DNA of 64,000 nucleotides from Sporomusa acidovorans. Lineage in GTDB: Bacteria; Bacillota; Negativicutes; Sporomusales; Sporomusaceae. The stretch is taken from positions 1-64,000 of the forward strand of contig NZ_FNAM01000014.1 of NCBI RefSeq assembly GCF_900101845.1, in the 5' to 3' direction. The notes beneath the pieces are model-generated. The model was not told the origin of the DNA and searched no databases. It saw only the letters and a program-made list of their open reading frames with translations. The position numbers and the translations under genes are program-made. Within the stretch, counting starts at the first letter, position 1. Each line of letters begins with the position of its first letter. Shown here piece by piece: positions 1 through 64,000 of the stretch.

Positions 1-173
1 CGTTCTTTGGCAATCGACTTAAAGTGGGCAATGGGATCATCATATGATTTTTTCAGATCATCAAGGTAGCCCAATTTTTCAATGGTTTTTTGCTTAACCT
101 TGCCGTCGGCGCGATAACCTTGGACGAAGGACAAATATATTTTGCCGTTGCTAATGCTTTGCTTGAGAAACAT
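1..173 (-). CDS. IS transposase, N-terminal fragment at window edge
   Basis: The reverse strand from an ATG at 173 reads MFLKQSISNGKIYLSFVQGY, followed by a Lys-rich stretch (KVKQKTIEKLGYLDDL) and then the window edge. This resembles the start of IS1634/IS4-type transposases, which open with a short 'FLK..xNGKxYLS.V.GYR..GKxxxKTIxKLG' segment. An SD-like GGAGGTG lies just upstream on the minus strand (about 180-188). Only 57 codons are visible, so it is unknown whether the transposase is intact, and I could not define the IS end. A short hairpin, AGCCC/GGGCT, at 257-275 lies where an IS end could be. The family call rests on the N-terminus alone. Confidence 0.65.
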   Translation of the reverse strand, partial: MFLKQSISNGKIYLSFVQGYRADGKVKQKTIEKLGYLDDLKKSYDDPIAHFKSIAKE

Positions 174-397
174 GTCAAACACCTCCACTTCCTTATATTA
201 TACCATAATCCACGATAATCCACAACATTAAAATCCAAAAATATTGACACAAAAATAGCCCGAAATATCTGGGCTAGAGAGGTGCTTTTTAGCTATTCAA
301 TTGCAAAACTACGGAGACCAGCCAATCGACGAGTAGTATTTGTTGAACGCACAAAGATTTTCATGAAACGGACAAAAAGATAAAAAATTCAATTTAA

Positions 398-426
398 TTG
401 ACAAAAAATATTGATGGTGTTATATT
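398..426 (+). promoter_or_regulatory. Sigma-A promoter of the T-box leader
   Basis: TTGACA at 398-403 and TATATT at 421-426 are separated by exactly 17 bp. Transcription would start near 433, just before the first T-box helix. This is the only strong promoter I see upstream of the CstA-type gene. Confidence 0.75.
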
Positions 427-432
427 ATTCAA

Positions 433-727
433 CAATAGAATATCTTAAATGCAATGATCAGAACTAAAAAAGTGAAATCTTTTTCCTACAGAGAGCCGTC
501 GAGAGGTGGAAGACGGTGGAAAAAATTCATATTCTCTCCTCTGTGAGCAGCATGCTGAAAGGTAAGTAGGCAGGAGCCGGTTTTCTACCGTTAAAAGGAA
601 GCATATTAGCTATTTCTGATATGACAGAGGCGGCTGAGTAATCAGCAAATGAAGTGGTAACGCGGAGAATCATTCTTCGTCTTCGACACGGTAATACGTG
701 AAGAAGATGAAGAATTTTTTATTTTGT
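433..727 (+). promoter_or_regulatory. T-box riboswitch upstream of the CstA-type transporter
   Basis: The leader has T-box architecture. Stem I is closed by CCTAC (485-489) and GTAGG (566-570). It contains ACAGAG/CTCTGT pairing and a distal hairpin CCGTC/GACGG whose loop carries the conserved AGGTGGAA. The T-box sequence AGTGGTAACGCGG lies at about 653-665; its TGGT bulge would pair with a tRNA ACCA end. It is followed by a terminator of ATTCTTCGTCTTC against GAAGATGAAGAAT and a T run ending near 727. T-boxes read uncharged tRNA and antiterminate, so the downstream gene should be induced when one amino acid is scarce. I could not assign the specifier codon with confidence: the 3' side of stem I between 546 and 565 holds several possible triplets. 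Confidence 0.85.
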
Positions 728-735
728 TCAAACTA

Positions 736-867
736 TATATTCCGTAAATTAAAGAATTTCGCAGGCGCAGGCGGATGGTGTATTGACAACGCTCCACCAC
801 TGGCGTTTGACTTCCGCTTTTGCCAACACCCCACCCGCCTGCAAAAATCTTTAGCACGTTGTATATA
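736..867. repeat. Palindromic repeat family A, copy 1
   Basis: An imperfect palindrome of about 130 bp sits between the T-box terminator and the CstA-type gene. The outer arms are TATATTCCG... and ...CGTTGTATATA. The inner stem GCAGGCGGATGGTG pairs with CACCCCACCCGCCTGC, allowing G-U pairs. A 34-nt central loop (about 788-821) is identical in copy 4 at 23609-23738. Chance short ORFs run through it and should not be taken as genes. Confidence 0.8.
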
Positions 868-954
868 TTTTAAGCACTGCTGCCATGCTGTTCCATGATC
901 GCGACATGAGAAGGTAGGGCGCAGCCATAAAAAAGAAAGGAAGTTTCTGCTATT

Positions 955-2649
955 ATGACAGGTTTAACATTATTGGGGATTGCATTAGTTGTTTGCGCAG
1001 CCGGCTATTTCATCTATGGCCGCTGGCTGACCAAAATATGGGGGATTGACCCTCAGGCCACAACACCGGCTTATCGTTTTGAAGATGGCAATGATTATGT
1101 TCCGTCTTCTAAGTTTACTGTTTTTGCTCATCAATTCTCTTCTATTACCGGTGCGGGCCCGGTAACCGGTCCGATTATCGCCGCCATGTTCGGCTGGCTG
1201 CCGGTCATGCTGTGGTTAATGGTTGGCGGCATTTTTTTTGGGGCTGTGCAGGATTTTACGGCCTTATATGCTTCGGTTAAAGATGAAGGCAAGTCGGTGG
1301 GGATGCTGATCGAAAAATACATCGGCAAAACCGGCAAAAGGATGTTTCTGCTCTTTTCCTGGCTGTTTACCTTATTGGTTATCGCTGCTTTTGCCGATAT
1401 TGTGGCCAGCACATTTAATGGTTTTGCTGCCAATGGCACACTTGCCACACCCAATGCGGCAGCCGCCTCTATTTCTATGTTGTATATTGTTGTAGCTATT
1501 TTTTTCGGTTGGTTCTTAAAAAATCATCCGCTCTCCGAAAAGACTAAACTGGCAGTAGGGATTATCCTGATTCTCGGCATGCTGACGGCAGGAATTGCTT
1601 ATCCGCTTTATTTTGATAAAACTACCTGGATTTATGTTGTTTTTGCTTATATGTTTATGGCGGCCATTTTGCCAATGTGGCTCTTAATGGAGCCGCGCGA
1701 TTATTTAAGCTCGTTTTTACTGCTGGGGATGATCGCCAGTGGCGTTATTGGCGTTGTTTTTACCAATCCTACGATTGAGCTTCCTGCTTTTGTCGGGTTT
1801 GAGGTGAATGGCAAACCCTTGTTTCCGATTCTGTTTATAACCATCGCGTGCGGCGCCGTTTCCGGATTCCACAGCTTGGTATCTTCCGGCACTTCTTCTA
1901 AAACGATTTCCAATGAAAAAGATATGCTGTTTGTGGGCTACGGTTCTATGATGGTCGAGACCGTATTAGCAGTTGTTTCCTTGGTTGTGGTCGGCGCGGC
2001 CGCTACCGGCGGTGTCATGCCGAAGGGTACGCCTTTTCAGATATTCTCGGGTTCGGTGGCTAACTTTTTGTCCATGTTCGGTTTATCCCGTCATGTAGCA
2101 ACCTGTGTAATTACTATGTGCGTTTCGGCCCTGGCTTTGACTACTCTGGATTCTGTCGGCCGGATTGGGCGGATGTGCTTTCAGGAGCTGTTTACCGATG
2201 CCACAACCGATCCGGCAAAAATGTCTCCTGTGCAGCGGGTGTTAACCAATAAGTATTTTGCGACGTTAATTACGCTGTTTTTTGGTTATTTGCTTTGCCT
2301 CGGCGGTTATATGAATGTTTGGCCGTTATTTGGCGCCGCTAATCAACTGTGCTCAGCCTTGGTTTTGATTGCGTTGGCTGTTTTCCTGAAAGTCACAGGG
2401 CGTCAGGGGAAAATGCTCTATATCCCGATGGGCTTCATGTTTGTCGTTACCCTGATTGCTTTGCTTATGTCAATTTACGGTATTGTCAATAAGATCATCT
2501 ATACCGGCGGATTCTCTTTCCTGACAGATGGACTGCAGTTAGTGGTGGCTATCGCGCTGATTACGCTGGCACTTCTGATTGCGTCCAACAGTGTTAGAAA
2601 ACTATTTGACTCCTGTGACGGAACACCTGCCCAGGCGGAAAAATTATAG
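955..2649 (+). CDS. cstA: CstA-family carbon-starvation transporter (peptide/pyruvate uptake)
   Basis: This 564-residue polytopic inner-membrane protein has many hydrophobic segments and the family signatures SSITGAGPVTGPI near residue 62 and SGTSSKT near 318. E. coli CstA and BtsT (about 700 residues) are implicated in peptide and pyruvate uptake; the shorter form of about 560 residues is common in Firmicutes. The ATG at 955 follows AAAGGAAG with about 10 nt spacing. The gene stands alone behind the T-box leader and ends at a strong terminator. T-box control implies expression tied to starvation for one amino acid, which fits import of peptides or amino acids better than general carbon starvation. 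The substrate cannot be told from sequence. Confidence 0.9.
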   Translation: MTGLTLLGIALVVCAAGYFIYGRWLTKIWGIDPQATTPAYRFEDGNDYVPSSKFTVFAHQFSSITGAGPVTGPIIAAMFGWLPVMLWLMVGGIFFGAVQDFTALYASVKDEGKSVGMLIEKYIGKTGKRMFLLFSWLFTLLVIAAFADIVASTFNGFAANGTLATPNAAAASISMLYIVVAIFFGWFLKNHPLSEKTKLAVGIILILGMLTAGIAYPLYFDKTTWIYVVFAYMFMAAILPMWLLMEPRDYLSSFLLLGMIASGVIGVVFTNPTIELPAFVGFEVNGKPLFPILFITIACGAVSGFHSLVSSGTSSKTISNEKDMLFVGYGSMMVETVLAVVSLVVVGAAATGGVMPKGTPFQIFSGSVANFLSMFGLSRHVATCVITMCVSALALTTLDSVGRIGRMCFQELFTDATTDPAKMSPVQRVLTNKYFATLITLFFGYLLCLGGYMNVWPLFGAANQLCSALVLIALAVFLKVTGRQGKMLYIPMGFMFVVTLIALLMSIYGIVNKIIYTGGFSFLTDGLQLVVAIALITLALLIASNSVRKLFDSCDGTPAQAEKL

Positions 2650-2662
2650 AAGTAACTAAAGT

Positions 2663-2706
2663 AAGCCGTCCCGGCAAATAGTTTGTCGGGCGGCTTCTTT
2701 GTTTTG
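2663..2706 (+). terminator. Rho-independent terminator after the CstA-type gene
   Basis: The stem AAGCCGTCCCGGCA pairs with TTGTCGGGCGGCTT (2663-2696) around a short loop and is followed by CTTTGTTTT. Confidence 0.85.
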
Positions 2707-2949
2707 AGAAAGAACTGTGCATTTTTAAATGATGAACCTGTAACGATAGGATTCTTATATATAAGACAACAATCTTCATTTTTTTTAAAATTTCGATAGA
2801 AAGTGATTTAAAAAGATGATATATTTATCGGAGTGGTGCTAAAAAGAAAGGAAATCGATACGATTTTCATTTTATTTTCATAATAGGATGTTATAATAAA
2901 CTGTTTTACAATTGGATGTTTTTGATTACATAGTATGAGGAGTAGTGCG

Positions 2950-4866
2950 ATGAGGTTGAATAAGCAGTTTTTCGGCCGGTTTTCCGCGGCTGCTGCCCTG
3001 GGGGCAGTATGGTTCATTATCGATATGCTGCTGCGGGGACGGCTGGCCATGTTCTCACATAATCAGATTATGGCGACACCTTGGGAAATGATTAAGGTCT
3101 TTACGATTGGCGGCATCTATGATATCGCAGTTATCGGCCAGGCCTTACTGCCCTTGCTCATTTTTCTAGCGTTGGTTCCACGTCGCTTTTTTGCCGGTGC
3201 CGGCAATAAGGTTGTAGTGACCGGCCTGATTTGGCTGGCAACAGCAATCATACTGTTATTAACGGTCACAGAGTACTATTTTTGGGATGAGTTCCAGGCC
3301 CGGTTCAATTTTATTGCTGTTGATTATCTTGTTTATACGCAAGAGGTCGCGGGCATGATTTCAGAGGGGTATCCGCTTAAAAAGCTATTTATTGGGATTG
3401 GCCTGGGAGCCAGTATTCTGACTTATATTATCAGAAGAAAAGGTATATGTTGGAATACGACACTTTCCTTCAAACGGCGGCTGGGGATAGTAGCCGCAAC
3501 GCTGTTATTTCCGGTTATTGTATTTTTCTCACTTAGCGGCAACCTGAAGAACGTCAGTAGCAATATTATCAATAACGAATTGGCCGGTAACGGCATCTAT
3601 GAATTTTTGTCGGCTTTCCGCAACAACGAACTTGATTATGTCCGCTATTATAAGACCATTTCGAATGATGAGCTTATGCCGGAGCTTAGACAGCTTTTGC
3701 AGGAAGCCAACAGTCAATATGAAAGCAACGATCCGGCCGATTTCACGAAAATAATCACAACTGCCGGTCCGGAAAAGCATCCGAATATTGTTTTTATAAC
3801 CGTGGAAAGTCTCAGCTCTGATTATCTTGGAGTGTTTGGCAATACCAAGGGGCTGACGCCTAATTTGGATAAACTGGCTCAGGAATCCCTGTTTTTTACG
3901 AATGTATATGCTACCGGAACCAGAACGGTACGGGGCTTGGAGGCCCTTACGCTGTCGATTCCGCCGACTCCCGGACAATCGATTGTGCGGCGTCCTGATA
4001 ATGATGATTTGTTTACGTTAGGTTCGGTTCTAAACAGCCGCAATTATAAAAGCTGGTTTATTTACGGCGGCTATGGGTATTTTGATAATATGAATGATTT
4101 TTATCAAAAAAATAATTACCAGGTTCTTGACCGTACCAGCATTCCTAAAGAAAAAATTATGACGGAAACAATATGGGGAGTGGCGGATGAGGTTATTTTC
4201 GGCGAGGCGGTCGAAAATCTTGATCAGGCGTATGCCAAGGGTGAAAAAGTATTTCAAATGATTATGACTACTTCGAATCACCGGCCCTATATTTACCCGG
4301 ACGGGAGGATTGACAAACCTTCACCTAATCGTGACGGGGCCGTTAAGTACACGGACTGGGCGATTGGCAATTTTTTGGCAGAAGCCAAGAAACACCCCTG
4401 GTTTAATGATACCGTATTTGTCATTGTTGCCGACCACCAGGCTTCGAGCGCCGGCAAAACCGAAGTCCCGATCAAAAAATATCACATTCCGCTCTTTGTC
4501 TATGCGCCTAATTTGATTGCTCCGGGGCGGGTTGACCGGTTAATGAGCCAAATGGATGTTGCGCCAACTCTTTTGGGATTACTCAATTTCTCCTATACCT
4601 CAAAATTTATGGGTTATGATATAATGAAACTGCCGGCCGGCCGGGAACGTATTTTTATTAGCACCTATCAGAATATTGCTTATGCCAAGGGCGATCATCT
4701 GGTTATTTTAAAACCTAAAAATCAGGTTTCTTTTTATCAAATTAACTATCAGACAGGGGAATATCAGGAGCAGTCTCCAGACCCTGAGCTGCTCAAAGAG
4801 GCTATAACCTGGTACCAGGGGGCCAGCATGTTGTATAAAGAAGGCAAGTACCATTCGCTCCCCTGA
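2950..4866 (+). CDS. LTA-synthase-like membrane sulfatase/phosphoglycerol transferase
   Basis: About 638 residues. Five N-terminal membrane segments (roughly residues 15-200) are followed by an extracytoplasmic alkaline-phosphatase/sulfatase-fold domain. Metal and nucleophile motifs are visible: NIVFITVESLSSD with Glu286, ATGTRTVRG with candidate nucleophile Thr326, and VIVADHQ further on. Members of this family move phosphoglycerol or phosphoethanolamine from a lipid donor to cell-envelope glycans. In a diderm the acceptor could be lipid A or a periplasmic glycan rather than teichoic acid. I chose ATG 2950 because AGGAG at 2937-2941 sits correctly for it; the in-frame ATG at 2935 would bury the SD inside the gene. 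The next gene is a PAP2 phosphatase 56 bp on, probably in the same transcript. Confidence 0.85.
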   Translation: MRLNKQFFGRFSAAAALGAVWFIIDMLLRGRLAMFSHNQIMATPWEMIKVFTIGGIYDIAVIGQALLPLLIFLALVPRRFFAGAGNKVVVTGLIWLATAIILLLTVTEYYFWDEFQARFNFIAVDYLVYTQEVAGMISEGYPLKKLFIGIGLGASILTYIIRRKGICWNTTLSFKRRLGIVAATLLFPVIVFFSLSGNLKNVSSNIINNELAGNGIYEFLSAFRNNELDYVRYYKTISNDELMPELRQLLQEANSQYESNDPADFTKIITTAGPEKHPNIVFITVESLSSDYLGVFGNTKGLTPNLDKLAQESLFFTNVYATGTRTVRGLEALTLSIPPTPGQSIVRRPDNDDLFTLGSVLNSRNYKSWFIYGGYGYFDNMNDFYQKNNYQVLDRTSIPKEKIMTETIWGVADEVIFGEAVENLDQAYAKGEKVFQMIMTTSNHRPYIYPDGRIDKPSPNRDGAVKYTDWAIGNFLAEAKKHPWFNDTVFVIVADHQASSAGKTEVPIKKYHIPLFVYAPNLIAPGRVDRLMSQMDVAPTLLGLLNFSYTSKFMGYDIMKLPAGRERIFISTYQNIAYAKGDHLVILKPKNQVSFYQINYQTGEYQEQSPDPELLKEAITWYQGASMLYKEGKYHSLP

Positions 4867-4922
4867 GAGGCAGCTCACAGGTGGCCTTTTGGCTTGGGTG
4901 CTGCACATAAGGAGTGATGCCA

Positions 4923-5651
4923 ATGACTTTTTTTCGGCAATACCGCGCTATTTTGGTGACGCTGGTGCTGTTTATTTTAAATCTGCTTATTATCCAATAT
5001 ACGAATTTTGATTTGTTTGTGCAGGACTATGCTTTTAATTTTCAGACCGGCAAATGGTTGTTGGAGGACGTTCATACCCACTATGGCTGGTTGTTGTATA
5101 CCGGTATTAAAGTGCTCCTGACACTGTTTGCAATAACGCTTATCGTTCTGCTTGCCTTATCTTACAAAGCTTCATTTGCTTATCTGCAACGCTATCGCCG
5201 GCCTTTGGCCTGTGTAATTATCAGCATGATGTTTTGTCCACTCATTGTCAGTACGGGAAAACAGGTAACCAATGTGTATTGTCCGTATCAAATTGAACGC
5301 TATGGCGGTAAAATGCCTTATGTTAAGCCTTTATCTCCCTATCCTGCCGATTTTAAACAGGAGAAAAGGGGGCAGGGGTTCCCGGCCGGTCATGCTGCCG
5401 GCGGATTTGCCCTTTTTTCCTTGTTTTTTGTGTCCAGGCAGCTAAGGACCCGGCTTTTGCTGGGAGGTACCGGTTTGTCTGTCGGCATCTTTATGGCGGT
5501 ATATCAAATTTTGCGTGGGCAGCATTATATTGGTGATACGCTGGTAACGGTGCTGGGATGTTTGCTGTTTAATTTAGTGCTCTTTCGCCTATTGCCGGCA
5601 GAGCAGCCAGTCATGACAGCCGGCGGGAAAGCGGCCGGCTATCGCGGATAA
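4923..5651 (+). CDS. PAP2-family membrane phosphatase
   Basis: A 242-residue membrane protein with the three PAP2 signature blocks: KQVTNVYCPYQIERYGG, PAGHAAGGFALFSL (general-acid His) and RGQHYIGDTLVT (catalytic His). Such enzymes remove phosphate from undecaprenyl-PP, phosphatidic acid or lipid A. Pairing with the upstream lipid-head-group transferase suggests an envelope-modification role (inference). ATG 4923 is preferred over GTG 4914 and ATG 4917 because AAGGAG at 4909-4914 is then 8 nt upstream. A terminator follows. Confidence 0.85.
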   Translation: MTFFRQYRAILVTLVLFILNLLIIQYTNFDLFVQDYAFNFQTGKWLLEDVHTHYGWLLYTGIKVLLTLFAITLIVLLALSYKASFAYLQRYRRPLACVIISMMFCPLIVSTGKQVTNVYCPYQIERYGGKMPYVKPLSPYPADFKQEKRGQGFPAGHAAGGFALFSLFFVSRQLRTRLLLGGTGLSVGIFMAVYQILRGQHYIGDTLVTVLGCLLFNLVLFRLLPAEQPVMTAGGKAAGYRG

Positions 5652-5670
5652 GATAGCTTCTTAACGAAAT

Positions 5671-5710
5671 AAGGGCAAGATCAACTTTCAAAATTGATCT
5701 TGCCCTTATT
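5671..5710. terminator. Bidirectional terminator between convergent genes
   Basis: AAGGGCAAGATCAA pairs perfectly with TTGATCTTGCCCTT around a short loop. It has a T-rich tail on the plus strand and an A-rich lead that serves the minus strand. It separates the PAP2 gene from the convergent chemoreceptor gene. Confidence 0.85.
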
Positions 5711-5727
5711 TATGTATATGTGATTGA

Positions 5728-7506
5728 TTAAATTTCAAATTGCCGAATGGTATTTTGAAGATCTTGCGCCATTTTGGCGAGGGCCTGACTTGAGGAAGCG
5801 ATTTCTTCCATGGAGGCTGATTGTTCTTCGGTAGCCGCCGAAACGGTCTGCGCTTCCGCAACAGCAGATTTGCTGAATTCATCAATTTTTTGCACGGCAG
5901 TAACGATGGTCTGGCTAACGCCGGACATTTGTTCAATGGCGGCCGATATTTCTTTTACCTGGCTGGATACAGCGGTGACCATGGCGGCAATTTCGCTAAA
6001 GGTTTGCCCGGCAGTATTGACGGCGTCGGTTCCCGCCTGCACTTCGCGGGTACCTTCATTCATGGCGATCACGGCCTTATCCGTATCGGCTTTAATCTCT
6101 GTGATCAGCGTGCCGATTTGCTTGGCGGCTTCCTGAGACTGTTCGGCTAATTTCCGTACTTCTTCCGCCACAACGGCAAAGCCTCTTCCCTGTTCACCGG
6201 CCCGGGCGGCCTCAATCGCAGCATTCAGCGCCAACAGGTTTGTCTGGCCGGCGATGCCGGAAATGGTGTCGATAATCTGGCCGATTTCTTTGGAACGCTC
6301 GCCAAGTTTGGCAACAACGGTGGCGGAAGTATTGACTGTCTGTTCAATTTGATTCATTTGATTAACCGCCTGGTCAACCGACTTTTTGCCATCCTGTGCT
6401 TTGCCTGCAGCCATAGCGGACTGGGAGGACACCTGGGTCGCATTGGCGGCAATATTGCCAATGCTCGCCGCCATATCTTCAACCATGGTGCAGGTATCGC
6501 CGGCCGCGGCCCTTTGCTGTTCCGCGCCGCTGGTAACGTTGACAATCGAGGAAGCTACTTGGTTGGCCGCCTGCGCGGACTGGTCGGCATTTGCCGTAAA
6601 CTGCTGGGAGGAAGCCGCAATCTGTTCTGCCGACTGGGCGACTTGGGTGATCAGCTTGCGGAAATTCGCATTCATATGGTTAAACGCGGCTGCCAGGCTG
6701 CCGATTTCATCTTTGCGTCCGGCAACATTATCATGAACAGCGACGGTTAATTTACCAGCTGCCATTTCATGCACGATTTGCTGCGTGTGGGCCAGGGGAT
6801 TAATTAACGAACGAACTAACAATAAGGTAAAGCCGCACGCGATAAGTAATGAAATTATGCCGATGATTCCCTGCGTTCTCATTGCCTGGCTTACATCACT
6901 TTCATATTGGTGCTGCCGTTTGACGACCTCCGCATCAATGGCGTCATACCAGGCGCCTGTTCCGACTGTCCAACGATAAGGTTCAAAGAATTTGATATAG
7001 CCCCGTTTGGGCAGAGGATCGTTTTGACCCGGTTTCGGGAACCAATAATCGCTGAATCCGCCGCCGCCGTTTGCTTTGGCCGCGTTAAACAGATCCTGCA
7101 ATACCAGATTGCCCTTAGCATCCTTAAAGTCCCAACGTGATTTGCCTTCAAAGTTTTTATTGCCTAGCAAGACTAAATTAAAGCCCTCGTACGTATCAAT
7201 CCACAAATAATTGCCATTGTCATACCTGATTTCACGAACAATATCGGTCGCCTTTTTCTTAGCCTCCTGTTCGGTTAAGAGCCCCTTTTGCTGCTCTTTA
7301 TAGATGGAGTCGATGATACTGACTGCGCCTTCGACCTGCAGCTTCAGACTTCTTTCAAACTGTTCCATCATAGTTTGGCGCATGACGGCTATGTTGGCTG
7401 CCGCATCCATTTTCATGCGGTATAAATTATACCCAACCAAAACAGTTACTACGAAAAAGCAGATCGAGCATATGGCCACAACTACTTTTGTACGTAGGCT
7501 ATTCAT
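5728..7506 (-). CDS. Methyl-accepting chemotaxis protein with sCache_2 sensor
   Basis: A 592-residue chemoreceptor. TM1 spans about residues 7-29. A periplasmic single-Cache domain follows (about 35-200; [18 protein letters not shown] and the [15 protein letters not shown] end block are typical of sCache_2). TM2 lies near 210-230, then a HAMP domain (about 232-285) and a long cytoplasmic coiled coil. The signalling tip [20 protein letters not shown] and the following [17 protein letters not shown] are canonical. sCache_2 domains often bind small carboxylates, which would fit the acid-rich window, but the ligand is not predictable. The start is supported by GGAGGTG 6 nt upstream. A perfect 10-bp inverted repeat lies 85 bp upstream (7591-7618). 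Confidence 0.95.
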
Positions 7507-7590
7507 TGATACACCTCCATGAATTGATGTTTTTTACATTATTTCTACAATATTCTGTATTTTCCCTTTATTTTTGTAACTTTTTGTTTT

Positions 7591-7618
7591 TTACAGAATA
7601 AATATTACTATTCTGTAA
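7591..7618. promoter_or_regulatory. Candidate operator upstream of the chemoreceptor gene
   Basis: TTACAGAATA (7591-7600), 8 bp, then TATTCTGTAA (7609-7618) form a perfect inverted repeat. A third half-site, TATTCTGTA, lies at 7551-7559, closer to the chemoreceptor start. Dyads of this form are typical of dimeric repressors or activators. No regulator can be named. Confidence 0.5.
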
Positions 7619-7674
7619 CTAACTATTTTATGTAAAAAAGAAGAAAATCATCCGTGATATCATAAAAGGCTATT

Positions 7675-7720
7675 AAAAAAGCAGGCAAGGGAGGCTATAA
7701 GTCTCTCCTGCCTGTTTTTT
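7675..7720 (-). terminator. Terminator after pruA
   Basis: On the minus strand, ACAGGCAGGAGAG pairs with CTCCCTTGCCTGC (short mismatches) and runs into TTTTTT. It lies 17 bp after the pruA stop codon. Confidence 0.75.
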
Positions 7721-7736
7721 GGCTGGCATTTTACAT

Positions 7737-9368
7737 TTATTTTTCTGACATGTACGGATAATTGACGACTGTGCGGGGAACCAGTGTTTCCTTAATGGCG
7801 CGCTGGCTGATCCAACGATTGAGGTTAACGGCACTGCCGGCCTTATCATTGGTGCCGGACGCGCGGCTGCCGCCGAATGGTTGTTGGCCAACAACCGCAC
7901 CGGTCGGTTTATCATTGATGTAGAAGTTGCCGGCGGCATGATCAAGTGCTTTGGCAATTTTGATGATGGCGGCTCTGTCCTGAGCGAATACGGCGCCGGT
8001 CAGCCCATAGACGGTTGCCGTGTCGCAAAGTTTTAATGTTTCATCCAATTGATCATCCGGGTATACATAAATGGTCATTACCGGTCCGAAGATTTCTTCC
8101 ACCATCGTTTTGAAGGTGGGTTTTTTCGCCAGGATTACAGTAGGTTCTACAAAGTAGCCCACGCTGTCATCGCATTTACCGCCAATGATGATTTCGGCGT
8201 CAGCGGACTGCCGGGCATAATCAAGATAGCTTTTGATATTATTGAAGGATTTCTGGTCGATAACGGCATTCATCAAGTTGGTGAAGTCACGGACGTCGCC
8301 CATCTTAATTTTGCTGATTTCTTCTGTCAGGCGTCCTTTAAGCTTACCCCAGAGACTTTCCGGAATGTAAGCGCGGGATGCTGCCGAACATTTTTGTCCC
8401 TGGTACTCGAAAGCGCCAAGCACAATTGCGCAGGTCAGGGCTTCGATGTCTGCGGATTCATGCGCAAAAATAAAGTCTTTACCGCCGGTTTCGCCAACAA
8501 GCCGCGGGTAGGAAACATACTTACTGATATTTTCGCCGACTTGTTTCCAAATGCCATTGAATACGCCGGTAGAGCCGGTAAAGTGGAATCCGGCCATCTG
8601 CGGATGGCTGACAACAACTTTGCCGAAATCACTGCCTTTGCAGGGAACAAAGTTGATAACTCCGGCCGGCAGGCCGGCTTCTATCAGGATTTGCATGAAG
8701 TAGTAATTGGACAATACGGCAGTTGAGGAAGGTTTCCATAATACGGTGTTGCCAACCATTGCCGGGGCTGTGGGCAGGTTACCGCCAATCGAGGTAAAGT
8801 TGAACGGCGTGATGGCGGCAACGAAACCATCCAGCGGACGATACTCTACACGGTTCCAGACACCATCGGTGTTATTGGGCTGCTGTTTGTAAATTTCCTG
8901 GACATAGTACGGGTTAAACCGCAGAAAATCCGCTAATTCGCAGATAATGTCAATTTCCGCCTGAAATGGATTTTTGCTTTGTCCAAGCATACAGGAAGCC
9001 GCTAAGTTTGCCCTGTATTTTCCTGTCAACAAATCGGCAGCTTTTAAGAAGATGGTAGCACGATGTTCCCAGGGCATGTTTTCCCATTCTTTTTTGGCGG
9101 CTTCAGCGGCTTCAATCGCCATAAGCAGCTCTTTCTCGCCGGCTATATAATATTCACCAAGTATCTTTTGGTGATCATGCGGGCAAATGATCTTTCCTTT
9201 ATTCGCAGTACGGATTTCCTTGCCGCCGATAATAAGCGGCACTTCTACCGGATTCGCTAGTTGTCTGTCCAGCTCCGCCTTTAAGGCAGCCCGTTCCGGT
9301 GATCCCGGCATATAGCCTTTTACAGGTTCATTTTCGGGAAACTTAATTTGATAATAGCCATTGCTCAT
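7737..9368 (-). CDS. pruA: L-glutamate gamma-semialdehyde (P5C) dehydrogenase
   Basis: This 543-residue aldehyde dehydrogenase has the length and motifs of the single-domain P5C dehydrogenases. VGETGGKDFIFAH carries the active-site Glu, GQKCSAASR the catalytic Cys, and FGGSRASGTNDKAG is the family C-terminal block. It oxidises glutamate semialdehyde, the open form of pyrroline-5-carboxylate, to glutamate with NAD+. An upstream in-frame start would add 11 residues, but AAGGAGG precedes ATG 9368 by 6-7 nt, and this gives the usual family length. It is divergent from the RocR-like activator and faces hypD, whose product is P5C, so it supplies the second step of hydroxyproline breakdown. Confidence 0.93.
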   Translation of the reverse strand: MSNGYYQIKFPENEPVKGYMPGSPERAALKAELDRQLANPVEVPLIIGGKEIRTANKGKIICPHDHQKILGEYYIAGEKELLMAIEAAEAAKKEWENMPWEHRATIFLKAADLLTGKYRANLAASCMLGQSKNPFQAEIDIICELADFLRFNPYYVQEIYKQQPNNTDGVWNRVEYRPLDGFVAAITPFNFTSIGGNLPTAPAMVGNTVLWKPSSTAVLSNYYFMQILIEAGLPAGVINFVPCKGSDFGKVVVSHPQMAGFHFTGSTGVFNGIWKQVGENISKYVSYPRLVGETGGKDFIFAHESADIEALTCAIVLGAFEYQGQKCSAASRAYIPESLWGKLKGRLTEEISKIKMGDVRDFTNLMNAVIDQKSFNNIKSYLDYARQSADAEIIIGGKCDDSVGYFVEPTVILAKKPTFKTMVEEIFGPVMTIYVYPDDQLDETLKLCDTATVYGLTGAVFAQDRAAIIKIAKALDHAAGNFYINDKPTGAVVGQQPFGGSRASGTNDKAGSAVNLNRWISQRAIKETLVPRTVVNYPYMSEK

Positions 9369-9461
9369 GTTGATTATTCCTCCTTGTAACTTTTTTACCA
9401 TCCGAGTTTGGTCATAAACAGTTTATGTTTATAGTTTGAGAACAACTATACCTTTTTTTCG

Positions 9462-9517
9462 GTAACTCATTTGTTTAGGCATAGCGATTTTTCTTAATTA
9501 CACTATAAATGAGTTAC
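9462..9517. promoter_or_regulatory. Inverted repeat pair in the pruA/activator intergenic region
   Basis: GTAACTCATTT (9462-9472) and AAATGAGTTAC (9507-9517) are exact reverse complements whose centres lie 45 bp apart. They sit in the 391-bp divergent region and could be paired half-sites for the neighbouring sigma-54 activator or the arms of a cruciform. I found no -24/-12 match facing pruA in this interval. Confidence 0.45.
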
Positions 9518-9759
9518 GGTGAAATGACAAACGGGATTTTTTTTAGTGTTATATCAAAAAAACTGATACATCGCGGATGAGTGGTTTTTATTGCCTAGCA
9601 GCATTCTTAGTGCATGGGTATTATGGCGGGTATATATAAATTGAATTATTTAATAGAAAGCTTCAAATCTTTTGATGCTTCCCTATGGCAGGACTTTGTA
9701 TTTTCATGGTAAATAAGTTAGGTGTATATACTAATATCTTTACAGAGAGGATGAACATA

Positions 9760-11196
9760 GTGGACTATAAATTCCTTTTAGAATCTATGCTGGAACATTT
9801 GGACGAAGGAATTATAGTGGTGGACAGAAATGCAAAGGTAACTTTTTATAATGAGCCGGCAACAAGTATAGCAGGTATTACCCAACAGAAGGCTATTGGT
9901 AAAAATATATTAGAGATCTTTCCCGATCTATCACCGGAAACCAGTACTTTTTACCAGGTACTGAGAAATAAGCAGCCGATTATTGATCATGTTCAGTCGT
10001 ATATGAATTATCAGGGGCGGAGAGTGTCCACCCTGACCTCAACGATCCCTCTGATCGAACAGGGGGAGATCATCGGTGCCCTTGAGATTTATCGGGATTT
10101 AACCCAAGTCAAAGAACTATCGGAAAAAATTATAAATTTGCAGTCAGAGTTATTTAAGAAAAAAAGCAATGAGAAGCCCTATCGAGGCAATGGTGTCGTG
10201 TATACGTTTGATGACATTATCGGCAATAGTACCGCAATTAGGAGAATAAAAGAACAAGCCAGGAAAATTGTGGACAGCAGTTCTCCCGTATTAGTGTACG
10301 GAGAAACCGGGACAGGCAAAGAAGTTCTGGTGCAGGCTATTCATAGTGCAAGCAGCAAGCGGAGAAATAAGCCTTTTATTGCGCAAAATTGTGCCGCGCT
10401 GCCGACTACGCTGTTGGACAGTATCCTGTTTGGCACGACAGCAGGGAGTTTTACCGGCGCGAAGGATAGACCGGGACTGTTTGAACTTGCCGACGGGGGC
10501 ACGCTTTTTCTAGATGAAATTAACTCCATGGATATGGAATTGCAAGGCAAGTTGCTGCGCGTTCTGCAGGACGGCATTGTTCGGCGGGTCGGCGGCATTA
10601 GCACGGTGCATGTCGATGTAAGAATCATAGCCTGCACCAATGAGCACCCTGCCGCAATTGTCGAGAAGCATATTTTACGGAGAGATTTGTATTATCGGTT
10701 GAACGTTATCGCCTTGAACCTTCCGCCGCTCCGGGAAAGAAAAGAGGATATTGCGCCGCTTACCGCTTTCTTCATTAACCTCTATAATGAAAAAGTGCAG
10801 AAAAACGTGGAAACAATTACGCCGGCTGCTTTAAATGTTTTACAGACGTATCCCTGGCCGGGCAACATCCGGGAGTTGAAATGTACAATTGAGAGTATGA
10901 TGAACTTTGTTGAGGGCAACAGACTGGATATCCAGGATATCCCTGCCCATATTATTCATTCTGCCGACATAGCCCAACCAAAAGCGGAGGATACGTCGGA
11001 AGGTCTGCCGGTTGCCTCGCTGGTGGAAAATCTAAATGCGTATGAGAAAAAATTAATTCGCAAGGCTATCAGGCAGGCTAACGGCAATGGCGCCAAAGCG
11101 GCACGAATACTGAATATTCCACGTCAAACCCTGCATAACAAAATCAAGAAGTATAATATTGATTGGCAGGTTGTCGTAAATAATAATTTTTCGTAA
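9760..11196 (+). CDS. RocR-like sigma-54-dependent activator (PAS-AAA-HTH)
   Basis: About 478 residues: an N-terminal PAS domain (roughly 5-110), a sigma-54 AAA+ domain with Walker A GETGTGKE at 181-188 and Walker B GGTLFLDEINSM, and a C-terminal Fis-type HTH (ARILNIPRQTLHNKIKKY). The sigma-54 contact loop reads GSFTGA (229-234) rather than GAFTGA. The start is taken as GTG 9760, 9 nt after AGAGAGG; upstream in-frame ATGs exist but lack SD spacing. Position and domain order match RocR-type regulators of arginine/proline catabolism. A -24/-12 promoter for the activase-hypD operon lies 145 bp after its stop, so it most likely activates that operon, sensing an intermediate through PAS (inference). 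Confidence 0.88.
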   Translation: MDYKFLLESMLEHLDEGIIVVDRNAKVTFYNEPATSIAGITQQKAIGKNILEIFPDLSPETSTFYQVLRNKQPIIDHVQSYMNYQGRRVSTLTSTIPLIEQGEIIGALEIYRDLTQVKELSEKIINLQSELFKKKSNEKPYRGNGVVYTFDDIIGNSTAIRRIKEQARKIVDSSSPVLVYGETGTGKEVLVQAIHSASSKRRNKPFIAQNCAALPTTLLDSILFGTTAGSFTGAKDRPGLFELADGGTLFLDEINSMDMELQGKLLRVLQDGIVRRVGGISTVHVDVRIIACTNEHPAAIVEKHILRRDLYYRLNVIALNLPPLRERKEDIAPLTAFFINLYNEKVQKNVETITPAALNVLQTYPWPGNIRELKCTIESMMNFVEGNRLDIQDIPAHIIHSADIAQPKAEDTSEGLPVASLVENLNAYEKKLIRKAIRQANGNGAKAARILNIPRQTLHNKIKKYNIDWQVVVNNNFS

Positions 11197-11210
11197 TTTG
11201 TTATTAATGC

Positions 11211-11272
11211 AAAACGTCCCATAAACGGTACATTGCCGTAAGACAATGTACCGTTTATGGGACGTTTTAAAA
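11211..11272. terminator. Long perfect hairpin terminator after the activator gene
   Basis: A perfect 25-bp stem (11211-11235 with 11244-11268) around an 8-nt loop begins with AAAACGTCCC and ends with GGGACGTTTT. The flanking T and A runs suit termination in either direction. It insulates the activator gene from the hypD operon. Confidence 0.85.
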
Positions 11273-11340
11273 ATTTTCTTAATATAACAAATGGTCAGAA
11301 AAGCACGGGCTTGCTGGATTTGTTGCGAGTAAGCAATATT

Positions 11341-11356
11341 TGGCAGGTTTTTTGCA
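11341..11356 (+). promoter_or_regulatory. Sigma-54 (-24/-12) promoter of the hypD operon
   Basis: TGGCAGGTTTTTTGCA has the invariant GG and GC separated by exactly 10 nt and matches TGGCAC-N5-TTGCA well. It lies about 80 bp before the activase start and directly downstream of the sigma-54 activator gene. TTGC-N6-GCAA at 11323-11336 is a possible upstream binding dyad. Confidence 0.8.
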
Positions 11357-11432
11357 ATATAGTATGGCAAACAGGTTAAACCAAGTAACAATTTTATATG
11401 TAAACAATAAGGTACGATTAGTGGGTGATTAT

Positions 11433-12335
11433 TTGGCTACAGGTATGGTGTTCAATGTTCAAAAGTATTCCATTCATGATGGTCCGGGTATCCGCACCAC
11501 GATTTTTTTTAAAGGCTGTCCGTTAGCCTGTTGGTGGTGCCACAACCCTGAAAGTCTGGCGGCAAAACAGGAAATCGTTTATTGGCAGGATAAATGTATT
11601 GGCTGTGGAGACTGTGTAAAAAGTTGTCCGCATGCGGCAATTGCATTTTCCGGTCATGGTTTAACCAGAAATCCGGAAAAATGCACTTTGTGTGAAAGTT
11701 GTGTGGACGCCTGCCCTACCGGTGCAATGGAGAGAGTTGGACAGATAAGAACCGCAGACGATGTTATGCAGGAAATCGAGAAAGACAGCATTTTTTATGA
11801 AGAATCCGGCGGCGGGGTTACGTTTTCAGGTGGGGAAGCCTTACGGCAGATAGAATTTCTGGAAGCGTTACTTGTGGCATGTAAAGCCAGGCGGATTCAT
11901 ACAGCTCTGGATACATCCGGTTACGCATCCTGGGATTCCCTGGCGCGGATAGCGGGCAATGTAGATTTGTTTCTCTATGATATTAAGCTTATGGACGAAG
12001 TAAAGCATAGAAAATACACAGGGGTATCCAATCAATTAATCTTGGAGAATCTTAAAAAGCTTGCAGCCACCCAGAGTAACATCTGGATTCGTGTGCCTGT
12101 TATCCCGGGCATTAATGACGATGAGGACAACCTGAAAAGCATGGGTGAGTTGCTAACGTCGCTGAACCTGCGGGATGTTTATCTATTGCCTTATCACAAT
12201 ATTGCTATGGGCAAATATGACAGGCTGGGGAAACCGTATCCGTTAGCTGATCTGCCATCGCTTGCCGATCAACAAATGGATGCCGTTACACAAATCCTGA
12301 AAGCATTTGGCTTACATATAAATATAGGAGGATGA
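11433..12335 (+). CDS. Glycyl-radical activating enzyme (radical SAM) for HypD
   Basis: About 300 residues. The N-terminus VFNVQKYSIHDGPGIRT is followed by the radical-SAM CX3CX2C motif in GCPLACWWCHNPES. Two ferredoxin-type clusters are inserted (CIGCGDCVKSCP and CTLCESCVDACP), as in the activases of dehydratase and lyase glycyl-radical enzymes. It uses SAM to install the glycyl radical on its partner. TTG 11433 is taken as the start, 4 nt after GGTGA; GTG 11421 is the alternative. The partner gene starts 7 bp after its stop, so the pairing is clear. It is oxygen sensitive by family. Confidence 0.92.
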   Translation: MATGMVFNVQKYSIHDGPGIRTTIFFKGCPLACWWCHNPESLAAKQEIVYWQDKCIGCGDCVKSCPHAAIAFSGHGLTRNPEKCTLCESCVDACPTGAMERVGQIRTADDVMQEIEKDSIFYEESGGGVTFSGGEALRQIEFLEALLVACKARRIHTALDTSGYASWDSLARIAGNVDLFLYDIKLMDEVKHRKYTGVSNQLILENLKKLAATQSNIWIRVPVIPGINDDEDNLKSMGELLTSLNLRDVYLLPYHNIAMGKYDRLGKPYPLADLPSLADQQMDAVTQILKAFGLHINIGG

Positions 12336-12342
12336 TAACAAA

Positions 12343-14721
12343 ATGACGACAGGGATTAATGTTAACGACAGAATCGCAAAATTAAGGGAGCAGAGCCTGA
12401 ATACGGTTCCGCGCTTATCCATTGAAAGAGCTAGGTTGGTAACAGAAGCGTATCAAAAACATGCCGGCAAGGTTTCTGTGCCGGTGCTAAGGGCGCTAAC
12501 GTTCAAGCATCTGATGGAAAACAAGACGATCTGCATCAATGAGGGGGAGTTGATTGTCGGGGAGCGGGGAACCGGTCCGCAGGAGACACCGACGTATCCG
12601 GAATTATGCTGTCATACGGTTGAAGATTTTGATGTTATCGATAAACGCGATAAAATTTTTTTTCGCGTCGATGAGGAAACCAAACATATTCAAAAAGAAG
12701 AGATTATCCCATTCTGGCGTGGCAAAGCCATACGTGACCTAATGTTCGCGCAAATGACACCGGCCTGGAAAGACTGCTATGAAGCCGGAATTTATACCGA
12801 GTTTATGGAACAACGCTCGCCGGGGCATACGGTTGCGGGCGGCAATATTTATCAAAACGGCTTCCTGGACTTTAAAAAGAAGATTGAAAAAAGGCTGCAA
12901 ACGCTGGATTTCCAACAGGATCCAGAGGCCTATGACAAGCAAGAGGAATTGACGGCCATGGCGATTTGCTGTGACGCAATCATTACGTTTGCCCACCGTC
13001 ATGCAGCCATGGCCAAAGAGTTGGCCGGCAAAGAAGAAAGTCCGGTGAGAAAGCGGGAACTGGAAGAAATTGCGGAAATTTGCAGTCATGTTCCGGCCTA
13101 TGCGCCAAGAACTTTCCGGGAAGCTTTGCAGATGTACTGGTTTGTCCATCTGGGCGTCATTACAGAGTTAAATACATGGGATTCTTTCTGCCCCGGCAAA
13201 CTGGATATTCATTTATATCCGTTTTATGAACGGGAAACCAAGGCCGGTACCCTGACACGGGAAGCGGCGAAAGAATTGCTAAAATGTTTTTGGGTAAAAG
13301 TCAATAATCAGCCCGCGCCGCCCAAGGTGGGCATAACTCTGCAGGAGAGTGCCACTTATACGGATTTTTGCAATATTAATATTGGCGGTATCAAGCCGGA
13401 CGGCACCAACGGCGTCAATGAAGTATCTTATTTGCTGTTAGATGTTGTTCAGGAGATGAGAATCCTGCAGCCCAGCACCAATGTGCAGGTCAGCAGGAAG
13501 AATCCCGACCAGTTTGTGATCAGAGCGGCTGAGGTTATCCGGGAAGGAATGGGTTTTCCCTCCGTATTCAATACCGACGCCGTACTGGAAGAACTGCTCC
13601 GCCAGGGAAAAAGCCTGGAAGACGCCCGCGGCGGCGGCACCAGCGGCTGTGTGGAGGTTGGCTGCTTCGGTAAAGAGGCCTATATTTTAACAGGGTATTT
13701 CAATCTTGTAAAAATTTTAGAGATTACCTTGCATAATGGCATTGATCCGCAAACAGGCAAAAAGATCGGCCTGGAAACAGGCGATGCAACCCAATTCGGT
13801 TCTTTGGACGAACTGCTGGCGGCATTTAAGCAACAAGTCAAACATTTTGCCGATATTAAGATCAGAGGCAATAACGTTATTGAAAGATTGTATGCCAAGT
13901 ATATGCCTGCTCCTTTTATGTCAATCATTATTGAGGATTGCATCGAAAATGCCAGGGATTATAATGCCGGTGGGGCCAGGTACAACTCCCGCTATATCCA
14001 AGGCGTTGGTATCGGCAGTATTACTGATTGCCTATCGGCAATTAACTATCATGTGTATGATAATAAGAATATTTCCATGGCTGAATTGCTGGCTGTATTA
14101 CAGGCCGACTTTGAGGGGCATGAAAAAGAGCGTCAGTTGTTTTTGAACAAAACGCCGAAATACGGTAATGACGACGACTACGCGGACCGTATTATGCTAA
14201 AAGTCTTCGAAATTTTCCATGAAGTTGTCAATGGCCGTAAAACGCCGAATGGCGGGACTTATCGAATCGAGATGCTGCCGACTACCTGCCATGTGTATTT
14301 TGGGGCAGTCATTGGCGCCATGCCGGATGGCAGGAAGGCCGGGCGTCCTTTGTCCGAAGGTATTTCCCCCGTGCAGGGCGCGGATAAACACGGACCTACG
14401 GCGGTTATTAAATCGGCGGCCAAAATGGATCAGTTAAGAACCGGCGGAGCGTTATTGAACCAGAAATTTACACCTCAGGTAGTCCAAGGGGAAACCGGTT
14501 TAAGAAATCTCAAGGATTTGATTCGCGCCTATTTCAAAATGGACGGTCACCATATTCAATTTAATATCGTTGATGCCGCTACCTTACGGGATGCGCAAAA
14601 AAGTCCGGAAAAGTATACCAATCTGATTGTGCGGGTTGCCGGTTACAGCGATTACTTCAATAATCTTACAAAGGCCTTACAGGACGAAATCATCGAACGG
14701 ACAGAACATGCTGGTTTTTAG
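12343..14721 (+). CDS. hypD: trans-4-hydroxy-L-proline dehydratase (glycyl-radical enzyme)
   Basis: A 792-residue glycyl-radical enzyme that removes water from trans-4-hydroxyproline to give pyrroline-5-carboxylate. The thiyl Cys is Cys436 in GGTSGCVEVGCFGKE, with general-base candidate Glu438. The glycyl residue is Gly767 in VRVAGYSDYF. His162 (PGHT) and Asp280 (NTWDSF) are also present. From memory the Clostridioides difficile HypD residues are Cys434, Glu436, Gly765, His160 and Asp278, a constant offset of two, and the surrounding sequence agrees throughout. This separates it from choline lyase, isethionate lyase and diol dehydratases. It follows its activase by 7 bp. SD: AGGAGGAT. With pruA it converts hydroxyproline to glutamate. 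Confidence 0.95.
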   Translation: MTTGINVNDRIAKLREQSLNTVPRLSIERARLVTEAYQKHAGKVSVPVLRALTFKHLMENKTICINEGELIVGERGTGPQETPTYPELCCHTVEDFDVIDKRDKIFFRVDEETKHIQKEEIIPFWRGKAIRDLMFAQMTPAWKDCYEAGIYTEFMEQRSPGHTVAGGNIYQNGFLDFKKKIEKRLQTLDFQQDPEAYDKQEELTAMAICCDAIITFAHRHAAMAKELAGKEESPVRKRELEEIAEICSHVPAYAPRTFREALQMYWFVHLGVITELNTWDSFCPGKLDIHLYPFYERETKAGTLTREAAKELLKCFWVKVNNQPAPPKVGITLQESATYTDFCNINIGGIKPDGTNGVNEVSYLLLDVVQEMRILQPSTNVQVSRKNPDQFVIRAAEVIREGMGFPSVFNTDAVLEELLRQGKSLEDARGGGTSGCVEVGCFGKEAYILTGYFNLVKILEITLHNGIDPQTGKKIGLETGDATQFGSLDELLAAFKQQVKHFADIKIRGNNVIERLYAKYMPAPFMSIIIEDCIENARDYNAGGARYNSRYIQGVGIGSITDCLSAINYHVYDNKNISMAELLAVLQADFEGHEKERQLFLNKTPKYGNDDDYADRIMLKVFEIFHEVVNGRKTPNGGTYRIEMLPTTCHVYFGAVIGAMPDGRKAGRPLSEGISPVQGADKHGPTAVIKSAAKMDQLRTGGALLNQKFTPQVVQGETGLRNLKDLIRAYFKMDGHHIQFNIVDAATLRDAQKSPEKYTNLIVRVAGYSDYFNNLTKALQDEIIERTEHAGF

Positions 14722-14912
14722 GGCAATCTTTACGGTCTGTCCGGGAATTGACCGGATGTAGCTAGAATCTCCGTAAGCTGTGCAGTCAGGGGTGAGGTAT
14801 ATGTTTTCTCTGAGTGGCCCTGGCTGCATGGTGGCAGGAGAGGCCAAATCTGCTCGCGGTTTGGTAGGTTATGCAATTCTAAGTATTCAAAAAAATAAGG
14901 AGGAGTAACTGT

Positions 14913-16415
14913 ATGAGTGAGGACGTTAAAAGTCCGGGCCTTTTTAGTCAACCACGAGCATTTAGCATTATTTTCTTTCTGGAGATTTGGGAACGCTGGG
15001 GTTATTACGGGTTACAGTCGGTATTAGCCGTATTTTTTGTCAAAAGTTTGGGTATGTCTGATGCGGAATCTTTTGTAGTTTTTGGCGCTTTTAGTTCAAT
15101 GGTATATGGCTTTGTTGCCATTGGCGGCTATGTGGGCGATAAGGTTTTGGGAACTCAGCGTACCGTTATTTTAGGAGCTTTAACCTTGATGATCGGTTAT
15201 GTGCTGATGGCTATAGCCGGTGCGAATAAACAGATTGTCTTTGCCGCCCTTGCTTTTGTGGCTGTGGGTTGCGGCCTGTTCAAAGCCAATCCGGGCAGCC
15301 TGATGTCGAAGATGTATGCGCAGGATGATTCCCGGCTGGATGGGGCCTTTACGTTATACTATATGGCTGTCAATATCGGCTCATTTTTTTCCATGCTGTT
15401 TGTACCGATTATTGGTGGGAAATACGGATTGAGTGTTGGTTTTTATCTTTGTGCTATTGGCTTAATTCTGGCAATCGTGACATTTGTTTTCTTCCGGCAT
15501 TTACTTAAAGGGGTAGACTCACCGGTAGGGCTGCAGCCGCTGAATTATACAAAATTCGCCGTGGTTATTGCGAGTTTGGCTGTATTAATTGCCGCCTCGA
15601 CCTGGATGCTCAGCAACCTGACAGTAGCCCACTGGATACTGTTTTTCGTTGTTGTGACTGTTTTTTTAATCATATTTAAAGAAATCTTTAAAAGCCAGGG
15701 GATTGAGCGCAGCAAAATGATTGTTGCCGTTGTTTTGATGGCCGAGGCGGTTGTGTTCTTCACTCTTTTCCAGCAAGTATTCACTTCCCTGAACTTTTTT
15801 GCCATTAAGAATGTCGAGCATGTCTTTTTGGGGATGGAGGTTCAAAACCCTGAAGTGTTCCAGTCCTTAAGCCCGTTCTGGGTTTTGGCGGTGAGTCCGG
15901 TACTGGCCTTTCTCTATAATTATTACGGCAATCAGGGCCGGGATTTATCAATGCCGGCTAAGTTCGCGACAGGTATGTCCTTTTGTGCTGCCAGCTTTTT
16001 GATTTTAGCGGCTGCCGCCCGTTATTTTGCTAATTCTGAGGCCCTTGTTTCTCCCTGGTGGCTGGTGCTTGCTTATTTGCTCATCAGTATTGGCGAACTG
16101 TTAATCAGTGGCCTGGGGTTGTCGATGATTTCCAAACTGATGCCTCAGCATATGATTGGGTTTACCATGGGGGCTTACTTTTTGACTACCGCGATTTCCG
16201 GGGTTACAGGCGGCTGGGTAGCAACTTTGACGGCTGCACCGCAAGGGGTTACGGATCCTGTGCAAACCTTATCAATTTATTCCCAGGTATTTTTACAAAT
16301 TGGCGGTATGAGTGCCGCTGCGGCGGCTTTGATGTTTCTAGGAGTAGCGTCGTTGCGTCGCATGATTCATGGTGACGGGGATGTATCCAGTACGGAAATG
16401 TCAGAAAATGCCTGA
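14913..16415 (+). CDS. POT/PTR2-family proton-coupled di/tripeptide transporter
   Basis: A 500-residue MFS protein of the POT family. The proton-coupling ExxER motif is intact (FFLEIWERWGYYGL, near residue 20), as are the TM2-3 loop GYVGDKVLGTQRT and the PTR2 signature FTLYYMAVNIGSF. It imports di- and tripeptides with protons. It follows hypD by 191 bp with SD AAGGAGGAG, in the same direction and without a clear terminator. Co-location with two peptidases and HypD suggests uptake of hydroxyproline-containing peptides such as collagen fragments (inference). Specificity cannot be read from sequence. Confidence 0.88.
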   Translation: MSEDVKSPGLFSQPRAFSIIFFLEIWERWGYYGLQSVLAVFFVKSLGMSDAESFVVFGAFSSMVYGFVAIGGYVGDKVLGTQRTVILGALTLMIGYVLMAIAGANKQIVFAALAFVAVGCGLFKANPGSLMSKMYAQDDSRLDGAFTLYYMAVNIGSFFSMLFVPIIGGKYGLSVGFYLCAIGLILAIVTFVFFRHLLKGVDSPVGLQPLNYTKFAVVIASLAVLIAASTWMLSNLTVAHWILFFVVVTVFLIIFKEIFKSQGIERSKMIVAVVLMAEAVVFFTLFQQVFTSLNFFAIKNVEHVFLGMEVQNPEVFQSLSPFWVLAVSPVLAFLYNYYGNQGRDLSMPAKFATGMSFCAASFLILAAAARYFANSEALVSPWWLVLAYLLISIGELLISGLGLSMISKLMPQHMIGFTMGAYFLTTAISGVTGGWVATLTAAPQGVTDPVQTLSIYSQVFLQIGGMSAAAAALMFLGVASLRRMIHGDGDVSSTEMSENA

Positions 16416-16429
16416 GTTATTGATTGCTA

Positions 16430-16475
16430 TATATTCCGCATTAAAGAATACGGCCGGCGCAGGCGGGCGGTGTAT
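16430..16475. repeat. Truncated copy of palindromic repeat family A (copy 3)
   Basis: This is the left arm of family A only (TATATTCCGCATTAAAGAAT..., then the GCAGGCGGGCGGTG stem strand). It breaks off at GTGTAT with no loop and no right arm. It lies between the two POT genes, so an insertion or deletion has removed the rest. Confidence 0.7.
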
Positions 16476-16522
16476 AAGAATTTTGTTTTTAAAAATAAAA
16501 TACAAAGAGGTGACTTGGCATA

Positions 16523-18025
16523 ATGAGCAGTCGGGAAAACGTAGTTGCAGTTGATTTTTTACAGGATAAAAGATTCTTAGGGCATCCCAAAGGAATGGGG
16601 ACTACGTCCTTTATGGCACTGGCGCAGGCGTTTGGCAACTATGGCATGAGCGCTATTCTAATCTACTATTTATATGCTACGGCGGCAAAAGGGGGACTGG
16701 ATTTTAGCCAGGCCAACGCCGCACAGTTTGTTAGTATCTATGGCTCATTGTCATTTATCGCCGGCATTGTCGGCGGCTATGTGGCTGACCGCCTTATTGG
16801 CATTCGCAAGGCTTTATATATTAACTTTGCAGTAAAGACCCTTGGTTACCTTATGCTGGCATATCCGGGTGGACCGGTGTTGTACTTTGCCAGTCAGTGC
16901 TGCCTTTTGGTGGCGTCGATGTGCGCAGGCACCAGCCTGTATGCTTTAGCCGGTAAGCTTTACAGCAAAAGCGACGGCCGGCGGGACAGCGGGTTCAGCA
17001 TTATGTATATAATGAACAATGTAGGTGCCGTTGCCCCTGTAATTACCGGCACCATCGCCCTATTGCTGAATTATCATGCCGGCTTTTTGTTTGCGGCGGG
17101 CGTTCAGTGCCTCGGTCTTATCGTCTATATGTTGACTGCTAACAAAGTATTTGGCACCGCTGGCTTGGAACCGGATGATCCTGCTCCGGCCGATAAGCGG
17201 ACAGGATTTATTTTAAGAATAGTGGCCGTTATCGTGCTGTTGGTAGCCGTTATCGGCGGCCTGTTTGCCAGCGGTATTCTGACCCCGACCTTATTTTGCA
17301 ACAGCGTGAGCGCTATCAGTATCTTTATTCCCATGTGTTATTTATACATCATCATTACCAGCAAAAAGACTTCCCGGGAAGAAGCAAGACGCATCGGCCC
17401 GTTTATCGGGATATTTATCTGCAACTGTTTTGCCCAGATGATTTGGTGGCAGTCTACTTCTATTCTGGCCATCTATGCGGCCGAGCGCGTAGACCTCAAT
17501 TTTATGGGAATCACGCTGACGCCGGCCTCTTTTCAGACGATACCGGCAGTCATGGCCGTCATCTTTGGCAGCGTGTGCAGCTGGCTGTGGATAAAAATGG
17601 GCAACAGACAGCCATCTACTCCGTTGAAATTCGGTATTGGTACAATTTTTTGGGGATTAGGCCCGCTATTTATGGTTATTCCGTTTCTTCTCTACGCGGC
17701 GGATGTTAAAGTAAGTCCCCTATGGCTGATTATATTCTACGCCCTGATTATCTGGGGCGAGGCATTGACATCGCCGGTTGGTATGGCTGCCGCCAGTGCC
17801 GTAGCTCCCAAGGCATTTACTGCGCAAATGATGACTGTATGGCAGCTGAGTCAGTCTACCGGGGCCGGATTAAGCTCATTGGCGGTTAATTTCTATCATG
17901 TTGGTCAAGAAGCTCAGTATTTTACGGGGATTGGTTTGGCGACCTGCTTTGTGGGGCTTTTGCTTTGGATTTTCGATAAAAAGGCAACTGCTATTCTTAC
18001 CGGTTCAAACGCTCAAGCTTCCTAA
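16523..18025 (+). CDS. Divergent POT-family transporter lacking the ExxER motif
   Basis: A 500-residue MFS protein clearly related to POT carriers: the GYVADRLIGIRKAL loop and FSIMYIMNNVGAVAP in place of FxxxINxGSxxxP. The TM1 block that carries ExxERFxYYG in proton-coupled members reads ALAQAFGNYGMSAIL, so both acidic residues and the Arg are absent. It may be differently coupled or specialised for another solute. It starts at ATG 16523 after AGAGGTGA, 107 bp after the first POT gene, and is followed 49 bp later by the amidohydrolase gene. The locus suggests a role with hydroxyproline peptides, but this is weaker than for the first copy. Confidence 0.8.
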   Translation: MSSRENVVAVDFLQDKRFLGHPKGMGTTSFMALAQAFGNYGMSAILIYYLYATAAKGGLDFSQANAAQFVSIYGSLSFIAGIVGGYVADRLIGIRKALYINFAVKTLGYLMLAYPGGPVLYFASQCCLLVASMCAGTSLYALAGKLYSKSDGRRDSGFSIMYIMNNVGAVAPVITGTIALLLNYHAGFLFAAGVQCLGLIVYMLTANKVFGTAGLEPDDPAPADKRTGFILRIVAVIVLLVAVIGGLFASGILTPTLFCNSVSAISIFIPMCYLYIIITSKKTSREEARRIGPFIGIFICNCFAQMIWWQSTSILAIYAAERVDLNFMGITLTPASFQTIPAVMAVIFGSVCSWLWIKMGNRQPSTPLKFGIGTIFWGLGPLFMVIPFLLYAADVKVSPLWLIIFYALIIWGEALTSPVGMAAASAVAPKAFTAQMMTVWQLSQSTGAGLSSLAVNFYHVGQEAQYFTGIGLATCFVGLLLWIFDKKATAILTGSNAQAS

Positions 18026-18074
18026 TTAGTTTTGTTTAATTTTTTCAAAATTTACGATATGAGGAGGAAGTCAC

Positions 18075-19271
18075 ATGATTATTTTAGCGCGAAATCTGAT
18101 TACCGGCGATGGTGCTACCTTGCTGAAAGATGGCGCAGTCGTGGTGGACAAGGGGAAAATCCGGGATGTGGGACCGGCCCGGGAAGTCGTAGGCCGGTAT
18201 CCGGGCGAAAGCGTAGTGGATTACGGCGACGCCACAATTCTTCCCGGTTTGTTCGATATGCATGTCCATTTGGGCTATTATTACAGCCAGCCTGATCTGG
18301 CTAATTATGATGATTTTCTTATCGCCTACTATGCGGCCAAGCAGGCCGAAATTGCCCTTACTCTGGGGATAACCACCGTTAGGGATCTTAGTTCACCCCA
18401 TAACCTCTGCAAACAACTCCGGCTGGCCGGGGAAAAAGGGTATGTTGCGGTGCCGCGGATTATTCATACCGATGCCGGTATTTGCATGAGCGGTGGGCAC
18501 GGCCATACCGATGGGATTGAACAGGTGGATGGGGCGGATAATATTCGTGCTGCCATTCGCCGTCAACGCCGGGATGGAGCTGACTGGATTAAGTTATTGA
18601 CCAGCCACCGTTCCAATATCCCGGAATTTACGCAGGAGGAACTGGAGGCGGCAGTGGATGAATGCCATCGCCGCAATATCAAAACGGCTGTGCACGCCGG
18701 TACGCAGCCGTCGATTGAAATGTGTATCAATGCGGGTTTTGACACCATTGAGCATGGGACATTCATGACCGTAGAGCAGGCCGAAAAAATGGCCCAAAAG
18801 GGGCAGGCCTGGACACCGACCATCACCGCCTACACGTATCTGTACGAGTATTGCCTGAAAATTAAAGAAGAGGGCGGGGATCTGTCTAATCCGGTCGCCG
18901 CGGCCGCAGCCCGTGATTGTGACTATTTTGGGCCTGCCGCCTTCGCCTACCGGGACAATTTCAAAAAACTATATGACACGGGTGTTACGGTACTGGCCGG
19001 AAGTGATATGGTTCTCTATGGGGCGCCGCCGCTGCCAATTAACCGGGAACTGGCTTATATGGTGGAGTATGGGATCACGCCGCTGGAGGCCATCCGTACG
19101 GCAACTGCTAATCCTGCCAGGGTGCTCGGCTTGGACGGGGTCACAGGTCAATTGGTCAAGGGACTGGAAGCCGATGTTTTGGTTGTTGAGGGTGATGCCG
19201 CCAAGGATATCACTGCCCTCAATCATGTCAAATGCGTCTATCTTGGCGGTAAAATAGTATATCAGCGTTAA
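18075..19271 (+). CDS. Metal-dependent amidohydrolase, probable Xaa-Pro-type dipeptidase
   Basis: A 398-residue amidohydrolase-superfamily enzyme with a binuclear metal site: HxH in GLFDMHVHLGY, bridging Lys in DWIKLL, His in TAVHAGT and IEHGT, and Asp in LAGSDMVL. Relatives include prolidases of the amidohydrolase type, Xaa-Arg/Lys carboxypeptidases and imidazolonepropionase-like enzymes. Position between a POT carrier and an M24 prolidase in the hypD operon favours cleavage of Xaa-Pro or Xaa-hydroxyproline dipeptides or N-acyl imino acids. Start ATG 18075 follows GAGGAGGAAG. No signal peptide, so cytoplasmic. Function within the superfamily is inference. Confidence 0.8.
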   Translation: MIILARNLITGDGATLLKDGAVVVDKGKIRDVGPAREVVGRYPGESVVDYGDATILPGLFDMHVHLGYYYSQPDLANYDDFLIAYYAAKQAEIALTLGITTVRDLSSPHNLCKQLRLAGEKGYVAVPRIIHTDAGICMSGGHGHTDGIEQVDGADNIRAAIRRQRRDGADWIKLLTSHRSNIPEFTQEELEAAVDECHRRNIKTAVHAGTQPSIEMCINAGFDTIEHGTFMTVEQAEKMAQKGQAWTPTITAYTYLYEYCLKIKEEGGDLSNPVAAAAARDCDYFGPAAFAYRDNFKKLYDTGVTVLAGSDMVLYGAPPLPINRELAYMVEYGITPLEAIRTATANPARVLGLDGVTGQLVKGLEADVLVVEGDAAKDITALNHVKCVYLGGKIVYQR

Positions 19272-19293
19272 TACAAAAAAGGAGATTTCTACT

Positions 19294-20358
19294 ATGGAAA
19301 AACAATTGCTTGCTTATATGGAAAAGGCGGGACTGGACGGATTTTTCATCGCAGCGAGAGAAAATGTGCGTTATATCAGCGGCTTTACAGGCGCCGATTC
19401 GTACCTTTTGCTTACCAGGGAAAAATGCTATTTTATCACTGATCTCCGCTATACCGAACAGGCTGGAATCGAATGTCCGGCTTATGAGCAATATGTTTGG
19501 CGGACACCGGGCAAAACGATAGGTGATGCCCTTAATTATCTTGCGGAAAAACATAATCTTAAAGCGATCGGCTTTGAAGGCGGCACAATAAGTTACGACC
19601 AGTACCATGATTTCAGCAAGAATGTTCGGGCTGAACTTGTTCCGGCTACCGGTGTTATTGAAAAAATGCGCTCCATCAAAACTCCGCAGGAAATTGAGTA
19701 TCTGCGGGCCGCTTGTGAAATTGCCTGTCGTGCTTTTTCCCGGATAGTGAAAGATATCAGGGTGGGAGTTACTGAAAAAGAGCTTGCGGCCAAGCTGTCT
19801 ATGTATATGGTTGTGGAAGGGGCGGATACGCAGCCCTATGGCAATATCCTGATTTCAGGGGCCAGGACTTCCCTATTGCATGGTATTCCGTCAAACAAAG
19901 CAGTTGAGTACGGCGATTTGGTACTCATGGATTTTGGCTGCCAGTTTAACGGCTATATGTCGGATATGACCAGAACGGTGGTTGTTGGTAAGCCCAGTGC
20001 CAAGCAGCGGGAAGTATATGAATTAGAAAAACGGATGCTCGAAGATTCGCTGGCCGCGATGAAAGCCGGTGTGCCGCTGCGCGATGTGTATAAGGAATCT
20101 GTCAGGGCTATTGAGGGCACTGAATATTACGGTTATCATTACACCGGAATCGGCCATGGCATTGGTCTTTTTGTCCACGAAATTCCCTTTATGAGTCCGA
20201 ACAGCGACGAGGTTTTAGCAGCAGGCAATGTTCGTACCATTGAACCGGGGATTTATATTCCCAACTGGGGCGGTATTCGCATAGAAGATCAAATTCTCAT
20301 TACGGCTGACGGCTATGAAAATATGATCAGTACTACGCATGACCTGATAGAGCTGTAG
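19294..20358 (+). CDS. pepQ: M24-family Xaa-Pro peptidase (prolidase/aminopeptidase P)
   Basis: 354 residues with a creatinase-type N-terminal domain (about 1-125) and a pita-bread metallopeptidase domain. All five dimetal ligands are visible: Asp in LMDFGCQFNGY and in MSDMTRT, His in GIGHGIGLFVHE, Glu in TIEPGIYIP and Glu in GIRIEDQIL. It cleaves bonds before or after proline-type residues, releasing proline or hydroxyproline. It starts 22 bp after the amidohydrolase gene with SD AAGGAGA and is the last gene of the hypD operon before a repeat-rich gap. Together with the POT carriers it links peptide uptake to HypD. Confidence 0.9.
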   Translation: MEKQLLAYMEKAGLDGFFIAARENVRYISGFTGADSYLLLTREKCYFITDLRYTEQAGIECPAYEQYVWRTPGKTIGDALNYLAEKHNLKAIGFEGGTISYDQYHDFSKNVRAELVPATGVIEKMRSIKTPQEIEYLRAACEIACRAFSRIVKDIRVGVTEKELAAKLSMYMVVEGADTQPYGNILISGARTSLLHGIPSNKAVEYGDLVLMDFGCQFNGYMSDMTRTVVVGKPSAKQREVYELEKRMLEDSLAAMKAGVPLRDVYKESVRAIEGTEYYGYHYTGIGHGIGLFVHEIPFMSPNSDEVLAAGNVRTIEPGIYIPNWGGIRIEDQILITADGYENMISTTHDLIEL

Positions 20359-20429
20359 GTTGCTATGCCTGGCCAACTATGGGTGACTATGCCTGGCAGG
20401 CTTATAATTTGTGTTAGGGCGAACCTAAT

Positions 20430-20564
20430 TTATTCTGAGACTGATCCGCTTCTAAGACTCTCATCTGCTAAAAGTGAGAGTTATACCCTAAAGGGCACAG
20501 GCGAGCGGCTAAGTCCCTGGATAAGGGTGACTAACTTTCAGATGGGGTTAAAACCCCACCTGAA
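20430..20564 (-). repeat. Palindromic repeat family B, copy 2 (inverted relative to copy 1)
   Basis: A long hairpin from TTATTC (20430) to GGATAA (20524) contains GACTGATCCGCT paired with AGCGGCTAAGTC, and an inner ACTCTCA/TGAGAGT. A second hairpin at 20537-20564 pairs TTCAGATGGGG with CCCCACCTGAA. Read on the minus strand this matches copy 1 at 43093-43208. An extra hairpin, ATACCCTAAAGGG, is shared with copy 3 near 49034-49050. It lies in the 309-bp gap after the prolidase gene; the first 70 bp of that gap holds two direct copies of CTATGCCTGGC. Confidence 0.75.
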
Positions 20565-20667
20565 GCTAAGTCTGCTTTATCTGGGAGATGGTCAAGGAGT
20601 GTTCACACCATAAACTGACAGAATTATCTTAATAATATTGATATGGAGAAGGGGATTCAGTGAAAAA

Positions 20668-21987
20668 ATGAGAAAAAGGTTAATTTCGCTTATCGTTTCC
20701 GTATTTATTCTGGGTATTGTCGGTACTGCGTTTGCCGCTAGTCCTTTTGTTAAGGTCCCTGCCGGGCATTGGGCCTATGATTCCATAGCGAAATTGGCTC
20801 AGGCCGGTATTGTGGACAGCTATGACGACAGTACTTCCCACGGTAAGAAAACGCTGACTCGCTATGCCATGGCGATGATTGTGGCCGAAGCGATGGCGAA
20901 TGCCGACAATGCCAATATAGAACAAAAAGCAGAAATTGAGAAATTAGCAACAGAGTTTAAAGATGAATTGGATCATCTCGGGGTTAATTCCAGTTCAACT
21001 ATAGTAAAAAATAAGCCGGATAATAAACCGATTGTACCGAGTGTTTCCGGATATTACTATCTTCGTTATGAGCATGGCAAAAATCATGGTAACCCTGCTG
21101 CGGATTATCATACCTTAAAAAGTTCGCTAAGATTGAACGCTAAAACCCAAATCAACGATGATTGGACTCTTGGTGTAAGTTGGGAAAATTTCAAAAGTCT
21201 TTACAAGGATAAAGGTACCGGCGGTACTAATAACAGTAGCTGGGGATCTGCGGGATATCAAGGCGCTTTTGACGTGACCCGTGCCTATGTCACCGGGCCT
21301 GTGGCCGGCGCAATCATGACTGCCGGTAAATTTGATCATGTTTTTGGCTCCGGTATATTGTTTGATGATGTCGTCAGTGGTGTTAGATTTGACTTTGGTA
21401 AAGAATTGAAAACCAGGATCATTTATGCGGAAGCCGATGAAAATGTTCTTGGATGTACTACGGCGGGCAGTTATCTTTCGAAATATGCTAAAGCCGCCGC
21501 TGTTGATTTCAACTACGGTTTGAGTAAAGCTACCAGTATGGAGGCTTCCTATCAAAAATGGTATTCCAAGAGTGACGGGATTGACCCTATGCGGGTTTAT
21601 GACGTAAATGTAACTACAAGGTTAAATAAGGATGTTACTTTATTTGGCACTTATGGACAAACTAGCGCTGATACAGCAAACAAGGCCTATGTCTTTGGTG
21701 TATCTTATAAACAATATGATAAGAAAGTACCCGGAACATATAATTTTATTCTTGACTATGAGGCTTTGCAGAAGAATTCCGTTATTTATACTACATATTG
21801 GGTTGGCGCAGGGATGAAAGGGTTGGTTTATCGCTTTACCTATGTTCCTGCCAAGAATATGCTGTTGTCTTTGCGCTACTATGATGCCAAATATTTTGCC
21901 GACAATGATGCAGTAGATTATCAGACTGCTGTCCCTGCCGGTAGTCGTACGAATTGGTTCCGCTGCGAATTGGATTACTATTTCTAG
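20668..21987 (+). CDS. SLH-domain outer-membrane porin
   Basis: 439 residues. A signal peptide (KRLISLIVSVFILGIVGTAFA, residues 3-23) precedes one SLH domain (about 26-80, ending TRYAMAMIVAEAM) and a short coiled coil (about 85-105). The rest is a beta-barrel-like sequence of alternating strands ending in CELDYYF with a terminal aromatic residue. This SLH-barrel form is the major porin type of Negativicutes, where the SLH domain holds peptidoglycan-linked polyamine and tethers the outer membrane. ATG 20668 is chosen because the signal peptide starts there; an upstream TTG would add 10 charged residues. It indicates a diderm host. Confidence 0.9.
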   Translation: MRKRLISLIVSVFILGIVGTAFAASPFVKVPAGHWAYDSIAKLAQAGIVDSYDDSTSHGKKTLTRYAMAMIVAEAMANADNANIEQKAEIEKLATEFKDELDHLGVNSSSTIVKNKPDNKPIVPSVSGYYYLRYEHGKNHGNPAADYHTLKSSLRLNAKTQINDDWTLGVSWENFKSLYKDKGTGGTNNSSWGSAGYQGAFDVTRAYVTGPVAGAIMTAGKFDHVFGSGILFDDVVSGVRFDFGKELKTRIIYAEADENVLGCTTAGSYLSKYAKAAAVDFNYGLSKATSMEASYQKWYSKSDGIDPMRVYDVNVTTRLNKDVTLFGTYGQTSADTANKAYVFGVSYKQYDKKVPGTYNFILDYEALQKNSVIYTTYWVGAGMKGLVYRFTYVPAKNMLLSLRYYDAKYFADNDAVDYQTAVPAGSRTNWFRCELDYYF

Positions 21988-22049
21988 TAAACAAAAGGAA
22001 TCCTTATACCATTAATCATCCTATTTAATGATAAGGGGGAATTTTTAAT

Positions 22050-23582
22050 ATGGAATATATTGGAAATATACTTAGCCTCTTAAATGGCTATGTTTGGTCA
22101 TCAGCTATGTTGGTATTTGTTGTTGTATCAGGCGTATATTTTTCCATCAGACTCCGCCTTACCCAAGTCCGTAATTTAAAGGATATGGTGAGAAATCTGG
22201 TAAGTAACCAAAGCTCGGAAAGCGGCATCTCCACCTTCAATTCATTTTGGACTACCATGGCTGCCCGTGTTGGTGTCGGTAATATCGCCGGTGTGGCAGT
22301 GGCTGTTTATTTGGGAGGTCCGGGTACAATCTTCTGGATGTGGGTTACATCTATTTTGCTTGCCGCCATATCATTTGCAGAATGCTCACTGGGACAGTTA
22401 TATAAAATTCGGGTTGATGGTGAGTACCGCGGCGGTGCATACTATTGTGCAGAAATAGGCTTGGGCTGGAAATGGTTTGGCAAGCTGTTTGCTATGGTCA
22501 CGGTTGTGGGAATGTTATTCGGTATGCCTGGCATTCAGGCCAATATGATCGGCGAAGGCTTAAATCACAGCTTGGGGGTTTCCCCGTTGATGACCGGCAT
22601 AGTTGGTGCAATATTTCTGGGCATCATCATCCTCGGTGGTATCAAACGTATCAGCAGCTTTGCTGGGGTTCTTGTTCCCATAAAGGTAGGTCTTTTTTTA
22701 CTGTTGACGGCAGTTGTACTAATTGCTAATTATGATAGAATTCCGACCATGTTTAGTTGGATTTTTTTATCTGCATTTGATCAAGGCTCGGTATTCGGCG
22801 GGATGATGGGCAGTGCGGTTGCTATGGGTATTAGACGCTCCACCTTCGCATCCGGTGCCGGTATGGGTGAAGAAACTCCGGCTGCGGCTGCGGCTGAGGC
22901 GGCACATCCTGCCGGTCAGGGTTTGGCTAATTCCTTCGGTATCTATATGGACATCATAATATGTACCTGTTCAGGACTCATGATTCTGGTTACTGACTGC
23001 TTCAATACGGCTTCCGGCTATATCGGTTCCGGTTCTGTTAAAATGGCGGAATTAGCTGCTGCCGGTAAGAATGGTATCGTATTTCCCCAGGAGGCTGTTG
23101 GTACACTCATGCCTGGTCTGGGCGAATTCGTTATGGGTGTGGTGGTAGTATTGTTCGCTTTTACGACAATACTCAGCTATTATTATCAAGCTGAAACCGG
23201 TATGTCTTATATCTTAGGCAATGCCAGCGAGAGCACACGTAAAAATGTTTATTTGGTTATGAAGGTTATGGTACTAATGGTGTATATTTATTTTTCCACC
23301 ACCACTTCGTCCGTTGCCTGGGCGGCAGCTGATCTGGCATGCGGTATGATGGTATGGCTGAATGTGTTAATGCTGTGGTTTTTGTTCCCGAAGGTCGTTG
23401 CTATACTGAATGACTATGAGGAACAACGTAAGAAAGATCAGGTACCCTTCTTTGATCCTGATAAGGTCGGTATTAAGAACGTAGATCTCTGGAAAGAAAT
23501 TAACAAAGAAAAAATCACCGGTGCAAGACCGGAAAAACTTCAGCTAAATAGTACACCTTTTGCTGATTATCATAATGTATGA
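22050..23582 (+). CDS. AGCS-family alanine/glycine:cation symporter
   Basis: A 510-residue polytopic membrane protein with the AGCS signatures: WTTMAARVGVGNIAGVAVAV near residue 70, then YLGGPGTIFWMWV and GEETPAAAAAEAAHPAGQG near 275. It imports small neutral amino acids such as alanine or glycine with sodium or protons. SD AAGGGGG lies 12 nt upstream of ATG 22050. It sits 62 bp after the porin gene. Glycine and alanine uptake would suit a cell growing on collagen-like peptides, but that is only suggestive. The 3' end abuts repeat A copy 4, which probably stops transcription between it and the convergent LysR gene. Confidence 0.9.
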   Translation: MEYIGNILSLLNGYVWSSAMLVFVVVSGVYFSIRLRLTQVRNLKDMVRNLVSNQSSESGISTFNSFWTTMAARVGVGNIAGVAVAVYLGGPGTIFWMWVTSILLAAISFAECSLGQLYKIRVDGEYRGGAYYCAEIGLGWKWFGKLFAMVTVVGMLFGMPGIQANMIGEGLNHSLGVSPLMTGIVGAIFLGIIILGGIKRISSFAGVLVPIKVGLFLLLTAVVLIANYDRIPTMFSWIFLSAFDQGSVFGGMMGSAVAMGIRRSTFASGAGMGEETPAAAAAEAAHPAGQGLANSFGIYMDIIICTCSGLMILVTDCFNTASGYIGSGSVKMAELAAAGKNGIVFPQEAVGTLMPGLGEFVMGVVVVLFAFTTILSYYYQAETGMSYILGNASESTRKNVYLVMKVMVLMVYIYFSTTTSSVAWAAADLACGMMVWLNVLMLWFLFPKVVAILNDYEEQRKKDQVPFFDPDKVGIKNVDLWKEINKEKITGARPEKLQLNSTPFADYHNV

Positions 23583-23608
23583 GTTGTTTCTAAAGGCAGC
23601 CCCTTCTA

Positions 23609-23738
23609 TATATTCCGCATTAAAGAATACTGCAGGCGCAGGTGGGCGGTGCATTGACAACGCTCCACCACTGGCGTTTGACTTCCGCTTTTGCCAACAC
23701 ACCACCCGCCTGCATAAATCTTTAGCACGTTGTATATA
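23609..23738. repeat. Palindromic repeat family A, copy 4
   Basis: A full-length imperfect palindrome. The left arm TATATTCCGCATTAAAGAAT pairs loosely with the right arm CTTTAGCACGTTGTATATA. The inner stem GCAGGTGGGCGGTG pairs with CACCACCCGCCTGC. The central 34-nt loop equals that of copy 1. It ends one base before the LysR stop codon (23739-23741), filling the gap between convergent genes, and may act as a terminator for both. Confidence 0.85.
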
Positions 23739-24629
23739 TCATTCGAAGTCGAGAAGATTATTTTCACGCAGCCAGGAGCGGACACATGTAAGAAATTTTT
23801 TAGCGGCAGGGGAAATGTGCTTCCAGGAGAGAGCCGCTATTCCCAGGACGCGGCAGTCGGCTTCTTTTATGTCGACGACACGCACACCCTCGGGGATATT
23901 GTCTAAAATTAATTCAGGCAGAATGCTGATACCCAAGCCGCGTTGCACCATGGCTAAAATGGTCCGTTCTTCCATTAATTCATATTTAATCTGTAAATTT
24001 AACTTATTTTCATTGAGAATGCGTTTGATATTATCGTCACTGCCCCACTGCGGCATGATGAAGGATTCTTCTTTGATTTGCGAATAAGAAATTGATCTTT
24101 GCCGGCTAAGTGGGTGAGTGGCCGGCAAGATGGCCATTAGCTTGTCCTTTTTTAAGGGAATGGTCTCAAAGGGTTTGGAGATGGGCAGCGATACAAAGCC
24201 AAAGTCTACCGTCCCGTTGGCAATCCAATCATTCATCTCATCATAGCAGCCTAAGTATGTTTTTACTTCAATATTGGGGTATATCTCGTTAAATTGCGCT
24301 AAAATGCCGGGCAGCCATTTTGTGGAGACACTGGACAATGTTCCGATGCGAACCGTTCCGATTTCAAAACCTTTAATTGCAGCTGCTTCTTGCCGCAGAA
24401 GATCTTCTTCATGTAAAATTCTGTGGACATGTTTAAGAATGCGTTCGCCGTTACTTGTTAGGCTAATTCCTGAACGATCACGCTTAAGTAGGGAAAATCC
24501 AAATTCTGATTCCAGTGTGGAAATGGCATAGCTGACTCCTGATTGGGTTAAATTGAGTTTTTCCGCGGCTTTGGTTAGGCTGCCAACTTCAACAATCGTA
24601 CTGAATATTTCATATTTTGAAAGTGACAA
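23739..24629 (-). CDS. LysR-family transcriptional regulator
   Basis: About 296 residues. An N-terminal winged HTH (LTKAAEKLNLTQSGVSYAI, about 17-36, with SALESEFG-like TLESEFGFSLLKRD following) precedes a periplasmic-binding-like effector domain (about 90-290). TTG 24629 is preferred because AAGGAG is 9 nt upstream; TTG 24638 would touch the SD. The gene is not divergent from any neighbour, so its target cannot be deduced by the usual LysR rule. Candidates are itself or the porin/AGCS genes. The family is certain; effector and regulon are unknown. Confidence 0.9.
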   Translation of the reverse strand: MSLSKYEIFSTIVEVGSLTKAAEKLNLTQSGVSYAISTLESEFGFSLLKRDRSGISLTSNGERILKHVHRILHEEDLLRQEAAAIKGFEIGTVRIGTLSSVSTKWLPGILAQFNEIYPNIEVKTYLGCYDEMNDWIANGTVDFGFVSLPISKPFETIPLKKDKLMAILPATHPLSRQRSISYSQIKEESFIMPQWGSDDNIKRILNENKLNLQIKYELMEERTILAMVQRGLGISILPELILDNIPEGVRVVDIKEADCRVLGIAALSWKHISPAAKKFLTCVRSWLRENNLLDFE

Positions 24630-24722
24630 AATAACCAACTCCTTATCAAGTGTCTATTATATAGTTACACTATACTATAGGGAAGTCATTTATGTCACTT
24701 AAATTTTATAACTAGTGTTAAG

Positions 24723-24751
24723 AAAAAACTGCCACCGTGAGGTGGCAGTTT
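24723..24751 (-). terminator. Terminator upstream of the LysR gene, reading minus
   Basis: AAACTGCCACC pairs with GGTGGCAGTTT around GTGA. On the minus strand it is followed by TTTTTTCTT. It stops transcripts from the PrpR-type gene before the LysR gene. Confidence 0.75.
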
Positions 24752-24857
24752 GGTCTAGTGGTTATTGATTCAAGGTAAATAAGTATTGCCGGCTTAATCG
24801 ATATAAAAGCACGTAACTTAGGAAAGTGTTATGGTCCGTAATATGGTCGATGCGAGG

Positions 24858-24891
24858 AAAGCCTCTGCGGTGGAGAAGCTGCAGAGGCTTT
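24858..24891 (-). terminator. Hairpin at the 3' end of the PrpR-type gene
   Basis: AAAGCCTCTGC (24858-24868) and GCAGAGGCTTT (24881-24891) form an 11-bp stem that overlaps the stop codon of the minus-strand regulator. It is a first terminator candidate before the one at 24723-24751. Confidence 0.6.
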
Positions 24892-26806
24892 AATATGTTT
24901 TCTTTATCGCGATTTTATAGGTTTTAAGTTTTCGGTATAGTGTACTTCTGTCTATACCAAGCAATGCGGCAGCTTTGGTTATATTGGCATGGCTTTGGAC
25001 AAGGGCTGCTTTGATGTTTGCTTCTTCAGACTGCGGCGGGAGTATGTCCATTTGCTGAGTGGGTGTTTCCCCAATTAATTCCCTATCTTCCCAATACTTT
25101 TGAATTACCTCTTGGCTGACAACGGCTTCTCTGGAAATGACCACCAGTCTTTCAATGAAATAGCGCAGTTCTCTCACGTTACCCGGCCAGTGATAAGCAG
25201 TCAGATAGGCATAGGCATCGGCGGTCATAGCAACATCTTTAAAATATTGCCGGTTGTAGAGTGCTAAAAAGTGTTCAATCAGGATTTTTACATCGCCGAT
25301 GCGTTTGCGCAGTGGCGGTAAGTGGATGGTAAGCACTTTGAGCCGGTAGAATAGGTCCTGCCTGAATTCACCCTGATTAACCAGCTGTTGTAAATTCCTG
25401 TTTGTGGCCGCAATGATCCTGACGTCAATCGGGATATATTTATCATCGCCTAAACGCATAACCTGTTTTTCCTGCAATACACGGAGCAAGCGGCTTTGAC
25501 CGTATTTATCCATTTCGGAAATTTCATCGAGGAAAATTGTGCCCCGGTGGGCCATTTCAAATAAGCCCTGTTTTCCTTTCTTGGTAGCGCCGGTGAAGGC
25601 GCCCTCCACGTAGCCGAATAATTCGCTTTCCAGCAAATTGGCCGGCAGTGCGGCGCAGTTGATGGCCACAAAGGGGCCGTTACAGCGCCTGCTTTGATTA
25701 TGGATACTTTGGGCAAACAGTTCTTTGCCTGTTCCCGATTCGCCGGAAATTAAGACTGTGGCATCAACCAAAGCAATTTCCCGCGAGATTCTTTTTGCTT
25801 CGGCCAGTTGTTCGGAAGTTCCCAGGATATCCGTAAAGGTATATTTTGCCGCCATTCTTCTGGCCAATACGTTGTTGCGGATTTTCGCCTCAATTTCCTG
25901 AATGCGGGTAATATCCTGAAAGGTGAGGATAGCGCCAATGATTCTGTGGTCGACAATAATAGGGGCGACATTAAAACTGAGCCATACAGGGCCAAGCTGA
26001 ATGGTTTGACCGATAATCTCCCGGCCGTTTGCTAAACAAGGTTCCACATCGATAATGGTGAGAATGGAATCAATTCGCTGCCCCAAGACCTGTTTAGCCG
26101 GCCTTTTTAAAAGGCGTTCGGCAGCCGGGTTGAACACTTTGATAATTTTATCCTGATTGATGCTGATAATTCCTTCAATTGAATAATCGATCAATGCTTT
26201 AAATTCCTGCGCCTGCTCTTTTTCTATTTTACGGGCCAGGGCGATTTTCCGTGCTTCGATAAAAGCGTTGCGTATGGCGAACTCACTGGAACGAATCGGC
26301 AAGACCTTTACCCCGGCCTGTTTGGCTAAAATGAGTGTTTTAATGCCGCCGACAACAACATCGGTGTCGGTTTTGACAACTTCAGCAACTTTGGCCGGAA
26401 TATCGTCTGTTTCTTCCAGCGGATAGATCGTCAGATCAATATTCAGGATCTTTGACAGGTTTTCAATGTTGTAGACCATGTTTTTAAAAGCCAGAATGGC
26501 CACTTTGGGACGGGGAAGATTGGTCAGTTTTTTGGCTTCATAAAAAACCTGCGCCAGGTCCTGGCCGGTTATTACAATTTCAACAACCGGAATGCGTACT
26601 CCGGATTTGATAATGACATGAGCGGTACCGCCCCGGCAAACGATTACATCGACGGCTTCATTCTGCAACCGCTTAGTCAGCCGGACGGCACGATTTAATC
26701 TGGCTAAATAAATATCAACATTATTATGTAAGCCAAGTTCCTCGATGATTTTTTTGCCTTGTAAAAATAGATATTTATCAGGAGCGATGAAGACGATTCG
26801 TGACAT
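24890..26806 (-). CDS. PrpR_N-type sigma-54 activator of the galactarate operon
   Basis: 638 residues. An N-terminal PrpR sensor domain (about 1-190) precedes a PAS domain (about 200-305; [16 protein letters not shown]). The AAA+ domain (about 325-560) has Walker A GESGTGKE, sigma-54 contact loop GAFTGA and Walker B GTIFLDEI. The C-terminal Fis-type HTH reads [20 protein letters not shown]. PrpR_N domains bind small organic acids or their derivatives in the cytoplasm. It is divergent from garD, whose promoter is a near-consensus -24/-12 element with two upstream dyads, so it is almost certainly the galactarate-operon activator. SD AAGGGGAT precedes ATG 26806. The ligand is likely galactarate or a breakdown product (inference). 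Confidence 0.9.
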
Positions 26807-26882
26807 TTTTTATAATCCCCTTTTATGAAACGCCGATAACAGCATAGGCTCATAGCTAGTGTAGCGTATTTCGATAATTACT

Positions 26883-26916
26883 GCAACAAATGTTGTGATA
26901 ACGCAACAAATGTTGT
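26883..26916. promoter_or_regulatory. Tandem activator-binding dyads upstream of garD
   Basis: Two identical 14-mers, GCAACAAATGTTGT, lie at 26883-26896 and 26903-26916. Each is a CAACA-N2-TGTTG dyad. They are exactly 20 bp apart, two helical turns, so bound dimers would be on the same DNA face. A weaker inverted form, ACTACATTTGTG, follows at 26924. They are 70-100 bp upstream of the sigma-54 promoter, as expected for enhancer sites. Confidence 0.75.
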
Positions 26917-26981
26917 AAGAAATACTACATTTGTGCTAATTCCTAAAACGGAATATACAGTATATTCAATGGTTTTTAAAT

Positions 26982-26997
26982 TGGCATAAAAATTGCA
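26982..26997 (+). promoter_or_regulatory. Sigma-54 (-24/-12) promoter of the garD operon
   Basis: TGGCATAAAAATTGCA matches TGGCAC-N5-TTGCA with GG and GC 10 nt apart. It is 78 bp before the garD start and downstream of the two dyads. Confidence 0.9.
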
Positions 26998-27074
26998 ATT
27001 TATAATTAGCGAAAGACAGAAGGTTTTATATTTACTAGCTAGCTAGCGGAATTCCGGAAAATTAAGGTGAAAGG

Positions 27075-28616
27075 ATGAAACAAGGATATATGGCAGAAAT
27101 AGGACAAGCTCCCTTATATATAAAAATGGACGAAACAGATAATGTGGCTGTTGTTGCGAATGACGGGGGAGTACCTGAGGGGGCGGTGTTTCCCAGTGGA
27201 CTTAAACTGTTGCAGCAGGTACCTCAGGGGCATAAAGTGGCTTTGACTGATTTAGAGCCCGGTCAGGCTATTATCCGCTATGGTGAGGTTATCGGCTATG
27301 CGGCGCAAGCGATAAAACAAGGCAGCTGGGTGCAGGAGTCTTTAGTTGAGTTGCCAACTGCCCCGGGGCTTGACGAATTGCCGTTGGCCACGAAAGTGCC
27401 AAAAGTCTTGCCTGCGCTGGCGGGGTATACTTTCGAAGGGTATCGCAATCCGGACGGCAGTGTCGGCACCAAAAATCTTTTGGGCATTTGCACCAGTGTA
27501 CAATGTGTGGTTGGCGTACTTAATTATGCAGTTAAACGAATTAACGCCGAAATCCTTCCTAAATATCCGCATGTTGACGGAGTCGTGGCCCTCAACCATG
27601 CCTATGGCTGTGGTGTGGCGATTAATGCGCCGGAAGCGGTTGTGCCCATCCGGACGATTCAAAATCTGGCAACCCACCCTAACTTTGGCGGGGAAATTAT
27701 GGTTCTTGGTCTGGGATGTGAGAAGCTGTCGCCGGAAAAAATCGCTCCCGGCGGCAATAGGATCAATATTATTTCGCTGCAGGATTATCAGGGGTTTGAC
27801 AGCATGGTAACAAAGATCATGCAGGCGGCTGAAGAACGTTTGCAGCGCCTCGATAAGCGCCGGCGTGTAACCTGTCCGGCCGCCGATTTGATCGTCGGAC
27901 TCCAATGCGGCGGCAGCGACGCCCTGTCGGGTGTTACGGCCAATCCGGCTGTAGGCTATGCAGCTGATTTGCTGGTGCGGGCGGGAGCTACTGTGTTGTT
28001 TTCTGAAGTCACCGAAGTACGCGATGCTGTGCATCTGCTGACTCCCCGCGTGGTTAATGAACAAGTGGGCCGTGATTTGATCCGGGAAATGAAGTGGTAT
28101 GACCATTACCTAAAACTTGGCGAGGTAGACCGTAGTGCGAATACTACGCCGGGCAATAAAAAAGGCGGTTTAGCCAATATTGTTGAAAAATCTATGGGTT
28201 CAATCGCCAAGTCGGGTAAAAGTGCTATTATGGGTGTTTTATCGCCAGGAGAAAAAGTCAGACAAAAAGGGCTTATTTATGCGGCGACACCGGCCAGTGA
28301 TTTTGTATGCGGCACTTGTCAGTTAGCCTCGGGGATACATCTGCAGGTATTTACCACCGGCCGCGGTACGCCTTATGGTCTTGCTATGGCGCCGGTTATT
28401 AAAGTGGGCACACGCAATGCCTTAAAGGAACAGTGGCATGATTTGATTGATATCAACGCCGGACGTATTGCTACCGGCGAAGTGACGCTTGAAGAAGTAG
28501 GCTGGGAAGTCTTCAAGTTTATTCTGGAGGTGGCCGGCGGACGTAAAAAGACTTGGGCAGATCATTGGGGGCTGCATAATGATTTATGCGTGTTTAACCC
28601 TGCGCCGATCACCTGA
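27075..28616 (+). CDS. garD: Galactarate dehydratase
   Basis: 513 residues with the GarD/UxaA architecture: an N-terminal SAF-like domain (about 1-100) joined to a long C-terminal catalytic region. Blocks such as [60 protein letters not shown] and [19 protein letters not shown] agree closely with E. coli GarD (523 residues) as I remember it. It dehydrates galactarate to 5-keto-4-deoxy-glucarate using iron. Altronate dehydratase shares the fold, but the similarity along the whole length favours GarD. It is the first gene of a sigma-54-driven operon whose later genes supply aldolase, carrier and tartronate-semialdehyde reductase. Confidence 0.93.
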
Positions 28617-28661
28617 TGTGCGCAGGCCGGAACGCGATTCAAAATATAAGGAGGAGTGGCG

Positions 28662-29549
28662 ATGTTTCAAATAAAAGGAGTTGTGCCGCCGCTGATTACT
28701 CCGCTTGATGCGGAGGAAAAACTGGATATCCGGGCTTTGCGCAATTTGATTGAATATGTTATTGATGGCGGCGTACATGGAATATTTGTGCTGGGAAGTA
28801 CGGGCGAGTTTTATGGTCTTGATTATGCTGATAAGGTAAGGGTAGTGGAAACTACTTTGGAACAGGTCAACGGCCGGGTGCCGGTTTATGTCGGTGCAAG
28901 TGCCATTACGACCAAAGAGTGTGTAAAACTAACCCGCATGGCCAAGCAATCCGGCGCGGACGCTGTTACTGTTTTAACACCTATGTTTATTAATCCTACG
29001 GAAACCGAATTATACGATCATTTTCGAACGATTGCCGAGTCTGCGGACATTCCCATTATTCTCTACAACAATCCTGATCGGACAGGTGTAAATATGTCGG
29101 CCGGACTTATCGAAAAACTGGCTGATGTACCTAATATTGTGGGAGCGAAAGATACCAGCGGCGATATGACACTCACAGCCGAATATATCAGGCGCACACA
29201 AGGCAAAGGCTTTAGCGTAATGGCCGGGCGGGATACCATGATTTTGGCGACTTTGGTTTATGGCGGCACAGGCTGCGTAGCCGGAACGGCTAATGTACTG
29301 CCGAAACTTGTTGTGGAAATATACGACAAATATATGGCCGGCGATCTCCAAGGTTCACTTGATGCCCAGTACCGGCTGGCGTTGTTCCGCAATGCCTACA
29401 GTCTGGGCAGCTTCCCGGTAGTGCCCAAAGATGCGCTTAATCTTATGGGTGTCGACGTTGGTCATCCCATTAGACCGATTCAGCATATGTCGGATGCCAA
29501 TAAAGAAAAAATTAAAGAAATTTTGCTGAAAATCGGTGCGCTTACATAA
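28662..29549 (+). CDS. DapA/NAL-superfamily aldolase, predicted 5-keto-4-deoxy-glucarate aldolase
   Basis: 295 residues of the DHDPS/N-acetylneuraminate-lyase fold. Schiff-base Lys in IVGAKDTSGD, Tyr in IILYNNPDRTG and the carboxylate-binding GSTGEF loop are present. DHDPS itself is unlikely given the operon. The garD product needs cleavage to pyruvate and tartronate semialdehyde, which garR downstream reduces; E. coli uses the unrelated GarL for this. So this is the predicted aldolase, with a dehydratase (KdgD-type) as the alternative. ATG 28662 is chosen (AAGGAGG, 7 nt) over GTG 28656. It is 45 bp after garD. Confidence 0.82.
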   Translation: MFQIKGVVPPLITPLDAEEKLDIRALRNLIEYVIDGGVHGIFVLGSTGEFYGLDYADKVRVVETTLEQVNGRVPVYVGASAITTKECVKLTRMAKQSGADAVTVLTPMFINPTETELYDHFRTIAESADIPIILYNNPDRTGVNMSAGLIEKLADVPNIVGAKDTSGDMTLTAEYIRRTQGKGFSVMAGRDTMILATLVYGGTGCVAGTANVLPKLVVEIYDKYMAGDLQGSLDAQYRLALFRNAYSLGSFPVVPKDALNLMGVDVGHPIRPIQHMSDANKEKIKEILLKIGALT

Positions 29550-29621
29550 ATCTTTTTCCGTTATTATTGTCTTCAAAACTACTAATAAGTTAATTGAGTG
29601 ATAAAATAGGAGGGAAATAGT

Positions 29622-30890
29622 ATGTTTCGTAATTTCCGTCATGTTGTCCTAACAATGCTATTTTGCGCAGCCTTTATTAATTATGTGGACAGAGCGGCTT
29701 TGTCTATTGCGGCACCTTATATTTCCAAGGAATTTAATCTTAATCCTGCCGATATGGGACTTATATTCAGTAGTTTTTTCGTAGGCTATGCTTTATTTAA
29801 TTTTGTGGGGGGCTATTTGTCCGATATTTATGGTCCGAGGAAAATCTTTGGCGGAGCGATGGCCGTTTGGTCTGTTTTTGGCGGTCTGACGGCAGCCGTT
29901 TTTAACTTTTGGTCTTTGTATGTGGTACGCGTTCTGTTTGGCTTGGGGGAAGGACCTATCGGTTCGGGAAATAACAAGACGATTAATAACTGGTTTCCGG
30001 CCGGGGAAAGAGCGCGTGCCGTGGGGATTGCGACAGGCGGTATGTCTCTGGGAGCGGCATTAACAGGACCGATTGTAGGTTTCATGGCAATTAATTGGGG
30101 ATGGCGTACTCCCTTTCTTGTTTTGATGGTTATGGGACTGGTCTGGACATATGTCTGGTCAAAATTAATTACCGATTACCCCCGGGAAAATTCACGTGTC
30201 TCGGCTGAAGAACTGAAGGTTATTGAAGCAGGACAGACCAAACCTTCGCCGACAGCCGCCAAGCTTCCTTTAAGCTATTTTTTGAAACAGCCTACTGTCC
30301 TGGCCACGGCTATTGCCTTTTTTGCCAGTAACTACATTTTATATTTTTTCCTGACCTGGTTCCCCAGTTATTTAGTTATGGCCCATAATCTCAGCATTAA
30401 GAACATGGCGATTGTGTCGGTTATTCCCTGGTTGGTTGGTTTTTTGGGACAGGTTGGCGGCGGCTTTATTTCCGATATGGTGTTTAAAAAGACCGGTAAT
30501 CTGATGTTTTCCAGAAAAATTGTCATTGTTGTCTCGCTGCTGGCTTCCGCTCTTGGCGTCGGCTTTAGTGGGATGGTATCATCCGTTACCAGTGTGGTTG
30601 CGCTGATGTCTGTATCGATATTCTTCCAATATTTAACGACAGCTAATTTCTGGGCTGTTATTCAGGATACGGTGCGGGGCGAAAATGTTGGCGGGGTAGG
30701 TGGTTTTGTACACTTTTTATCGAATTTGTCCGGTATTATCGGCCCGGCAGCTACCGGCTATCTGGTACAAACCACAGGCAGCTTTACCATTCCCTTTTTG
30801 GTTGCCGGTGGCTTAGCAATTATTGGCCTACTCGCTATTGCATTTTTTGTAAAACCAATTCCTGATAATACGGCTTCTGTATCTGCTTGA
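29622..30890 (+). CDS. MFS transporter, ACS family (predicted galactarate/glucarate carrier)
   Basis: A 422-residue, 12-segment MFS protein starting MFRNFRHVVLTMLFCAAFINYVDRAAL. The YVDRAxLS block and the loop GYLSDIYGPRKIFG are typical of anion:cation symporters such as GudP and GarP. It lies between the aldolase and amidohydrolase genes and starts 72 bp after the aldolase with SD AGGAGGG. It most likely imports hexarates with protons. The exact acid is inferred from the operon. Confidence 0.87.
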   Translation: MFRNFRHVVLTMLFCAAFINYVDRAALSIAAPYISKEFNLNPADMGLIFSSFFVGYALFNFVGGYLSDIYGPRKIFGGAMAVWSVFGGLTAAVFNFWSLYVVRVLFGLGEGPIGSGNNKTINNWFPAGERARAVGIATGGMSLGAALTGPIVGFMAINWGWRTPFLVLMVMGLVWTYVWSKLITDYPRENSRVSAEELKVIEAGQTKPSPTAAKLPLSYFLKQPTVLATAIAFFASNYILYFFLTWFPSYLVMAHNLSIKNMAIVSVIPWLVGFLGQVGGGFISDMVFKKTGNLMFSRKIVIVVSLLASALGVGFSGMVSSVTSVVALMSVSIFFQYLTTANFWAVIQDTVRGENVGGVGGFVHFLSNLSGIIGPAATGYLVQTTGSFTIPFLVAGGLAIIGLLAIAFFVKPIPDNTASVSA

Positions 30891-30929
30891 TCTTTATTAC
30901 GAGTGATTTGGTATTAGAGGAGAATGACT

Positions 30930-32078
30930 ATGAAATGCGATATGCTTATTAAAGGCGGTCGTGTGATTGACCCGTTGCGGGCTGTCGATACCATTGCCGA
31001 CATCGTTGTTAAAGGCAAGAAGTTGCTGCCGGCAGATGATCTAACGCACTATCAGCCGGAATTAATCGTTGATGCCCGTGAGTGTATTGTCACACCCGGA
31101 CTCATCGACTTCCATACCCATGTCTTTTATCGTGGTACGGAAAACAGTATTGCGCCGGATGTTGGCTTGTTACCTTCGGGTGTCACCACGGCAGTGGATG
31201 GTGGCAGCGCCGGCAGTGCCAACTTTGAGGCGTTTTATCATCAGGTGATACGTACCAGTATGGTACGAATTATTGCCTATCTCAATATTTCCTCCGCCGG
31301 CCAGACTACCGTAAAATATGACGAAAACCTGGACCCTGGCTGTTTTGACAGTGAGAAAATCGCTGCTTTATTTCAACAGTACAGAGCGGTTCTTGCCGGC
31401 ATTAAAATCCGTTTTACTGCAGGAATTGTTAAGAATTTTGGACTGGCGGCACTGGAAAAGACGCTGTGCATTGCATCTGAGAATCACTGTCCTATTATGG
31501 TTCACCCTAATGACCCTCCTTGTACAATCGCCGAGCTTGTTGAACGGTTACGGCCGGGAGACGTATTTACCCACGTCTATCATGGCATGGGTAATGGCAT
31601 ACTTGATGAAAAAGGAATGATTAACAGAACGGTTACTGCGGCCAAGGGCAAAGGCGTAATGTTTGACGCTGCCAACGGGCGAAGCAACTTTGCCTTCAAG
31701 ACCGCTTGGCCGGCGATTAAAGCGGGCTTTTATCCGGATATTATCAGTTCGGATTTGACTCCTTTAAATCTCTACCGGCAACCTGCCTTTGGCTTGCCCT
31801 TTTTGATGTCAAAATATCTGGCTATGGGGATGCCGCTTGTGCAGGTTGTGGCCGCCTGTACGGCTACACCGGCCCGCTGCCTGCATATGAGTGATGAAAT
31901 TGGGACACTTGCCCCGGGCGCTTGTGCGGATATCGCTATCTTCCGCCTGGAAAATCGCAAAGTTAAGTTTGTGGATATCTATGGACAGGAATGTATGGGG
32001 TCGATGTTGCTGGTCCCGCAAATGACGGTTAAATCCGGCAACATTGCCTATAAAGATTTTGGATTTGGCATTGATTAA
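30930..32078 (+). CDS. Amidohydrolase/deacetylase-type metallohydrolase in the galactarate operon
   Basis: About 382 residues of the dihydroorotase-like amidohydrolase group. HxH in GLIDFHTHVFYRG, the carbamylated-Lys candidate in AGIKIRFTAG, His in PIMVHPNDPP and HVYHGMG, and the Asp region in IISSDLTPLNLY are visible. Characterised relatives act on N-acyl or ester/lactone substrates. Its place between the carrier and garR suggests opening of a galactaro-lactone or hydrolysis of an acylated or esterified hexarate, but this is a guess. ATG 30930 is preferred over ATG 30924 because GAGGAG then has 7 nt spacing. Confidence 0.75.
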   Translation: MKCDMLIKGGRVIDPLRAVDTIADIVVKGKKLLPADDLTHYQPELIVDARECIVTPGLIDFHTHVFYRGTENSIAPDVGLLPSGVTTAVDGGSAGSANFEAFYHQVIRTSMVRIIAYLNISSAGQTTVKYDENLDPGCFDSEKIAALFQQYRAVLAGIKIRFTAGIVKNFGLAALEKTLCIASENHCPIMVHPNDPPCTIAELVERLRPGDVFTHVYHGMGNGILDEKGMINRTVTAAKGKGVMFDAANGRSNFAFKTAWPAIKAGFYPDIISSDLTPLNLYRQPAFGLPFLMSKYLAMGMPLVQVVAACTATPARCLHMSDEIGTLAPGACADIAIFRLENRKVKFVDIYGQECMGSMLLVPQMTVKSGNIAYKDFGFGID

Positions 32079-32116
32079 CCAGCATTATGTAAATGAAAAC
32101 AAAGGAGAGATGCACA

Positions 32117-33001
32117 ATGAAAATTGGATTTATTGGACTGGGGATTATGGGCAAGCCGATGAGTAAGAATTTGCTCAAGGCTGGCTATGAACTGGTAGTT
32201 ATGGACAGGAACCAAAAAGCAGTCGACGAGGTTGTGGCTGCCGGTGCCCAAGCGGCGGCAACTCCTAAAGCAGTGGCTCAGCAAGCCGACATCGTTATTA
32301 CCATGCTGCCCAATTCACCACATGTAAAAGAGGTTGTTTTAGGGGAAAACGGTATTATTGAAGGCGCCCATAAAGGCCTGATCGTAGCGGATATGAGCTC
32401 TATCGCGCCTCTGGTTAGCCGTGAGCTGGCGCAAAAACTAGCGGAAAAAGGCGTGGAAATGCTTGATGCACCGGTAAGCGGCGGGGAACCGAAAGCGATT
32501 GACGGTACGATTTCCGTCATGGTTGGAGGCAAAAAAGCGGTATTTGATCAATGCTGTCCCGTATTAAAGGCAATGGCCGGTTCGGTGGTGCATACCGGTG
32601 ATGTGGGTGCAGGCAATATCACTAAACTAGCCAATCAAATTATTGTGGCTCTTAATATTGCGGCTGTGTCGGAAGCACTGGTGCTGGCCAGTAAAGCAGG
32701 CGTCGAGCCCGAATTAGTGTACCAGGCAATCAGGGGCGGGTTGGCAGGCAGTACAGTTCTTGACGCTAAAGCTCCGTTAATGATGGACCGTAAATTTGAT
32801 CCCGGTTTTAGAATTAACCTGCACATTAAAGATTTAAATAATGTACTGGAAACATCTCACGAGGTTGGCGTACCACTGCCGCTTACTGCCGCTGTGATGG
32901 AAATGATGCAATCACTGAAAATTGACGGCCTGGGTGAAGCCGATCATGCCAGTTTGGTCAAATATTATGAAAAGCTGGCTCAAATTGAAGTGAAGCGGTA
33001 G
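32117..33001 (+). CDS. garR: Tartronate semialdehyde reductase (2-hydroxy-3-oxopropionate reductase)
   Basis: 294 residues, the same length as E. coli GarR and closely similar along its whole length: MKIGFIGLGIMGKPMSKNLL, ITMLPNSPHVKEV, LDAPVSGGEPKAIDGT and IRGGLAGSTVLDAKAP. The Rossmann glycine motif is at residues 6-14 and the catalytic Lys is in NITKLANQ. It reduces tartronate semialdehyde to D-glycerate with NAD(P)H. ATG 32117 follows AAGGAGAG; an in-frame ATG at 32093 would add 8 residues without support. It closes the pathway begun by garD and the aldolase. No glycerate kinase is visible in the window. Confidence 0.93.
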   Translation: MKIGFIGLGIMGKPMSKNLLKAGYELVVMDRNQKAVDEVVAAGAQAAATPKAVAQQADIVITMLPNSPHVKEVVLGENGIIEGAHKGLIVADMSSIAPLVSRELAQKLAEKGVEMLDAPVSGGEPKAIDGTISVMVGGKKAVFDQCCPVLKAMAGSVVHTGDVGAGNITKLANQIIVALNIAAVSEALVLASKAGVEPELVYQAIRGGLAGSTVLDAKAPLMMDRKFDPGFRINLHIKDLNNVLETSHEVGVPLPLTAAVMEMMQSLKIDGLGEADHASLVKYYEKLAQIEVKR

Positions 33002-33005
33002 TCGC

Positions 33006-33037
33006 GAGAACCTCTTATCAGCAGATAGGAGGTTCTC
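33006..33037 (+). terminator. Hairpin after garR
   Basis: GAGAACCTC pairs with GAGGTTCTC around a 14-nt loop, followed only by TTAC. It could be a weak terminator or a processing hairpin that lowers expression of the PPC gene. Confidence 0.5.
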
Positions 33038-33079
33038 TTACAATACAAAACGAAATATAGGGTAAGGAGGAGGATTTTT

Positions 33080-33504
33080 ATGGAATATGCACGTTTTGGT
33101 TCAAAAATCGCAATGCGGCTTGACAAGGGAGAAGAGATTGTTGCTGCGGTTAAACAATTTTGCGAGCAGCAGAACATAGGATTGGCTTCGGTTGCCGCCA
33201 TCGGCGCGGTCAATAAAGTCAGTGTCGGCATTTTTATGCAGGATACCAAAGAATATCATCCTCAGGAATTTTCCGGCAGATGGAAATCGTCAGTCTGCTG
33301 GGTACAATTACCCAAAAAGACGGTACGGTTTATCCGCATTTGCATATCAGCTTAACCGACTCTTCTTACCGTGCTTTTGGCGGACACCTGAATGCGGCCT
33401 GGGTGGGGGCTACCTGCGAATTGATAGTTGATGTAATTGCGGGGCGGGTTGAAAGACAATTTAGTGAGGAAATCGGACTGAATTTGTTTAAGTTTGTTCG
33501 TTGA
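33080..33504 (+). pseudogene. PPC/DUF296-domain protein, disrupted by a -1 frameshift
   Basis: Frame 1 from ATG 33080 (SD AAGGAGGAGG) reads MEYARFGSKIAMRLDKGEEI... to YHPQEFSG near 33277 and then runs into unrelated sequence. The missing half continues in the next frame from 33280 as MEIVSLLGTITQKDGTVYP..., with the conserved HLHISL and FGGHLNAAWVGATCEL of PPC domains. One base is lacking around 33270-33280. Rejoined, the product would be about 141 residues, normal for single-domain bacterial PPC proteins, which are small trimeric proteins of unclear function. Neither the first frame (to 33355) nor the second alone makes a complete domain. It could be a real mutation or a sequencing error. 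It sits at the end of the galactarate operon. Confidence 0.85.
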
Positions 33505-33579
33505 TTTAGGGTTAGTGTTGTACCCCGGAAAAATGGGCTGAATTACTAATTTGGCACTACATAGGTGTAACTTATAAAG

Positions 33580-33625
33580 AACCCCCGCTTTCGCAAATGA
33601 TGATAAGAGAGCGGGGGTTAATTTA
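33580..33625 (+). terminator. Terminator closing the galactarate operon
   Basis: AACCCCCGCT pairs with AGCGGGGGTT (33580-33619) around a 20-nt loop and is followed by AATTTAAT. The rest of the 381-bp gap to 33886 is AT-rich and I recognise nothing else but the palindrome at 33837. Confidence 0.75.
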
Positions 33626-33836
33626 ATATAGCGAATTGTTCGGTTTACAAATATTAAGAAACTGTTAATAAGCTAGATAACAAGTCAAAAAAGTTATGGT
33701 GGATATCAATATAATCTGGAGGTAATTGTAAGATAATTGTAAAAACTATAGAATAATAGAAAAATTTGCAAGATATACACTATTTATGCAAAACAATCAA
33801 CTTTTTCCGGTTATTTTTATTATGTTGTGAAGTCTC

Positions 33837-33854
33837 CTTAGCTTATAAGCTAAG
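33837..33854. promoter_or_regulatory. 18-bp perfect palindrome before the amidohydrolase gene
   Basis: CTTAGCTTATAAGCTAAG is fully self-complementary and lies 31 bp before the GTG start at 33886. It could be an operator for the amidohydrolase/ABC genes or a leader hairpin. Confidence 0.45.
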
Positions 33855-33885
33855 ATGTTTTAATCTTATAAAAGGAGTGAATTGA

Positions 33886-34632
33886 GTGATAATTGATGTA
33901 CATGCACATTTAGGTCATGATGTTGTTTTTGATGAAGAGCAATCCGAGGAGCAGTTGATCGCAGGCTATAAGGAGCATCGTATCGATGGGGCCATTGTGC
34001 AGCCCTACATATGCCGGCCATATCTTGAGGATACCCGCCAAATTCATAATCGAATTTATGAATTAACAAAAAGCAAGGATAAACGTTTCTGGGGTATGGC
34101 TTCCATTAACCCGCATTTTAGGCCGGAGGATTATGATAAGGAGGCTACTCGCTGTATAAAAGAGTTAGGATTTGTCGGGCTAAAGATAACGCCTATCGCC
34201 CACGCTGTTCACCCCTCTTCCCGGGATGCTTTACATACTTTTGAGATTGCCCGGGCACTCAAGGTTCCTTTAATGATTCACACCGGCGCCGGTGTACCTT
34301 TTTCTGATCCAATCAGTGTAACCGGGGCGCTTGAAAGTTTTAAAGATGTTATTGTTGTACTTGCTCATGCCGGTTCTGAGATGCACAATCAACAAGCGAC
34401 ATATATTGCTAAGAAATATGATAATGTCTATCTGGAACCCAGTTGGGTCGGCGTGCTTGGCGTGGAAAAAATGATTAAACAGGTTGGCTGTGGCAAAATA
34501 CTGTTTTCTTCTGACTCCATAAGCAACATACCTGTCGAGATGGCGAAATATAAGTCGCTTATAAAAAATCAGGGCGATTTGGAAAAAATATTCGCTACAA
34601 ATGCAATTTCGGTGTACAACCTTGACGTATAA
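33886..34632 (+). CDS. Amidohydrolase_2-family hydrolase or decarboxylase
   Basis: 248 residues. The metal-binding HxH is at the N-terminus (MIIDVHAHLGH), with further ligand candidates in LMIHTGAG (His), VLAHAGSEM (His) and FSSDSIS (Asp). This is the amidohydrolase-related TIM-barrel family, which includes lactonases (such as 2-pyrone-4,6-dicarboxylate lactonase) and decarboxylases. GTG 33886 is the start, after AAGGAG with 10 nt spacing. It precedes a sugar-type ABC importer by 119 bp, so a lactonase acting on the imported sugar lactone is a reasonable guess, no more. Confidence 0.75.
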   Translation: MIIDVHAHLGHDVVFDEEQSEEQLIAGYKEHRIDGAIVQPYICRPYLEDTRQIHNRIYELTKSKDKRFWGMASINPHFRPEDYDKEATRCIKELGFVGLKITPIAHAVHPSSRDALHTFEIARALKVPLMIHTGAGVPFSDPISVTGALESFKDVIVVLAHAGSEMHNQQATYIAKKYDNVYLEPSWVGVLGVEKMIKQVGCGKILFSSDSISNIPVEMAKYKSLIKNQGDLEKIFATNAISVYNLDV

Positions 34633-34751
34633 GTTGAAGGGGTGATTTTCTCAGATTATTTGGCAGCCTTTACTTGAGCCAGAGGACGGTGATTGCATGA
34701 AATATTTATGAACTATCGCTTTCCGGGACTAAATAAGAGGAGGAATTTATT

Positions 34752-35804
34752 TTGAAGAATGTAATGAGTCGCATTTTGTTAGTAATTTTAGCTTTAGGTA
34801 TTCTTCTAGTCAGTGCTGCTTGCAGCAATTCACAACCTTCAAGTAAGACAGAACAAAAAAACTCAGGTAAAAAGCCGGTAATTGCCATATCTAATTCTTT
34901 CTATGGCAATACCTGGAGACATCAAATGGTTGATGCTTATGAGGCTGCCGCCAAACAGGCTAAAGCGGAAGGAGTAATTGCCGATTATATTATCCTTAAT
35001 GGCGATGGCACACAACAAACGCAAATGACACAAATGAATGACCTGATTTTAAAGCATGTTGATGTTATTGCCATAGATTCTTTTTCTCCCACAGCCATGA
35101 ATGGCGTGATTGAGAAGGCGGAAAAGGCTGGCATTAAGGTACTGTCGTTTGACTCCATTGCAACTGAGAAAGATAATTATAAATTGAATTTCGATTTTCC
35201 TAAATTTGGTCGTGACATGGCAAACTATGCGGTTAAGGAATTTAACGGGAAGGCTAATGTCTTGATTGTCCGTGGTGTTGCAGGCTCGGCCCCTGATAAT
35301 GACATGTATGAAGGCACTATGGAAGTATTAAAAAACCAGCCGGATATGAAAGTGGTTGGAACCGTTTACGGTCAGTGCACAACTTCTGTAACAAATTCTC
35401 AGATCAGCAGTATTCTGCCGAGTTTGCCCAATGTTGATGTTGTAATTTTACAAAGCGGCGGCGATGATTATGGTGCTGTCCAGGCTTTCCAAACAGCAGG
35501 AAAACCTGTCCCCAAAATTCTCGCTAATGGATCTGCCGAGTTTGTAAAATGGTGGTATGAAGAAAATAAGAAAAACGGATATACAACCTGGGGAGAATGT
35601 TCTACTCCTGGAATTGGCAGTGTGGCTGTTTGGCTTTCTATTGCATTAGCTAATGGCGAAAATGTTCCTAAAGATATGATTATGCCTTTTGCTGAAATTT
35701 CACAGCAAGATCTGCAAAAATATCAGAGCATGCAGCCGGGGACAATTGTAAGTCCTGATTATTCGAAGGAATGGGTTTATCAAAATCTCTTAAATAAAAA
35801 ATAA
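34752..35804 (+). CDS. Sugar-type ABC transporter substrate-binding lipoprotein
   Basis: 350 residues. A signal peptide with lipobox-like VSAAC (Cys near residue 24) is followed by a low-complexity Ser/Gln/Lys linker and then a Peripla_BP_4 (ribose-binding-type) domain from KPVIAISNSFYGNTWRHQM. Typical strand-loop features LIVRGVAGSAPDN and VVILQSGGDDYG are present. It would be anchored to the outer face of the inner membrane and deliver ligand to the permease genes downstream. Start TTG 34752 with AGGAGGAA 7 nt upstream. Ligand unknown; the neighbouring acid-sugar genes suggest a sugar or sugar acid. Confidence 0.9.
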   Translation: MKNVMSRILLVILALGILLVSAACSNSQPSSKTEQKNSGKKPVIAISNSFYGNTWRHQMVDAYEAAAKQAKAEGVIADYIILNGDGTQQTQMTQMNDLILKHVDVIAIDSFSPTAMNGVIEKAEKAGIKVLSFDSIATEKDNYKLNFDFPKFGRDMANYAVKEFNGKANVLIVRGVAGSAPDNDMYEGTMEVLKNQPDMKVVGTVYGQCTTSVTNSQISSILPSLPNVDVVILQSGGDDYGAVQAFQTAGKPVPKILANGSAEFVKWWYEENKKNGYTTWGECSTPGIGSVAVWLSIALANGENVPKDMIMPFAEISQQDLQKYQSMQPGTIVSPDYSKEWVYQNLLNKK

Positions 35805-35884
35805 GCAGTAAAGTTGGATAAAGGGGTTCGTACAATTGCTTTTTAAGATCTCCTTTGGCTAACTTTATAAGTGCGGTTTGATGA

Positions 35885-35918
35885 TGAACCTTGAGCAAAC
35901 ACTCAAGGTTCATTTTTC
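35885..35918 (+). terminator. Attenuating terminator between binding-protein and ATPase genes
   Basis: TGAACCTTGAG pairs perfectly with CTCAAGGTTCA around CAAACA and runs into TTTTTC. A partial terminator here would give more binding protein than membrane complex, as in many ABC operons. Confidence 0.8.
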
Positions 35919-35991
35919 AAAAGATACAAGGCTGTAAGTAACTAACGTTGGAATAAGAATACATTTTAAAATAGCATAAAGGAGGCCTTTC

Positions 35992-38493
35992 ATGATCAGC
36001 GAGGAATCTAAGACCCAAACAAATACAAAAGAAGTGTTGTTGGAGGCGTCCCACATACTGAAAACTTATGGCGCTACCAAAGCAGTTGACGAAATGTTTA
36101 TATCATTAAACAAGGGCGAAGTATTGGGGTTGGTTGGAGCCAATGGTGCGGGAAAAAGTACGATGATGCGTATTATTGCCGGCGTAACAAAACCCGATTC
36201 AGGCTCACTTAATTTTTTAGGAAAGGAATTAAATAGCGCCCAATATTCGACTGCGGTTGCACGCCAACTTGGTATTCGCGTGGTGTATCAGGAGCTTTCG
36301 CTTTGCACGAACCTTAAAGTTTATGAGAATTTTTTTATTGAACAGCATCAGATTTTTAAGGGAAGCAACTGGCGAAAACGGGCAAACGAGACGGCGCGTG
36401 AATTTTTGGAAAAAGTTTTTCCGGGAAATAACATTGATACGACAGAAACCGTATCAAACCTTTCTATCGCTCAGCGACAAATGATTGAAATTGCAAGAGC
36501 AGCCTGTGATCCGGAATTAAAGTTGCTTATTTTGGATGAGCCTACTTCTTCGTTAGGCGCTGAACAGACCGAGCAATTGATACAGTTTGTTCTGAAGGCA
36601 AGGGAGACAGGCATGGCTTTTATCTTTATTTCTCATAGGCTGCAGGAGGTTTTAAAAATATGTAACAATGTTACCGTAATGAATAATGGCCGGCTAAGCT
36701 GTACCAATCAATCCTGTGATATAAATGAGGCAATTTTGATTCAACAGATGGGCGGCGTATCACAGGCGGAGAAAAATCAAACAAGCAAAACGGAAAACAG
36801 GAATGCAACTCGTGAGCAGGCAAATCTCAAAATCGAGATAAGCAACTTAGATAATGATCAGGTTCATAACATCAGCACGAAAATGTATGCCGGTGAAGTG
36901 ATCGGGGTTACTGGTTTAGAAGGCAGCGGCCAAAAGGCGCTTTTGAATATTCTTTATCAGGCTAGCCGGCAGCCGGGAAAAAACAAGTGTATTTCCATTC
37001 ATGACACAGTGGCGTATGTTTCCGGTGACCGGTCTAAAGAAGGTGTCTTCCCATTATGGTCTATTTTGGAAAATATGAGTATAACAGCGCTGACGAAGTT
37101 TAATAAAGACAGGCTTGTTGATAAAAAACAGGAGGAGCAATGGGGAAAAACATGGTTTGAGCGCCTCAAGATCAAAGCAGCGGACATACATGTCCCCTTA
37201 GTCAGTTTGAGCGGCGGCAACCAGCAAAAAGCATTAATTGCCAGGGCATTTTTGTCTGATGCCAATATTATACTTCTCGATGATCCAAGCCGCGGGGTAG
37301 ATGTGGAAACCAAACGGCAGCTTGCCCAGCTTTATCGTGAAGCTGCGGACCAGGGAAAGTTAATCATCTGGCATAGCACAGAAGAAGAAGAATTGACAGA
37401 ATGCGATAGAGTGCTGGTAATGCATGATGGCTATTTAGTTAAAGAATTAGCTAACAATGAAATCTCTAAGGCTAATATTATTGATGCGTCGTTTATCACT
37501 GCGGATGATTATCGTAAAAATAAAGAAAAAAACAATAGCAAAGACCAGCATAAGATTGCCAATTTTTTCAGCAGGCAACGGACGGCGATGCCTTGCATAG
37601 CCTTGGCGCTTATTGTTGCGGTTATCAGCTATATTAATCCACACGCTGTTACGGCTTTTGGCATCAATCTGCTCATTGGGTCGGCGATACCTTTAATTTT
37701 GGCATCCATAAGCCAAATGTTCATTATTGCTGCCAGCGATATAGACTTGGGAATGGGGGCATTTTTGGGATTTGCAAATGTTATCAGTGCCACGATACTG
37801 GTTTCTAATCCATTCTTAGGAATGCTTATTTTGTTTTTGGGGATAGCAGGGTATGCGGTTTTAGGAGCCATCATTCATATAAGAAAAATTCCGGCTATTG
37901 TTGTAACATTGGGCTCATCCTTTATTTGGCTTGGTATTGCTTTAAGTGTTATGGAAAAGCCCGGTGGTAGTGCGCCGGCTGCATTGGTCAGCTTTTTTAA
38001 CATGGAATTTCCGCTTATACCGGAATCAATTGTACTAACATTAGTCATTGCCGTTGTCGCTTATTTGATTATTATACGTTCTAAATATGGAACGGTTCTC
38101 AGAGGCTTTGGCAATAATCCCAAAGCTATAGCCAGAAGCGGTTGGTCGACAATGAAAGCAAAAGTAGCGTTATATACGCTGGCGGGTTTCTTTGGTGTCC
38201 TGGCAGGCATTTCATTGACAGGAATAACAACGGCCGCTGACGCGAATGCCGCATCCTCTTATACGATGCTCAGTATCGCAGCTGTGATCATGGGTGGAGG
38301 TGAACTTGTCGGCGGAATTGTCGAACCGTTTGGCGTGGTGTTTGGTGCGGTAACTCTTTCGCTTATCGGTGCTTTGGTCGGCTTTGTTCATATTGGCAGT
38401 AACTATCAGCCGGCAGTTCAAGGATGTCTCATGTTTATCATTCTGGCAATCCGGGTCGCTATTAGGAGGAAGAATAATGAAAATTGCTATTAA
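35992..38493 (+). CDS. Fused ABC ATPase-permease (RbsA-RbsC type)
   Basis: 833 residues joining three modules. ATPase domain 1 (about 15-255) has Walker A GANGAGKST and signature LSIAQRQ. ATPase domain 2 (about 280-520) has a degenerate Walker A GLEGSGQKA and signature LSGGNQQKA, as usual for RbsA second domains. A RbsC-type permease with about 8-10 membrane segments follows (about 535-833), including AASDIDLGMGAFLGFANV. RbsA proteins are normally about 500 residues and the permease is separate, so this is an uncommon fusion. The following gene encodes a second, stand-alone permease and overlaps it by 17 bp, so the importer is probably a heterodimer of a fused and a free permease. SD AAAGGAGG. 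Confidence 0.9.
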   Translation: MISEESKTQTNTKEVLLEASHILKTYGATKAVDEMFISLNKGEVLGLVGANGAGKSTMMRIIAGVTKPDSGSLNFLGKELNSAQYSTAVARQLGIRVVYQELSLCTNLKVYENFFIEQHQIFKGSNWRKRANETAREFLEKVFPGNNIDTTETVSNLSIAQRQMIEIARAACDPELKLLILDEPTSSLGAEQTEQLIQFVLKARETGMAFIFISHRLQEVLKICNNVTVMNNGRLSCTNQSCDINEAILIQQMGGVSQAEKNQTSKTENRNATREQANLKIEISNLDNDQVHNISTKMYAGEVIGVTGLEGSGQKALLNILYQASRQPGKNKCISIHDTVAYVSGDRSKEGVFPLWSILENMSITALTKFNKDRLVDKKQEEQWGKTWFERLKIKAADIHVPLVSLSGGNQQKALIARAFLSDANIILLDDPSRGVDVETKRQLAQLYREAADQGKLIIWHSTEEEELTECDRVLVMHDGYLVKELANNEISKANIIDASFITADDYRKNKEKNNSKDQHKIANFFSRQRTAMPCIALALIVAVISYINPHAVTAFGINLLIGSAIPLILASISQMFIIAASDIDLGMGAFLGFANVISATILVSNPFLGMLILFLGIAGYAVLGAIIHIRKIPAIVVTLGSSFIWLGIALSVMEKPGGSAPAALVSFFNMEFPLIPESIVLTLVIAVVAYLIIIRSKYGTVLRGFGNNPKAIARSGWSTMKAKVALYTLAGFFGVLAGISLTGITTAADANAASSYTMLSIAAVIMGGGELVGGIVEPFGVVFGAVTLSLIGALVGFVHIGSNYQPAVQGCLMFIILAIRVAIRRKNNENCY

Positions 38494-39430
38494 TAATATA
38501 GGCAAAGATAAACCCTGGATTTGGGCCTGCCTTGGCAGTCTGATCTGCTGGCTTATTACAGGTCTGGTTTTGTCAAAACTGGATTTTCAGTCTCTTTTAG
38601 TCAATGCGGCCCTGGCATCGCTGCTGGCTATTGTATCTTTTGGGCAGATGTACGCTATCACCTCAGGCGATGGCGGAATTGATTTGTCAATTCCTTATGT
38701 TATTACTTTGTCGGCTTTTATGTCTTTTGGAATTATCCAAGGGGTAGAAAGTAATTTAATACTGGCTATGGCAATTATAGCGGCTGTCGGGCTGCTGATT
38801 GGTTTTTTAAATGCTATTTCCATCATAATTTTCAAGATTCCCCCTATTATTGCTACAATGGCTATTGGTTTTATCGTCAATTCGGCAGTACTGGTTTATT
38901 CATCCAGCTATTCTTCGCATAAAACCAGTGTCGTTCTGACAACCATTGCCAATGGGAGATTCTTAGGGATTCCAATTATTATAGTATTTGCGCTTGTTTT
39001 ACTCTTGATGATTGTGTTTAGCTTTGAAAAGATGTCTTATGGACGGGCACTCATTGCAGTAGGACAAAACAGGCTTGCCGCTTTTCTTGCCGGGATCAAC
39101 GTAAATAAAACGATTATGATTGCCTATATGATAAGCGGCTTGCTGGCAGCAGCAGGGGGGGCCTTAATTGGCGCCAGGATAGACGGAGCGTTCCTGGAAA
39201 TGGGACAGGCTTATATGCTGCAGTCGGTTGGGGCGGTAGTCATTGGCGGAACATTAGTTGCAGGCGGCAAAGCGTCGCCTGTCGGAGCAGCTTTTGGCGC
39301 ACTGATGCTGATGTTAATGGTAACGCTTATGGTTATAAGCGGTTTGCCAATTGGGGTTCAATATATTGTGGAAGGAATTATCTTGATTTTAGTGCTGATC
39401 ATTGATAATCCGCATGCGGATAGTGAATGA
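38477..39430 (+). CDS. Second RbsC-type ABC permease
   Basis: About 318 residues, hydrophobic throughout, with the family block ITSGDGGIDLSIPYVITLSA near residue 63 and GALIGARIDGAF plus AVVIGGTLVAGGKASPVGAAFGAL near the end. ATG 38477 is chosen because AGGAGGAAG is 6 nt upstream, inside the 3' end of the fused gene. An earlier in-frame ATG would overlap that gene by 125 bp. It most likely pairs with the permease domain of the fused protein to form the membrane channel. Confidence 0.9.
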   Translation: MKIAINNIGKDKPWIWACLGSLICWLITGLVLSKLDFQSLLVNAALASLLAIVSFGQMYAITSGDGGIDLSIPYVITLSAFMSFGIIQGVESNLILAMAIIAAVGLLIGFLNAISIIIFKIPPIIATMAIGFIVNSAVLVYSSSYSSHKTSVVLTTIANGRFLGIPIIIVFALVLLLMIVFSFEKMSYGRALIAVGQNRLAAFLAGINVNKTIMIAYMISGLLAAAGGALIGARIDGAFLEMGQAYMLQSVGAVVIGGTLVAGGKASPVGAAFGALMLMLMVTLMVISGLPIGVQYIVEGIILILVLIIDNPHADSE

Positions 39431-39676
39431 GCAAGTCTGTCCGGTTGAGGGAAAAATGCTTTACGCCTATGAACAGTGAATTAGTTTAGTGCTTCCTGAA
39501 ATGGGCTTAGGCAATAAGACAAGATTCCTAATGGTGATGTCAAAAAATTCAGAAGGTAGAAACGATGCACTAGAGGAATAGGTATAGCAAACAGAATACG
39601 GGTATGCAGAATTTTGTTGGTTGATGCTGGTATGTATGTAGAAGATGTATATTAGAAAGAGGAGGCAATCATAATA

Positions 39677-41341
39677 ATGAGAAGTCATATAACCACCAGG
39701 GGATTAGAACGGGCAACACACCGCGCGTTGTACTATTCTATGGGTTTTCTGCCGGAAGATTTGGATAAGCCGCTCATTGCTGTGGTAAATACGCAGAATG
39801 AGACGATGCCCGGACATGTTCATTTGGACAGCATTGCCAAGGCCGTCAAGGAAGGTATTATTGCCGCCGGCGGTACGCCGATTGAATTCCCGACCATTGG
39901 TCTTTGTGATGGGATTGCGCAAGGCAACTATGGCATGCACTACCCGCTGGCCAGCCGGGAATTAATTTGTGACTCGGTAGAATGTATGGTCAACGGTCAT
40001 CAATATGACGCTATGGTGCTTATCACCAACTGTGATAAAATAACTCCAGGTTTACTAATGTCGGCTGTTCGCCTCAACATTCCGGCCATTATGATTAGCG
40101 GCGGCCCGATGGCGACCGGTTGCGTTGACGGCCAGGAAATCGGTTACACCGATTTGATGGCCGCTCAGGGCGATGTGGCCAGAGGAATTATTACCCGTGA
40201 AGAATTATCAAGAAGAGAAAGAGACGCGCTGCCTGGCTGCGGTGCCTGCAACTTGCTGGGAACAGCCAATACGATGAACTTCCTTACCGAAGCGCTTGGC
40301 ATGTGCCTGCCGGGAGCAACCTGTATGGCCGGGACTGGCAGAAGACTGGCTTTGGCCAAACAAACCGGTATGAAGATTATGGAGCTTTTTAATAAATCAA
40401 TTTTACCGCGCCAGATTGTCACCAAAGAAGCTATTGAAAATACAATTACGGTAGACCTGGCTATTGGCGGATCCACGAATACCATTCTCCATTTGACCGC
40501 ATTAGCCAAAACAGCCGGTATTGATTTTGATGTGAATTGCTTTGCCGAACTAGCCCAAAAAGTTCCTCATCTTGTAAAAATAAAACCTGCCAATAATGGC
40601 CACTATCCTGCCGATGTGCATAATGCCGGCGGTATAACGGCATTGATGGGGCAATTATGTAAGAATGGCCTGTTGCACAAAGATGCAATGACAGTAACCG
40701 GTAAAACCGTTGCTGAAAATGTTAGTGAAGCTAAGGTGATCAATAACACGGTCATCAGACCCATGGACAATCCCTATTCGGCCAAAGGCGGCTTGCAGTT
40801 GCTGTACGGCAACCTGGCACCTCATGGTTCAGTCTGCAAGAGCGCGGCTGTTGTTCCGGAAATGTATCACCATAAAGGACCTGCCAGGATCTTTAATCAG
40901 GAAGAACCTGCAGTGGCGGCTATTTACGGCGGACAGATTAAACCGGGTGATGTCGTTGTCGTAAGATACGAAGGACCAAAAGGCGGCCCTGGTATGCGGG
41001 AAATGCTTACCGCTACGGCTGCCATCGTTGGCATGGGCTTATCCAAGGAAGTTGCCCTGATAACTGACGGTCGTTTCTCCGGTGCTACAGCCGGTGCTGC
41101 GGTGGGACATGTTTCGCCGGAAGCAGCCGAAGGCGGCCCGATTGCCTTAATTGAAGAGGGCGATATGATTGAAATCGATATTCCTAAAGGTACTGTTCAT
41201 CTGCATGTAAGCGATGAAGAACTGGCCCGCCGTAAAGCAGCCTGGAAACCGATGAATCCAGATCATGTTATTAAGGGCAGTTATCTTGATCGCTATTCAA
41301 AAATGGTTTCATCAGCAATGGATGGCGCCGTATTTAAATAA
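39677..41341 (+). CDS. IlvD/Edd-family acid-sugar dehydratase 1
   Basis: 554 residues. Fe-S ligand Cys are visible in ITNCDKITPG and PGCGACNLLGTANTM; the C-terminal EGPKGGPGMREML and TDGRFSGATAGAAVGHVSPEA are the family substrate and Mg blocks. The N-terminal block reads MPGHVHL, not PCNxHL, as in E. coli IlvD, so an oxygen-labile [4Fe-4S] enzyme is likely. Family members turn 2,3-dihydroxy acids into 2-keto-3-deoxy acids. There is no ilvC, ilvB or leu gene nearby, and the next two genes encode PanB homologues 27 bp downstream, so a sugar acid is more likely than dihydroxyisovalerate. SD GAGGAGG at 39660. Confidence 0.88.
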   Translation: MRSHITTRGLERATHRALYYSMGFLPEDLDKPLIAVVNTQNETMPGHVHLDSIAKAVKEGIIAAGGTPIEFPTIGLCDGIAQGNYGMHYPLASRELICDSVECMVNGHQYDAMVLITNCDKITPGLLMSAVRLNIPAIMISGGPMATGCVDGQEIGYTDLMAAQGDVARGIITREELSRRERDALPGCGACNLLGTANTMNFLTEALGMCLPGATCMAGTGRRLALAKQTGMKIMELFNKSILPRQIVTKEAIENTITVDLAIGGSTNTILHLTALAKTAGIDFDVNCFAELAQKVPHLVKIKPANNGHYPADVHNAGGITALMGQLCKNGLLHKDAMTVTGKTVAENVSEAKVINNTVIRPMDNPYSAKGGLQLLYGNLAPHGSVCKSAAVVPEMYHHKGPARIFNQEEPAVAAIYGGQIKPGDVVVVRYEGPKGGPGMREMLTATAAIVGMGLSKEVALITDGRFSGATAGAAVGHVSPEAAEGGPIALIEEGDMIEIDIPKGTVHLHVSDEELARRKAAWKPMNPDHVIKGSYLDRYSKMVSSAMDGAVFK

Positions 41342-41368
41342 TAACGATAATTATAGGGGGCTATAAAA

Positions 41369-42202
41369 ATGGCTAAAACAAAAATTACAATTCCTCAGAT
41401 TCTGGAGACCAAGCAAAACGGGAAGAAGTTTAAAATGATTACCGTATATGATTACCCGATGGCCGGTATTGTTGACCGTTCCGCCGCCGAGCTTATCTTA
41501 GTGGGCGATTCCCTGGGAATGGTTATCCAGGGCCATGACAGCACTGTGCCGGTAAATTTTGAAGATATTCTGTATCATGTAAAACTTGTCCGTCGCGGCG
41601 CACCCAATACTTTTATTGTTGGTGATATGCCGTTCTTATCCTACCAGGTTAACCGTGACGAAGCCATTCGCCATGCCGGTATCCTGTTAAAAGCCGGTGC
41701 CGATTGTGTTAAAATGGAAGGCGGCATTAAAATCGCCGAAACAGTAAAGGCAGTTGCAGACGCCGGTATACCGGTTATGGGGCACATCGGCTTAACGCCG
41801 CAAACCGCTGCCATGATGGGTGGCTTTAAAGTTCAGGGTAAAAGCGCGGAGGCTGCTGAAAAGCTTATGCAGGACGCCCAGGCCATTGATAACGCCGGTG
41901 TATTTGCCATGGTGCTTGAATGCATGCCTTCCAGCCTGTGCAAATTAATTACGGAAAAAATTCATGCTGCGACCATCAGTGTTGGCGGCGGTCCTGACTG
42001 CAACGGACACAACCTCAACGCCTATGACCTTGTTGGCATCTTTGACAAATTTGTACCCAAATTCGTTAAACAGTATGCACAAATGGGACAGCAAATGGTC
42101 GACGTGTTTGACACCTGGTGCAAAGAAATTGACGATGGCACTTTCCCCGAGGAAAAACATTGCTTCACTATGAAGGATGAGGATTTGAAACGCCTTTACT
42201 AA
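41369..42202 (+). CDS. PanB-family hydroxymethyltransferase/aldolase, divergent copy 1
   Basis: 277 residues of the ketopantoate hydroxymethyltransferase fold (PEP mutase-like TIM barrel). Catalytic positions are kept: VGDSLGM, VGDMPFLSY, CVKMEGG, MGHIGLTPQ and the Glu in VLECMPSS. The region that reads IGIGAGxxxxGQxLV in PanB is here SVGGGPDCNGHNLNAYD, so the active-site rim differs from copies 2 and 3. PanB normally adds a hydroxymethyl group from methylene-THF to ketoisovalerate. Position directly after a dehydratase and before a second PanB copy suggests reverse cleavage of a 2-keto-3-deoxy acid, possibly as a mixed complex with copy 2 (inference). Confidence 0.85.
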   Translation: MAKTKITIPQILETKQNGKKFKMITVYDYPMAGIVDRSAAELILVGDSLGMVIQGHDSTVPVNFEDILYHVKLVRRGAPNTFIVGDMPFLSYQVNRDEAIRHAGILLKAGADCVKMEGGIKIAETVKAVADAGIPVMGHIGLTPQTAAMMGGFKVQGKSAEAAEKLMQDAQAIDNAGVFAMVLECMPSSLCKLITEKIHAATISVGGGPDCNGHNLNAYDLVGIFDKFVPKFVKQYAQMGQQMVDVFDTWCKEIDDGTFPEEKHCFTMKDEDLKRLY

Positions 42203-42234
42203 GTTCTTAGCATATATGAGGAGATGGATGGATA

Positions 42235-43086
42235 ATGGCCAAAAAAACAATTAATGATTTCAAACAAATGGTGGAAAAAGGCGAGAAAATTGTATGGTTA
42301 ACTGCCTACGACTATCTCACTGCCAAAATGCAAGAAAAAGCCGGGGTGGATATGATCCTGGTTGGCGATTCTCTTGGCATGGTAAGCCTGGGCTATGATA
42401 CTACTTTCCCGGTAACCATGGATGATATGGTCCGCCATTGCCAGGCTGTCCGCCGTGGCGCGCCTAATACCTTTATTGTCGGCGATATGCCGTATATGTC
42501 CTATCAGAAGTCTGATGAAGAAGCTATAGCCAATGCCGGCCGTTTGGTAAAAGAAGCCGGTGTTGACAGTATTAAACTTGAGGGCGGCGGTGAGCTGATC
42601 GCCCGCCGGGTTAAAGCCATTCAACAAGCCGGTATCTTAGTATTCGGTCATATCGGTTTAACGCCGCAGTTCATGGGCCAAATCGGCGGTTACCGGGCGC
42701 AGGGCCGCAGCGCTGCGGCAGCGATGAAGCTTGTTGAGGAGGCAAAAGCTATTGAAGAAGCCGGCGCTTTCGCTATCCTGGTAGAAGGCGTACCCGCTGC
42801 TGTCGGTAAGGCTATTACCGAAAAAGCAGGTATTCCCATTTTAGGTATCGGGGCCGGTTCTTATACGCACGGACAACTGCTGATTTATGCGGATATGGTT
42901 GGCATGTACGATAACTTTACGCCGAAATTCGTCAAGAAATATGCAAGTGTCGGCGAAGTCCTGACAAAGGCTTTTAAAGATTATACGGAAGAAGTCAGAA
43001 AGGGTCAATTCCCTGACGATAATGAGCATACCTACAAGATGAGCGAAGCAGAAGTAAAAGAGTTTCTTGCTTTGTTGGGTAAATGA
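42235..43086 (+). CDS. panB: PanB-family hydroxymethyltransferase/aldolase, copy 2
   Basis: 283 residues with every PanB active-site residue: Asp45 and Ser46 (VGDSLGM), Asp84 (VGDMPY), Lys114 and Glu116 (IKLEGG), His138 (GHIGLTPQ) and Glu183 (LVEGVP). These correspond to Asp45, Asp84, Lys112, Glu114, His136 and Glu181 of E. coli. It is roughly 90% identical by eye to copy 3 at 60468-61319 and clearly less similar to copy 1, 33 bp upstream. No panC or panD is near. The SD is GAGGAGATGG before ATG 42235. Besides pantothenate synthesis, the context supports transfer of the terminal CH2OH of a 4-hydroxy-2-keto acid to THF (hypothesis). Confidence 0.87.
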   Translation: MAKKTINDFKQMVEKGEKIVWLTAYDYLTAKMQEKAGVDMILVGDSLGMVSLGYDTTFPVTMDDMVRHCQAVRRGAPNTFIVGDMPYMSYQKSDEEAIANAGRLVKEAGVDSIKLEGGGELIARRVKAIQQAGILVFGHIGLTPQFMGQIGGYRAQGRSAAAAMKLVEEAKAIEEAGAFAILVEGVPAAVGKAITEKAGIPILGIGAGSYTHGQLLIYADMVGMYDNFTPKFVKKYASVGEVLTKAFKDYTEEVRKGQFPDDNEHTYKMSEAEVKEFLALLGK

Positions 43087-43092
43087 GACTTG

Positions 43093-43208
43093 ATTCAGAT
43101 GGGGGGTTAACCCCATCTGAATCTTAGTCGAATTATCCAGGGACTTAGCCGTTCTTTACTCCCGTCTGCAGAGGACGGGAGTATTAGAACGGGTTAGTCA
43201 TCGGATAA
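43093..43208 (+). repeat. Palindromic repeat family B, copy 1
   Basis: Hairpin 1 at 43093-43122 pairs ATTCAGATGGGG with CCCCATCTGAAT around GGTTAA. A long second hairpin runs from TTATCC (43133) to GGATAA (43208): GACTTAGCCGTTCT pairs with AGAACGGGTTAGTC (mismatched), inner ACTCCCGTC with GGACGGGAGT. It lies 7 bp after the panB-family stop codon. Confidence 0.8.
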
Positions 43209-43221
43209 ATAAGCAAGGGCT

Positions 43222-43258
43222 AAAAAAAGGCTGCGGGGAACTTCCTCCAGCCTTTTTT
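43222..43258 (+). terminator. Terminator after the dehydratase-PanB-PanB operon
   Basis: AAAAAGGCTG pairs with CAGCCTTTTT across a 13-nt loop, followed by TGC. It lies between repeat B copy 1 and repeat A copy 2 in a 432-bp gap. Confidence 0.8.
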
Positions 43259-43275
43259 GCACATTGCATAGGAAA

Positions 43276-43374
43276 TCCAATAAAGATTTCTTTCTGGCAG
43301 GGCGTTAGTAACGCTCCACCGCTGGCGCTTGACTTCCGCTTTTACTAACACCCTGCCTATAAATCTTTATTGGA
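43276..43374. repeat. Palindromic repeat family A, copy 2 (short variant)
   Basis: The outer arms TCCAATAAAGATTT and AAATCTTTATTGGA pair perfectly. The inner stem GGCAGGGCGTTAGT pairs with ACTAACACCCTGCC with one G-U. These stems differ from copies 1 and 4, yet the central loop (AACGCTCCACCGCTGGCG, then CTTGACTTCCGCTTTT) differs at only two positions. The remaining sequence up to 43518 shows no other feature. Confidence 0.85.
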
Positions 43375-43518
43375 CATGATACAGTTAAAATTAATTACTA
43401 TTTTCACGATACAGGTAAACCCTATATTCTGGAGGTTTTTGCGAGATGCAAAGAGAAGTACTCTTTTTTTGGGGAATTACTTTATACGAACAATGACCAA
43501 ATAAAGGGGGAAAAAATT

Positions 43519-44799
43519 CTGAGCATAGCAGGTAAGTCAATAGTCGTGATTGCCGATGATTTGACTGGCGCGAACGATACCGGGTTACAGTTTGCGCGCA
43601 ATGGATTATCAACAGAAGTTATTTTAGAGGGGAACTCCATAACAAGTTCTACCGGCAAAGTGGTTGTGGTTGCCGACACGAACAGCCGGGCGCTGCCTGC
43701 CGAAGAGGCTTACCGCAAGGTAAACCAAGTGGCAAAACAGGCCCAGGCTGCCGGTTTTTCTCACTTTTATAAAAAGATTGATTCTACTTTGCGCGGAAAC
43801 ATCGGTGTTGAATTAAACGCCATTCTCGACTTGGAAATTCATGACTTTGCTTTTGTAATGCCCGCATTTCCTAAGAATGGGCGCACAACAGTGGGAGGAC
43901 ATCATCTTCTGCAGGGAGTTCCGCTGGCAGCCACGGAGATTGCTTGCGACCCCAAGTGTCCTGTTCATGAAACTATACTGCCGGCGTTGCTGGCAGCACA
44001 GTCCGGTGGCAAGGTAGGGCATATTGGCATCAAGGAAATTTGTCAGGGGGAAGAGGCGATCATTGCGGCTATCCGGGGCTATTTGGCTGAAGGCTGCCGG
44101 ATTGTGAGCTGCGATGCCTGGCAGGAAGACCATTTTCCCATAGCTATTCAGGCTGTGTCTAAAATATCGGAACGCGTTCTCTGGGTTGGATCGGCCGGGC
44201 TGGCTGAGTATATACCGCAACTGTTACTGGGCTTAAGTAAAAAAGCGGAGAAGAAAAAGCCGGTGCTGGTTATTGCCGGTAGTATCAGCTCAGTAACTAG
44301 AGAACAAGTCAAACGGCTTTTGGACAAAAATTATGTGTTGGTCGAAGTAATCGTTAGTAGTTTTCCCTGGCAGAAAGCTCATTTTGATTCCTGTTTACGG
44401 CATGCGCTTATTCATTTAGCCAACGGGAAAAATGTTGTGCTGGCTTCAGGCTACCAGGAAGATGCATTGGAGCAGGCTAAAAGTATTGGTGCAAAATATG
44501 GTATGCCACTGGCAAAGATCAGCGAAAGTGTTTCTGAAGTCCTTGGTTGGCTGGGTTCTGCCATATTGGCAAAGCAGGAAATATCCTGTATGGTTTTGAC
44601 CGGCGGGGACACGGCTGCTGCCGTTTGTCAGGCACTTGGCGTGACAGGCATCCGTATTCTGGAGGAACTGGCGCCGGCCATGCCGCTTGGTGAAATGGAA
44701 ACAGCAACAGGAAAAACAATACATGTTCTCACAAAAGCAGGTGCATTCGGTACTCCCGATGTTTTAGTCAAGGCACTTGAGCAAATGCAAAGGAGATAA
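43519..44799 (+). CDS. DUF1537 four-carbon acid sugar kinase 1
   Basis: About 426 residues. The N-terminal domain begins SIVVIADDLTGANDTGLQFA, with substrate-binding KKIDSTLRGN near residue 85. The C-terminal ATP domain has VLTGGDTAAAVCQALG and TKAGAFGTPDVL. DUF1537 enzymes phosphorylate four-carbon acid sugars such as D-threonate or D-erythronate at O4. The start is uncertain: no ATG fits; GTG 43546 would cut off the first strand, whereas CTG 43519 (or ATT 43516) lies 8 nt after GGGGG. PdxA2 follows 5 bp downstream, the classical partner. Confidence 0.88.
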   Translation: MSIAGKSIVVIADDLTGANDTGLQFARNGLSTEVILEGNSITSSTGKVVVVADTNSRALPAEEAYRKVNQVAKQAQAAGFSHFYKKIDSTLRGNIGVELNAILDLEIHDFAFVMPAFPKNGRTTVGGHHLLQGVPLAATEIACDPKCPVHETILPALLAAQSGGKVGHIGIKEICQGEEAIIAAIRGYLAEGCRIVSCDAWQEDHFPIAIQAVSKISERVLWVGSAGLAEYIPQLLLGLSKKAEKKKPVLVIAGSISSVTREQVKRLLDKNYVLVEVIVSSFPWQKAHFDSCLRHALIHLANGKNVVLASGYQEDALEQAKSIGAKYGMPLAKISESVSEVLGWLGSAILAKQEISCMVLTGGDTAAAVCQALGVTGIRILEELAPAMPLGEMETATGKTIHVLTKAGAFGTPDVLVKALEQMQRR

Positions 44800-44804
44800 A
44801 CGCA

Positions 44805-45806
44805 ATGGAACAACGACCAATTTTGGCTATTACGATGGGGGATGCCGCAGGCTGTGGCCCTGAAGTCATTGTGAAGGCTTTAAATGATGAAAAAGTGTAT
44901 CAATTATGCTGTCCGCTGGTGTTTGGCGATGCGGCAAGAATCAAGCTGGCTGCCGGCATTGTTGGTAGCCAGCTGGTGATACAGCGGGTTGTCGGTGCCC
45001 GGGAAGGCGATTATCAATATGGAAAAATTGATGTTCTGGATTTTGCCAATATTCCGGCAGATCTTCCTTTTGGCCAGGTGGATGCCAGAGCCGGTCACGC
45101 CGCTTACGAATATTTAGCGGGTGCGATTGAACAGGCCATGCAAAAGACGGTAGCCGCCGTTGTTACGGCGCCGCTTAACAAAGAAGCTCTCCATAAAGGC
45201 GGGCATAATTTTCCGGGGCATACTGAGATTCTGGCCCAGCTCAGCCATACCGACGATTATGCCATGATGCTGGCCGGCGATGCCCTGCGGGTCATTCATG
45301 TAACAACGCATGTTTCGATGCGGGAAGCGGCCGACCTTATTACCCGGGAACGGGTGCTTAAAATTATTTCTTTGGCCGATCGTACGTTGCGTCTGCTGGG
45401 AATTGAAACCCCAAGAATCGCTGTTGCCGGCTTTAATGCGCATGCAGGCGAAAATGGCTTGTTTGGGCGGGAAGAAATTGAGGAAATTAACCCGGCAATA
45501 GCAGCGGCAAAGGCACAGGGGATACAGGTTACCGGCCCGGTTCCGCCTGATACCGTGTTTTTCCGGGCTGCACGCCGTAAGGAATTCGATATTGTCGTTG
45601 TTATGTATCACGACCAAGGGCATATTCCTATTAAACTTTTAGGTTTTGAGGATGGCATCAATGTTACGGTCGGTCTGCCGTTTCTCCGCACGTCGGTTGA
45701 CCACGGAACAGCGTTTGATATTGCCGGCAAGGGATTAGCCGATAGCGGCAGCATGACTGCCGCCATTGAGTTTGCCGCGCATGTGGCCCGCGGTGCGCAT
45801 CAGTAG
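44805..45806 (+). CDS. pdxA2: PdxA2-type 4-phospho-acid-sugar dehydrogenase
   Basis: 333 residues of the PdxA family. Metal-binding His are in FPGHTEILAQL, TTHVSMREAADL and MYHDQGHIPIKLLGFEDGIN; the last block is typical of PdxA2 rather than vitamin B6 PdxA. It oxidises 4-phospho-threonate or 4-phospho-erythronate at C3 with NAD+, with decarboxylation to dihydroxyacetone phosphate. It starts 5 bp after the kinase gene with SD AAAGGAGA and is followed 36 bp later by a LarA homologue. The three genes look like one tetronate module. Confidence 0.9.
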   Translation: MEQRPILAITMGDAAGCGPEVIVKALNDEKVYQLCCPLVFGDAARIKLAAGIVGSQLVIQRVVGAREGDYQYGKIDVLDFANIPADLPFGQVDARAGHAAYEYLAGAIEQAMQKTVAAVVTAPLNKEALHKGGHNFPGHTEILAQLSHTDDYAMMLAGDALRVIHVTTHVSMREAADLITRERVLKIISLADRTLRLLGIETPRIAVAGFNAHAGENGLFGREEIEEINPAIAAAKAQGIQVTGPVPPDTVFFRAARRKEFDIVVVMYHDQGHIPIKLLGFEDGINVTVGLPFLRTSVDHGTAFDIAGKGLADSGSMTAAIEFAAHVARGAHQ

Positions 45807-45842
45807 ATGATAGTTAAATAAATGTGATAGAGGTGTAGGAAG

Positions 45843-47132
45843 ATGAGAAAATTTACGTTGAAGTATGGCAAGGAAGAGATGAGTTTTTCTATCCCCAGTG
45901 AACAGTTGCTCCACGAAATCGTTGGTAAAGAGTATCCGCCGATTAGCGATATTCCGGGGGCTGTGCGCCAGGCCTTGGCTAAGCCCATTGATGCACCGCC
46001 GCTTGCTGAACTGGTAAGGCCTGGTGAAACCGTGGCAATCGCCGTTAGCGATATTACCCGCGCCTGGCAGCAGATGCCGCTGGTATTGCCGGAAGTGATT
46101 GCCACTTTGAACAAAGCCGGTGTACCGGACAGCAATATTACCATTATCATCGCCGTAGGCGGACACCGTAAAAATACCGAAGAAGAGTTTGTTCAACTGT
46201 GCGGCAAAGAAATTTATGATCGAATTAAAATCGTAAATCATGATGCCTTTGATGCCGATAATATGGTGTATTTAGGGAAAACGAGTACAGGCACCGAAGT
46301 TTCCATTAATAAAATCGCGGCCGATGCCGATCGCCTAATTCTGACAGGCGGTATTATTTATCACTATATGGCTGGATTTGGCGGCGGCCGCAAGAGCATT
46401 ATTCCCGGCATCAGTTCCATAAAAACCATTCGCCAGAACCATTTATGGGGACTTGGCCGTGAGGTAGGCGCCGGTTCTAATCCGAATGCTGCCTCCAGGA
46501 AAACACTGGGGAATGAATTGCATGAAGATATGATGGAAATTGCCGGTTTTGTTAAACCAGACTTTATTGTCAATATGGTGCCGACGCCTGAGGGAAAATT
46601 TGGCGGCGTATTCGCCGGCAACTGGGTTTCTGCCTGGAAGGAAGGCTGCAAATTAGTGGATCAGCTTTACGGTGTGGAAATTGACAGCCTTGCCGATATT
46701 GTCATTACCACAGCAGGCGGCTTCCCAAAGGATATTAATTTATATCAAACCGGCAAAACTATGGATAATGCCTATTATGCCGTAAAAAAAGGCGGTGTGG
46801 TCGTACTGTTAAGCGAGTGCGCCGATATTTATGAGCCGGAGGAATTCTCCCGCTGGTTTAAATATGACGATAAGGTGTCAATGGAAAAAGCATTGCGTGC
46901 AGACTTTGGGATTCCCGGTTGGGTAGCCCTAAAAGAAGTGGAATGCAGTAATCATGCCACCTATATCATGATAACCCGTGCCGAAAATGCCGAGTTTGTC
47001 CGCAAAACCGGCATGATTCCTACAACCAGCATTGAAGAAGCACTCAAAATCGCCAGAGAAAAATGCGGTGTGGCGAAACCCACCTATACCGTGATGCCGC
47101 AGGGGGCCAATACACTGCCTATTTTGCGGTAA
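45843..47132 (+). CDS. larA: LarA-family nickel-pincer racemase/epimerase
   Basis: 429 residues. The catalytic His is in AVGGHRKNTEEEF and the second in GIIYHYMAGFGGGRKSIIPG, which also carries the Lys that binds the nickel-pincer nucleotide. The nickel-ligand His is in IRQNHLWG, and NLYQTGKTMDNA supplies Gln and Lys substrate contacts. LarA interconverts lactate enantiomers, and the wider family epimerises other 2-hydroxy acids. Directly after kinase and PdxA2 it more likely inverts C2 of a tetronate so the kinase can use it. Lactate remains possible because an Etf-linked GlcD dehydrogenase lies 16 kb on. The cofactor needs LarB, LarC and LarE, none of which is in the window. Confidence 0.87.
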   Translation: MRKFTLKYGKEEMSFSIPSEQLLHEIVGKEYPPISDIPGAVRQALAKPIDAPPLAELVRPGETVAIAVSDITRAWQQMPLVLPEVIATLNKAGVPDSNITIIIAVGGHRKNTEEEFVQLCGKEIYDRIKIVNHDAFDADNMVYLGKTSTGTEVSINKIAADADRLILTGGIIYHYMAGFGGGRKSIIPGISSIKTIRQNHLWGLGREVGAGSNPNAASRKTLGNELHEDMMEIAGFVKPDFIVNMVPTPEGKFGGVFAGNWVSAWKEGCKLVDQLYGVEIDSLADIVITTAGGFPKDINLYQTGKTMDNAYYAVKKGGVVVLLSECADIYEPEEFSRWFKYDDKVSMEKALRADFGIPGWVALKEVECSNHATYIMITRAENAEFVRKTGMIPTTSIEEALKIAREKCGVAKPTYTVMPQGANTLPILR

Positions 47133-47148
47133 TCAAGTGATGTAAGAG

Positions 47149-47232
47149 TCCGCTAAGGCTTTTCTGTTTGCCGCATGCCGTTATAGAAACGGTGGTAAGC
47201 GGCAATCCGTTAAGTTTTTAGCGGATTTTTTT
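47149..47232 (+). terminator. Terminator after larA
   Basis: TCCGCTAA (47149-47156) pairs with TTAGCGGA (47218-47225), followed by seven T. A nested hairpin GCCGC/GCGGC lies inside. Downstream to 47615 (about 380 bp) I see no gene. One frame from about 47281 reads like a decayed coding remnant (IELSEIENAEAVLAKAAKRD) before stops, which I do not recognise. A 12-bp palindrome, CCCTGGCCAGGG, lies at 47532-47543. Confidence 0.75.
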
Positions 47233-47615
47233 TACTGCTGTCGCTGCGCTGTGTACTGGGAGTCGGGGTTGGCGGATATAACCACCGTTATAGAACTGAG
47301 TGAGATAGAAAATGCCGAGGCTGTGCTCGCCAAGGCCGCGAAAAGAGATTTTTTTGGATATAAACGGGAAATATAAGGAGATATGGCTCGATTTTGCCGT
47401 AAATTTGCTGTAATGGGCAAAAATGGAATGCGGAGTGCAATATATTCATGATGCTCATCAATAAACTACAGAGGTAATTGAGCGACAATTGGCAAATATG
47501 TAAAGATAATAAATCTTTTGATTGAAGGTTTCCCTGGCCAGGGTCATCATAGTACCGTTGGAGGTGATAAAATCAGAATAATCAATAAGGTACTCAAAAA
47601 TAAAAGGAGGACATT

Positions 47616-48935
47616 ATGGCAAGTACAACAGTGAATGTGGAAAAAACAATCAGCAAGCTGCGCTGGCATTTATTGCCGTATTTGATGTTGCTGTATATCA
47701 TGGCGATGATTGACAGAGTAAACATCGGTTTTGCTGCCTTGCAAATGAATCAGGAATTGGGTATAACCCCAAGTATGTTTGGCTTTATCGCTGGTATCTT
47801 CTTTATTGCTTATTTCTTTTTTGAAGTTCCTAGTAATGTTATTATGCACAGAGTCGGAGCCCGTAAATGGATTACCCGAATTCTTATCAGCTGGGGTTTG
47901 GTTACTGTATTTACAGGCTTTGTTCACACTTCAACTCAGTTCGCCATTCTTCGCGTTTTGCTTGGTGTTGCTGAAGCTGGCTTTTATCCCTGTATCATCT
48001 TGTATTTAACCTTCTGGTTCCCTGGCAAGTATTTTGCCAGCGCCGTTTCCATTTTTATGTGCGGTATGGCGTTGGCCAATATTATAACCGGCCCGATTTC
48101 GACCTGGATCATGGATAATGTTATGTGGTTGGACTTAGCCGGCTGGCGCTGGTTGTTCATCATTGAAGGAGCACCGGCGGTACTGCTTGGGTTTATAACC
48201 TATTTCACGATGATTGACCGTCCGGATCAGGCAAAATTCCTGGACAAAGATGAGAAAGAATGGCTGCTTGCCGAATTGCAAAAAGAGCATGAAGCAAAAC
48301 TGGCGCAAGTGCCTGCCAACAAATGGGAAGTATTCAAAATGGGCAAAGTTTGGCACCTGTCCTTCTGCTACTTGTGCTATGTTATCGCCTTATACGGCTT
48401 GGGATTGTGGATGCCGCAGATTATTAAAGGCCTGTCAAAGGCGCTGAGTATCACTAACATTGGCCTTATTTCCACTATTCCTTATTTCTTTGCGGTAGTT
48501 GCGATGGTGCTTTGCGCCCGCCATTCGGACAATACCGGAGAACGCCGGTACCATGGGTCTCTGCCGATCGCGCTATCCTTTTTCGGCTTGATCGGTTTGA
48601 CTATGACCAATGATTTGTATATATCTATGGCGCTTATTTGCTTAAGCCAGATGGGTATCTACTGCTTTGTCGGCACTTTCTGGGTTTTCCCGAATATGTA
48701 TCTGACAGAGGCTACGGCAGCAGTTGGTATTGCTATCATTAACTCGACGGCTAACCTGGGAGGCTTTATTGGGCCTTATGTCGTAGGCTTCCTCAAAGAT
48801 ATGAGCGGCGGTTCCACGACCTTGAGCATGTACTTCCTGGCATCTTTTGCCATTATGGGAACGCTATCTGTACTTGCTCTTGGCAAAAAAAGCGAACCCG
48901 GAGTTACTGATGCATCAACCCCGGTAGCGAAGTAG
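47616..48935 (+). CDS. MFS transporter, ACS family (organic/sugar-acid carrier)
   Basis: A 439-residue, 12-segment carrier. It starts with a cytoplasmic helix (VEKTISKLRWHLLPYLMLLYI), then MIDRVNIGFAALQMN and the loop VGARKWITRILISWG, all typical of the tartrate/phthalate branch of the anion:cation symporters. ATG 47616 has SD AAAGGAGG. It stands between the tetronate module and the two-component genes with terminators on both sides, so it is probably its own transcript. Substrate likely a tetronate or related acid (inference). Confidence 0.87.
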   Translation: MASTTVNVEKTISKLRWHLLPYLMLLYIMAMIDRVNIGFAALQMNQELGITPSMFGFIAGIFFIAYFFFEVPSNVIMHRVGARKWITRILISWGLVTVFTGFVHTSTQFAILRVLLGVAEAGFYPCIILYLTFWFPGKYFASAVSIFMCGMALANIITGPISTWIMDNVMWLDLAGWRWLFIIEGAPAVLLGFITYFTMIDRPDQAKFLDKDEKEWLLAELQKEHEAKLAQVPANKWEVFKMGKVWHLSFCYLCYVIALYGLGLWMPQIIKGLSKALSITNIGLISTIPYFFAVVAMVLCARHSDNTGERRYHGSLPIALSFFGLIGLTMTNDLYISMALICLSQMGIYCFVGTFWVFPNMYLTEATAAVGIAIINSTANLGGFIGPYVVGFLKDMSGGSTTLSMYFLASFAIMGTLSVLALGKKSEPGVTDASTPVAK

Positions 48936-48948
48936 TTCTGTGAAAAGT

Positions 48949-48990
48949 AAAAAGGGGTTGCGGAGGAGATATCCCCCGCAGCCCTTTTTT
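48949..48990 (+). terminator. Terminator after the MFS gene
   Basis: AAAAAGGGGTTGCGG pairs with CCGCAGCCCTTTTTT. It is followed three bases later by repeat B copy 3. Confidence 0.85.
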
Positions 48991-48993
48991 CCA

Positions 48994-49103
48994 TTATCAG
49001 AAAGGTTAACCTTTCTGATAAAAAGTAAGAACGACTATACCCCCTAAAGGGGTACAGGTGGCTTCTGCCGGCGTCCTGAGGGACTTGGCACAAGCCCCAA
49101 GTC
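48994..49103 (+). repeat. Palindromic repeat family B, copy 3 (divergent)
   Basis: It opens with a perfect 28-bp palindrome (48994-49021; arms TTATCAGAAAGGTT and AACCTTTCTGATAA). Hairpins follow: ACCCCCTAAAGGGGT (49037-49051) and GGACTTGG/CCAAGTC (49081-49103). The first hairpin has the same GGTTAACC centre as copy 1, and the TAAAGGG module also occurs in copy 2. It fills the gap before the sensor-kinase gene. Confidence 0.65.
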
Positions 49104-49202
49104 TTTTCGTATATTTAGCGCTTAGGCAGGAATTTTATTGTCAAATGGAGTAAATAATTAGCGATGACAGACATATTTAGAAAAGGTCACGAGGTAGTTT
49201 GT

Positions 49203-50774
49203 ATGTCCAGTAATGTTACTAACAAAATAAAAGAAACTTTTCAGGTGGACATTGTTGGCGATCAGCAGTTCGATTGGGGCGAGCAGCACTGGCTGCAGTT
49301 GGATCCGGGCAATGCCGAGCTTCAGCCGACTGTATCCGTAGCAACGGTTTATCCCGGCGCGGAGCAACTGTCCCATATGCATTCCGGTTTTACGGAAATT
49401 ATTATTGGCCTTGAGGGCGAAACAACTCATTGGTGCAATGAGCGGAAAATAAAGCTGGACAAAGGTAAAGTCGGCTATGTCCGTGAGGGCAGTCAGCATC
49501 GAATTGTGAATACCTCGCAGCAGCAGAGTTCTTTTTTGAGTGTTGTTTACTCAACAATTCCTAAGCCGTTAAAAGAGGTAATTAGTAGCTGGGATATTGA
49601 ACTTAGTGAAGTGGCTAAACTAATTAACCTGGATGCTATTGTTGAAAAGTTTGCGCAATCTGTGCAAATGACCGTGACACTTATCGACACGGCTGGTAAT
49701 TTTTTAACCGACAAAGAAAATTTACCGGAAATTTGTCAGTGCTGCATGCAGGGCAAATCAGGGGATTGTATTTTAAACACGGCAACTGTAGAGCGGCCGA
49801 TGGAACAGAGGATTTTTCATTGCAAGTTTGGTGTGTCGGCAATCCAAAGCCCGTTTATCATTAATGGCCGGGTGCTTGGTTATTTAGGGTGCGGTTATGG
49901 CAGACTGTCGACAAACATAACCCAGGTTGAGCCTATTTCCGATAAGTTTGCCGCCGACAGTGCCCAGGAGGCTTATTTTAAACTGAACTTTATCCATCGC
50001 AATCACCTGAATTCCGTGGCTGAGACGCTGTCATTAGTGAGTGCTTCGCTTATTCAGCTAATGATCAACTCGTTGAAAGAAAAAGAATTAAGCGACTACC
50101 GAATCAATTTATCGCAGGAGAGAGAGAAGCAAGCGTTGCTGCATCACTCGCTCAGTCAGGCCCGGCTCAAATTTTTAGAGTCGCAAGTCAATCCCCATTT
50201 TCTTTTTAACACGTTAAATACTATTGCGCAGCAGGCTGAAATGGACGGCGCCAGCAAATTGGCTTCCTTAACCTACTCGCTTTCCAATCTGCTTCGCTTA
50301 AGCCTGGGAAAGGCCGATTCATTAGTGACAATTGAAGAAGAGTTAAGCTATATTAAAGATTATCTTTTTATTCAGCAGACACGGTTTCCTAAGAAATTTA
50401 CGGTTACCATTAGCATTGAGCCTGAGATTCTAGAAATTAAAATCCCTTTTATGACCATCATGGTTCTTATAGAAAATTCAATATTGCACGGCTTTAAGGA
50501 TGTCCGCCGGGAAGGAAAGCTGGTTATTCGCGGCTATAAAGAAGGACCCTGCGGGGTTATCGAAGTTCAGGACAATGGCTGCGGCATACCGGATAATATT
50601 GTGGCAGCAGTGCGGGAACTCCCTAATCACGAGTATGATCCGCCAAGTCTGAAAGGAATTGGCATTAAAAATATTTTCTTGCGCTTAAAGCATTATTACG
50701 GAGAACTTTTTGAGTTTACCATAAGCCGGTCTAAGACGGGCGGAACCTTGGCCAGGATTGTGTTGCCGTTATAA
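49203..50774 (+). CDS. Soluble cupin-PocR-LytS-type sensor histidine kinase
   Basis: About 523 residues with no membrane segment. An N-terminal cupin (about 15-110; HMHSGFTEIIIGLEGETTHW and GYVREGSQHRIVN supply the metal-type His/Glu pattern) precedes a PocR-type ligand domain (about 120-245) rich in Cys: CQCCMQGKSGDC and FHCKFG. Then comes a His_kinase domain with phospho-acceptor His in SQVNPHFLFNTLNT and an ATPase domain ending VQDNGCGIPDN and KGIGIKNIFLRLKH. It should sense a cytoplasmic small molecule. ATG 49203 is preferred (GAGGT, 7-8 nt); ATG 49164 would add 13 residues. The AraC response regulator follows 30 bp on, as its partner. Confidence 0.88.
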   Translation: MSSNVTNKIKETFQVDIVGDQQFDWGEQHWLQLDPGNAELQPTVSVATVYPGAEQLSHMHSGFTEIIIGLEGETTHWCNERKIKLDKGKVGYVREGSQHRIVNTSQQQSSFLSVVYSTIPKPLKEVISSWDIELSEVAKLINLDAIVEKFAQSVQMTVTLIDTAGNFLTDKENLPEICQCCMQGKSGDCILNTATVERPMEQRIFHCKFGVSAIQSPFIINGRVLGYLGCGYGRLSTNITQVEPISDKFAADSAQEAYFKLNFIHRNHLNSVAETLSLVSASLIQLMINSLKEKELSDYRINLSQEREKQALLHHSLSQARLKFLESQVNPHFLFNTLNTIAQQAEMDGASKLASLTYSLSNLLRLSLGKADSLVTIEEELSYIKDYLFIQQTRFPKKFTVTISIEPEILEIKIPFMTIMVLIENSILHGFKDVRREGKLVIRGYKEGPCGVIEVQDNGCGIPDNIVAAVRELPNHEYDPPSLKGIGIKNIFLRLKHYYGELFEFTISRSKTGGTLARIVLPL

Positions 50775-50804
50775 CTTCAACGCGAGTGATTAGGAGGAGT
50801 ACAA

Positions 50805-52370
50805 ATGTACAAAATGGTTATTGCCGATGACGAGCCTGCGGTGCGACAATACCTGCGCTATATTGTCAAACAGTACAATTTGCCTTTTCAAATTTGCGGT
50901 GAGGCAGAAGATGGCGCACAGGCCGTACATTTGGTCGACATGCATCAACCGGAATTTGTTATCCTTGATATTAATATGCCGATTATGAATGGCCTTGAGG
51001 CGGCTAAAGCTATCAGGAAAAAGTATCGGGAAACCATGATTTATATCCTAACCGCCTATAGCCAGTTTGATTACGCCCACCAGGCAGTACAAACACACGT
51101 GGCCGATTATTTGCTTAAACCCATCAAGCCGGCTCAGTTGGTTGAGACTCTTCGCAAAGGCATTGCCGCCGCCTTGAGCCAGCGGATGTCGAAACAACGG
51201 CTGGAACGCCTGGAACAGCAAATCGCCAAGGACAGACCTGTGGTGGCGCAACAGCGATTGTTTGACTTATTAAAGAACGATAGTGTAAATCCTAATGCTT
51301 TGAAAATACTCAGAAGTATCTCGAAAAAGGATGATTTTACGCCACAGGCAGTTATTTCGGTTTCCTATTGGTTTAATGCGGAACACCTGCCTGTGGGAAT
51401 TGAGGTGCATCTGCTGCAGGAAGCACAGGACTTTCTGGGGGAACAGGCAATTCTTGCTTCCTTTAGTGATGAAATCGTGATGCTTGTTGCCAATTGGGAT
51501 CATGGGCTGCGCTGGGCCTTGCAAAATCGACTTGAAGACTGGGAAAGCAAGTATGCCATTACAATTTGCGCCGGAATCAGTTTGGTGACAGATCCTTCGC
51601 AAATTGGCAGGGATTATAAACATGCGAAAAAGAAACGGGAAGCGGGAATGTTTTGGCGTCAACAGGGCCTGTTAGTCATTGACGGCACTGTTGAAGGATC
51701 TAAAGAAATCGAATGCGAAGCTATCCAGAAACAGATTCGGCAGTATGTGCTGGAACGTAAACCCGAAAAGGCGAAAGTGGCGTTTCGTCAATTCTTGAGT
51801 GAGGCAAAACAAAGCTTTTGTCAGCCTGAATATATGTATGCCGCCATTATAAAAATTGCCAACAACCTTATCGAAAAATATGCGGAGTACATGATTTCGG
51901 CCGATGAGGCCGGGAAGCTCCGCAAGAACTTTCTTGCTGAAGTTAACCGGGCAGTTTCCGTAGATGATTTGGAACAATGTTTATGCGTCTTGATCGATAA
52001 GCTGGAGAGCAATAGCGGCTCTTTGGAACAAAATCAGGCTGAACAGGCTGTTAAATGGGCAATCGAGTATATTAATACCAATTATCATAAAGATCTTACG
52101 CTTGAGCAGTTTGCCGAGAAATTATTCATGAGCACAGGGTACTTCTGTCGCATATTCAAGAAATACGCCGGTGAAGGCTATGCAACCTACCTAACCAATA
52201 TTCGTCTGGAAAAAGCCAAAGAGATCTTACTGACAGGCCGGTATACGGTAAATGAGGTTGCCCGGATGGTTGGGTTTCGTGACGCCAGTTATTTTAGCAG
52301 TGTTTTCAAAAAGCATTATCACCAGTCGCCAAGCGCATTTACTGCGTCTGCAGGCAAGGCGGGCTCCTGA
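50805..52370 (+). CDS. AraC-type response regulator
   Basis: 521 residues. The receiver domain (1-120) has the acidic pocket in VIADDEP, phospho-acceptor Asp55 in VILDINMP and Lys in LLKPIKPAQ. A long linker region (about 135-410) follows, then an AraC double HTH (about 420-515) with FAEKLFMSTGYFCRIFKKY and VNEVARMVGFRDASYFSSVFKKH. YesN-type regulators like this activate sugar and sugar-acid operons. It is co-directional with its kinase and with the DapA-type aldolase 44 bp downstream, its likely target along with the dehydratase after it. SD AGGAGG. Confidence 0.92.
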   Translation: MYKMVIADDEPAVRQYLRYIVKQYNLPFQICGEAEDGAQAVHLVDMHQPEFVILDINMPIMNGLEAAKAIRKKYRETMIYILTAYSQFDYAHQAVQTHVADYLLKPIKPAQLVETLRKGIAAALSQRMSKQRLERLEQQIAKDRPVVAQQRLFDLLKNDSVNPNALKILRSISKKDDFTPQAVISVSYWFNAEHLPVGIEVHLLQEAQDFLGEQAILASFSDEIVMLVANWDHGLRWALQNRLEDWESKYAITICAGISLVTDPSQIGRDYKHAKKKREAGMFWRQQGLLVIDGTVEGSKEIECEAIQKQIRQYVLERKPEKAKVAFRQFLSEAKQSFCQPEYMYAAIIKIANNLIEKYAEYMISADEAGKLRKNFLAEVNRAVSVDDLEQCLCVLIDKLESNSGSLEQNQAEQAVKWAIEYINTNYHKDLTLEQFAEKLFMSTGYFCRIFKKYAGEGYATYLTNIRLEKAKEILLTGRYTVNEVARMVGFRDASYFSSVFKKHYHQSPSAFTASAGKAGS

Positions 52371-52413
52371 TCAACATTAGTTTACATTAAAAATATAAAT
52401 CTGAGGTGATCAC

Positions 52414-53307
52414 ATGTTTAAAGGAATACTATCACCGATTATTACCGTTTTTGATGCCCAAGGCAAACTTGATTTTAAGGGAAATGAGCGGCATATTAAC
52501 CGGCTGATCGACAATGGAATTAATGGAATTCTCTTTCTGGGCAGTATCGGTGAATTTTTTGCACTTTCGCTGGCAGAGAAAAAAGAGTTTATTACTTTTG
52601 CCGTAAAAACAGTCAATAAGCGGGTGCCTGTACTTATTGGCACCGGTGGCACAGTGCAGACAGAGGTTATTGAGTTGACCCGCTTTGCCGAGCAGGCGGG
52701 CGCTGATGCGGCGGTGATTATTTCACCTTACTATTTCAAACTTGAGGCGGACACCATCTTCCGTTATTATGCCGGCATCGCCAGAAGCACGTCTTTACCG
52801 ATTATGCTCTACAATTTTCCTGACAGGACAGCCTATGACCTTGCTCCGGAGCTGGTTGTTCGTTTAGTTAAAGAATTTGATCATATTGTGGCAATTAAAG
52901 ATACAGTGGATACAATCAGTCATACCAGAAAAATGATTCAGACGGTTAAAAGCGTACGGCCGGATTTCAGCGTTTTATCAGGCTATGACGAATATTTGAT
53001 TCCCAATTTAACGGCAGGCGGGGATGGCGTTTTAAGCGGGTTGACCAATATTGTGCCGCAGGTCTTTGCCGCTTTGATGAAGGCTTACGCCGCCAAAGAT
53101 TTGGATAAGGTTTGGGCAGCCCAGGCGCAAATTTCCTTACTTATGAATCTTTATGATGTAACCCAGCCTTTTATTGCCGGGATTAAGGCTGCTGTTGCCG
53201 TGATGGGGGAACCGATCGTCCCGACGGTAAAAGAACCGGCTGTGGAAGTGACACCTGCGCATCTACAGACAATCCAAAACTTACTGAAGAAGGCAGGTGT
53301 TCTGTAG
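52414..53307 (+). CDS. DapA/NAL-superfamily aldolase 2 (2-keto-3-deoxy acid aldolase)
   Basis: 297 residues. Carboxylate-binding loop GSIGEFFAL, Tyr in IMLYNFPDRTAYD and Schiff-base Lys in IVAIKDTVDTISH are in place. It is similar in length to the galactarate-operon aldolase but clearly a different branch. It follows the AraC regulator by 44 bp (SD GAGGTGATC) and precedes dehydratase 2, which makes 2-keto-3-deoxy acids. Cleavage of such an acid to pyruvate and an aldehyde is therefore the best guess. DHDPS for lysine synthesis is unlikely in this setting. Confidence 0.83.
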   Translation: MFKGILSPIITVFDAQGKLDFKGNERHINRLIDNGINGILFLGSIGEFFALSLAEKKEFITFAVKTVNKRVPVLIGTGGTVQTEVIELTRFAEQAGADAAVIISPYYFKLEADTIFRYYAGIARSTSLPIMLYNFPDRTAYDLAPELVVRLVKEFDHIVAIKDTVDTISHTRKMIQTVKSVRPDFSVLSGYDEYLIPNLTAGGDGVLSGLTNIVPQVFAALMKAYAAKDLDKVWAAQAQISLLMNLYDVTQPFIAGIKAAVAVMGEPIVPTVKEPAVEVTPAHLQTIQNLLKKAGVL

Positions 53308-53531
53308 GGCTATTGGCAGATAGTCTCTAAGCAGGAATATGGAATAGACTAACGAATAATTAAATAGTCAAACTATGAATGATAATGTCGAACTGCTGTA
53401 ATCTGATTTTGCAATAAATAATGGCTGTGCAGCTTATTTACCTGTAGTATATTTATATTATTTTTTTACAGAACAATACGAACTATATTCGACTATATCG
53501 AAGCAATATATCGGGAGGAGGAACAGGAAGA

Positions 53532-55211
53532 ATGGGAAATAGAAGCAATGATATTTTAAGCAAACCGGAGTGGTGTTTCAACCGCAGCGTATTTAAAGCA
53601 GTGGGGTTTTCTGATGATGATTTGAGCAGACCTGTTATTGGAATTGCTAATTCCTGGAATGAACTGGTGCCGGGGCACGCCAATCTGCGGCAAATTGCCG
53701 AACATGTGCGCAAGGGAATTTACCGGGCGGGCGGGGCTGTTGCCGAATTTGGCGTTATCGGCGCCTGCGACGGCACGGCGCAGGGACATGCCGGCATGCA
53801 CTATATTCTGCCTTCCCGCGATCTTATCGCTAATGATATTGAAATCATGGTGGAAGCCCATCGGCTGGATGGAATTGTGCTGCTTGGATCTTGTGACAAA
53901 ATTGTACCCGGCATGTTAATGGCGGCCGCCAGACTTAAAATTCCGGCTATTTTTCTGGCTGGCGGGCCGATGTTGGGCGGCGTAAAGTTTGATGGCCGCA
54001 AATCCGATTTGACGACTATGTCGGAAGCGCTGGGGATGCTAAAAAGTGATAAAATTGATGGACAAACTTATGAACAACTTGAGGAATTATGTGGCCCGAC
54101 CTGCGGGTCCTGCGCTTTTTATGGAACCGCCAATACGATGTGCTGTATGGCCGAGGCACTAGGCATGTCCCTGCCGGGAGCGGCGCTTGTGCCTGCCGTT
54201 TATGCCGATCGCTTACGGTTGGCGGAAAATACGGGCAAAGCCATAGTAGCTTTGGTTACTAAAGAGATTACGGCCGACAAAGTTATTTCCTATCAGTCGC
54301 TGGAGAATGCTATCCGGGTCTTGATGGCTACCGGCGGCTCGACCAATGCTGTTTTACACCTGTCGGCGATTGCGGCAGAATTAGGAATTGAGGCTGAGAC
54401 AATGATGGAGGCTTATGACAGGCTCAGTCAGTCGACCCCGCAGATCGCCAAAGTTAATCCGGCGTCGCAATATGATATGGAAGATTTCCATCAGGCGGGC
54501 GGCATCCCGAAAGTTATGCAGGAGATAAAGCATCTCTTGCATGAGGAGTGCATTACCGTAACCGGCAATACCGTAAAACAAAATCTTGCCGACTATAAAT
54601 TTAAATATCCCTGTAACCATAACGTAATCAGTACGCTGGATAAACCGTTCAGCATACAAAAAGGACTGGCTATTTTGCGGGGAAATCTGGCGCCGGCTAC
54701 CGCCGTGACAAAACCGGCCGCCATTGATCCGGCTATGCATGTGTTTACAGGCAGTGCCAAGGTTTTTGATTGTGAAGAGGCGGCGGAAGAGGCGATATTA
54801 AGCGGTAAAATTGCCACCGGTGATGTTGTGGTTATCCGTTATGAAGGACCGAAAGGCGGCCCGGGCATGCGGGAAATGTACAAGGCGATGAAATATATTT
54901 ACGGCATGGGATTAGCCAAGAAGACAGCATTGATTACCGATGGGCGTTTTTCCGGTACGAATAACGGCTGTTTTGTAGGGCATATCTCACCGGAAGCGGC
55001 TGAAGGCGGGCCGTTAGCCGCTGTAGAAAATGGTGATAAGATTACCATTGATATTACTAAGGGATTATTGCATTTACACCTTGCCGACGAGGAAATCAAG
55101 GCGAGACTGGAAAAATGGCAAAGGCCGCAGCCTAAATTTACCCACGGTTATTTAGGCATCTATTCCAAGCTGGCAAGCTCGGCCGCTAAGGGTGCGGTGA
55201 TGAAACTTTAG
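53532..55211 (+). CDS. IlvD/Edd-family acid-sugar dehydratase 2
   Basis: 559 residues. Cluster Cys are in LLGSCDKIVPG and CGPTCGSCAFYGTANTM; C-terminal blocks EGPKGGPGMREMY and TDGRFSGTNNGCFVGHISPEA are intact. The N-terminal block is VPGHANL (no PCNxHL Cys), pointing to a [4Fe-4S] enzyme. Together with the DapA-type aldolase 225 bp upstream it forms a conventional dehydratase-aldolase pair for a sugar acid. ATG 53532 with GGAGGAGG upstream. The gap before it is AT-rich with no sigma-54 match. The PrpR-type activator gene starts 61 bp after it. Confidence 0.87.
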   Translation: MGNRSNDILSKPEWCFNRSVFKAVGFSDDDLSRPVIGIANSWNELVPGHANLRQIAEHVRKGIYRAGGAVAEFGVIGACDGTAQGHAGMHYILPSRDLIANDIEIMVEAHRLDGIVLLGSCDKIVPGMLMAAARLKIPAIFLAGGPMLGGVKFDGRKSDLTTMSEALGMLKSDKIDGQTYEQLEELCGPTCGSCAFYGTANTMCCMAEALGMSLPGAALVPAVYADRLRLAENTGKAIVALVTKEITADKVISYQSLENAIRVLMATGGSTNAVLHLSAIAAELGIEAETMMEAYDRLSQSTPQIAKVNPASQYDMEDFHQAGGIPKVMQEIKHLLHEECITVTGNTVKQNLADYKFKYPCNHNVISTLDKPFSIQKGLAILRGNLAPATAVTKPAAIDPAMHVFTGSAKVFDCEEAAEEAILSGKIATGDVVVIRYEGPKGGPGMREMYKAMKYIYGMGLAKKTALITDGRFSGTNNGCFVGHISPEAAEGGPLAAVENGDKITIDITKGLLHLHLADEEIKARLEKWQRPQPKFTHGYLGIYSKLASSAAKGAVMKL

Positions 55212-55272
55212 TAAAAAATACTTGTTGGCAAGCTTCTTTTCAGGTACGATGTTGGTGGGAGGGGATTAACCA

Positions 55273-57201
55273 TTGCTGACAAATAAAATCGCATTGATTG
55301 CTCCCAACAAGAATTTTACTTTGCGAGCTTTGGACTTATTCGGCGAATGGGGAGAAAAAATCCACGTGGCAGTGGCCACCAAGGAAGACGTCGTTACCAT
55401 CGGGCAGCAGCTCAGCGAAAGAGGGGCGGATGCGCTCATCTGTTATGCGACTTTTAACGAGACAATCAAAACAACGGTCAATATTCCGACGGTATCGCTC
55501 CGCCCCAGTTTGCTTGATTTGTTGCAGTGCCTGCAAGCAGTTAAAAATTGGCTAATAAACAACGGGAAAACCGTGAGTTCCCAGCCGGTGGTTGGGTTAA
55601 TTGGCGACGCGATTGGGACTGACGCTGCCGCGGTTGCCGCTATTTTGGGTATAGAGACGAAAAATCTGTCCGGTGAGCAGAGGGAAGACCTGTCGGAAAT
55701 TGCAGCTGTTGTCAAGGAAGTTACTATTATTGATGATAATCAACCATGTGAACCGGTCTCTACTTTTCATACTGTTCCTTGTTTCCAGGTAACCGTAGGA
55801 CGGGAAACCGTTTTTAAAGCGCTGCAGCAGGCACGCGAGCTGGTGATGGCCGGGAGGGTAGAGCGAGTTAAGCTGGAACAGTTTAAAGCGATCATGGAAT
55901 TTACCGGTGAAGGGATTATTGCTGTTGACAGCAGGCGGCGGATTTCCTATATCAATCATACCGCGGAGCGGCTATTAAATAAGAGCAGGGAGCAGATTGT
56001 CGGCAAGCTTGCTGCCGCTGTTCTGCCTGATATCAATCTTGACGATACTTTGCGGTATGGGCAGACAAGAGTTGCACCTTTGACAAGCGGCGACCAAAGC
56101 TTTACCTGCAGGATCGTACCGATGCTTATTGGCGGTCAAACCGTGGGGGCTGTATTAGCCATTAACGAAGTACCATTTTCCGTCAGAGATAAGGATAAAG
56201 CAAACAAGGCTCTGGATGAAAGCGGCTATAAGGCGGTTTATCATTTTGAGGACTTTATTACTGCCAATCCCTTTATGCAGGAAACTTTAGAAGCTGCTAA
56301 AAGTTATGCGTGTGTGGATTCGACAATTTTGATTCATGGCGACACAGGTACCGGCAAAGAAATTATTGCCCAAAGCATCCACAACTATAGTCCGCGCTGC
56401 CAGGGACCGTTTGTTGCCGTGAACTGTGCCGCGTTGCCGGAAAGTTTACTGGAAAGCGAGCTTTTTGGCTATGAGTCCGGGGCGTTTACCGGTGCCCGCA
56501 AAAATGGCAAGAAAGGCCTGTTTGAACAAGCGGATAAGGGGACAATTTTTCTTGATGAAATTGGCGAAATATCGTTAAGTATGCAGGCCAGATTGCTGCG
56601 GGTGCTGCAACAGCGGGAAATTATGCGAATTGGCGGGGATAAAGTTATCCCTGTGGACGTAGGCATTATCGCGGCGACTCACAGAAATCTGCCGGAGTTG
56701 ATCGAAAAGGGCGCATTTCGCCGCGACCTTTATCATCGTCTGAGTATCCTGCAATTGCGATTATTGCCGCTTTCTGCCAGAACGGAGGATATACCCCCGC
56801 TTGTTGAAACTATTGGCAGAAAATATGCGGCTAAGTTGTTAAAAAAAACGTTGCAATTTAGTGCCGGGGCGATGAACATTCTCACGCGCTACCGGTGGCC
56901 GGGGAATGTAAGGGAACTGGAAGGTGTTGTTGAACGGCTAATGATTCTAAAAAAAGATACCCTTGTGACTGCCGAAGATGTAAACAAGGTTTTGGATATA
57001 AGCAGGCAATGTTTGAATGATGACGTTAGAACGGTACCGAAAGGGACTATGGAAGAAATAGAGTATGCCATCATTATGCAAGTTTTGAAAGAAACGGGCA
57101 GTCATGAACTGACAGCAAAAACTTTGGGTATTAGTACGACAACAATCTGGCGAAAAATAAAATCATTTCAAAATGAAAGACAACATTTCAATTTGCAATA
57201 G
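55273..57201 (+). CDS. PrpR_N-type sigma-54 activator 2
   Basis: 642 residues. An N-terminal PrpR domain (about 1-200), PAS (about 210-310; IMEFTGEGIIAVDSRRRISY), an AAA+ domain with Walker A GDTGTGKE, contact loop GAFTGA and Walker [11 protein letters not shown], and a C-terminal HTH (HELTAKTLGISTTTIWRKIK). TTG 55273 with GGGAGGGG upstream. The domain order matches the galactarate activator at 24890-26806, but the sensor domains differ strongly. A -24/-12 promoter lies 175 bp after its stop, before kinase 2, so it should activate the kinase-dehydratase-PanB operon in response to an acid metabolite. Confidence 0.9.
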   Translation: MLTNKIALIAPNKNFTLRALDLFGEWGEKIHVAVATKEDVVTIGQQLSERGADALICYATFNETIKTTVNIPTVSLRPSLLDLLQCLQAVKNWLINNGKTVSSQPVVGLIGDAIGTDAAAVAAILGIETKNLSGEQREDLSEIAAVVKEVTIIDDNQPCEPVSTFHTVPCFQVTVGRETVFKALQQARELVMAGRVERVKLEQFKAIMEFTGEGIIAVDSRRRISYINHTAERLLNKSREQIVGKLAAAVLPDINLDDTLRYGQTRVAPLTSGDQSFTCRIVPMLIGGQTVGAVLAINEVPFSVRDKDKANKALDESGYKAVYHFEDFITANPFMQETLEAAKSYACVDSTILIHGDTGTGKEIIAQSIHNYSPRCQGPFVAVNCAALPESLLESELFGYESGAFTGARKNGKKGLFEQADKGTIFLDEIGEISLSMQARLLRVLQQREIMRIGGDKVIPVDVGIIAATHRNLPELIEKGAFRRDLYHRLSILQLRLLPLSARTEDIPPLVETIGRKYAAKLLKKTLQFSAGAMNILTRYRWPGNVRELEGVVERLMILKKDTLVTAEDVNKVLDISRQCLNDDVRTVPKGTMEEIEYAIIMQVLKETGSHELTAKTLGISTTTIWRKIKSFQNERQHFNLQ

Positions 57202-57233
57202 ATGGATAACCCTCTGTAATATATAGCTGTTTT

Positions 57234-57275
57234 GCCAGGTAATATAGTATAACTATATACCTGGCTTTCATTTTG
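57234..57275 (+). terminator. Terminator after activator 2
   Basis: GCCAGGTAATATAG pairs with CTATATACCTGGC (one bulge) and is followed by TTTCATTTT. Confidence 0.8.
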
Positions 57276-57357
57276 AAATCAAGACAAAATCGGTGCAACG
57301 TTTTCAATAGTATAGATAGTGCCATAATTGCAGATAAATACTGCACTTTTCCCCTGC

Positions 57358-57393
57358 CCAATTATAATTGGTAAGTTGGCATGAAAAATGCAT
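57358..57393 (+). promoter_or_regulatory. Sigma-54 promoter of the kinase-dehydratase-PanB operon, with an adjacent palindrome
   Basis: TTGGCATGAAAAATGCAT (57376-57393) has GG and GC 10 nt apart and matches the -24/-12 consensus. A perfect 14-bp palindrome, CCAATTATAATTGG (57358-57371), ends 5 bp before it and might be an overlapping repressor site. The start codon of kinase 2 is 34 bp downstream. Confidence 0.85.
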
Positions 57394-57426
57394 TAGGTAG
57401 CTACTAGAAATGAGGATGGATAGAAG

Positions 57427-58671
57427 ATGGAGCAGTTGGCAATCATTGCAGATAACCTTACGGGTGCGAGTGACGCGGGAGTTCAGTTTCGAAAGTTTGG
57501 TTATAGTACGCAAGTAATGCTTGATTATGAGTTAGTAAGTCCTTGTACCGGAATTGACGTGTTATCGGTTAATACCGATTCGCGTAAGGTGCCGCCTGAT
57601 GTTGCTTATGAGCGCGTATACCGGGTTGCGGAAGAATTAACCGAGTTGGGTTTTAAACGCTTCTACAAAAAAATTGACTCCACGTTGCGTGGTAATATTG
57701 CCGAAGAGGTAAAAGCGATGATGCAGTCCCTGGCGTTGCCGTTTGCCATTGTCGTCCCTTCCTATCCAGCACATGGCAGAATTGTAGAAAATGGCTATTT
57801 GCAGATTGTCCAGGCTTGGGGTGACAGCAGTAGCCCGTTGCCTGTCTGCTATGTTCCCTCGATTATAAAAACCGCTCCGGAAATTCCGGTTGCGGTTTTA
57901 ACACTGGCCGATGTACGGCAGGGTGAAAAAGAACTCACGCAAAAGTTTACCGAATTGTATGAAGCAGGGATTAGTTTAATTGCTGTTGACGCGATAGCGG
58001 ATGAAGATTTGCGGATGATTGCCATTGCCATGGAGAGGCTTACCGTTCCCTGCCTTGCTGTTGGCTCTGCCGGTTTAGCAGGCAATTTACCGATTGCCTG
58101 GAAGGTGGTAGCCCAAGAACATTTGAATTTGCGGCAAGGAACGATGGTAGTAGCGGGAACCCTTATTCACGTTACGGCCGAGCAAATTATCAGTACCTTA
58201 GATTATCCCAATACCGAATTAATTGAAATTCAGACCGAAGACATTTATGATGGCAGAGACAATGAAGAATTTCAACGAGTAAAAAGCAAAATTGAAACAG
58301 CGTTATCAGCAGGCAGAATTCCGGTTGTAGTTACCGATACATTGTTAAAAAATCGCAATGAAGCCGGTGCGCTAAGTTTATCTGTGCAAGTACAAAAATA
58401 CGGACAACTGGTAACTAATTTTTTGGGGAAAATTACAAAAGATATCATCGAGAAGCAGGGGCTGCGTAATCTTGTGATTTCCGGAGGGAGTACAACAACA
58501 AGCATTTGTCATACCTTGGGAATAACCGCCATCGACCTTGAGCGGGAATTGCTTCCCGGTATACCGGTAGGCAAGATGATTGGCAGCAATTGTGACGGTG
58601 TGCATCTGGTTACTAAAGCTGGCGGGTTTGGTAAGCGAAACTCACTCCGCAAGGTGTTGGAGTTGTTATAA
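57427..58671 (+). CDS. DUF1537 four-carbon acid sugar kinase 2
   Basis: 414 residues. It starts MEQLAIIADNLTGASDAGVQF, with KKIDSTLRGN at about 79-88 and a C-terminal nucleotide block VISGGSTTTSICHTLG, then TKAGGFGKRNSL. The GGDT of typical members is GGST here. It phosphorylates an acid sugar in the cytoplasm. Unlike kinase 1 it has no PdxA2 beside it; the next genes are dehydratase 3 and PanB copy 3. Either the phosphorylated acid is the dehydratase substrate, or the PdxA2 at 44805 serves both kinases. First gene of the sigma-54-driven operon. Confidence 0.9.
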   Translation: MEQLAIIADNLTGASDAGVQFRKFGYSTQVMLDYELVSPCTGIDVLSVNTDSRKVPPDVAYERVYRVAEELTELGFKRFYKKIDSTLRGNIAEEVKAMMQSLALPFAIVVPSYPAHGRIVENGYLQIVQAWGDSSSPLPVCYVPSIIKTAPEIPVAVLTLADVRQGEKELTQKFTELYEAGISLIAVDAIADEDLRMIAIAMERLTVPCLAVGSAGLAGNLPIAWKVVAQEHLNLRQGTMVVAGTLIHVTAEQIISTLDYPNTELIEIQTEDIYDGRDNEEFQRVKSKIETALSAGRIPVVVTDTLLKNRNEAGALSLSVQVQKYGQLVTNFLGKITKDIIEKQGLRNLVISGGSTTTSICHTLGITAIDLERELLPGIPVGKMIGSNCDGVHLVTKAGGFGKRNSLRKVLELL

Positions 58672-58689
58672 TAAGGAGGTTTGATGTAT

Positions 58690-60420
58690 ATGAGTTGTGG
58701 TTGCAGTCGCAGTCAAAGCTTACGAAAAGTAAATTATCAGGGAGACGGCCTGCGGGTCGGAACGCAGTGGGATGAACCGGATCTGGATAAACTTCAGATC
58801 TTGATTGATACCGTACACGGAGACAGCCATCCTGGCAGCAGCCATTTAGGCACTCTGGCTGACGAAGCAAAAATTGGCGTTTATGAATCACAGGGAAAAC
58901 CTGCTAGTTATACAGTTACCGATATTTGTGACGGTATTGCCATGGCCCATGATGGGATGAATTACTCTTTGGCCAGCCGGGAAATTATGTCCTTTATGTT
59001 TGAAATCCACGCAATGGCGTCACCTTATGATGGCAGCATTTTTATGGCTTCTTGTGATAAATCGGTGCCGGCGCAGTTAATGGCTATGATGCGGCTGGAT
59101 ATGGCTACCATCCATGTTCCCGGCGGCTCAATGCTCAGCGGTCCGAACTATATGTCCTCCGAAATTCTTTACGGAGCAGGCGACAAATACATTAAGGGTG
59201 AGCTGACGGAAAAGGAACTGATGTACTATTCCCGTAACTGCTGCCCCAGTGCAGGTGCCTGTCAGTTTATCGGTACGGCAAGCACCATGCAGTGCATGTC
59301 AGAAGCGCTGGGCATGGCATTGCCAGGTAATGCGCTGGCACCGGCATACACCAGCTTTTTGACCCGCTATGCCCGCAGAGCCGGCCGGCAAGTTATGCAA
59401 AACGTCAAAAATTCCGTAATTCCCCGCAAATTTATCAGCAAAAAGAACTTTAGGAATGCCTTAATTATTCACGCTGCACTTGGCGGTTCCACCAATGCCC
59501 TTTTACATTTGCCGGCTATTGCCCGTGAAGTGGGGATCACGATTGAACAGCAGGAATTTGATGCGATTAACCGTGAGGTTCCGGTTCTTGTCAGCCTAAA
59601 AACCGGCGGACAATGGCCAACAGACCTGTTCTGGTATGCAGGCGGAGTACCGGCATTAATGCGCGAACTCAAAGACATACTCTGTCTTGACGCCATAACC
59701 GTTACCGGCAAGACAGTTGGCGAGAACCTGGACGACCTGGAAGCAGCCGGTTGGTTTGATGAAGTCAACAGTTATTTAACCAACTATAAAGTTCAGGCCG
59801 CCGATATTGTAAAAACCCGTAAAAATCCTGTAAAACCCCAGGGAAATATTAAAATCCTGAAAGGCAATCTTGCACCGGAAGGCGCTGTCATCAAGTTATC
59901 CGGTGTCGATGAAGCTATTCACAATTTCACCGGTACAGCCCGGGTATTTGATTCTGAGGAAGCAGCCGTAGCTGAATTGCTTGCCGGTAAGATCGGTCCG
60001 AAAACTGCTGTCTTTATCCGCTTTGAAGGCCCTAAGGGTTCCGGCATGCCGGAAATGCTGCGGACAACAGAAGCCCTGTGGAATATGCCGGAGTTATCCA
60101 GTAGTGTCGCATTATTTACTGACGGTCGTTTTTCCGGTGCTACCCGCGGCCCGGCTGTAGGCCATATTGCACCGGAAGCCGTAGAAGGCGGTCCGATTGC
60201 CTATTTGGAAGACGGCGACATCATCAAGATGGATGTTGCTGCCCGCAAGCTGGATATAGTCGGCATTAACGGTAAACAGGCTACGCCGGAAGAAGTGGCC
60301 GCCGTGCTGGCAGAACGCAAAAAGACTAAAGTATTCCCAGTGAAAGAAGCGACACCGTTACTGAGAATGTATAAGAAACTGGCACGTACCTGCACACAAG
60401 GCGCCGGCTTGGATATTTAG
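58690..60420 (+). CDS. IlvD/Edd-family acid-sugar dehydratase 3 (divergent)
   Basis: About 576 residues, the most divergent of the three. N-terminal SCGCSRSQSLRKV is unusual. Cluster Cys are in FMASCDKSVPAQ and CCPSAGACQFIGTASTM; C-terminal blocks read EGPKGSGMPEMLRT (instead of EGPKGGPGMREM) and TDGRFSGATRGPAVGHIAPEA. The GSGMPEM form and the YTVTDICDGIAMAHDGMNYS block recall the YjhG/YagF sugar-acid dehydratases rather than true IlvD. Starts at TTG 58681, ATG 58684 and ATG 58690 are all possible; 58690 has AAGGAGG at 10 nt. PanB copy 3 follows 47 bp on, repeating the dehydratase-PanB order of 39677-43086. Confidence 0.85.
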   Translation: MSCGCSRSQSLRKVNYQGDGLRVGTQWDEPDLDKLQILIDTVHGDSHPGSSHLGTLADEAKIGVYESQGKPASYTVTDICDGIAMAHDGMNYSLASREIMSFMFEIHAMASPYDGSIFMASCDKSVPAQLMAMMRLDMATIHVPGGSMLSGPNYMSSEILYGAGDKYIKGELTEKELMYYSRNCCPSAGACQFIGTASTMQCMSEALGMALPGNALAPAYTSFLTRYARRAGRQVMQNVKNSVIPRKFISKKNFRNALIIHAALGGSTNALLHLPAIAREVGITIEQQEFDAINREVPVLVSLKTGGQWPTDLFWYAGGVPALMRELKDILCLDAITVTGKTVGENLDDLEAAGWFDEVNSYLTNYKVQAADIVKTRKNPVKPQGNIKILKGNLAPEGAVIKLSGVDEAIHNFTGTARVFDSEEAAVAELLAGKIGPKTAVFIRFEGPKGSGMPEMLRTTEALWNMPELSSSVALFTDGRFSGATRGPAVGHIAPEAVEGGPIAYLEDGDIIKMDVAARKLDIVGINGKQATPEEVAAVLAERKKTKVFPVKEATPLLRMYKKLARTCTQGAGLDI

Positions 60421-60467
60421 GCTGATAATACTATATAGTATAAAATTATAAAAAAGGTGGTACTATT

Positions 60468-61319
60468 ATGGCTAAGAAGACAATTAATGATTTTAGACAA
60501 ATGGTCGAAAAAGGGGAAAAAATCGTCTATTTGACAGCATACGACTATCTGACTGCCAAGATGCAGGAAAAAGCCGGCGTGGATATGATTTTGGTCGGCG
60601 ATTCTCTTGGCATGGTAAGCTTAGGGTACGATACTACCTTCCCGGTAACTATGGATGACATGGTCCGCCATTGTCAGGCCGTACGCCGCGGCGCACCGAA
60701 TACTTTCATTGTTGGTGATATGCCTTATCTTTCTTATCAGACTTCGAACGAACAGGCTATCGCCAATGCCGGCCGTATGGTAAAAGAAGCCGGCGTTGAC
60801 TGCATTAAACTGGAAGGCGGCGGCCCGATGATTGCCGAACGCATTACCGCTATCCAACAGTCCGGTATCCTGGTTATGGGTCATATCGGCTTAACACCGC
60901 AGTTTATGGGCCAAATCGGTGGTTACCGGGCTCAAGGACGCAGTGCCAATGCCGCCATGAAGCTGGTAAGAGAAGCTAAAGCTGTCGAAGCAGCAGGCGC
61001 ATTCAGCATTCTGGTCGAAGGCGTACCGGCTGCCGTCGGTAAAGCCATCACCGAGAGAGCGGGGATTCCGATTCTGGGTATTGGCGCCGGTTCTTATACT
61101 CATGGACAACTGCTTATCTATGCGGATATGGTTGGCATGTATGACAATTTTACACCGAAATTCGTTAAGAAATATGCGAATGTCGGCGAAGTCCTGACAA
61201 ATGCCTTTAAAGAATATACGGAAGAAGTCAGAAAGGGTCAATTCCCTAACGATGATGAACATACCTACAAAATGAGCGAAGCAGAGGTAAAAGAATTTTT
61301 AGCTGAACTGGATAGATAG
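60468..61319 (+). CDS. panB: PanB-family hydroxymethyltransferase/aldolase, copy 3
   Basis: 283 residues with the same catalytic set as copy 2 (Asp45, Asp84, Lys114, Glu116, His138, Glu183). It differs from copy 2 at roughly one residue in ten, mostly conservatively. At the DNA level synonymous changes are frequent in the middle but scarce near the 3' end. It is the last gene of the kinase-dehydratase-PanB operon, 47 bp after dehydratase 3 (SD AAGGTGG). Sigma-54 control by an acid-sensing activator is not expected for a pantothenate gene and supports a catabolic role. Confidence 0.87.
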   Translation: MAKKTINDFRQMVEKGEKIVYLTAYDYLTAKMQEKAGVDMILVGDSLGMVSLGYDTTFPVTMDDMVRHCQAVRRGAPNTFIVGDMPYLSYQTSNEQAIANAGRMVKEAGVDCIKLEGGGPMIAERITAIQQSGILVMGHIGLTPQFMGQIGGYRAQGRSANAAMKLVREAKAVEAAGAFSILVEGVPAAVGKAITERAGIPILGIGAGSYTHGQLLIYADMVGMYDNFTPKFVKKYANVGEVLTNAFKEYTEEVRKGQFPNDDEHTYKMSEAEVKEFLAELDR

Positions 61320-61332
61320 AATTGTTTTGCGA

Positions 61333-61368
61333 GCTGGACCATACTGCTTGGCGGTATGGTCTGCTTTT
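61333..61368 (+). terminator. Terminator after PanB copy 3
   Basis: GACCATAC pairs with GTATGGTC around TGCTTGGCG, with AGC/GCT extending the stem, then TTTTA. Confidence 0.75.
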
Positions 61369-61399
61369 AATGAAAAAAGCAGTTGGATCAGATAACAGC

Positions 61400-61438
61400 A
61401 AAAGGGCTGCGAGGGAAACCTCTCAGCTTTTTTGCTAT
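61400..61438 (+). terminator. Second terminator hairpin
   Basis: AAAAGGGCTGCGAGG pairs with CCTCTCAGCTTTTTT (few mismatches) around GAAA. It backs up the terminator at 61333-61368. Confidence 0.65.
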
Positions 61439-61520
61439 ATGATATCCAATTTGGTAAATGGCATCCATACATGGGATATCATTATATTGGAAACTATTAT
61501 AGTATTGGTATGATCCTTTC

Positions 61521-61607
61521 GTTTATGGCGCTGATGTTTCTCAAGAACAGGAAGTTAAAGAATTTGCGCAACAGGTGCATAATAAATATGGTACAATTAA
61601 TATTTAG
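61521..61607 (+). pseudogene. Fragment of a short-chain dehydrogenase/reductase gene
   Basis: One frame reads VYGADVSQEQEVKEFAQQV, continues HNKYGTINI and then stops at TAG 61605-61607. This is the SDR stretch that normally precedes the NNAG motif (pattern ADVS..ExVxxFxxxVxxKYGxI.I). No nucleotide-binding TGxxxGIG motif lies upstream and no YxxxK downstream, so it is an internal remnant of 28 codons. It lies in a 441-bp gap whose only other features are the two terminators. Confidence 0.6.
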
Positions 61608-61760
61608 AGGTGGTAGGACATCAAAAAAGTTCTTATAAAAGTCAAAAAATTCCGAAGGACTATCTGGTTATATGTATAAATAATCAGAACATACTGGGTA
61701 TTGGGTATACTTTCAAAATTTTCTCCGGAAGGGTATAGATTTAGCGAGGTGACTAATATT

Positions 61761-62549
61761 TTGAATATCATTGTTTGTATTAAGCAAGTTCCGGGAACAT
61801 CCGAAGTAGAAGTAGATCAGGAGACAGGGGTTTTAAAAAGAGAAGGCATTGATTCGAAAATGAACCCTTATGATCTGTTTGCTATCGAAACGGCGGTAAA
61901 GATAAAAGAGGAAAACGGGGCTAAAGTCAGCGTTGTCAGCATGGGACCGCCTCAGGCCGCCGAGATTATTCGGGAAGCTTATATGATGGGAGTAGATGAA
62001 GGGGCGCTTATTTCCGACAGAGTGTTTGCCGGCGCTGATGTACTGGCAACATCCTACACCATTTCCCAGGGAATAAAAAAACTTGGCGATTATGACCTTT
62101 TGATTTGCGGCAAACAAACCACAGACGGCGATACGGCCCAGGTAGGTCCCGAATTGGCGGAATTCCTCGGCATACCCCATATTGCCAATGTTAAACAGAT
62201 TGTGGAAGTGAAAGAACATTCCATTATCGTGGACATGGATATGCCGCATGCCGTGCAAACGGTAGAGGTCAGCTATCCTTGTCTTATTACGGTCGAAAAA
62301 GATATCAATCAGCCCAGGCTGCCTTCGTTTAAACGGAAACTATCGACTAAGGACAAACAAATACCCATGTACGGGTTAAAAGACTTTGCGGACCAGGATG
62401 AAAAGAATTATGGGATTAACGGTTCACCGACCCGTGTACTTCGAATATTCTCCCCCGAAGCCAACCATGACCGCGAAATGTGGAAAGATAAACCGGGTGT
62501 GTTGGTTGACCGGTTGGCTGGTAAGTTAAAAGAATTAAAGTATGTGTAA
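61761..62549 (+). CDS. etfB: Electron-transfer flavoprotein beta subunit
   Basis: About 262 residues. NIIVCIKQVPGTSEVEVD is the classic EtfB start, with LLICGKQTTDGDTAQVGPELAEFLG in the middle binding the AMP or bifurcating FAD. TTG 61761 is taken as the start, 8 nt after GAGGTGA; an upstream in-frame ATG would add 20 unrelated residues. It forms a heterodimer with EtfA, encoded 14 bp downstream. A GlcD-type dehydrogenase gene follows, the order seen in the bifurcating lactate dehydrogenase of acetogens. Confidence 0.93.
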   Translation: MNIIVCIKQVPGTSEVEVDQETGVLKREGIDSKMNPYDLFAIETAVKIKEENGAKVSVVSMGPPQAAEIIREAYMMGVDEGALISDRVFAGADVLATSYTISQGIKKLGDYDLLICGKQTTDGDTAQVGPELAEFLGIPHIANVKQIVEVKEHSIIVDMDMPHAVQTVEVSYPCLITVEKDINQPRLPSFKRKLSTKDKQIPMYGLKDFADQDEKNYGINGSPTRVLRIFSPEANHDREMWKDKPGVLVDRLAGKLKELKYV

Positions 62550-62563
62550 AGGGGGAAACGACA

Positions 62564-63745
62564 TTGGCGAAGATAGTTATTGATCAAGAAAAAGTAACAG
62601 AGCCTGAAGAACTGATTAAACTTTGTCCTTTTGGGGCAATTGAATGGGATAATCATTATTTGAGCATTAATGCTGCCTGCAAGATGTGCAAGCTGTGTGT
62701 AAAAAAGGGACCGGCAGGGGTATTTTCCTTAATTGAGGACGAAGTCGTTGCTGTCGATAAGAGTGAATGGCAAGGCATTGTAGTGTATGTAGACCATCTG
62801 GACGGCGATATTCATCCGGTAACTTTGGAGCTTGTCGGTAAAGCAAAAGAACTGGCCGGAAAAATCGGTCATCCGGTGTATTGCCTGTTTATGGGGCATA
62901 ACATAACAGGCAAAGCCGAGGCTTTGCTGCACTATGGCGTTGATGAAGTGTTTGTCTACGATGATGAAGAACTGAAATATTTCCGTATCGAGCCCTATAC
63001 GGCAGTTTTCGAAGACTTTATTCATCAGGTTAAGCCATCCATCGTATTAGTGGGCGGAACGACAGTCGGCAGATCCTTGGCGCCGAGAACGGCAGCCAGA
63101 TTCCATACCGGTTTGACGGCGGACTGCACTGTGCTGGATGTAGAGGAAAATACGGATTTGGCACAAATCAGACCGGCTTTCGGCGGTAACATTATGGCGC
63201 ATATCTTTACGCCCAATACCCGCCCCCAGTTTGCAACCGTCCGCTATAAAGTGTTCTCGCAAGCTCAAAAAACGAACAACCCGACCGGGAAAGTCACCCA
63301 CTGTGCAATCGCCAAGGACAAGTTGGCATCTAAGATTAAGGTACTGCAGGTTAAAGCCAAAGAAAAAGTTAAAAGTATAGAAGACGCCGAGGTACTCGTG
63401 GTTGCCGGCGGCGGTATTAAAAGCGCCAAAGATATGGAGATGCTGCAAGTGCTGGCAGACAAGCTTGGCGGCATGGTTGCTGCCACCAGACCGCTGATTG
63501 AAGCAGGCTTTGCTGATCCCAGACAGCAAATCGGTCTAAGCGGCAGAACCGTAAAACCCAATTTGATTATTACCTGCGGTGTCTCCGGATCGGTCCAGTT
63601 TGTGGCCGGCATGGATAAGTCCGACAACATTATTGCCATTAATACCGATGAGAATGCGGCCATCTTTAATGTAGCTCATTATGGGATAGTTGGCGATCTA
63701 TACGAGATTGTACCAGACTTAATTGAGCGCTTAAACCAGGGCTAG
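62564..63745 (+). CDS. etfA: Electron-transfer flavoprotein alpha subunit with N-terminal Fe-S domain
   Basis: 393 residues. The extra N-terminal domain (about 1-60) has Cys21 in IKLCPFGAIEW and Cys39, Cys42 and Cys45 in CKMCKLCVKKGP, enough for one [4Fe-4S] cluster. The standard EtfA body follows: VGGTTVGRSLAPRTAAR near 170, and the FAD block GLSGRTVKPNLIITCGVSGSVQF near 325-347. EtfA with this domain is found in LctBCD- and Car-type electron-bifurcating complexes, where electrons pass to ferredoxin. Start TTG 62564 after AAAGGGGG. It lies in one operon with etfB and the FAD dehydrogenase. Confidence 0.93.
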   Translation: MAKIVIDQEKVTEPEELIKLCPFGAIEWDNHYLSINAACKMCKLCVKKGPAGVFSLIEDEVVAVDKSEWQGIVVYVDHLDGDIHPVTLELVGKAKELAGKIGHPVYCLFMGHNITGKAEALLHYGVDEVFVYDDEELKYFRIEPYTAVFEDFIHQVKPSIVLVGGTTVGRSLAPRTAARFHTGLTADCTVLDVEENTDLAQIRPAFGGNIMAHIFTPNTRPQFATVRYKVFSQAQKTNNPTGKVTHCAIAKDKLASKIKVLQVKAKEKVKSIEDAEVLVVAGGGIKSAKDMEMLQVLADKLGGMVAATRPLIEAGFADPRQQIGLSGRTVKPNLIITCGVSGSVQFVAGMDKSDNIIAINTDENAAIFNVAHYGIVGDLYEIVPDLIERLNQG

Positions 63746-63799
63746 AATCCAAGTAAGAGAGCTTCATTATCCAAATTAGTTGCGTTAGAGGTGATGAAT

Positions 63800-64000
63800 A
63801 TGAATTATAAAAAAGTTGATGACAAGGATATAGCTTTTCTTGTATCTGTTTGCGGCAAGGATCGCATTTTCGCCGGCCAAGAAATTCATGAAAGTTATGG
63901 TCGTGATGAGTTAGTCAATAAGCATTTGTTTCCCGAGGTAGTTGCAGAAGTTGACCGTACGGAAGAAGTCTCCCAGATTATGAAATATGCCTATGAGCAC
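63800..64000 (+). CDS. GlcD-type FAD-linked 2-hydroxy-acid dehydrogenase, N-terminal part
   Basis: The first 67 codons are visible before the window ends: MNYKKVDDKDIAFLVSVCGK, then FAGQEIHESYGRDEL and VVAEVDRTEEVSQIMKYAYE. This is the pre-FAD segment of FAD_binding_4/GlcD proteins (xPxxVxxxxTxEEVsxIMKYAxE). ATG 63800 is used (AGAGGTGA upstream); ATG 63794 in the same frame is an alternative. After etfB and etfA it would be the dehydrogenase subunit of a lactate- or sugar-acid-oxidising bifurcating complex. The substrate cannot be judged from this part. Confidence 0.85.
   Translation, partial: MNYKKVDDKDIAFLVSVCGKDRIFAGQEIHESYGRDELVNKHLFPEVVAEVDRTEEVSQIMKYAYEH

Follow-up and report, generated by a model that had tools for sequence, protein, structure and literature searches.

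A dehydratase and two tandem PanB homologs of Sporomusa acidovorans as a candidate retro-hydroxymethyltransferase route

Genes of the dehydratase-PanB region

The window, i.e., the whole 64,000 nt stretch of Sporomusa acidovorans DNA that was analysed, contains a gene for an IlvD/Edd dehydratase followed by genes for two PanB homologs. This order and the gene positions, as given in the initial annotation, are borne out by the open reading frames and by Pfam/NCBIfam matches. By ORF coordinates the gap between IlvD_1 and PanB_A is 27 bp, as claimed, and that between PanB_A and PanB_B is 32 bp rather than 33 bp. The features are as follows.

34752..39430, + strand: sugar-type ABC transporter (binding protein, fused ATPase/permease, permease), directly upstream of IlvD_1
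39677..41341, + strand: IlvD_1, IlvD/Edd dehydratase, 554 aa (ORF list, Pfam/NCBIfam; PF00920 and PF24877)
41369..42202, + strand: PanB_A, PanB homolog, 277 aa; pocket V202 N212 N214 Y216 (E. coli numbering)
42235..43086, + strand: PanB_B, PanB homolog, 283 aa; pocket I202 L212 I214 A216
43546..44799, + strand: DUF1537 acid-sugar kinase (PF07005/PF17042); top NCBIfam model D-threonate kinase, below its cut-off
44805..45806, + strand: PdxA-family dehydrogenase (PF04166); passes TIGR00557 pdxA
45843..47132, + strand: LarA homolog, LarAH10 family nickel-pincer 2-hydroxyacid racemase/epimerase (PF09861; LarAH10 638 bits, cut-off 540)
47204..47227, + strand: terminator-like hairpin and T-run after larA (terminator scan)
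47616..48935, + strand: MFS transporter (domain match), also in Sporomusa loci L033, L044 and L155
49164..52370, + strand: histidine kinase (PocR-type sensor and cupin domains) and AraC-type response regulator
52414..53307, + strand: DHDPS/KDG-aldolase-family protein (domain match)
53532..55211, + strand: IlvD_2, second IlvD/Edd dehydratase (domain match, tree)
57427..58671, + strand: second DUF1537 kinase (NCBIfam)
58681..60420, + strand: IlvD_3, third IlvD/Edd dehydratase (domain match, tree)
60468..61319, + strand: PanB_C, 90% identity to PanB_B, behind IlvD_3

The hairpin possibly marks the end of a unit spanning 39677-47132, with 18 terminator-like sites observed in the scanned stretch against 11.5 expected. 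An ABC transporter upstream of IlvD_1 was not seen in loci L033, L044 and L153-L155, and it is uncertain whether that of the window is part of the unit. DUF1537, PdxA2 and LarA genes had been described as tetronate-gene surroundings, and Pfam/NCBIfam confirmed DUF1537, PdxA and LarA. The DUF1537 kinase and PdxA genes are adjacent, as in tetronate DUF1537-PdxA pathways. It should be noted that the window proteins score under the curated cut-offs of the equivalog-level NCBIfam models for D-threonate kinase and D-threonate 4-phosphate dehydrogenase; the PdxA-family protein, which falls below the latter, is PdxA2-like by its position next to DUF1537.

PanB and dehydratase proteins in the host genome

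PF02548 matches PanB_B with 365.9 bits and PanB_A with 333.9 bits (cut-off 28.7), and both are above the cut-off of TIGR00222 (panB). Residues D45, S46, D84, K112, E114, H136 and E181 (E. coli numbering), which we take to be the catalytic and metal-binding residues of PanB, are kept in both, in agreement with the initial annotation, and are present in all six PanB homologs of the host genome. In pantothenate PanB a hydrophobic pocket at positions 202/212/214 presumably houses the gem-dimethyl group of ketoisovalerate. PanB_A has Asn in place of both I212 and V214, and its V/N/N pocket is not of the hydrophobic type; that of PanB_B (I/L/I) is altered and still hydrophobic. The available portions of PMC7610986 and PMC7611260 describe these positions as lining the substrate pocket.

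In a tree of 113 PanBs, the PanB_A type forms one clade (19 rows, SH-aLRT 99) and the PanB_B type is found in another (core of 47 rows, SH-aLRT 99). Both clades are outside the panBCD-linked clade, and panC or panD lies within 8 kb of 0/19 PanB_A-class and 0/51 PanB_B-class genes (L025 and L189 of the latter are one gene fetched twice, leaving 50 distinct). Thus the window copies branch separately from pantothenate PanB. Relative to ketopantoate hydroxymethyltransferase PanB (EC 2.1.2.11, PF02548), the window PanBs share family, length, catalytic residues and chemistry at C3 of a 2-oxo acid, but they belong to separate clades, have catabolic neighbors instead of panC/panD, and are predicted to act in the reverse direction.

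Besides PanB_A, PanB_B and PanB_C, three further PanB homologs are located outside the window. panC has its sole match in the genome on contig C122, which also carries panD; the sole ilvC match is on contig C54, ~22 kb from another, canonical-looking IlvD. A search of the window with host PanC and PanD gave no match at E 1e-12, so that the claimed absence of panC, panD and ilvC from the 64 kb holds. A separate panB-panC-panD set elsewhere was recovered in part: panC and panD lie together on C122, but the genome has no panBCD-clade panB and no panB next to panC. At least one of the six divergent PanBs, most likely the PanE-linked copy, should therefore still produce ketopantoate for pantothenate synthesis, a point against the reverse reading proposed below. 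The catabolic reading of the initial annotation was to fall if the genome had no other panB and the window copies grouped with pantothenate PanB; since other PanBs are present and the window copies stand apart, it passes the main part of this check. The host assembly shows 7.3% contamination; PanB_A, PanB_B and PanB_C are all on one contig.

IlvD_1 is similar to IlvD (EC 4.2.1.9) in that it forms a sister clade to true dihydroxy-acid dehydratase (DHAD; E. coli IlvD and the C54 IlvD) in the dehydratase tree and passes TIGR00110 with 709.9 bits (cut-off 618.15; C54 IlvD, 786.5 bits). It differs in lacking ilv neighbors, in its recurrent partner PanB_A, and in the motif LGTANTM, which is of the sugar-acid (Edd/YagF) type with G where DHAD has F/Y. 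G precedes TAN[ST]M in 13/13 IlvD_1-type proteins given, and F/Y precedes it in E. coli IlvD, 6nte, 6ovt and the host C54 IlvD. This residue may mark the substrate type of the dehydratase.

Conserved gene neighborhoods and folate C1 genes

IlvD_1-type and PanB_A matches are 28-84 bp apart in 11/12 compared loci, the window included (full-length proteins; spacing taken from the end of one match to the start of the next, without the stop codon); in the exception, L026, they are 5.6 kb apart. By this count the pairing exceeds chance. The IlvD_1 and PanB_A distance matrices correlate with r 0.98 (0/5000 permutations), to which shared ancestry contributes. PanB_A and PanB_B adjoin in the window, L027, L033, L044, L153-L155 and L158; in L162, L163 and L166 PanB_A is accompanied by IlvD_1 and a TRAP transporter but has no PanB_B next to it. 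Sporomusa loci L033, L044 and L153-L155 also have a LarA homolog close to their dehydratase and PanB genes, and similar histidine kinase/AraC-type regulator pairs are near IlvD_1/PanB_A in L026, L033, L044, L153-L155, L162, L163, L165 and L166. Pocket letters map imperfectly on context: an IlvD_3-like dehydratase and LarA flank the L224 PanB, which has the canonical pocket IVVH, and IVVH PanBs adjoin LarA in L227, L229 and L231.

Genes for Fhs, FolD or MetF are found within 1.5 kb of 8/51 PanB_B-class genes (L022, L023, L024, L032, L037, L048, L158 and L188; the L023 Fhs is cut by a contig end, and the L188 FolD is a 128-aa ORF with the catalytic domain only, 38.5 bits). The corresponding counts are 1/19 for the PanB_A class (L158), 4/32 for the IVV/other class, and 0/30 for canonical panB control loci, 25/30 of which have panC, panD or panG/DUF2520. 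Gene orders are TRAP-GlcD-GlcF-PanB-Fhs-FolD-FocA in L022, PanB-FolD-Fhs in L037, PanB_A-PanB_B-FolD-Fhs in L158, and DUF1537-PdxA-IlvD-(partial PanB)-LarA-PanB-MetF in L048. Thus a formate channel (FocA) and formate-THF ligase (Fhs), as well as FolD and MetF, are among the neighbors of PanB_B relatives, as expected if PanB makes methylene-THF. Scored catabolic neighbors are present within 3.5 kb of 28/51 PanB_B-class genes and absent from 23/51, some contigs ending early.

The host has acetyl-CoA synthase genes (CdhC/AcsB) and presumably grows as an acetogen, a possibility raised in the initial annotation. A CdhC/AcsB match is found in 10/14 genomes with three or more PF02548 matches vs 8/286 others, in a class sample with contig-end fragments counted and no correction for kinship. 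Since the remaining four of the 14 (G007, G087, G091 and G131) and 8/22 carriers had no CdhC match, the link to the Wood-Ljungdahl pathway is not strict.

A catabolic route with PanB in reverse, and its alternatives

The operon rather likely specifies a catabolic pathway whose PanB step proceeds in reverse, as a natural retro-hydroxymethyltransferase reaction. From gene order, conservation, residues, phylogeny and neighbors we infer the direction, the use of THF, the substrates and pyruvate as end product. Dehydration of a 2,3,4-trihydroxy acid gives a 4-hydroxy-2-oxo acid, the kind of compound that is split when PanB acts in reverse. IlvD_1 would convert a 2,3,4-hydroxylated sugar acid to such a 4-hydroxy-2-oxo acid, and PanB_A and PanB_B would transfer one or more hydroxymethyl carbons to tetrahydrofolate; the products would be 5,10-methylene-THF and a shortened 2-oxo acid, in the end pyruvate. 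An acetogen-type host such as this one would channel the C1 unit into the Wood-Ljungdahl methyl branch, and relatives that lack acetyl-CoA synthase could release it as formate via FolD, Fhs and FocA. PanB relatives in sugar-acid gene clusters of acetate-forming Sporomusa-like bacteria and some other anaerobes probably work in reverse as well. In the available text of PMC10079672, D-arabinonate dehydratases, whether IlvD/Edd or not, convert D-threonate to 2-oxo-4-hydroxybutyrate, and E. coli PanB was inactivated with EDTA to prevent retro-aldolysis according to the accessible part of PMC10127515.

As to the substrate, the threonate/erythronate of the initial annotation suits PanB_A and PanB_B less well than a branched acid, for instance apionate, on account of the polar PanB_A pocket, the DHAD-like dehydratase and the tandem with PanB_B. 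Apionate (3-hydroxymethyl-tetronate) is dihydroxyisovalerate with both methyls hydroxylated, and its dehydration by the DHAD-like IlvD_1 would therefore give 3-hydroxymethyl-4-hydroxy-2-oxobutanoate. PanB_A, which has Asn where the methyls normally sit, would move the first CH2OH to THF, and PanB_B would take the second from 4-hydroxy-2-oxobutanoate to leave pyruvate. The yield would be pyruvate and two methylene-THF, with 2/5 carbons going straight into C1 metabolism. This double demethylolation, and with it a PanB origin of a retro-hydroxymethyltransferase family feeding the C1 pools of anaerobes, is put forward tentatively and is on the doubtful side. Against a branched acid, characterised LarAH10-type racemases favor linear over branched side chains in the available portion of PMC11770544.

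The tandem PanBs may instead, with the retro direction retained, be hetero-oligomer partners or isozymes for two tetronate stereo-forms. This overlaps the preferred reading and would suit both the recurrent PanB_A-PanB_B adjacency and a nearby LarA able to interconvert C2 epimers, but three loci pair PanB_A and IlvD_1 without an adjacent PanB_B, and the two pockets differ in chemistry and not in shape alone; it is considered unlikely. Free formaldehyde is toxic, which together with the Fhs, FolD and MetF genes adjoining PanB_B-class genes argues for THF and makes it quite improbable that PanB_A and PanB_B are THF-independent class II aldolases that release formaldehyde, or that split 2-keto-3-deoxy acids into pyruvate and glycolaldehyde or another aldehyde. 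In vitro, E. coli PanB does catalyse aldol reactions of formaldehyde without THF, which also speaks for the retro reading, and D-erythrose is well accepted by its V214G variant (both activities in the available text of PMC7610986); V214 is among the positions altered in PanB_A.

A forward reaction, in which PanB hydroxymethylates the dehydratase product (a 2-oxo acid) to build pantothenate or a different hydroxymethylated compound, or as a C1 sink, would agree with the NCBIfam names panB and ilvD (TIGR00222/TIGR00110, above cut-off), which count against the retro reading. Fhs-FolD neighbors could supply methylene-THF and would suit either direction, and the lack of a panB next to panC in the genome also fits. 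However, ilvC is absent from the window and accompanies the canonical-looking IlvD on C54; S. ovata, S. silvacetica and KB1 possess panG-panB-panC-panD in addition to PanB_A and PanB_B; pan-motif RNA is absent from the window and L009-L011, and one precedes panG-panC-panD. With the Asn/Asn pocket of PanB_A, and transporters, a racemase and sugar-acid kinases as neighbors, forward use is very unlikely.

DUF1537-PdxA2 pathways are a kinase route to triose phosphate. The window also has DUF1537 and PdxA genes after the PanBs, which suggests that tetronates take the kinase route and that a second tetronate route would be redundant; the former ends in dihydroxyacetone phosphate, whereas the proposed PanB route splits off C1 as methylene-THF. 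The proposed role of PanB is similar to that of serine hydroxymethyltransferase, which hands C1 from a substrate carbon to THF but is a PLP enzyme with an amino acid substrate, of a family unrelated to PanB. A DUF1537-PdxA2-type kinase route to triose phosphate is described for L-threonate in the part of PMC12540250 available. Synthetic pathways of the homoserine-cycle type, as presented in the available text of PMC8879981, tie the same C4 oxo acid, 4-hydroxy-2-oxobutanoate, to C1, but run in the opposite direction with formaldehyde and the promiscuous RhmA aldolase in place of PanB and THF.

If these clades do run in reverse, the name panB is misleading for a set of genes that recurs in Sporomusa and in other anaerobes. 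Acetogens would then have a way to bring sugar acids from plants and soil into metabolism at the level of methylene-THF, with no release of formaldehyde; no description of such an entry was found in the literature searched. For C1 biotechnology, which now makes use of engineered PanB variants and promiscuous aldolases, these enzymes would also be a source of parts shaped by natural evolution. The tandem PanBs, with different predicted substrates, offer a question open to direct test with a few purified proteins.

The third PanB of the window, PanB_C, which follows a DUF1537 kinase and IlvD_3, is not given in the initial annotation, nor are IlvD_2 and the three PanBs outside the window. In the dehydratase tree IlvD_3 groups with YagF (D-xylonate dehydratase) and a host copy on contig C102, and threonate/erythronate would fit PanB_C, behind a dehydratase of this YagF/linear-sugar-acid branch. 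IlvD_3-PanB_C is best taken as a parallel, single-PanB version of the route, from tetronate to 4-hydroxy-2-oxobutanoate and on to pyruvate and methylene-THF. IlvD_2 adjoins acetaldehyde dehydrogenase and DmpG-type aldolase genes in Sporomusa loci L018-L020.

Gene order in the window and PanB copies of the host

The operon of an IlvD/Edd dehydratase and two PanB (ketopantoate hydroxymethyltransferase) genes reported in the initial annotation is confirmed, with gaps of 27 and 32 bp between the following ORFs.

39677-41341, IlvD/Edd dehydratase (IlvD_1)
41369-42202, PanB_A, 27 bp after the dehydratase
42235-43086, PanB_B, 32 bp after PanB_A

Beyond a 459-bp gap after PanB_B are members of the DUF1537, PdxA and LarA (LarAH10) families (Pfam/NCBIfam), and a terminator-like hairpin is found at 47204, downstream of LarA. 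A second set in the window consists of IlvD_3 and PanB_C (60468-61319). IlvD_1, PanB_A and PanB_B are present at 90-94% protein identity in Sporomusa silvacetica (L044), sp. KB1 (L033) and S. ovata (L155), which marks the host as Sporomusa-like. Elsewhere in the window, there were matches to 53 distinct PDB sequences for the sugar-binding protein at 34752, the best being a putative ABC transporter protein, and only weak ones for the amidohydrolase at 33886. Also found are a glycyl radical enzyme with its activating enzyme (11340-14721) and a T-box leader RNA (445-687) with a CstA-like gene downstream, the protein genes being named by eye.

The host genome (6.0 Mb, 126 contigs, 7.3% contamination; window on contig C80) has six PanB homologues above the cut-off, plus one weak match below it.

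PanB homologues of the host, by contig
PanB_A, PanB_B, PanB_C: window (C80)
PanB_D: C100
PanB_E: C81
PanB_F: C107, PanE-linked

PanB_D (L009 83-5813) and PanB_E (L010 8323-10995) are 87-92% identical to PanB_B/C. PanB_D neighbours an Fe-dependent alcohol dehydrogenase, a 2-hydroxyacid dehydrogenase and a DHDPS-like gene, and PanB_E a zinc alcohol dehydrogenase and an Asp/Glu racemase family protein.

All six PanBs keep D45, S46, D84, K112, E114, H136 and E181 of E. coli PanB (PDB 1m3u). Positions 202, 212 and 214, mutated in the E. coli enzyme to broaden its scope (excerpts of PMC7610986 and PMC7611260), are I/I/V in E. coli PanB, V/N/N in PanB_A, I/L/I in PanB_B, PanB_C, PanB_D and PanB_E, and I/V/V in PanB_F. 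In a PanB from an Oscillospiraceae bin (L039 449-1273), Gln replaces the catalytic Lys112 and the other residues checked are intact.

Phylogeny and neighbours of the PanB genes

A quick maximum likelihood tree (LG+G4, SH-aLRT support only, midpoint root) was made from 113 PanBs, leaving out seven partial PanBs, L240 (the L161 gene), the archaeal L041 and L043, and identical proteins; it took 17 of the 42 loci of the canonical-panB neighbour survey, 14 once identical ones were removed. Long branches include E. coli PanB and PanB_F, and some join each other. One clade (support 99) unites the 18 panBCD-linked rows with two others. PanB_A and PanB_B of the window lie outside it; grouping with pantothenate PanB is what the initial annotation had named as speaking against its reading. 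The 19 PanB_A rows fall together in one clade (99) that lies within the PanE-linked PanBs (34 rows, 99), and PanB_B lies within a 58-row clade (97) with a core of 47 rows (99). Throughout the PanB_A clade residue 214 is N, residue 216 is Y and residue 212 is either N or C (VNNY, CNNY or TCNY at 202/212/214/216). In the neighbour counts, PanB classes were defined by the letters at 212/214/216, and N214 and Y216 are thus true of the PanB_A class by definition; independent of this definition, the 19-row clade contains no other type.

Neighbours within 1.5 kb of PanB genes
PanB_A class, 19 genes: IlvD 13, LarA 6, TRAP 3, C1-folate gene 1, panC/panD 0
PanB_B class, 51 genes (L025 and L189 are the same gene; six ILIH, ILIG or LLIH proteins included): IlvD 13 (overlapping those of adjoining PanB_A genes), LarA 9, TRAP 1, C1-folate 8, panC/panD 0
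IVV/other class, 32 genes: PanE 14, C1-folate gene 4, panC/panD 3
Control, 30 top-scoring PanB loci of the taxonomic class (L063-L092): C1-folate, IlvD_1/IlvD_3, LarA and PanE 0/30; panC, panD or panG 25/30

The control survey sought PanC, PanD, PanG, PanE, Fhs, FolD, MetF, IlvD_1, IlvD_3 and LarA only, in flanks of up to 1.5 kb, some ended by the contig. A similarity scan with PanB_C gave 45 loci, of which L018-L050 were annotated and L051-L062 (33-37% identical) left out; further regions were hand-picked. Scored catabolic neighbours are absent within 3.5 kb for 23 of the 51 PanB_B-class genes.

Gene orders at related loci
L022: TRAP-GlcD-GlcF-PanB-Fhs-FolD-FocA
L023: PanB-Fhs (Fhs incomplete at contig end)
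L024: PanB-Fhs
L032: PanB-FolD
L037: PanB-FolD-Fhs
L158: PanB_A-PanB_B-FolD-Fhs
L048: DUF1537-PdxA-IlvD-partial PanB-LarA-PanB-MetF
L230: IlvD-DUF1537-PdxA-LarA-PanB

The Fhs, FolD, FocA, MetF and GlcF-type proteins of L022, L024, L032, L037, L048 and L158 were confirmed by Pfam. The eighth C1-folate case of the PanB_B class, L188, depends on a weak match to the FolD catalytic domain in an ORF of 128 aa. A simple code in which pocket letters give the substrate is rejected, since an IVVH PanB lies between IlvD_3-like and LarA genes in L224, and IVVH PanBs adjoin LarA in L227, L229 and L231.

Among 18 genomes with a pocket-checked PanB_A, selected by similarity and thus non-random, 14 have a full-length match of at least 59% identity to PanB_C, a bar chosen after the list was viewed (G348 is at 59; the best of G367 is at 65, with a VATA pocket). 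The other four have contig-end fragments only (G079, G091, G131) or no match (G405). Twelve further genomes gave PanB_C-like matches in G107, G430 and G054, the PanB_A of G054 being assigned by identity only.

A further PanB type with the pocket ILIH is found in genus relatives (L182 9618-10439, G107; L180 9294-10130, G034; L181 9050-9871, G083). In L182 it lies within a methyl-transfer operon, preceded by a B12-binding corrinoid protein, a pterin-binding methyltransferase, an octopine-dehydrogenase-like protein, an MTTB methyltransferase and a weak Asp/Glu racemase match (all Pfam); L180 and L181 have ORFs of similar size. Tandem PanBs, IVVH then ILIA, are followed by a prismane/hybrid-cluster protein (Pfam, L029) in L029 9065-12653 and L030 1142-4730.

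Pantothenate genes and the possible role of PanE-linked PanBs

A biosynthetic pantothenate operon is rejected by the PanB tree, the neighbours and the location of the pan-motif RNA elsewhere. The single host panC is on contig C122 in the order DUF2520-panC-panD, with a pan-motif RNA in front (L014 555-2889); we take the DUF2520 gene to be panG. Neither the window nor L009-L011, the loci of the remaining host PanBs, yielded a pan motif. The single host ilvC match lies on C54, with the best-scoring IlvD copy (786.5 bits, TIGR00110) about 22 kb away. Three genomes of the window's genus (G111, G123, G143) keep panG-panB-panC-panD alongside PanB_A and PanB_B, so that where the two sets can be compared, neither A nor B is the pantothenate enzyme.

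In the host, G034 and G083, panC and panD lack an adjacent panB (L014, L254, L255), and by pocket class and neighbours G034 and G083 (same genus, two contigs each) have no panBCD-type panB. As panC and panD are present in these three genomes without a panBCD-type panB, a PanE-linked PanB may supply ketopantoate; in the host some divergent PanB should do so, most likely PanB_F. The idea that all PanE-linked PanBs serve pantoate catabolism is thus weakened; KB1 (G143) has both PanE-linked and panBCD-type PanBs. It is also weakened by the E. coli ketopantoate reductase, which takes many 3-substituted 4-hydroxy-2-oxo acids (PMC10127515, excerpt). In L167-L170 an IVV-pocket PanB adjoins PanE and FolD, with Fhs and TRAP also in L167-L169; here, pantoate or other 2,4-dihydroxy acids could possibly be catabolised by PanE oxidation and PanB cleavage.

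Predicted reaction and candidate substrates

From 2,3-dihydroxy acids, IlvD/Edd enzymes produce 2-oxo-3-deoxy acids. The dehydratase products, 4-hydroxy-2-oxo acids, would be the aldol side of the PanB reaction, and PanB would cleave them, with the C1 unit passing to methylene-THF. This is the simplest reading of the aldol-side products, of Fhs, FolD, MetF and FocA adjoining PanB in relatives, and of a precedent with E. coli PanB, which in synthesis was inactivated with EDTA against retro-aldolysis (PMC10127515, excerpt). Judged from sequence comparison, the operon probably carries out catabolic retro-hydroxymethyl transfer. The core of the initial interpretation is supported, with threonate or erythronate as a candidate substrate. 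No natural PanB retro pathway was found among the matches listed in open-licence literature (titles and abstract openings, without subscription papers and preprints). What appears new is an arrangement of known enzyme families and their predicted reverse direction.

When the host was examined together with 21 genomes carrying related PanBs, AcsB/CdhC was present in 14 of the 22, the host among them. Across 300 genomes of the taxonomic class, CdhC matches occur in 10 of the 14 that have at least three PF02548 matches versus 8 of 286 others (Fisher 2.8e-11, uncorrected for kinship and with contig-end PF02548 fragments counted); in this count the matches of G040 and G233 are weak, that of G233 lying under the family cut-off. 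The C1 unit need not enter acetyl-CoA, since G087 has PanB_A-PanB_B-FolD-Fhs without a CdhC match. One host CdhC/AcsB match (G000:C23:37037-37495) is in a reading frame that contains a single in-frame TGA.

Among IlvDs from 18 chosen loci, the 13 rows of the IlvD_1 type make up a clade (99) next to E. coli IlvD and the host C54 IlvD, and IlvD_3 groups with YagF and the host C102 copy. Directly ahead of TAN[ST]M, E. coli IlvD, C54 IlvD and the PDB DHADs 6nte and 6ovt carry F or Y, and Edd, YagF (there GTAGT), the other four host IlvDs and all 13 IlvD_1-type proteins compared carry G. Of 12 loci with full-length pairs, the window included, 11 have a spacing of 28-84 bp between the IlvD_1 and PanB_A matches; in Desulfotruncus (L026) it is 5.6 kb. 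The distance matrices of the two proteins correlate at r 0.98 (12 loci; reached by 0 of 5000 permutations), to which shared ancestry contributes.

For IlvD_3-PanB_C a tetronate would suffice as substrate. Dehydration of D-threonate to 2-oxo-4-hydroxybutyrate is described for two D-arabinonate dehydratases, L-threonate dehydratases are known, and the Sulfolobus solfataricus IlvD is broad in range (PMC10079672, excerpt). For IlvD_1-PanB_A-PanB_B, the DHAD-like IlvD_1, the Asn of PanB_A where methyls normally lie and the tandem PanBs point to a 3-branched hydroxylated acid. Apionate would fit this structure, as a guess; among the matches listed, the open-licence literature named no catabolic apionate dehydratase route. 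Against this guess, the PanB_A genes that accompany IlvD_1 in L162, L163 and L166 have no PanB_B adjoining them, and LarAH10-type racemases favour linear side chains. The LarAH10 of Megasphaera acts on gluconate/mannonate, on 2,4-dihydroxybutyrate and, very weakly, also on 2,3-dihydroxyisovalerate (PMC11770544, excerpt, for both statements on LarAH10); given this range, the window LarA may epimerise the substrate at C2. Double cleavage of a branched acid would be unlikely, and a tetronate may also be the substrate of IlvD_1-PanB_A-PanB_B.

In L018 1098-4711, and also in L019 and L020, a further dehydratase, IlvD_2, adjoins acetaldehyde dehydrogenase and DmpG-type 4-hydroxy-2-oxovalerate aldolase genes (Pfam, L018), possibly a parallel route for 5-deoxypentonates.
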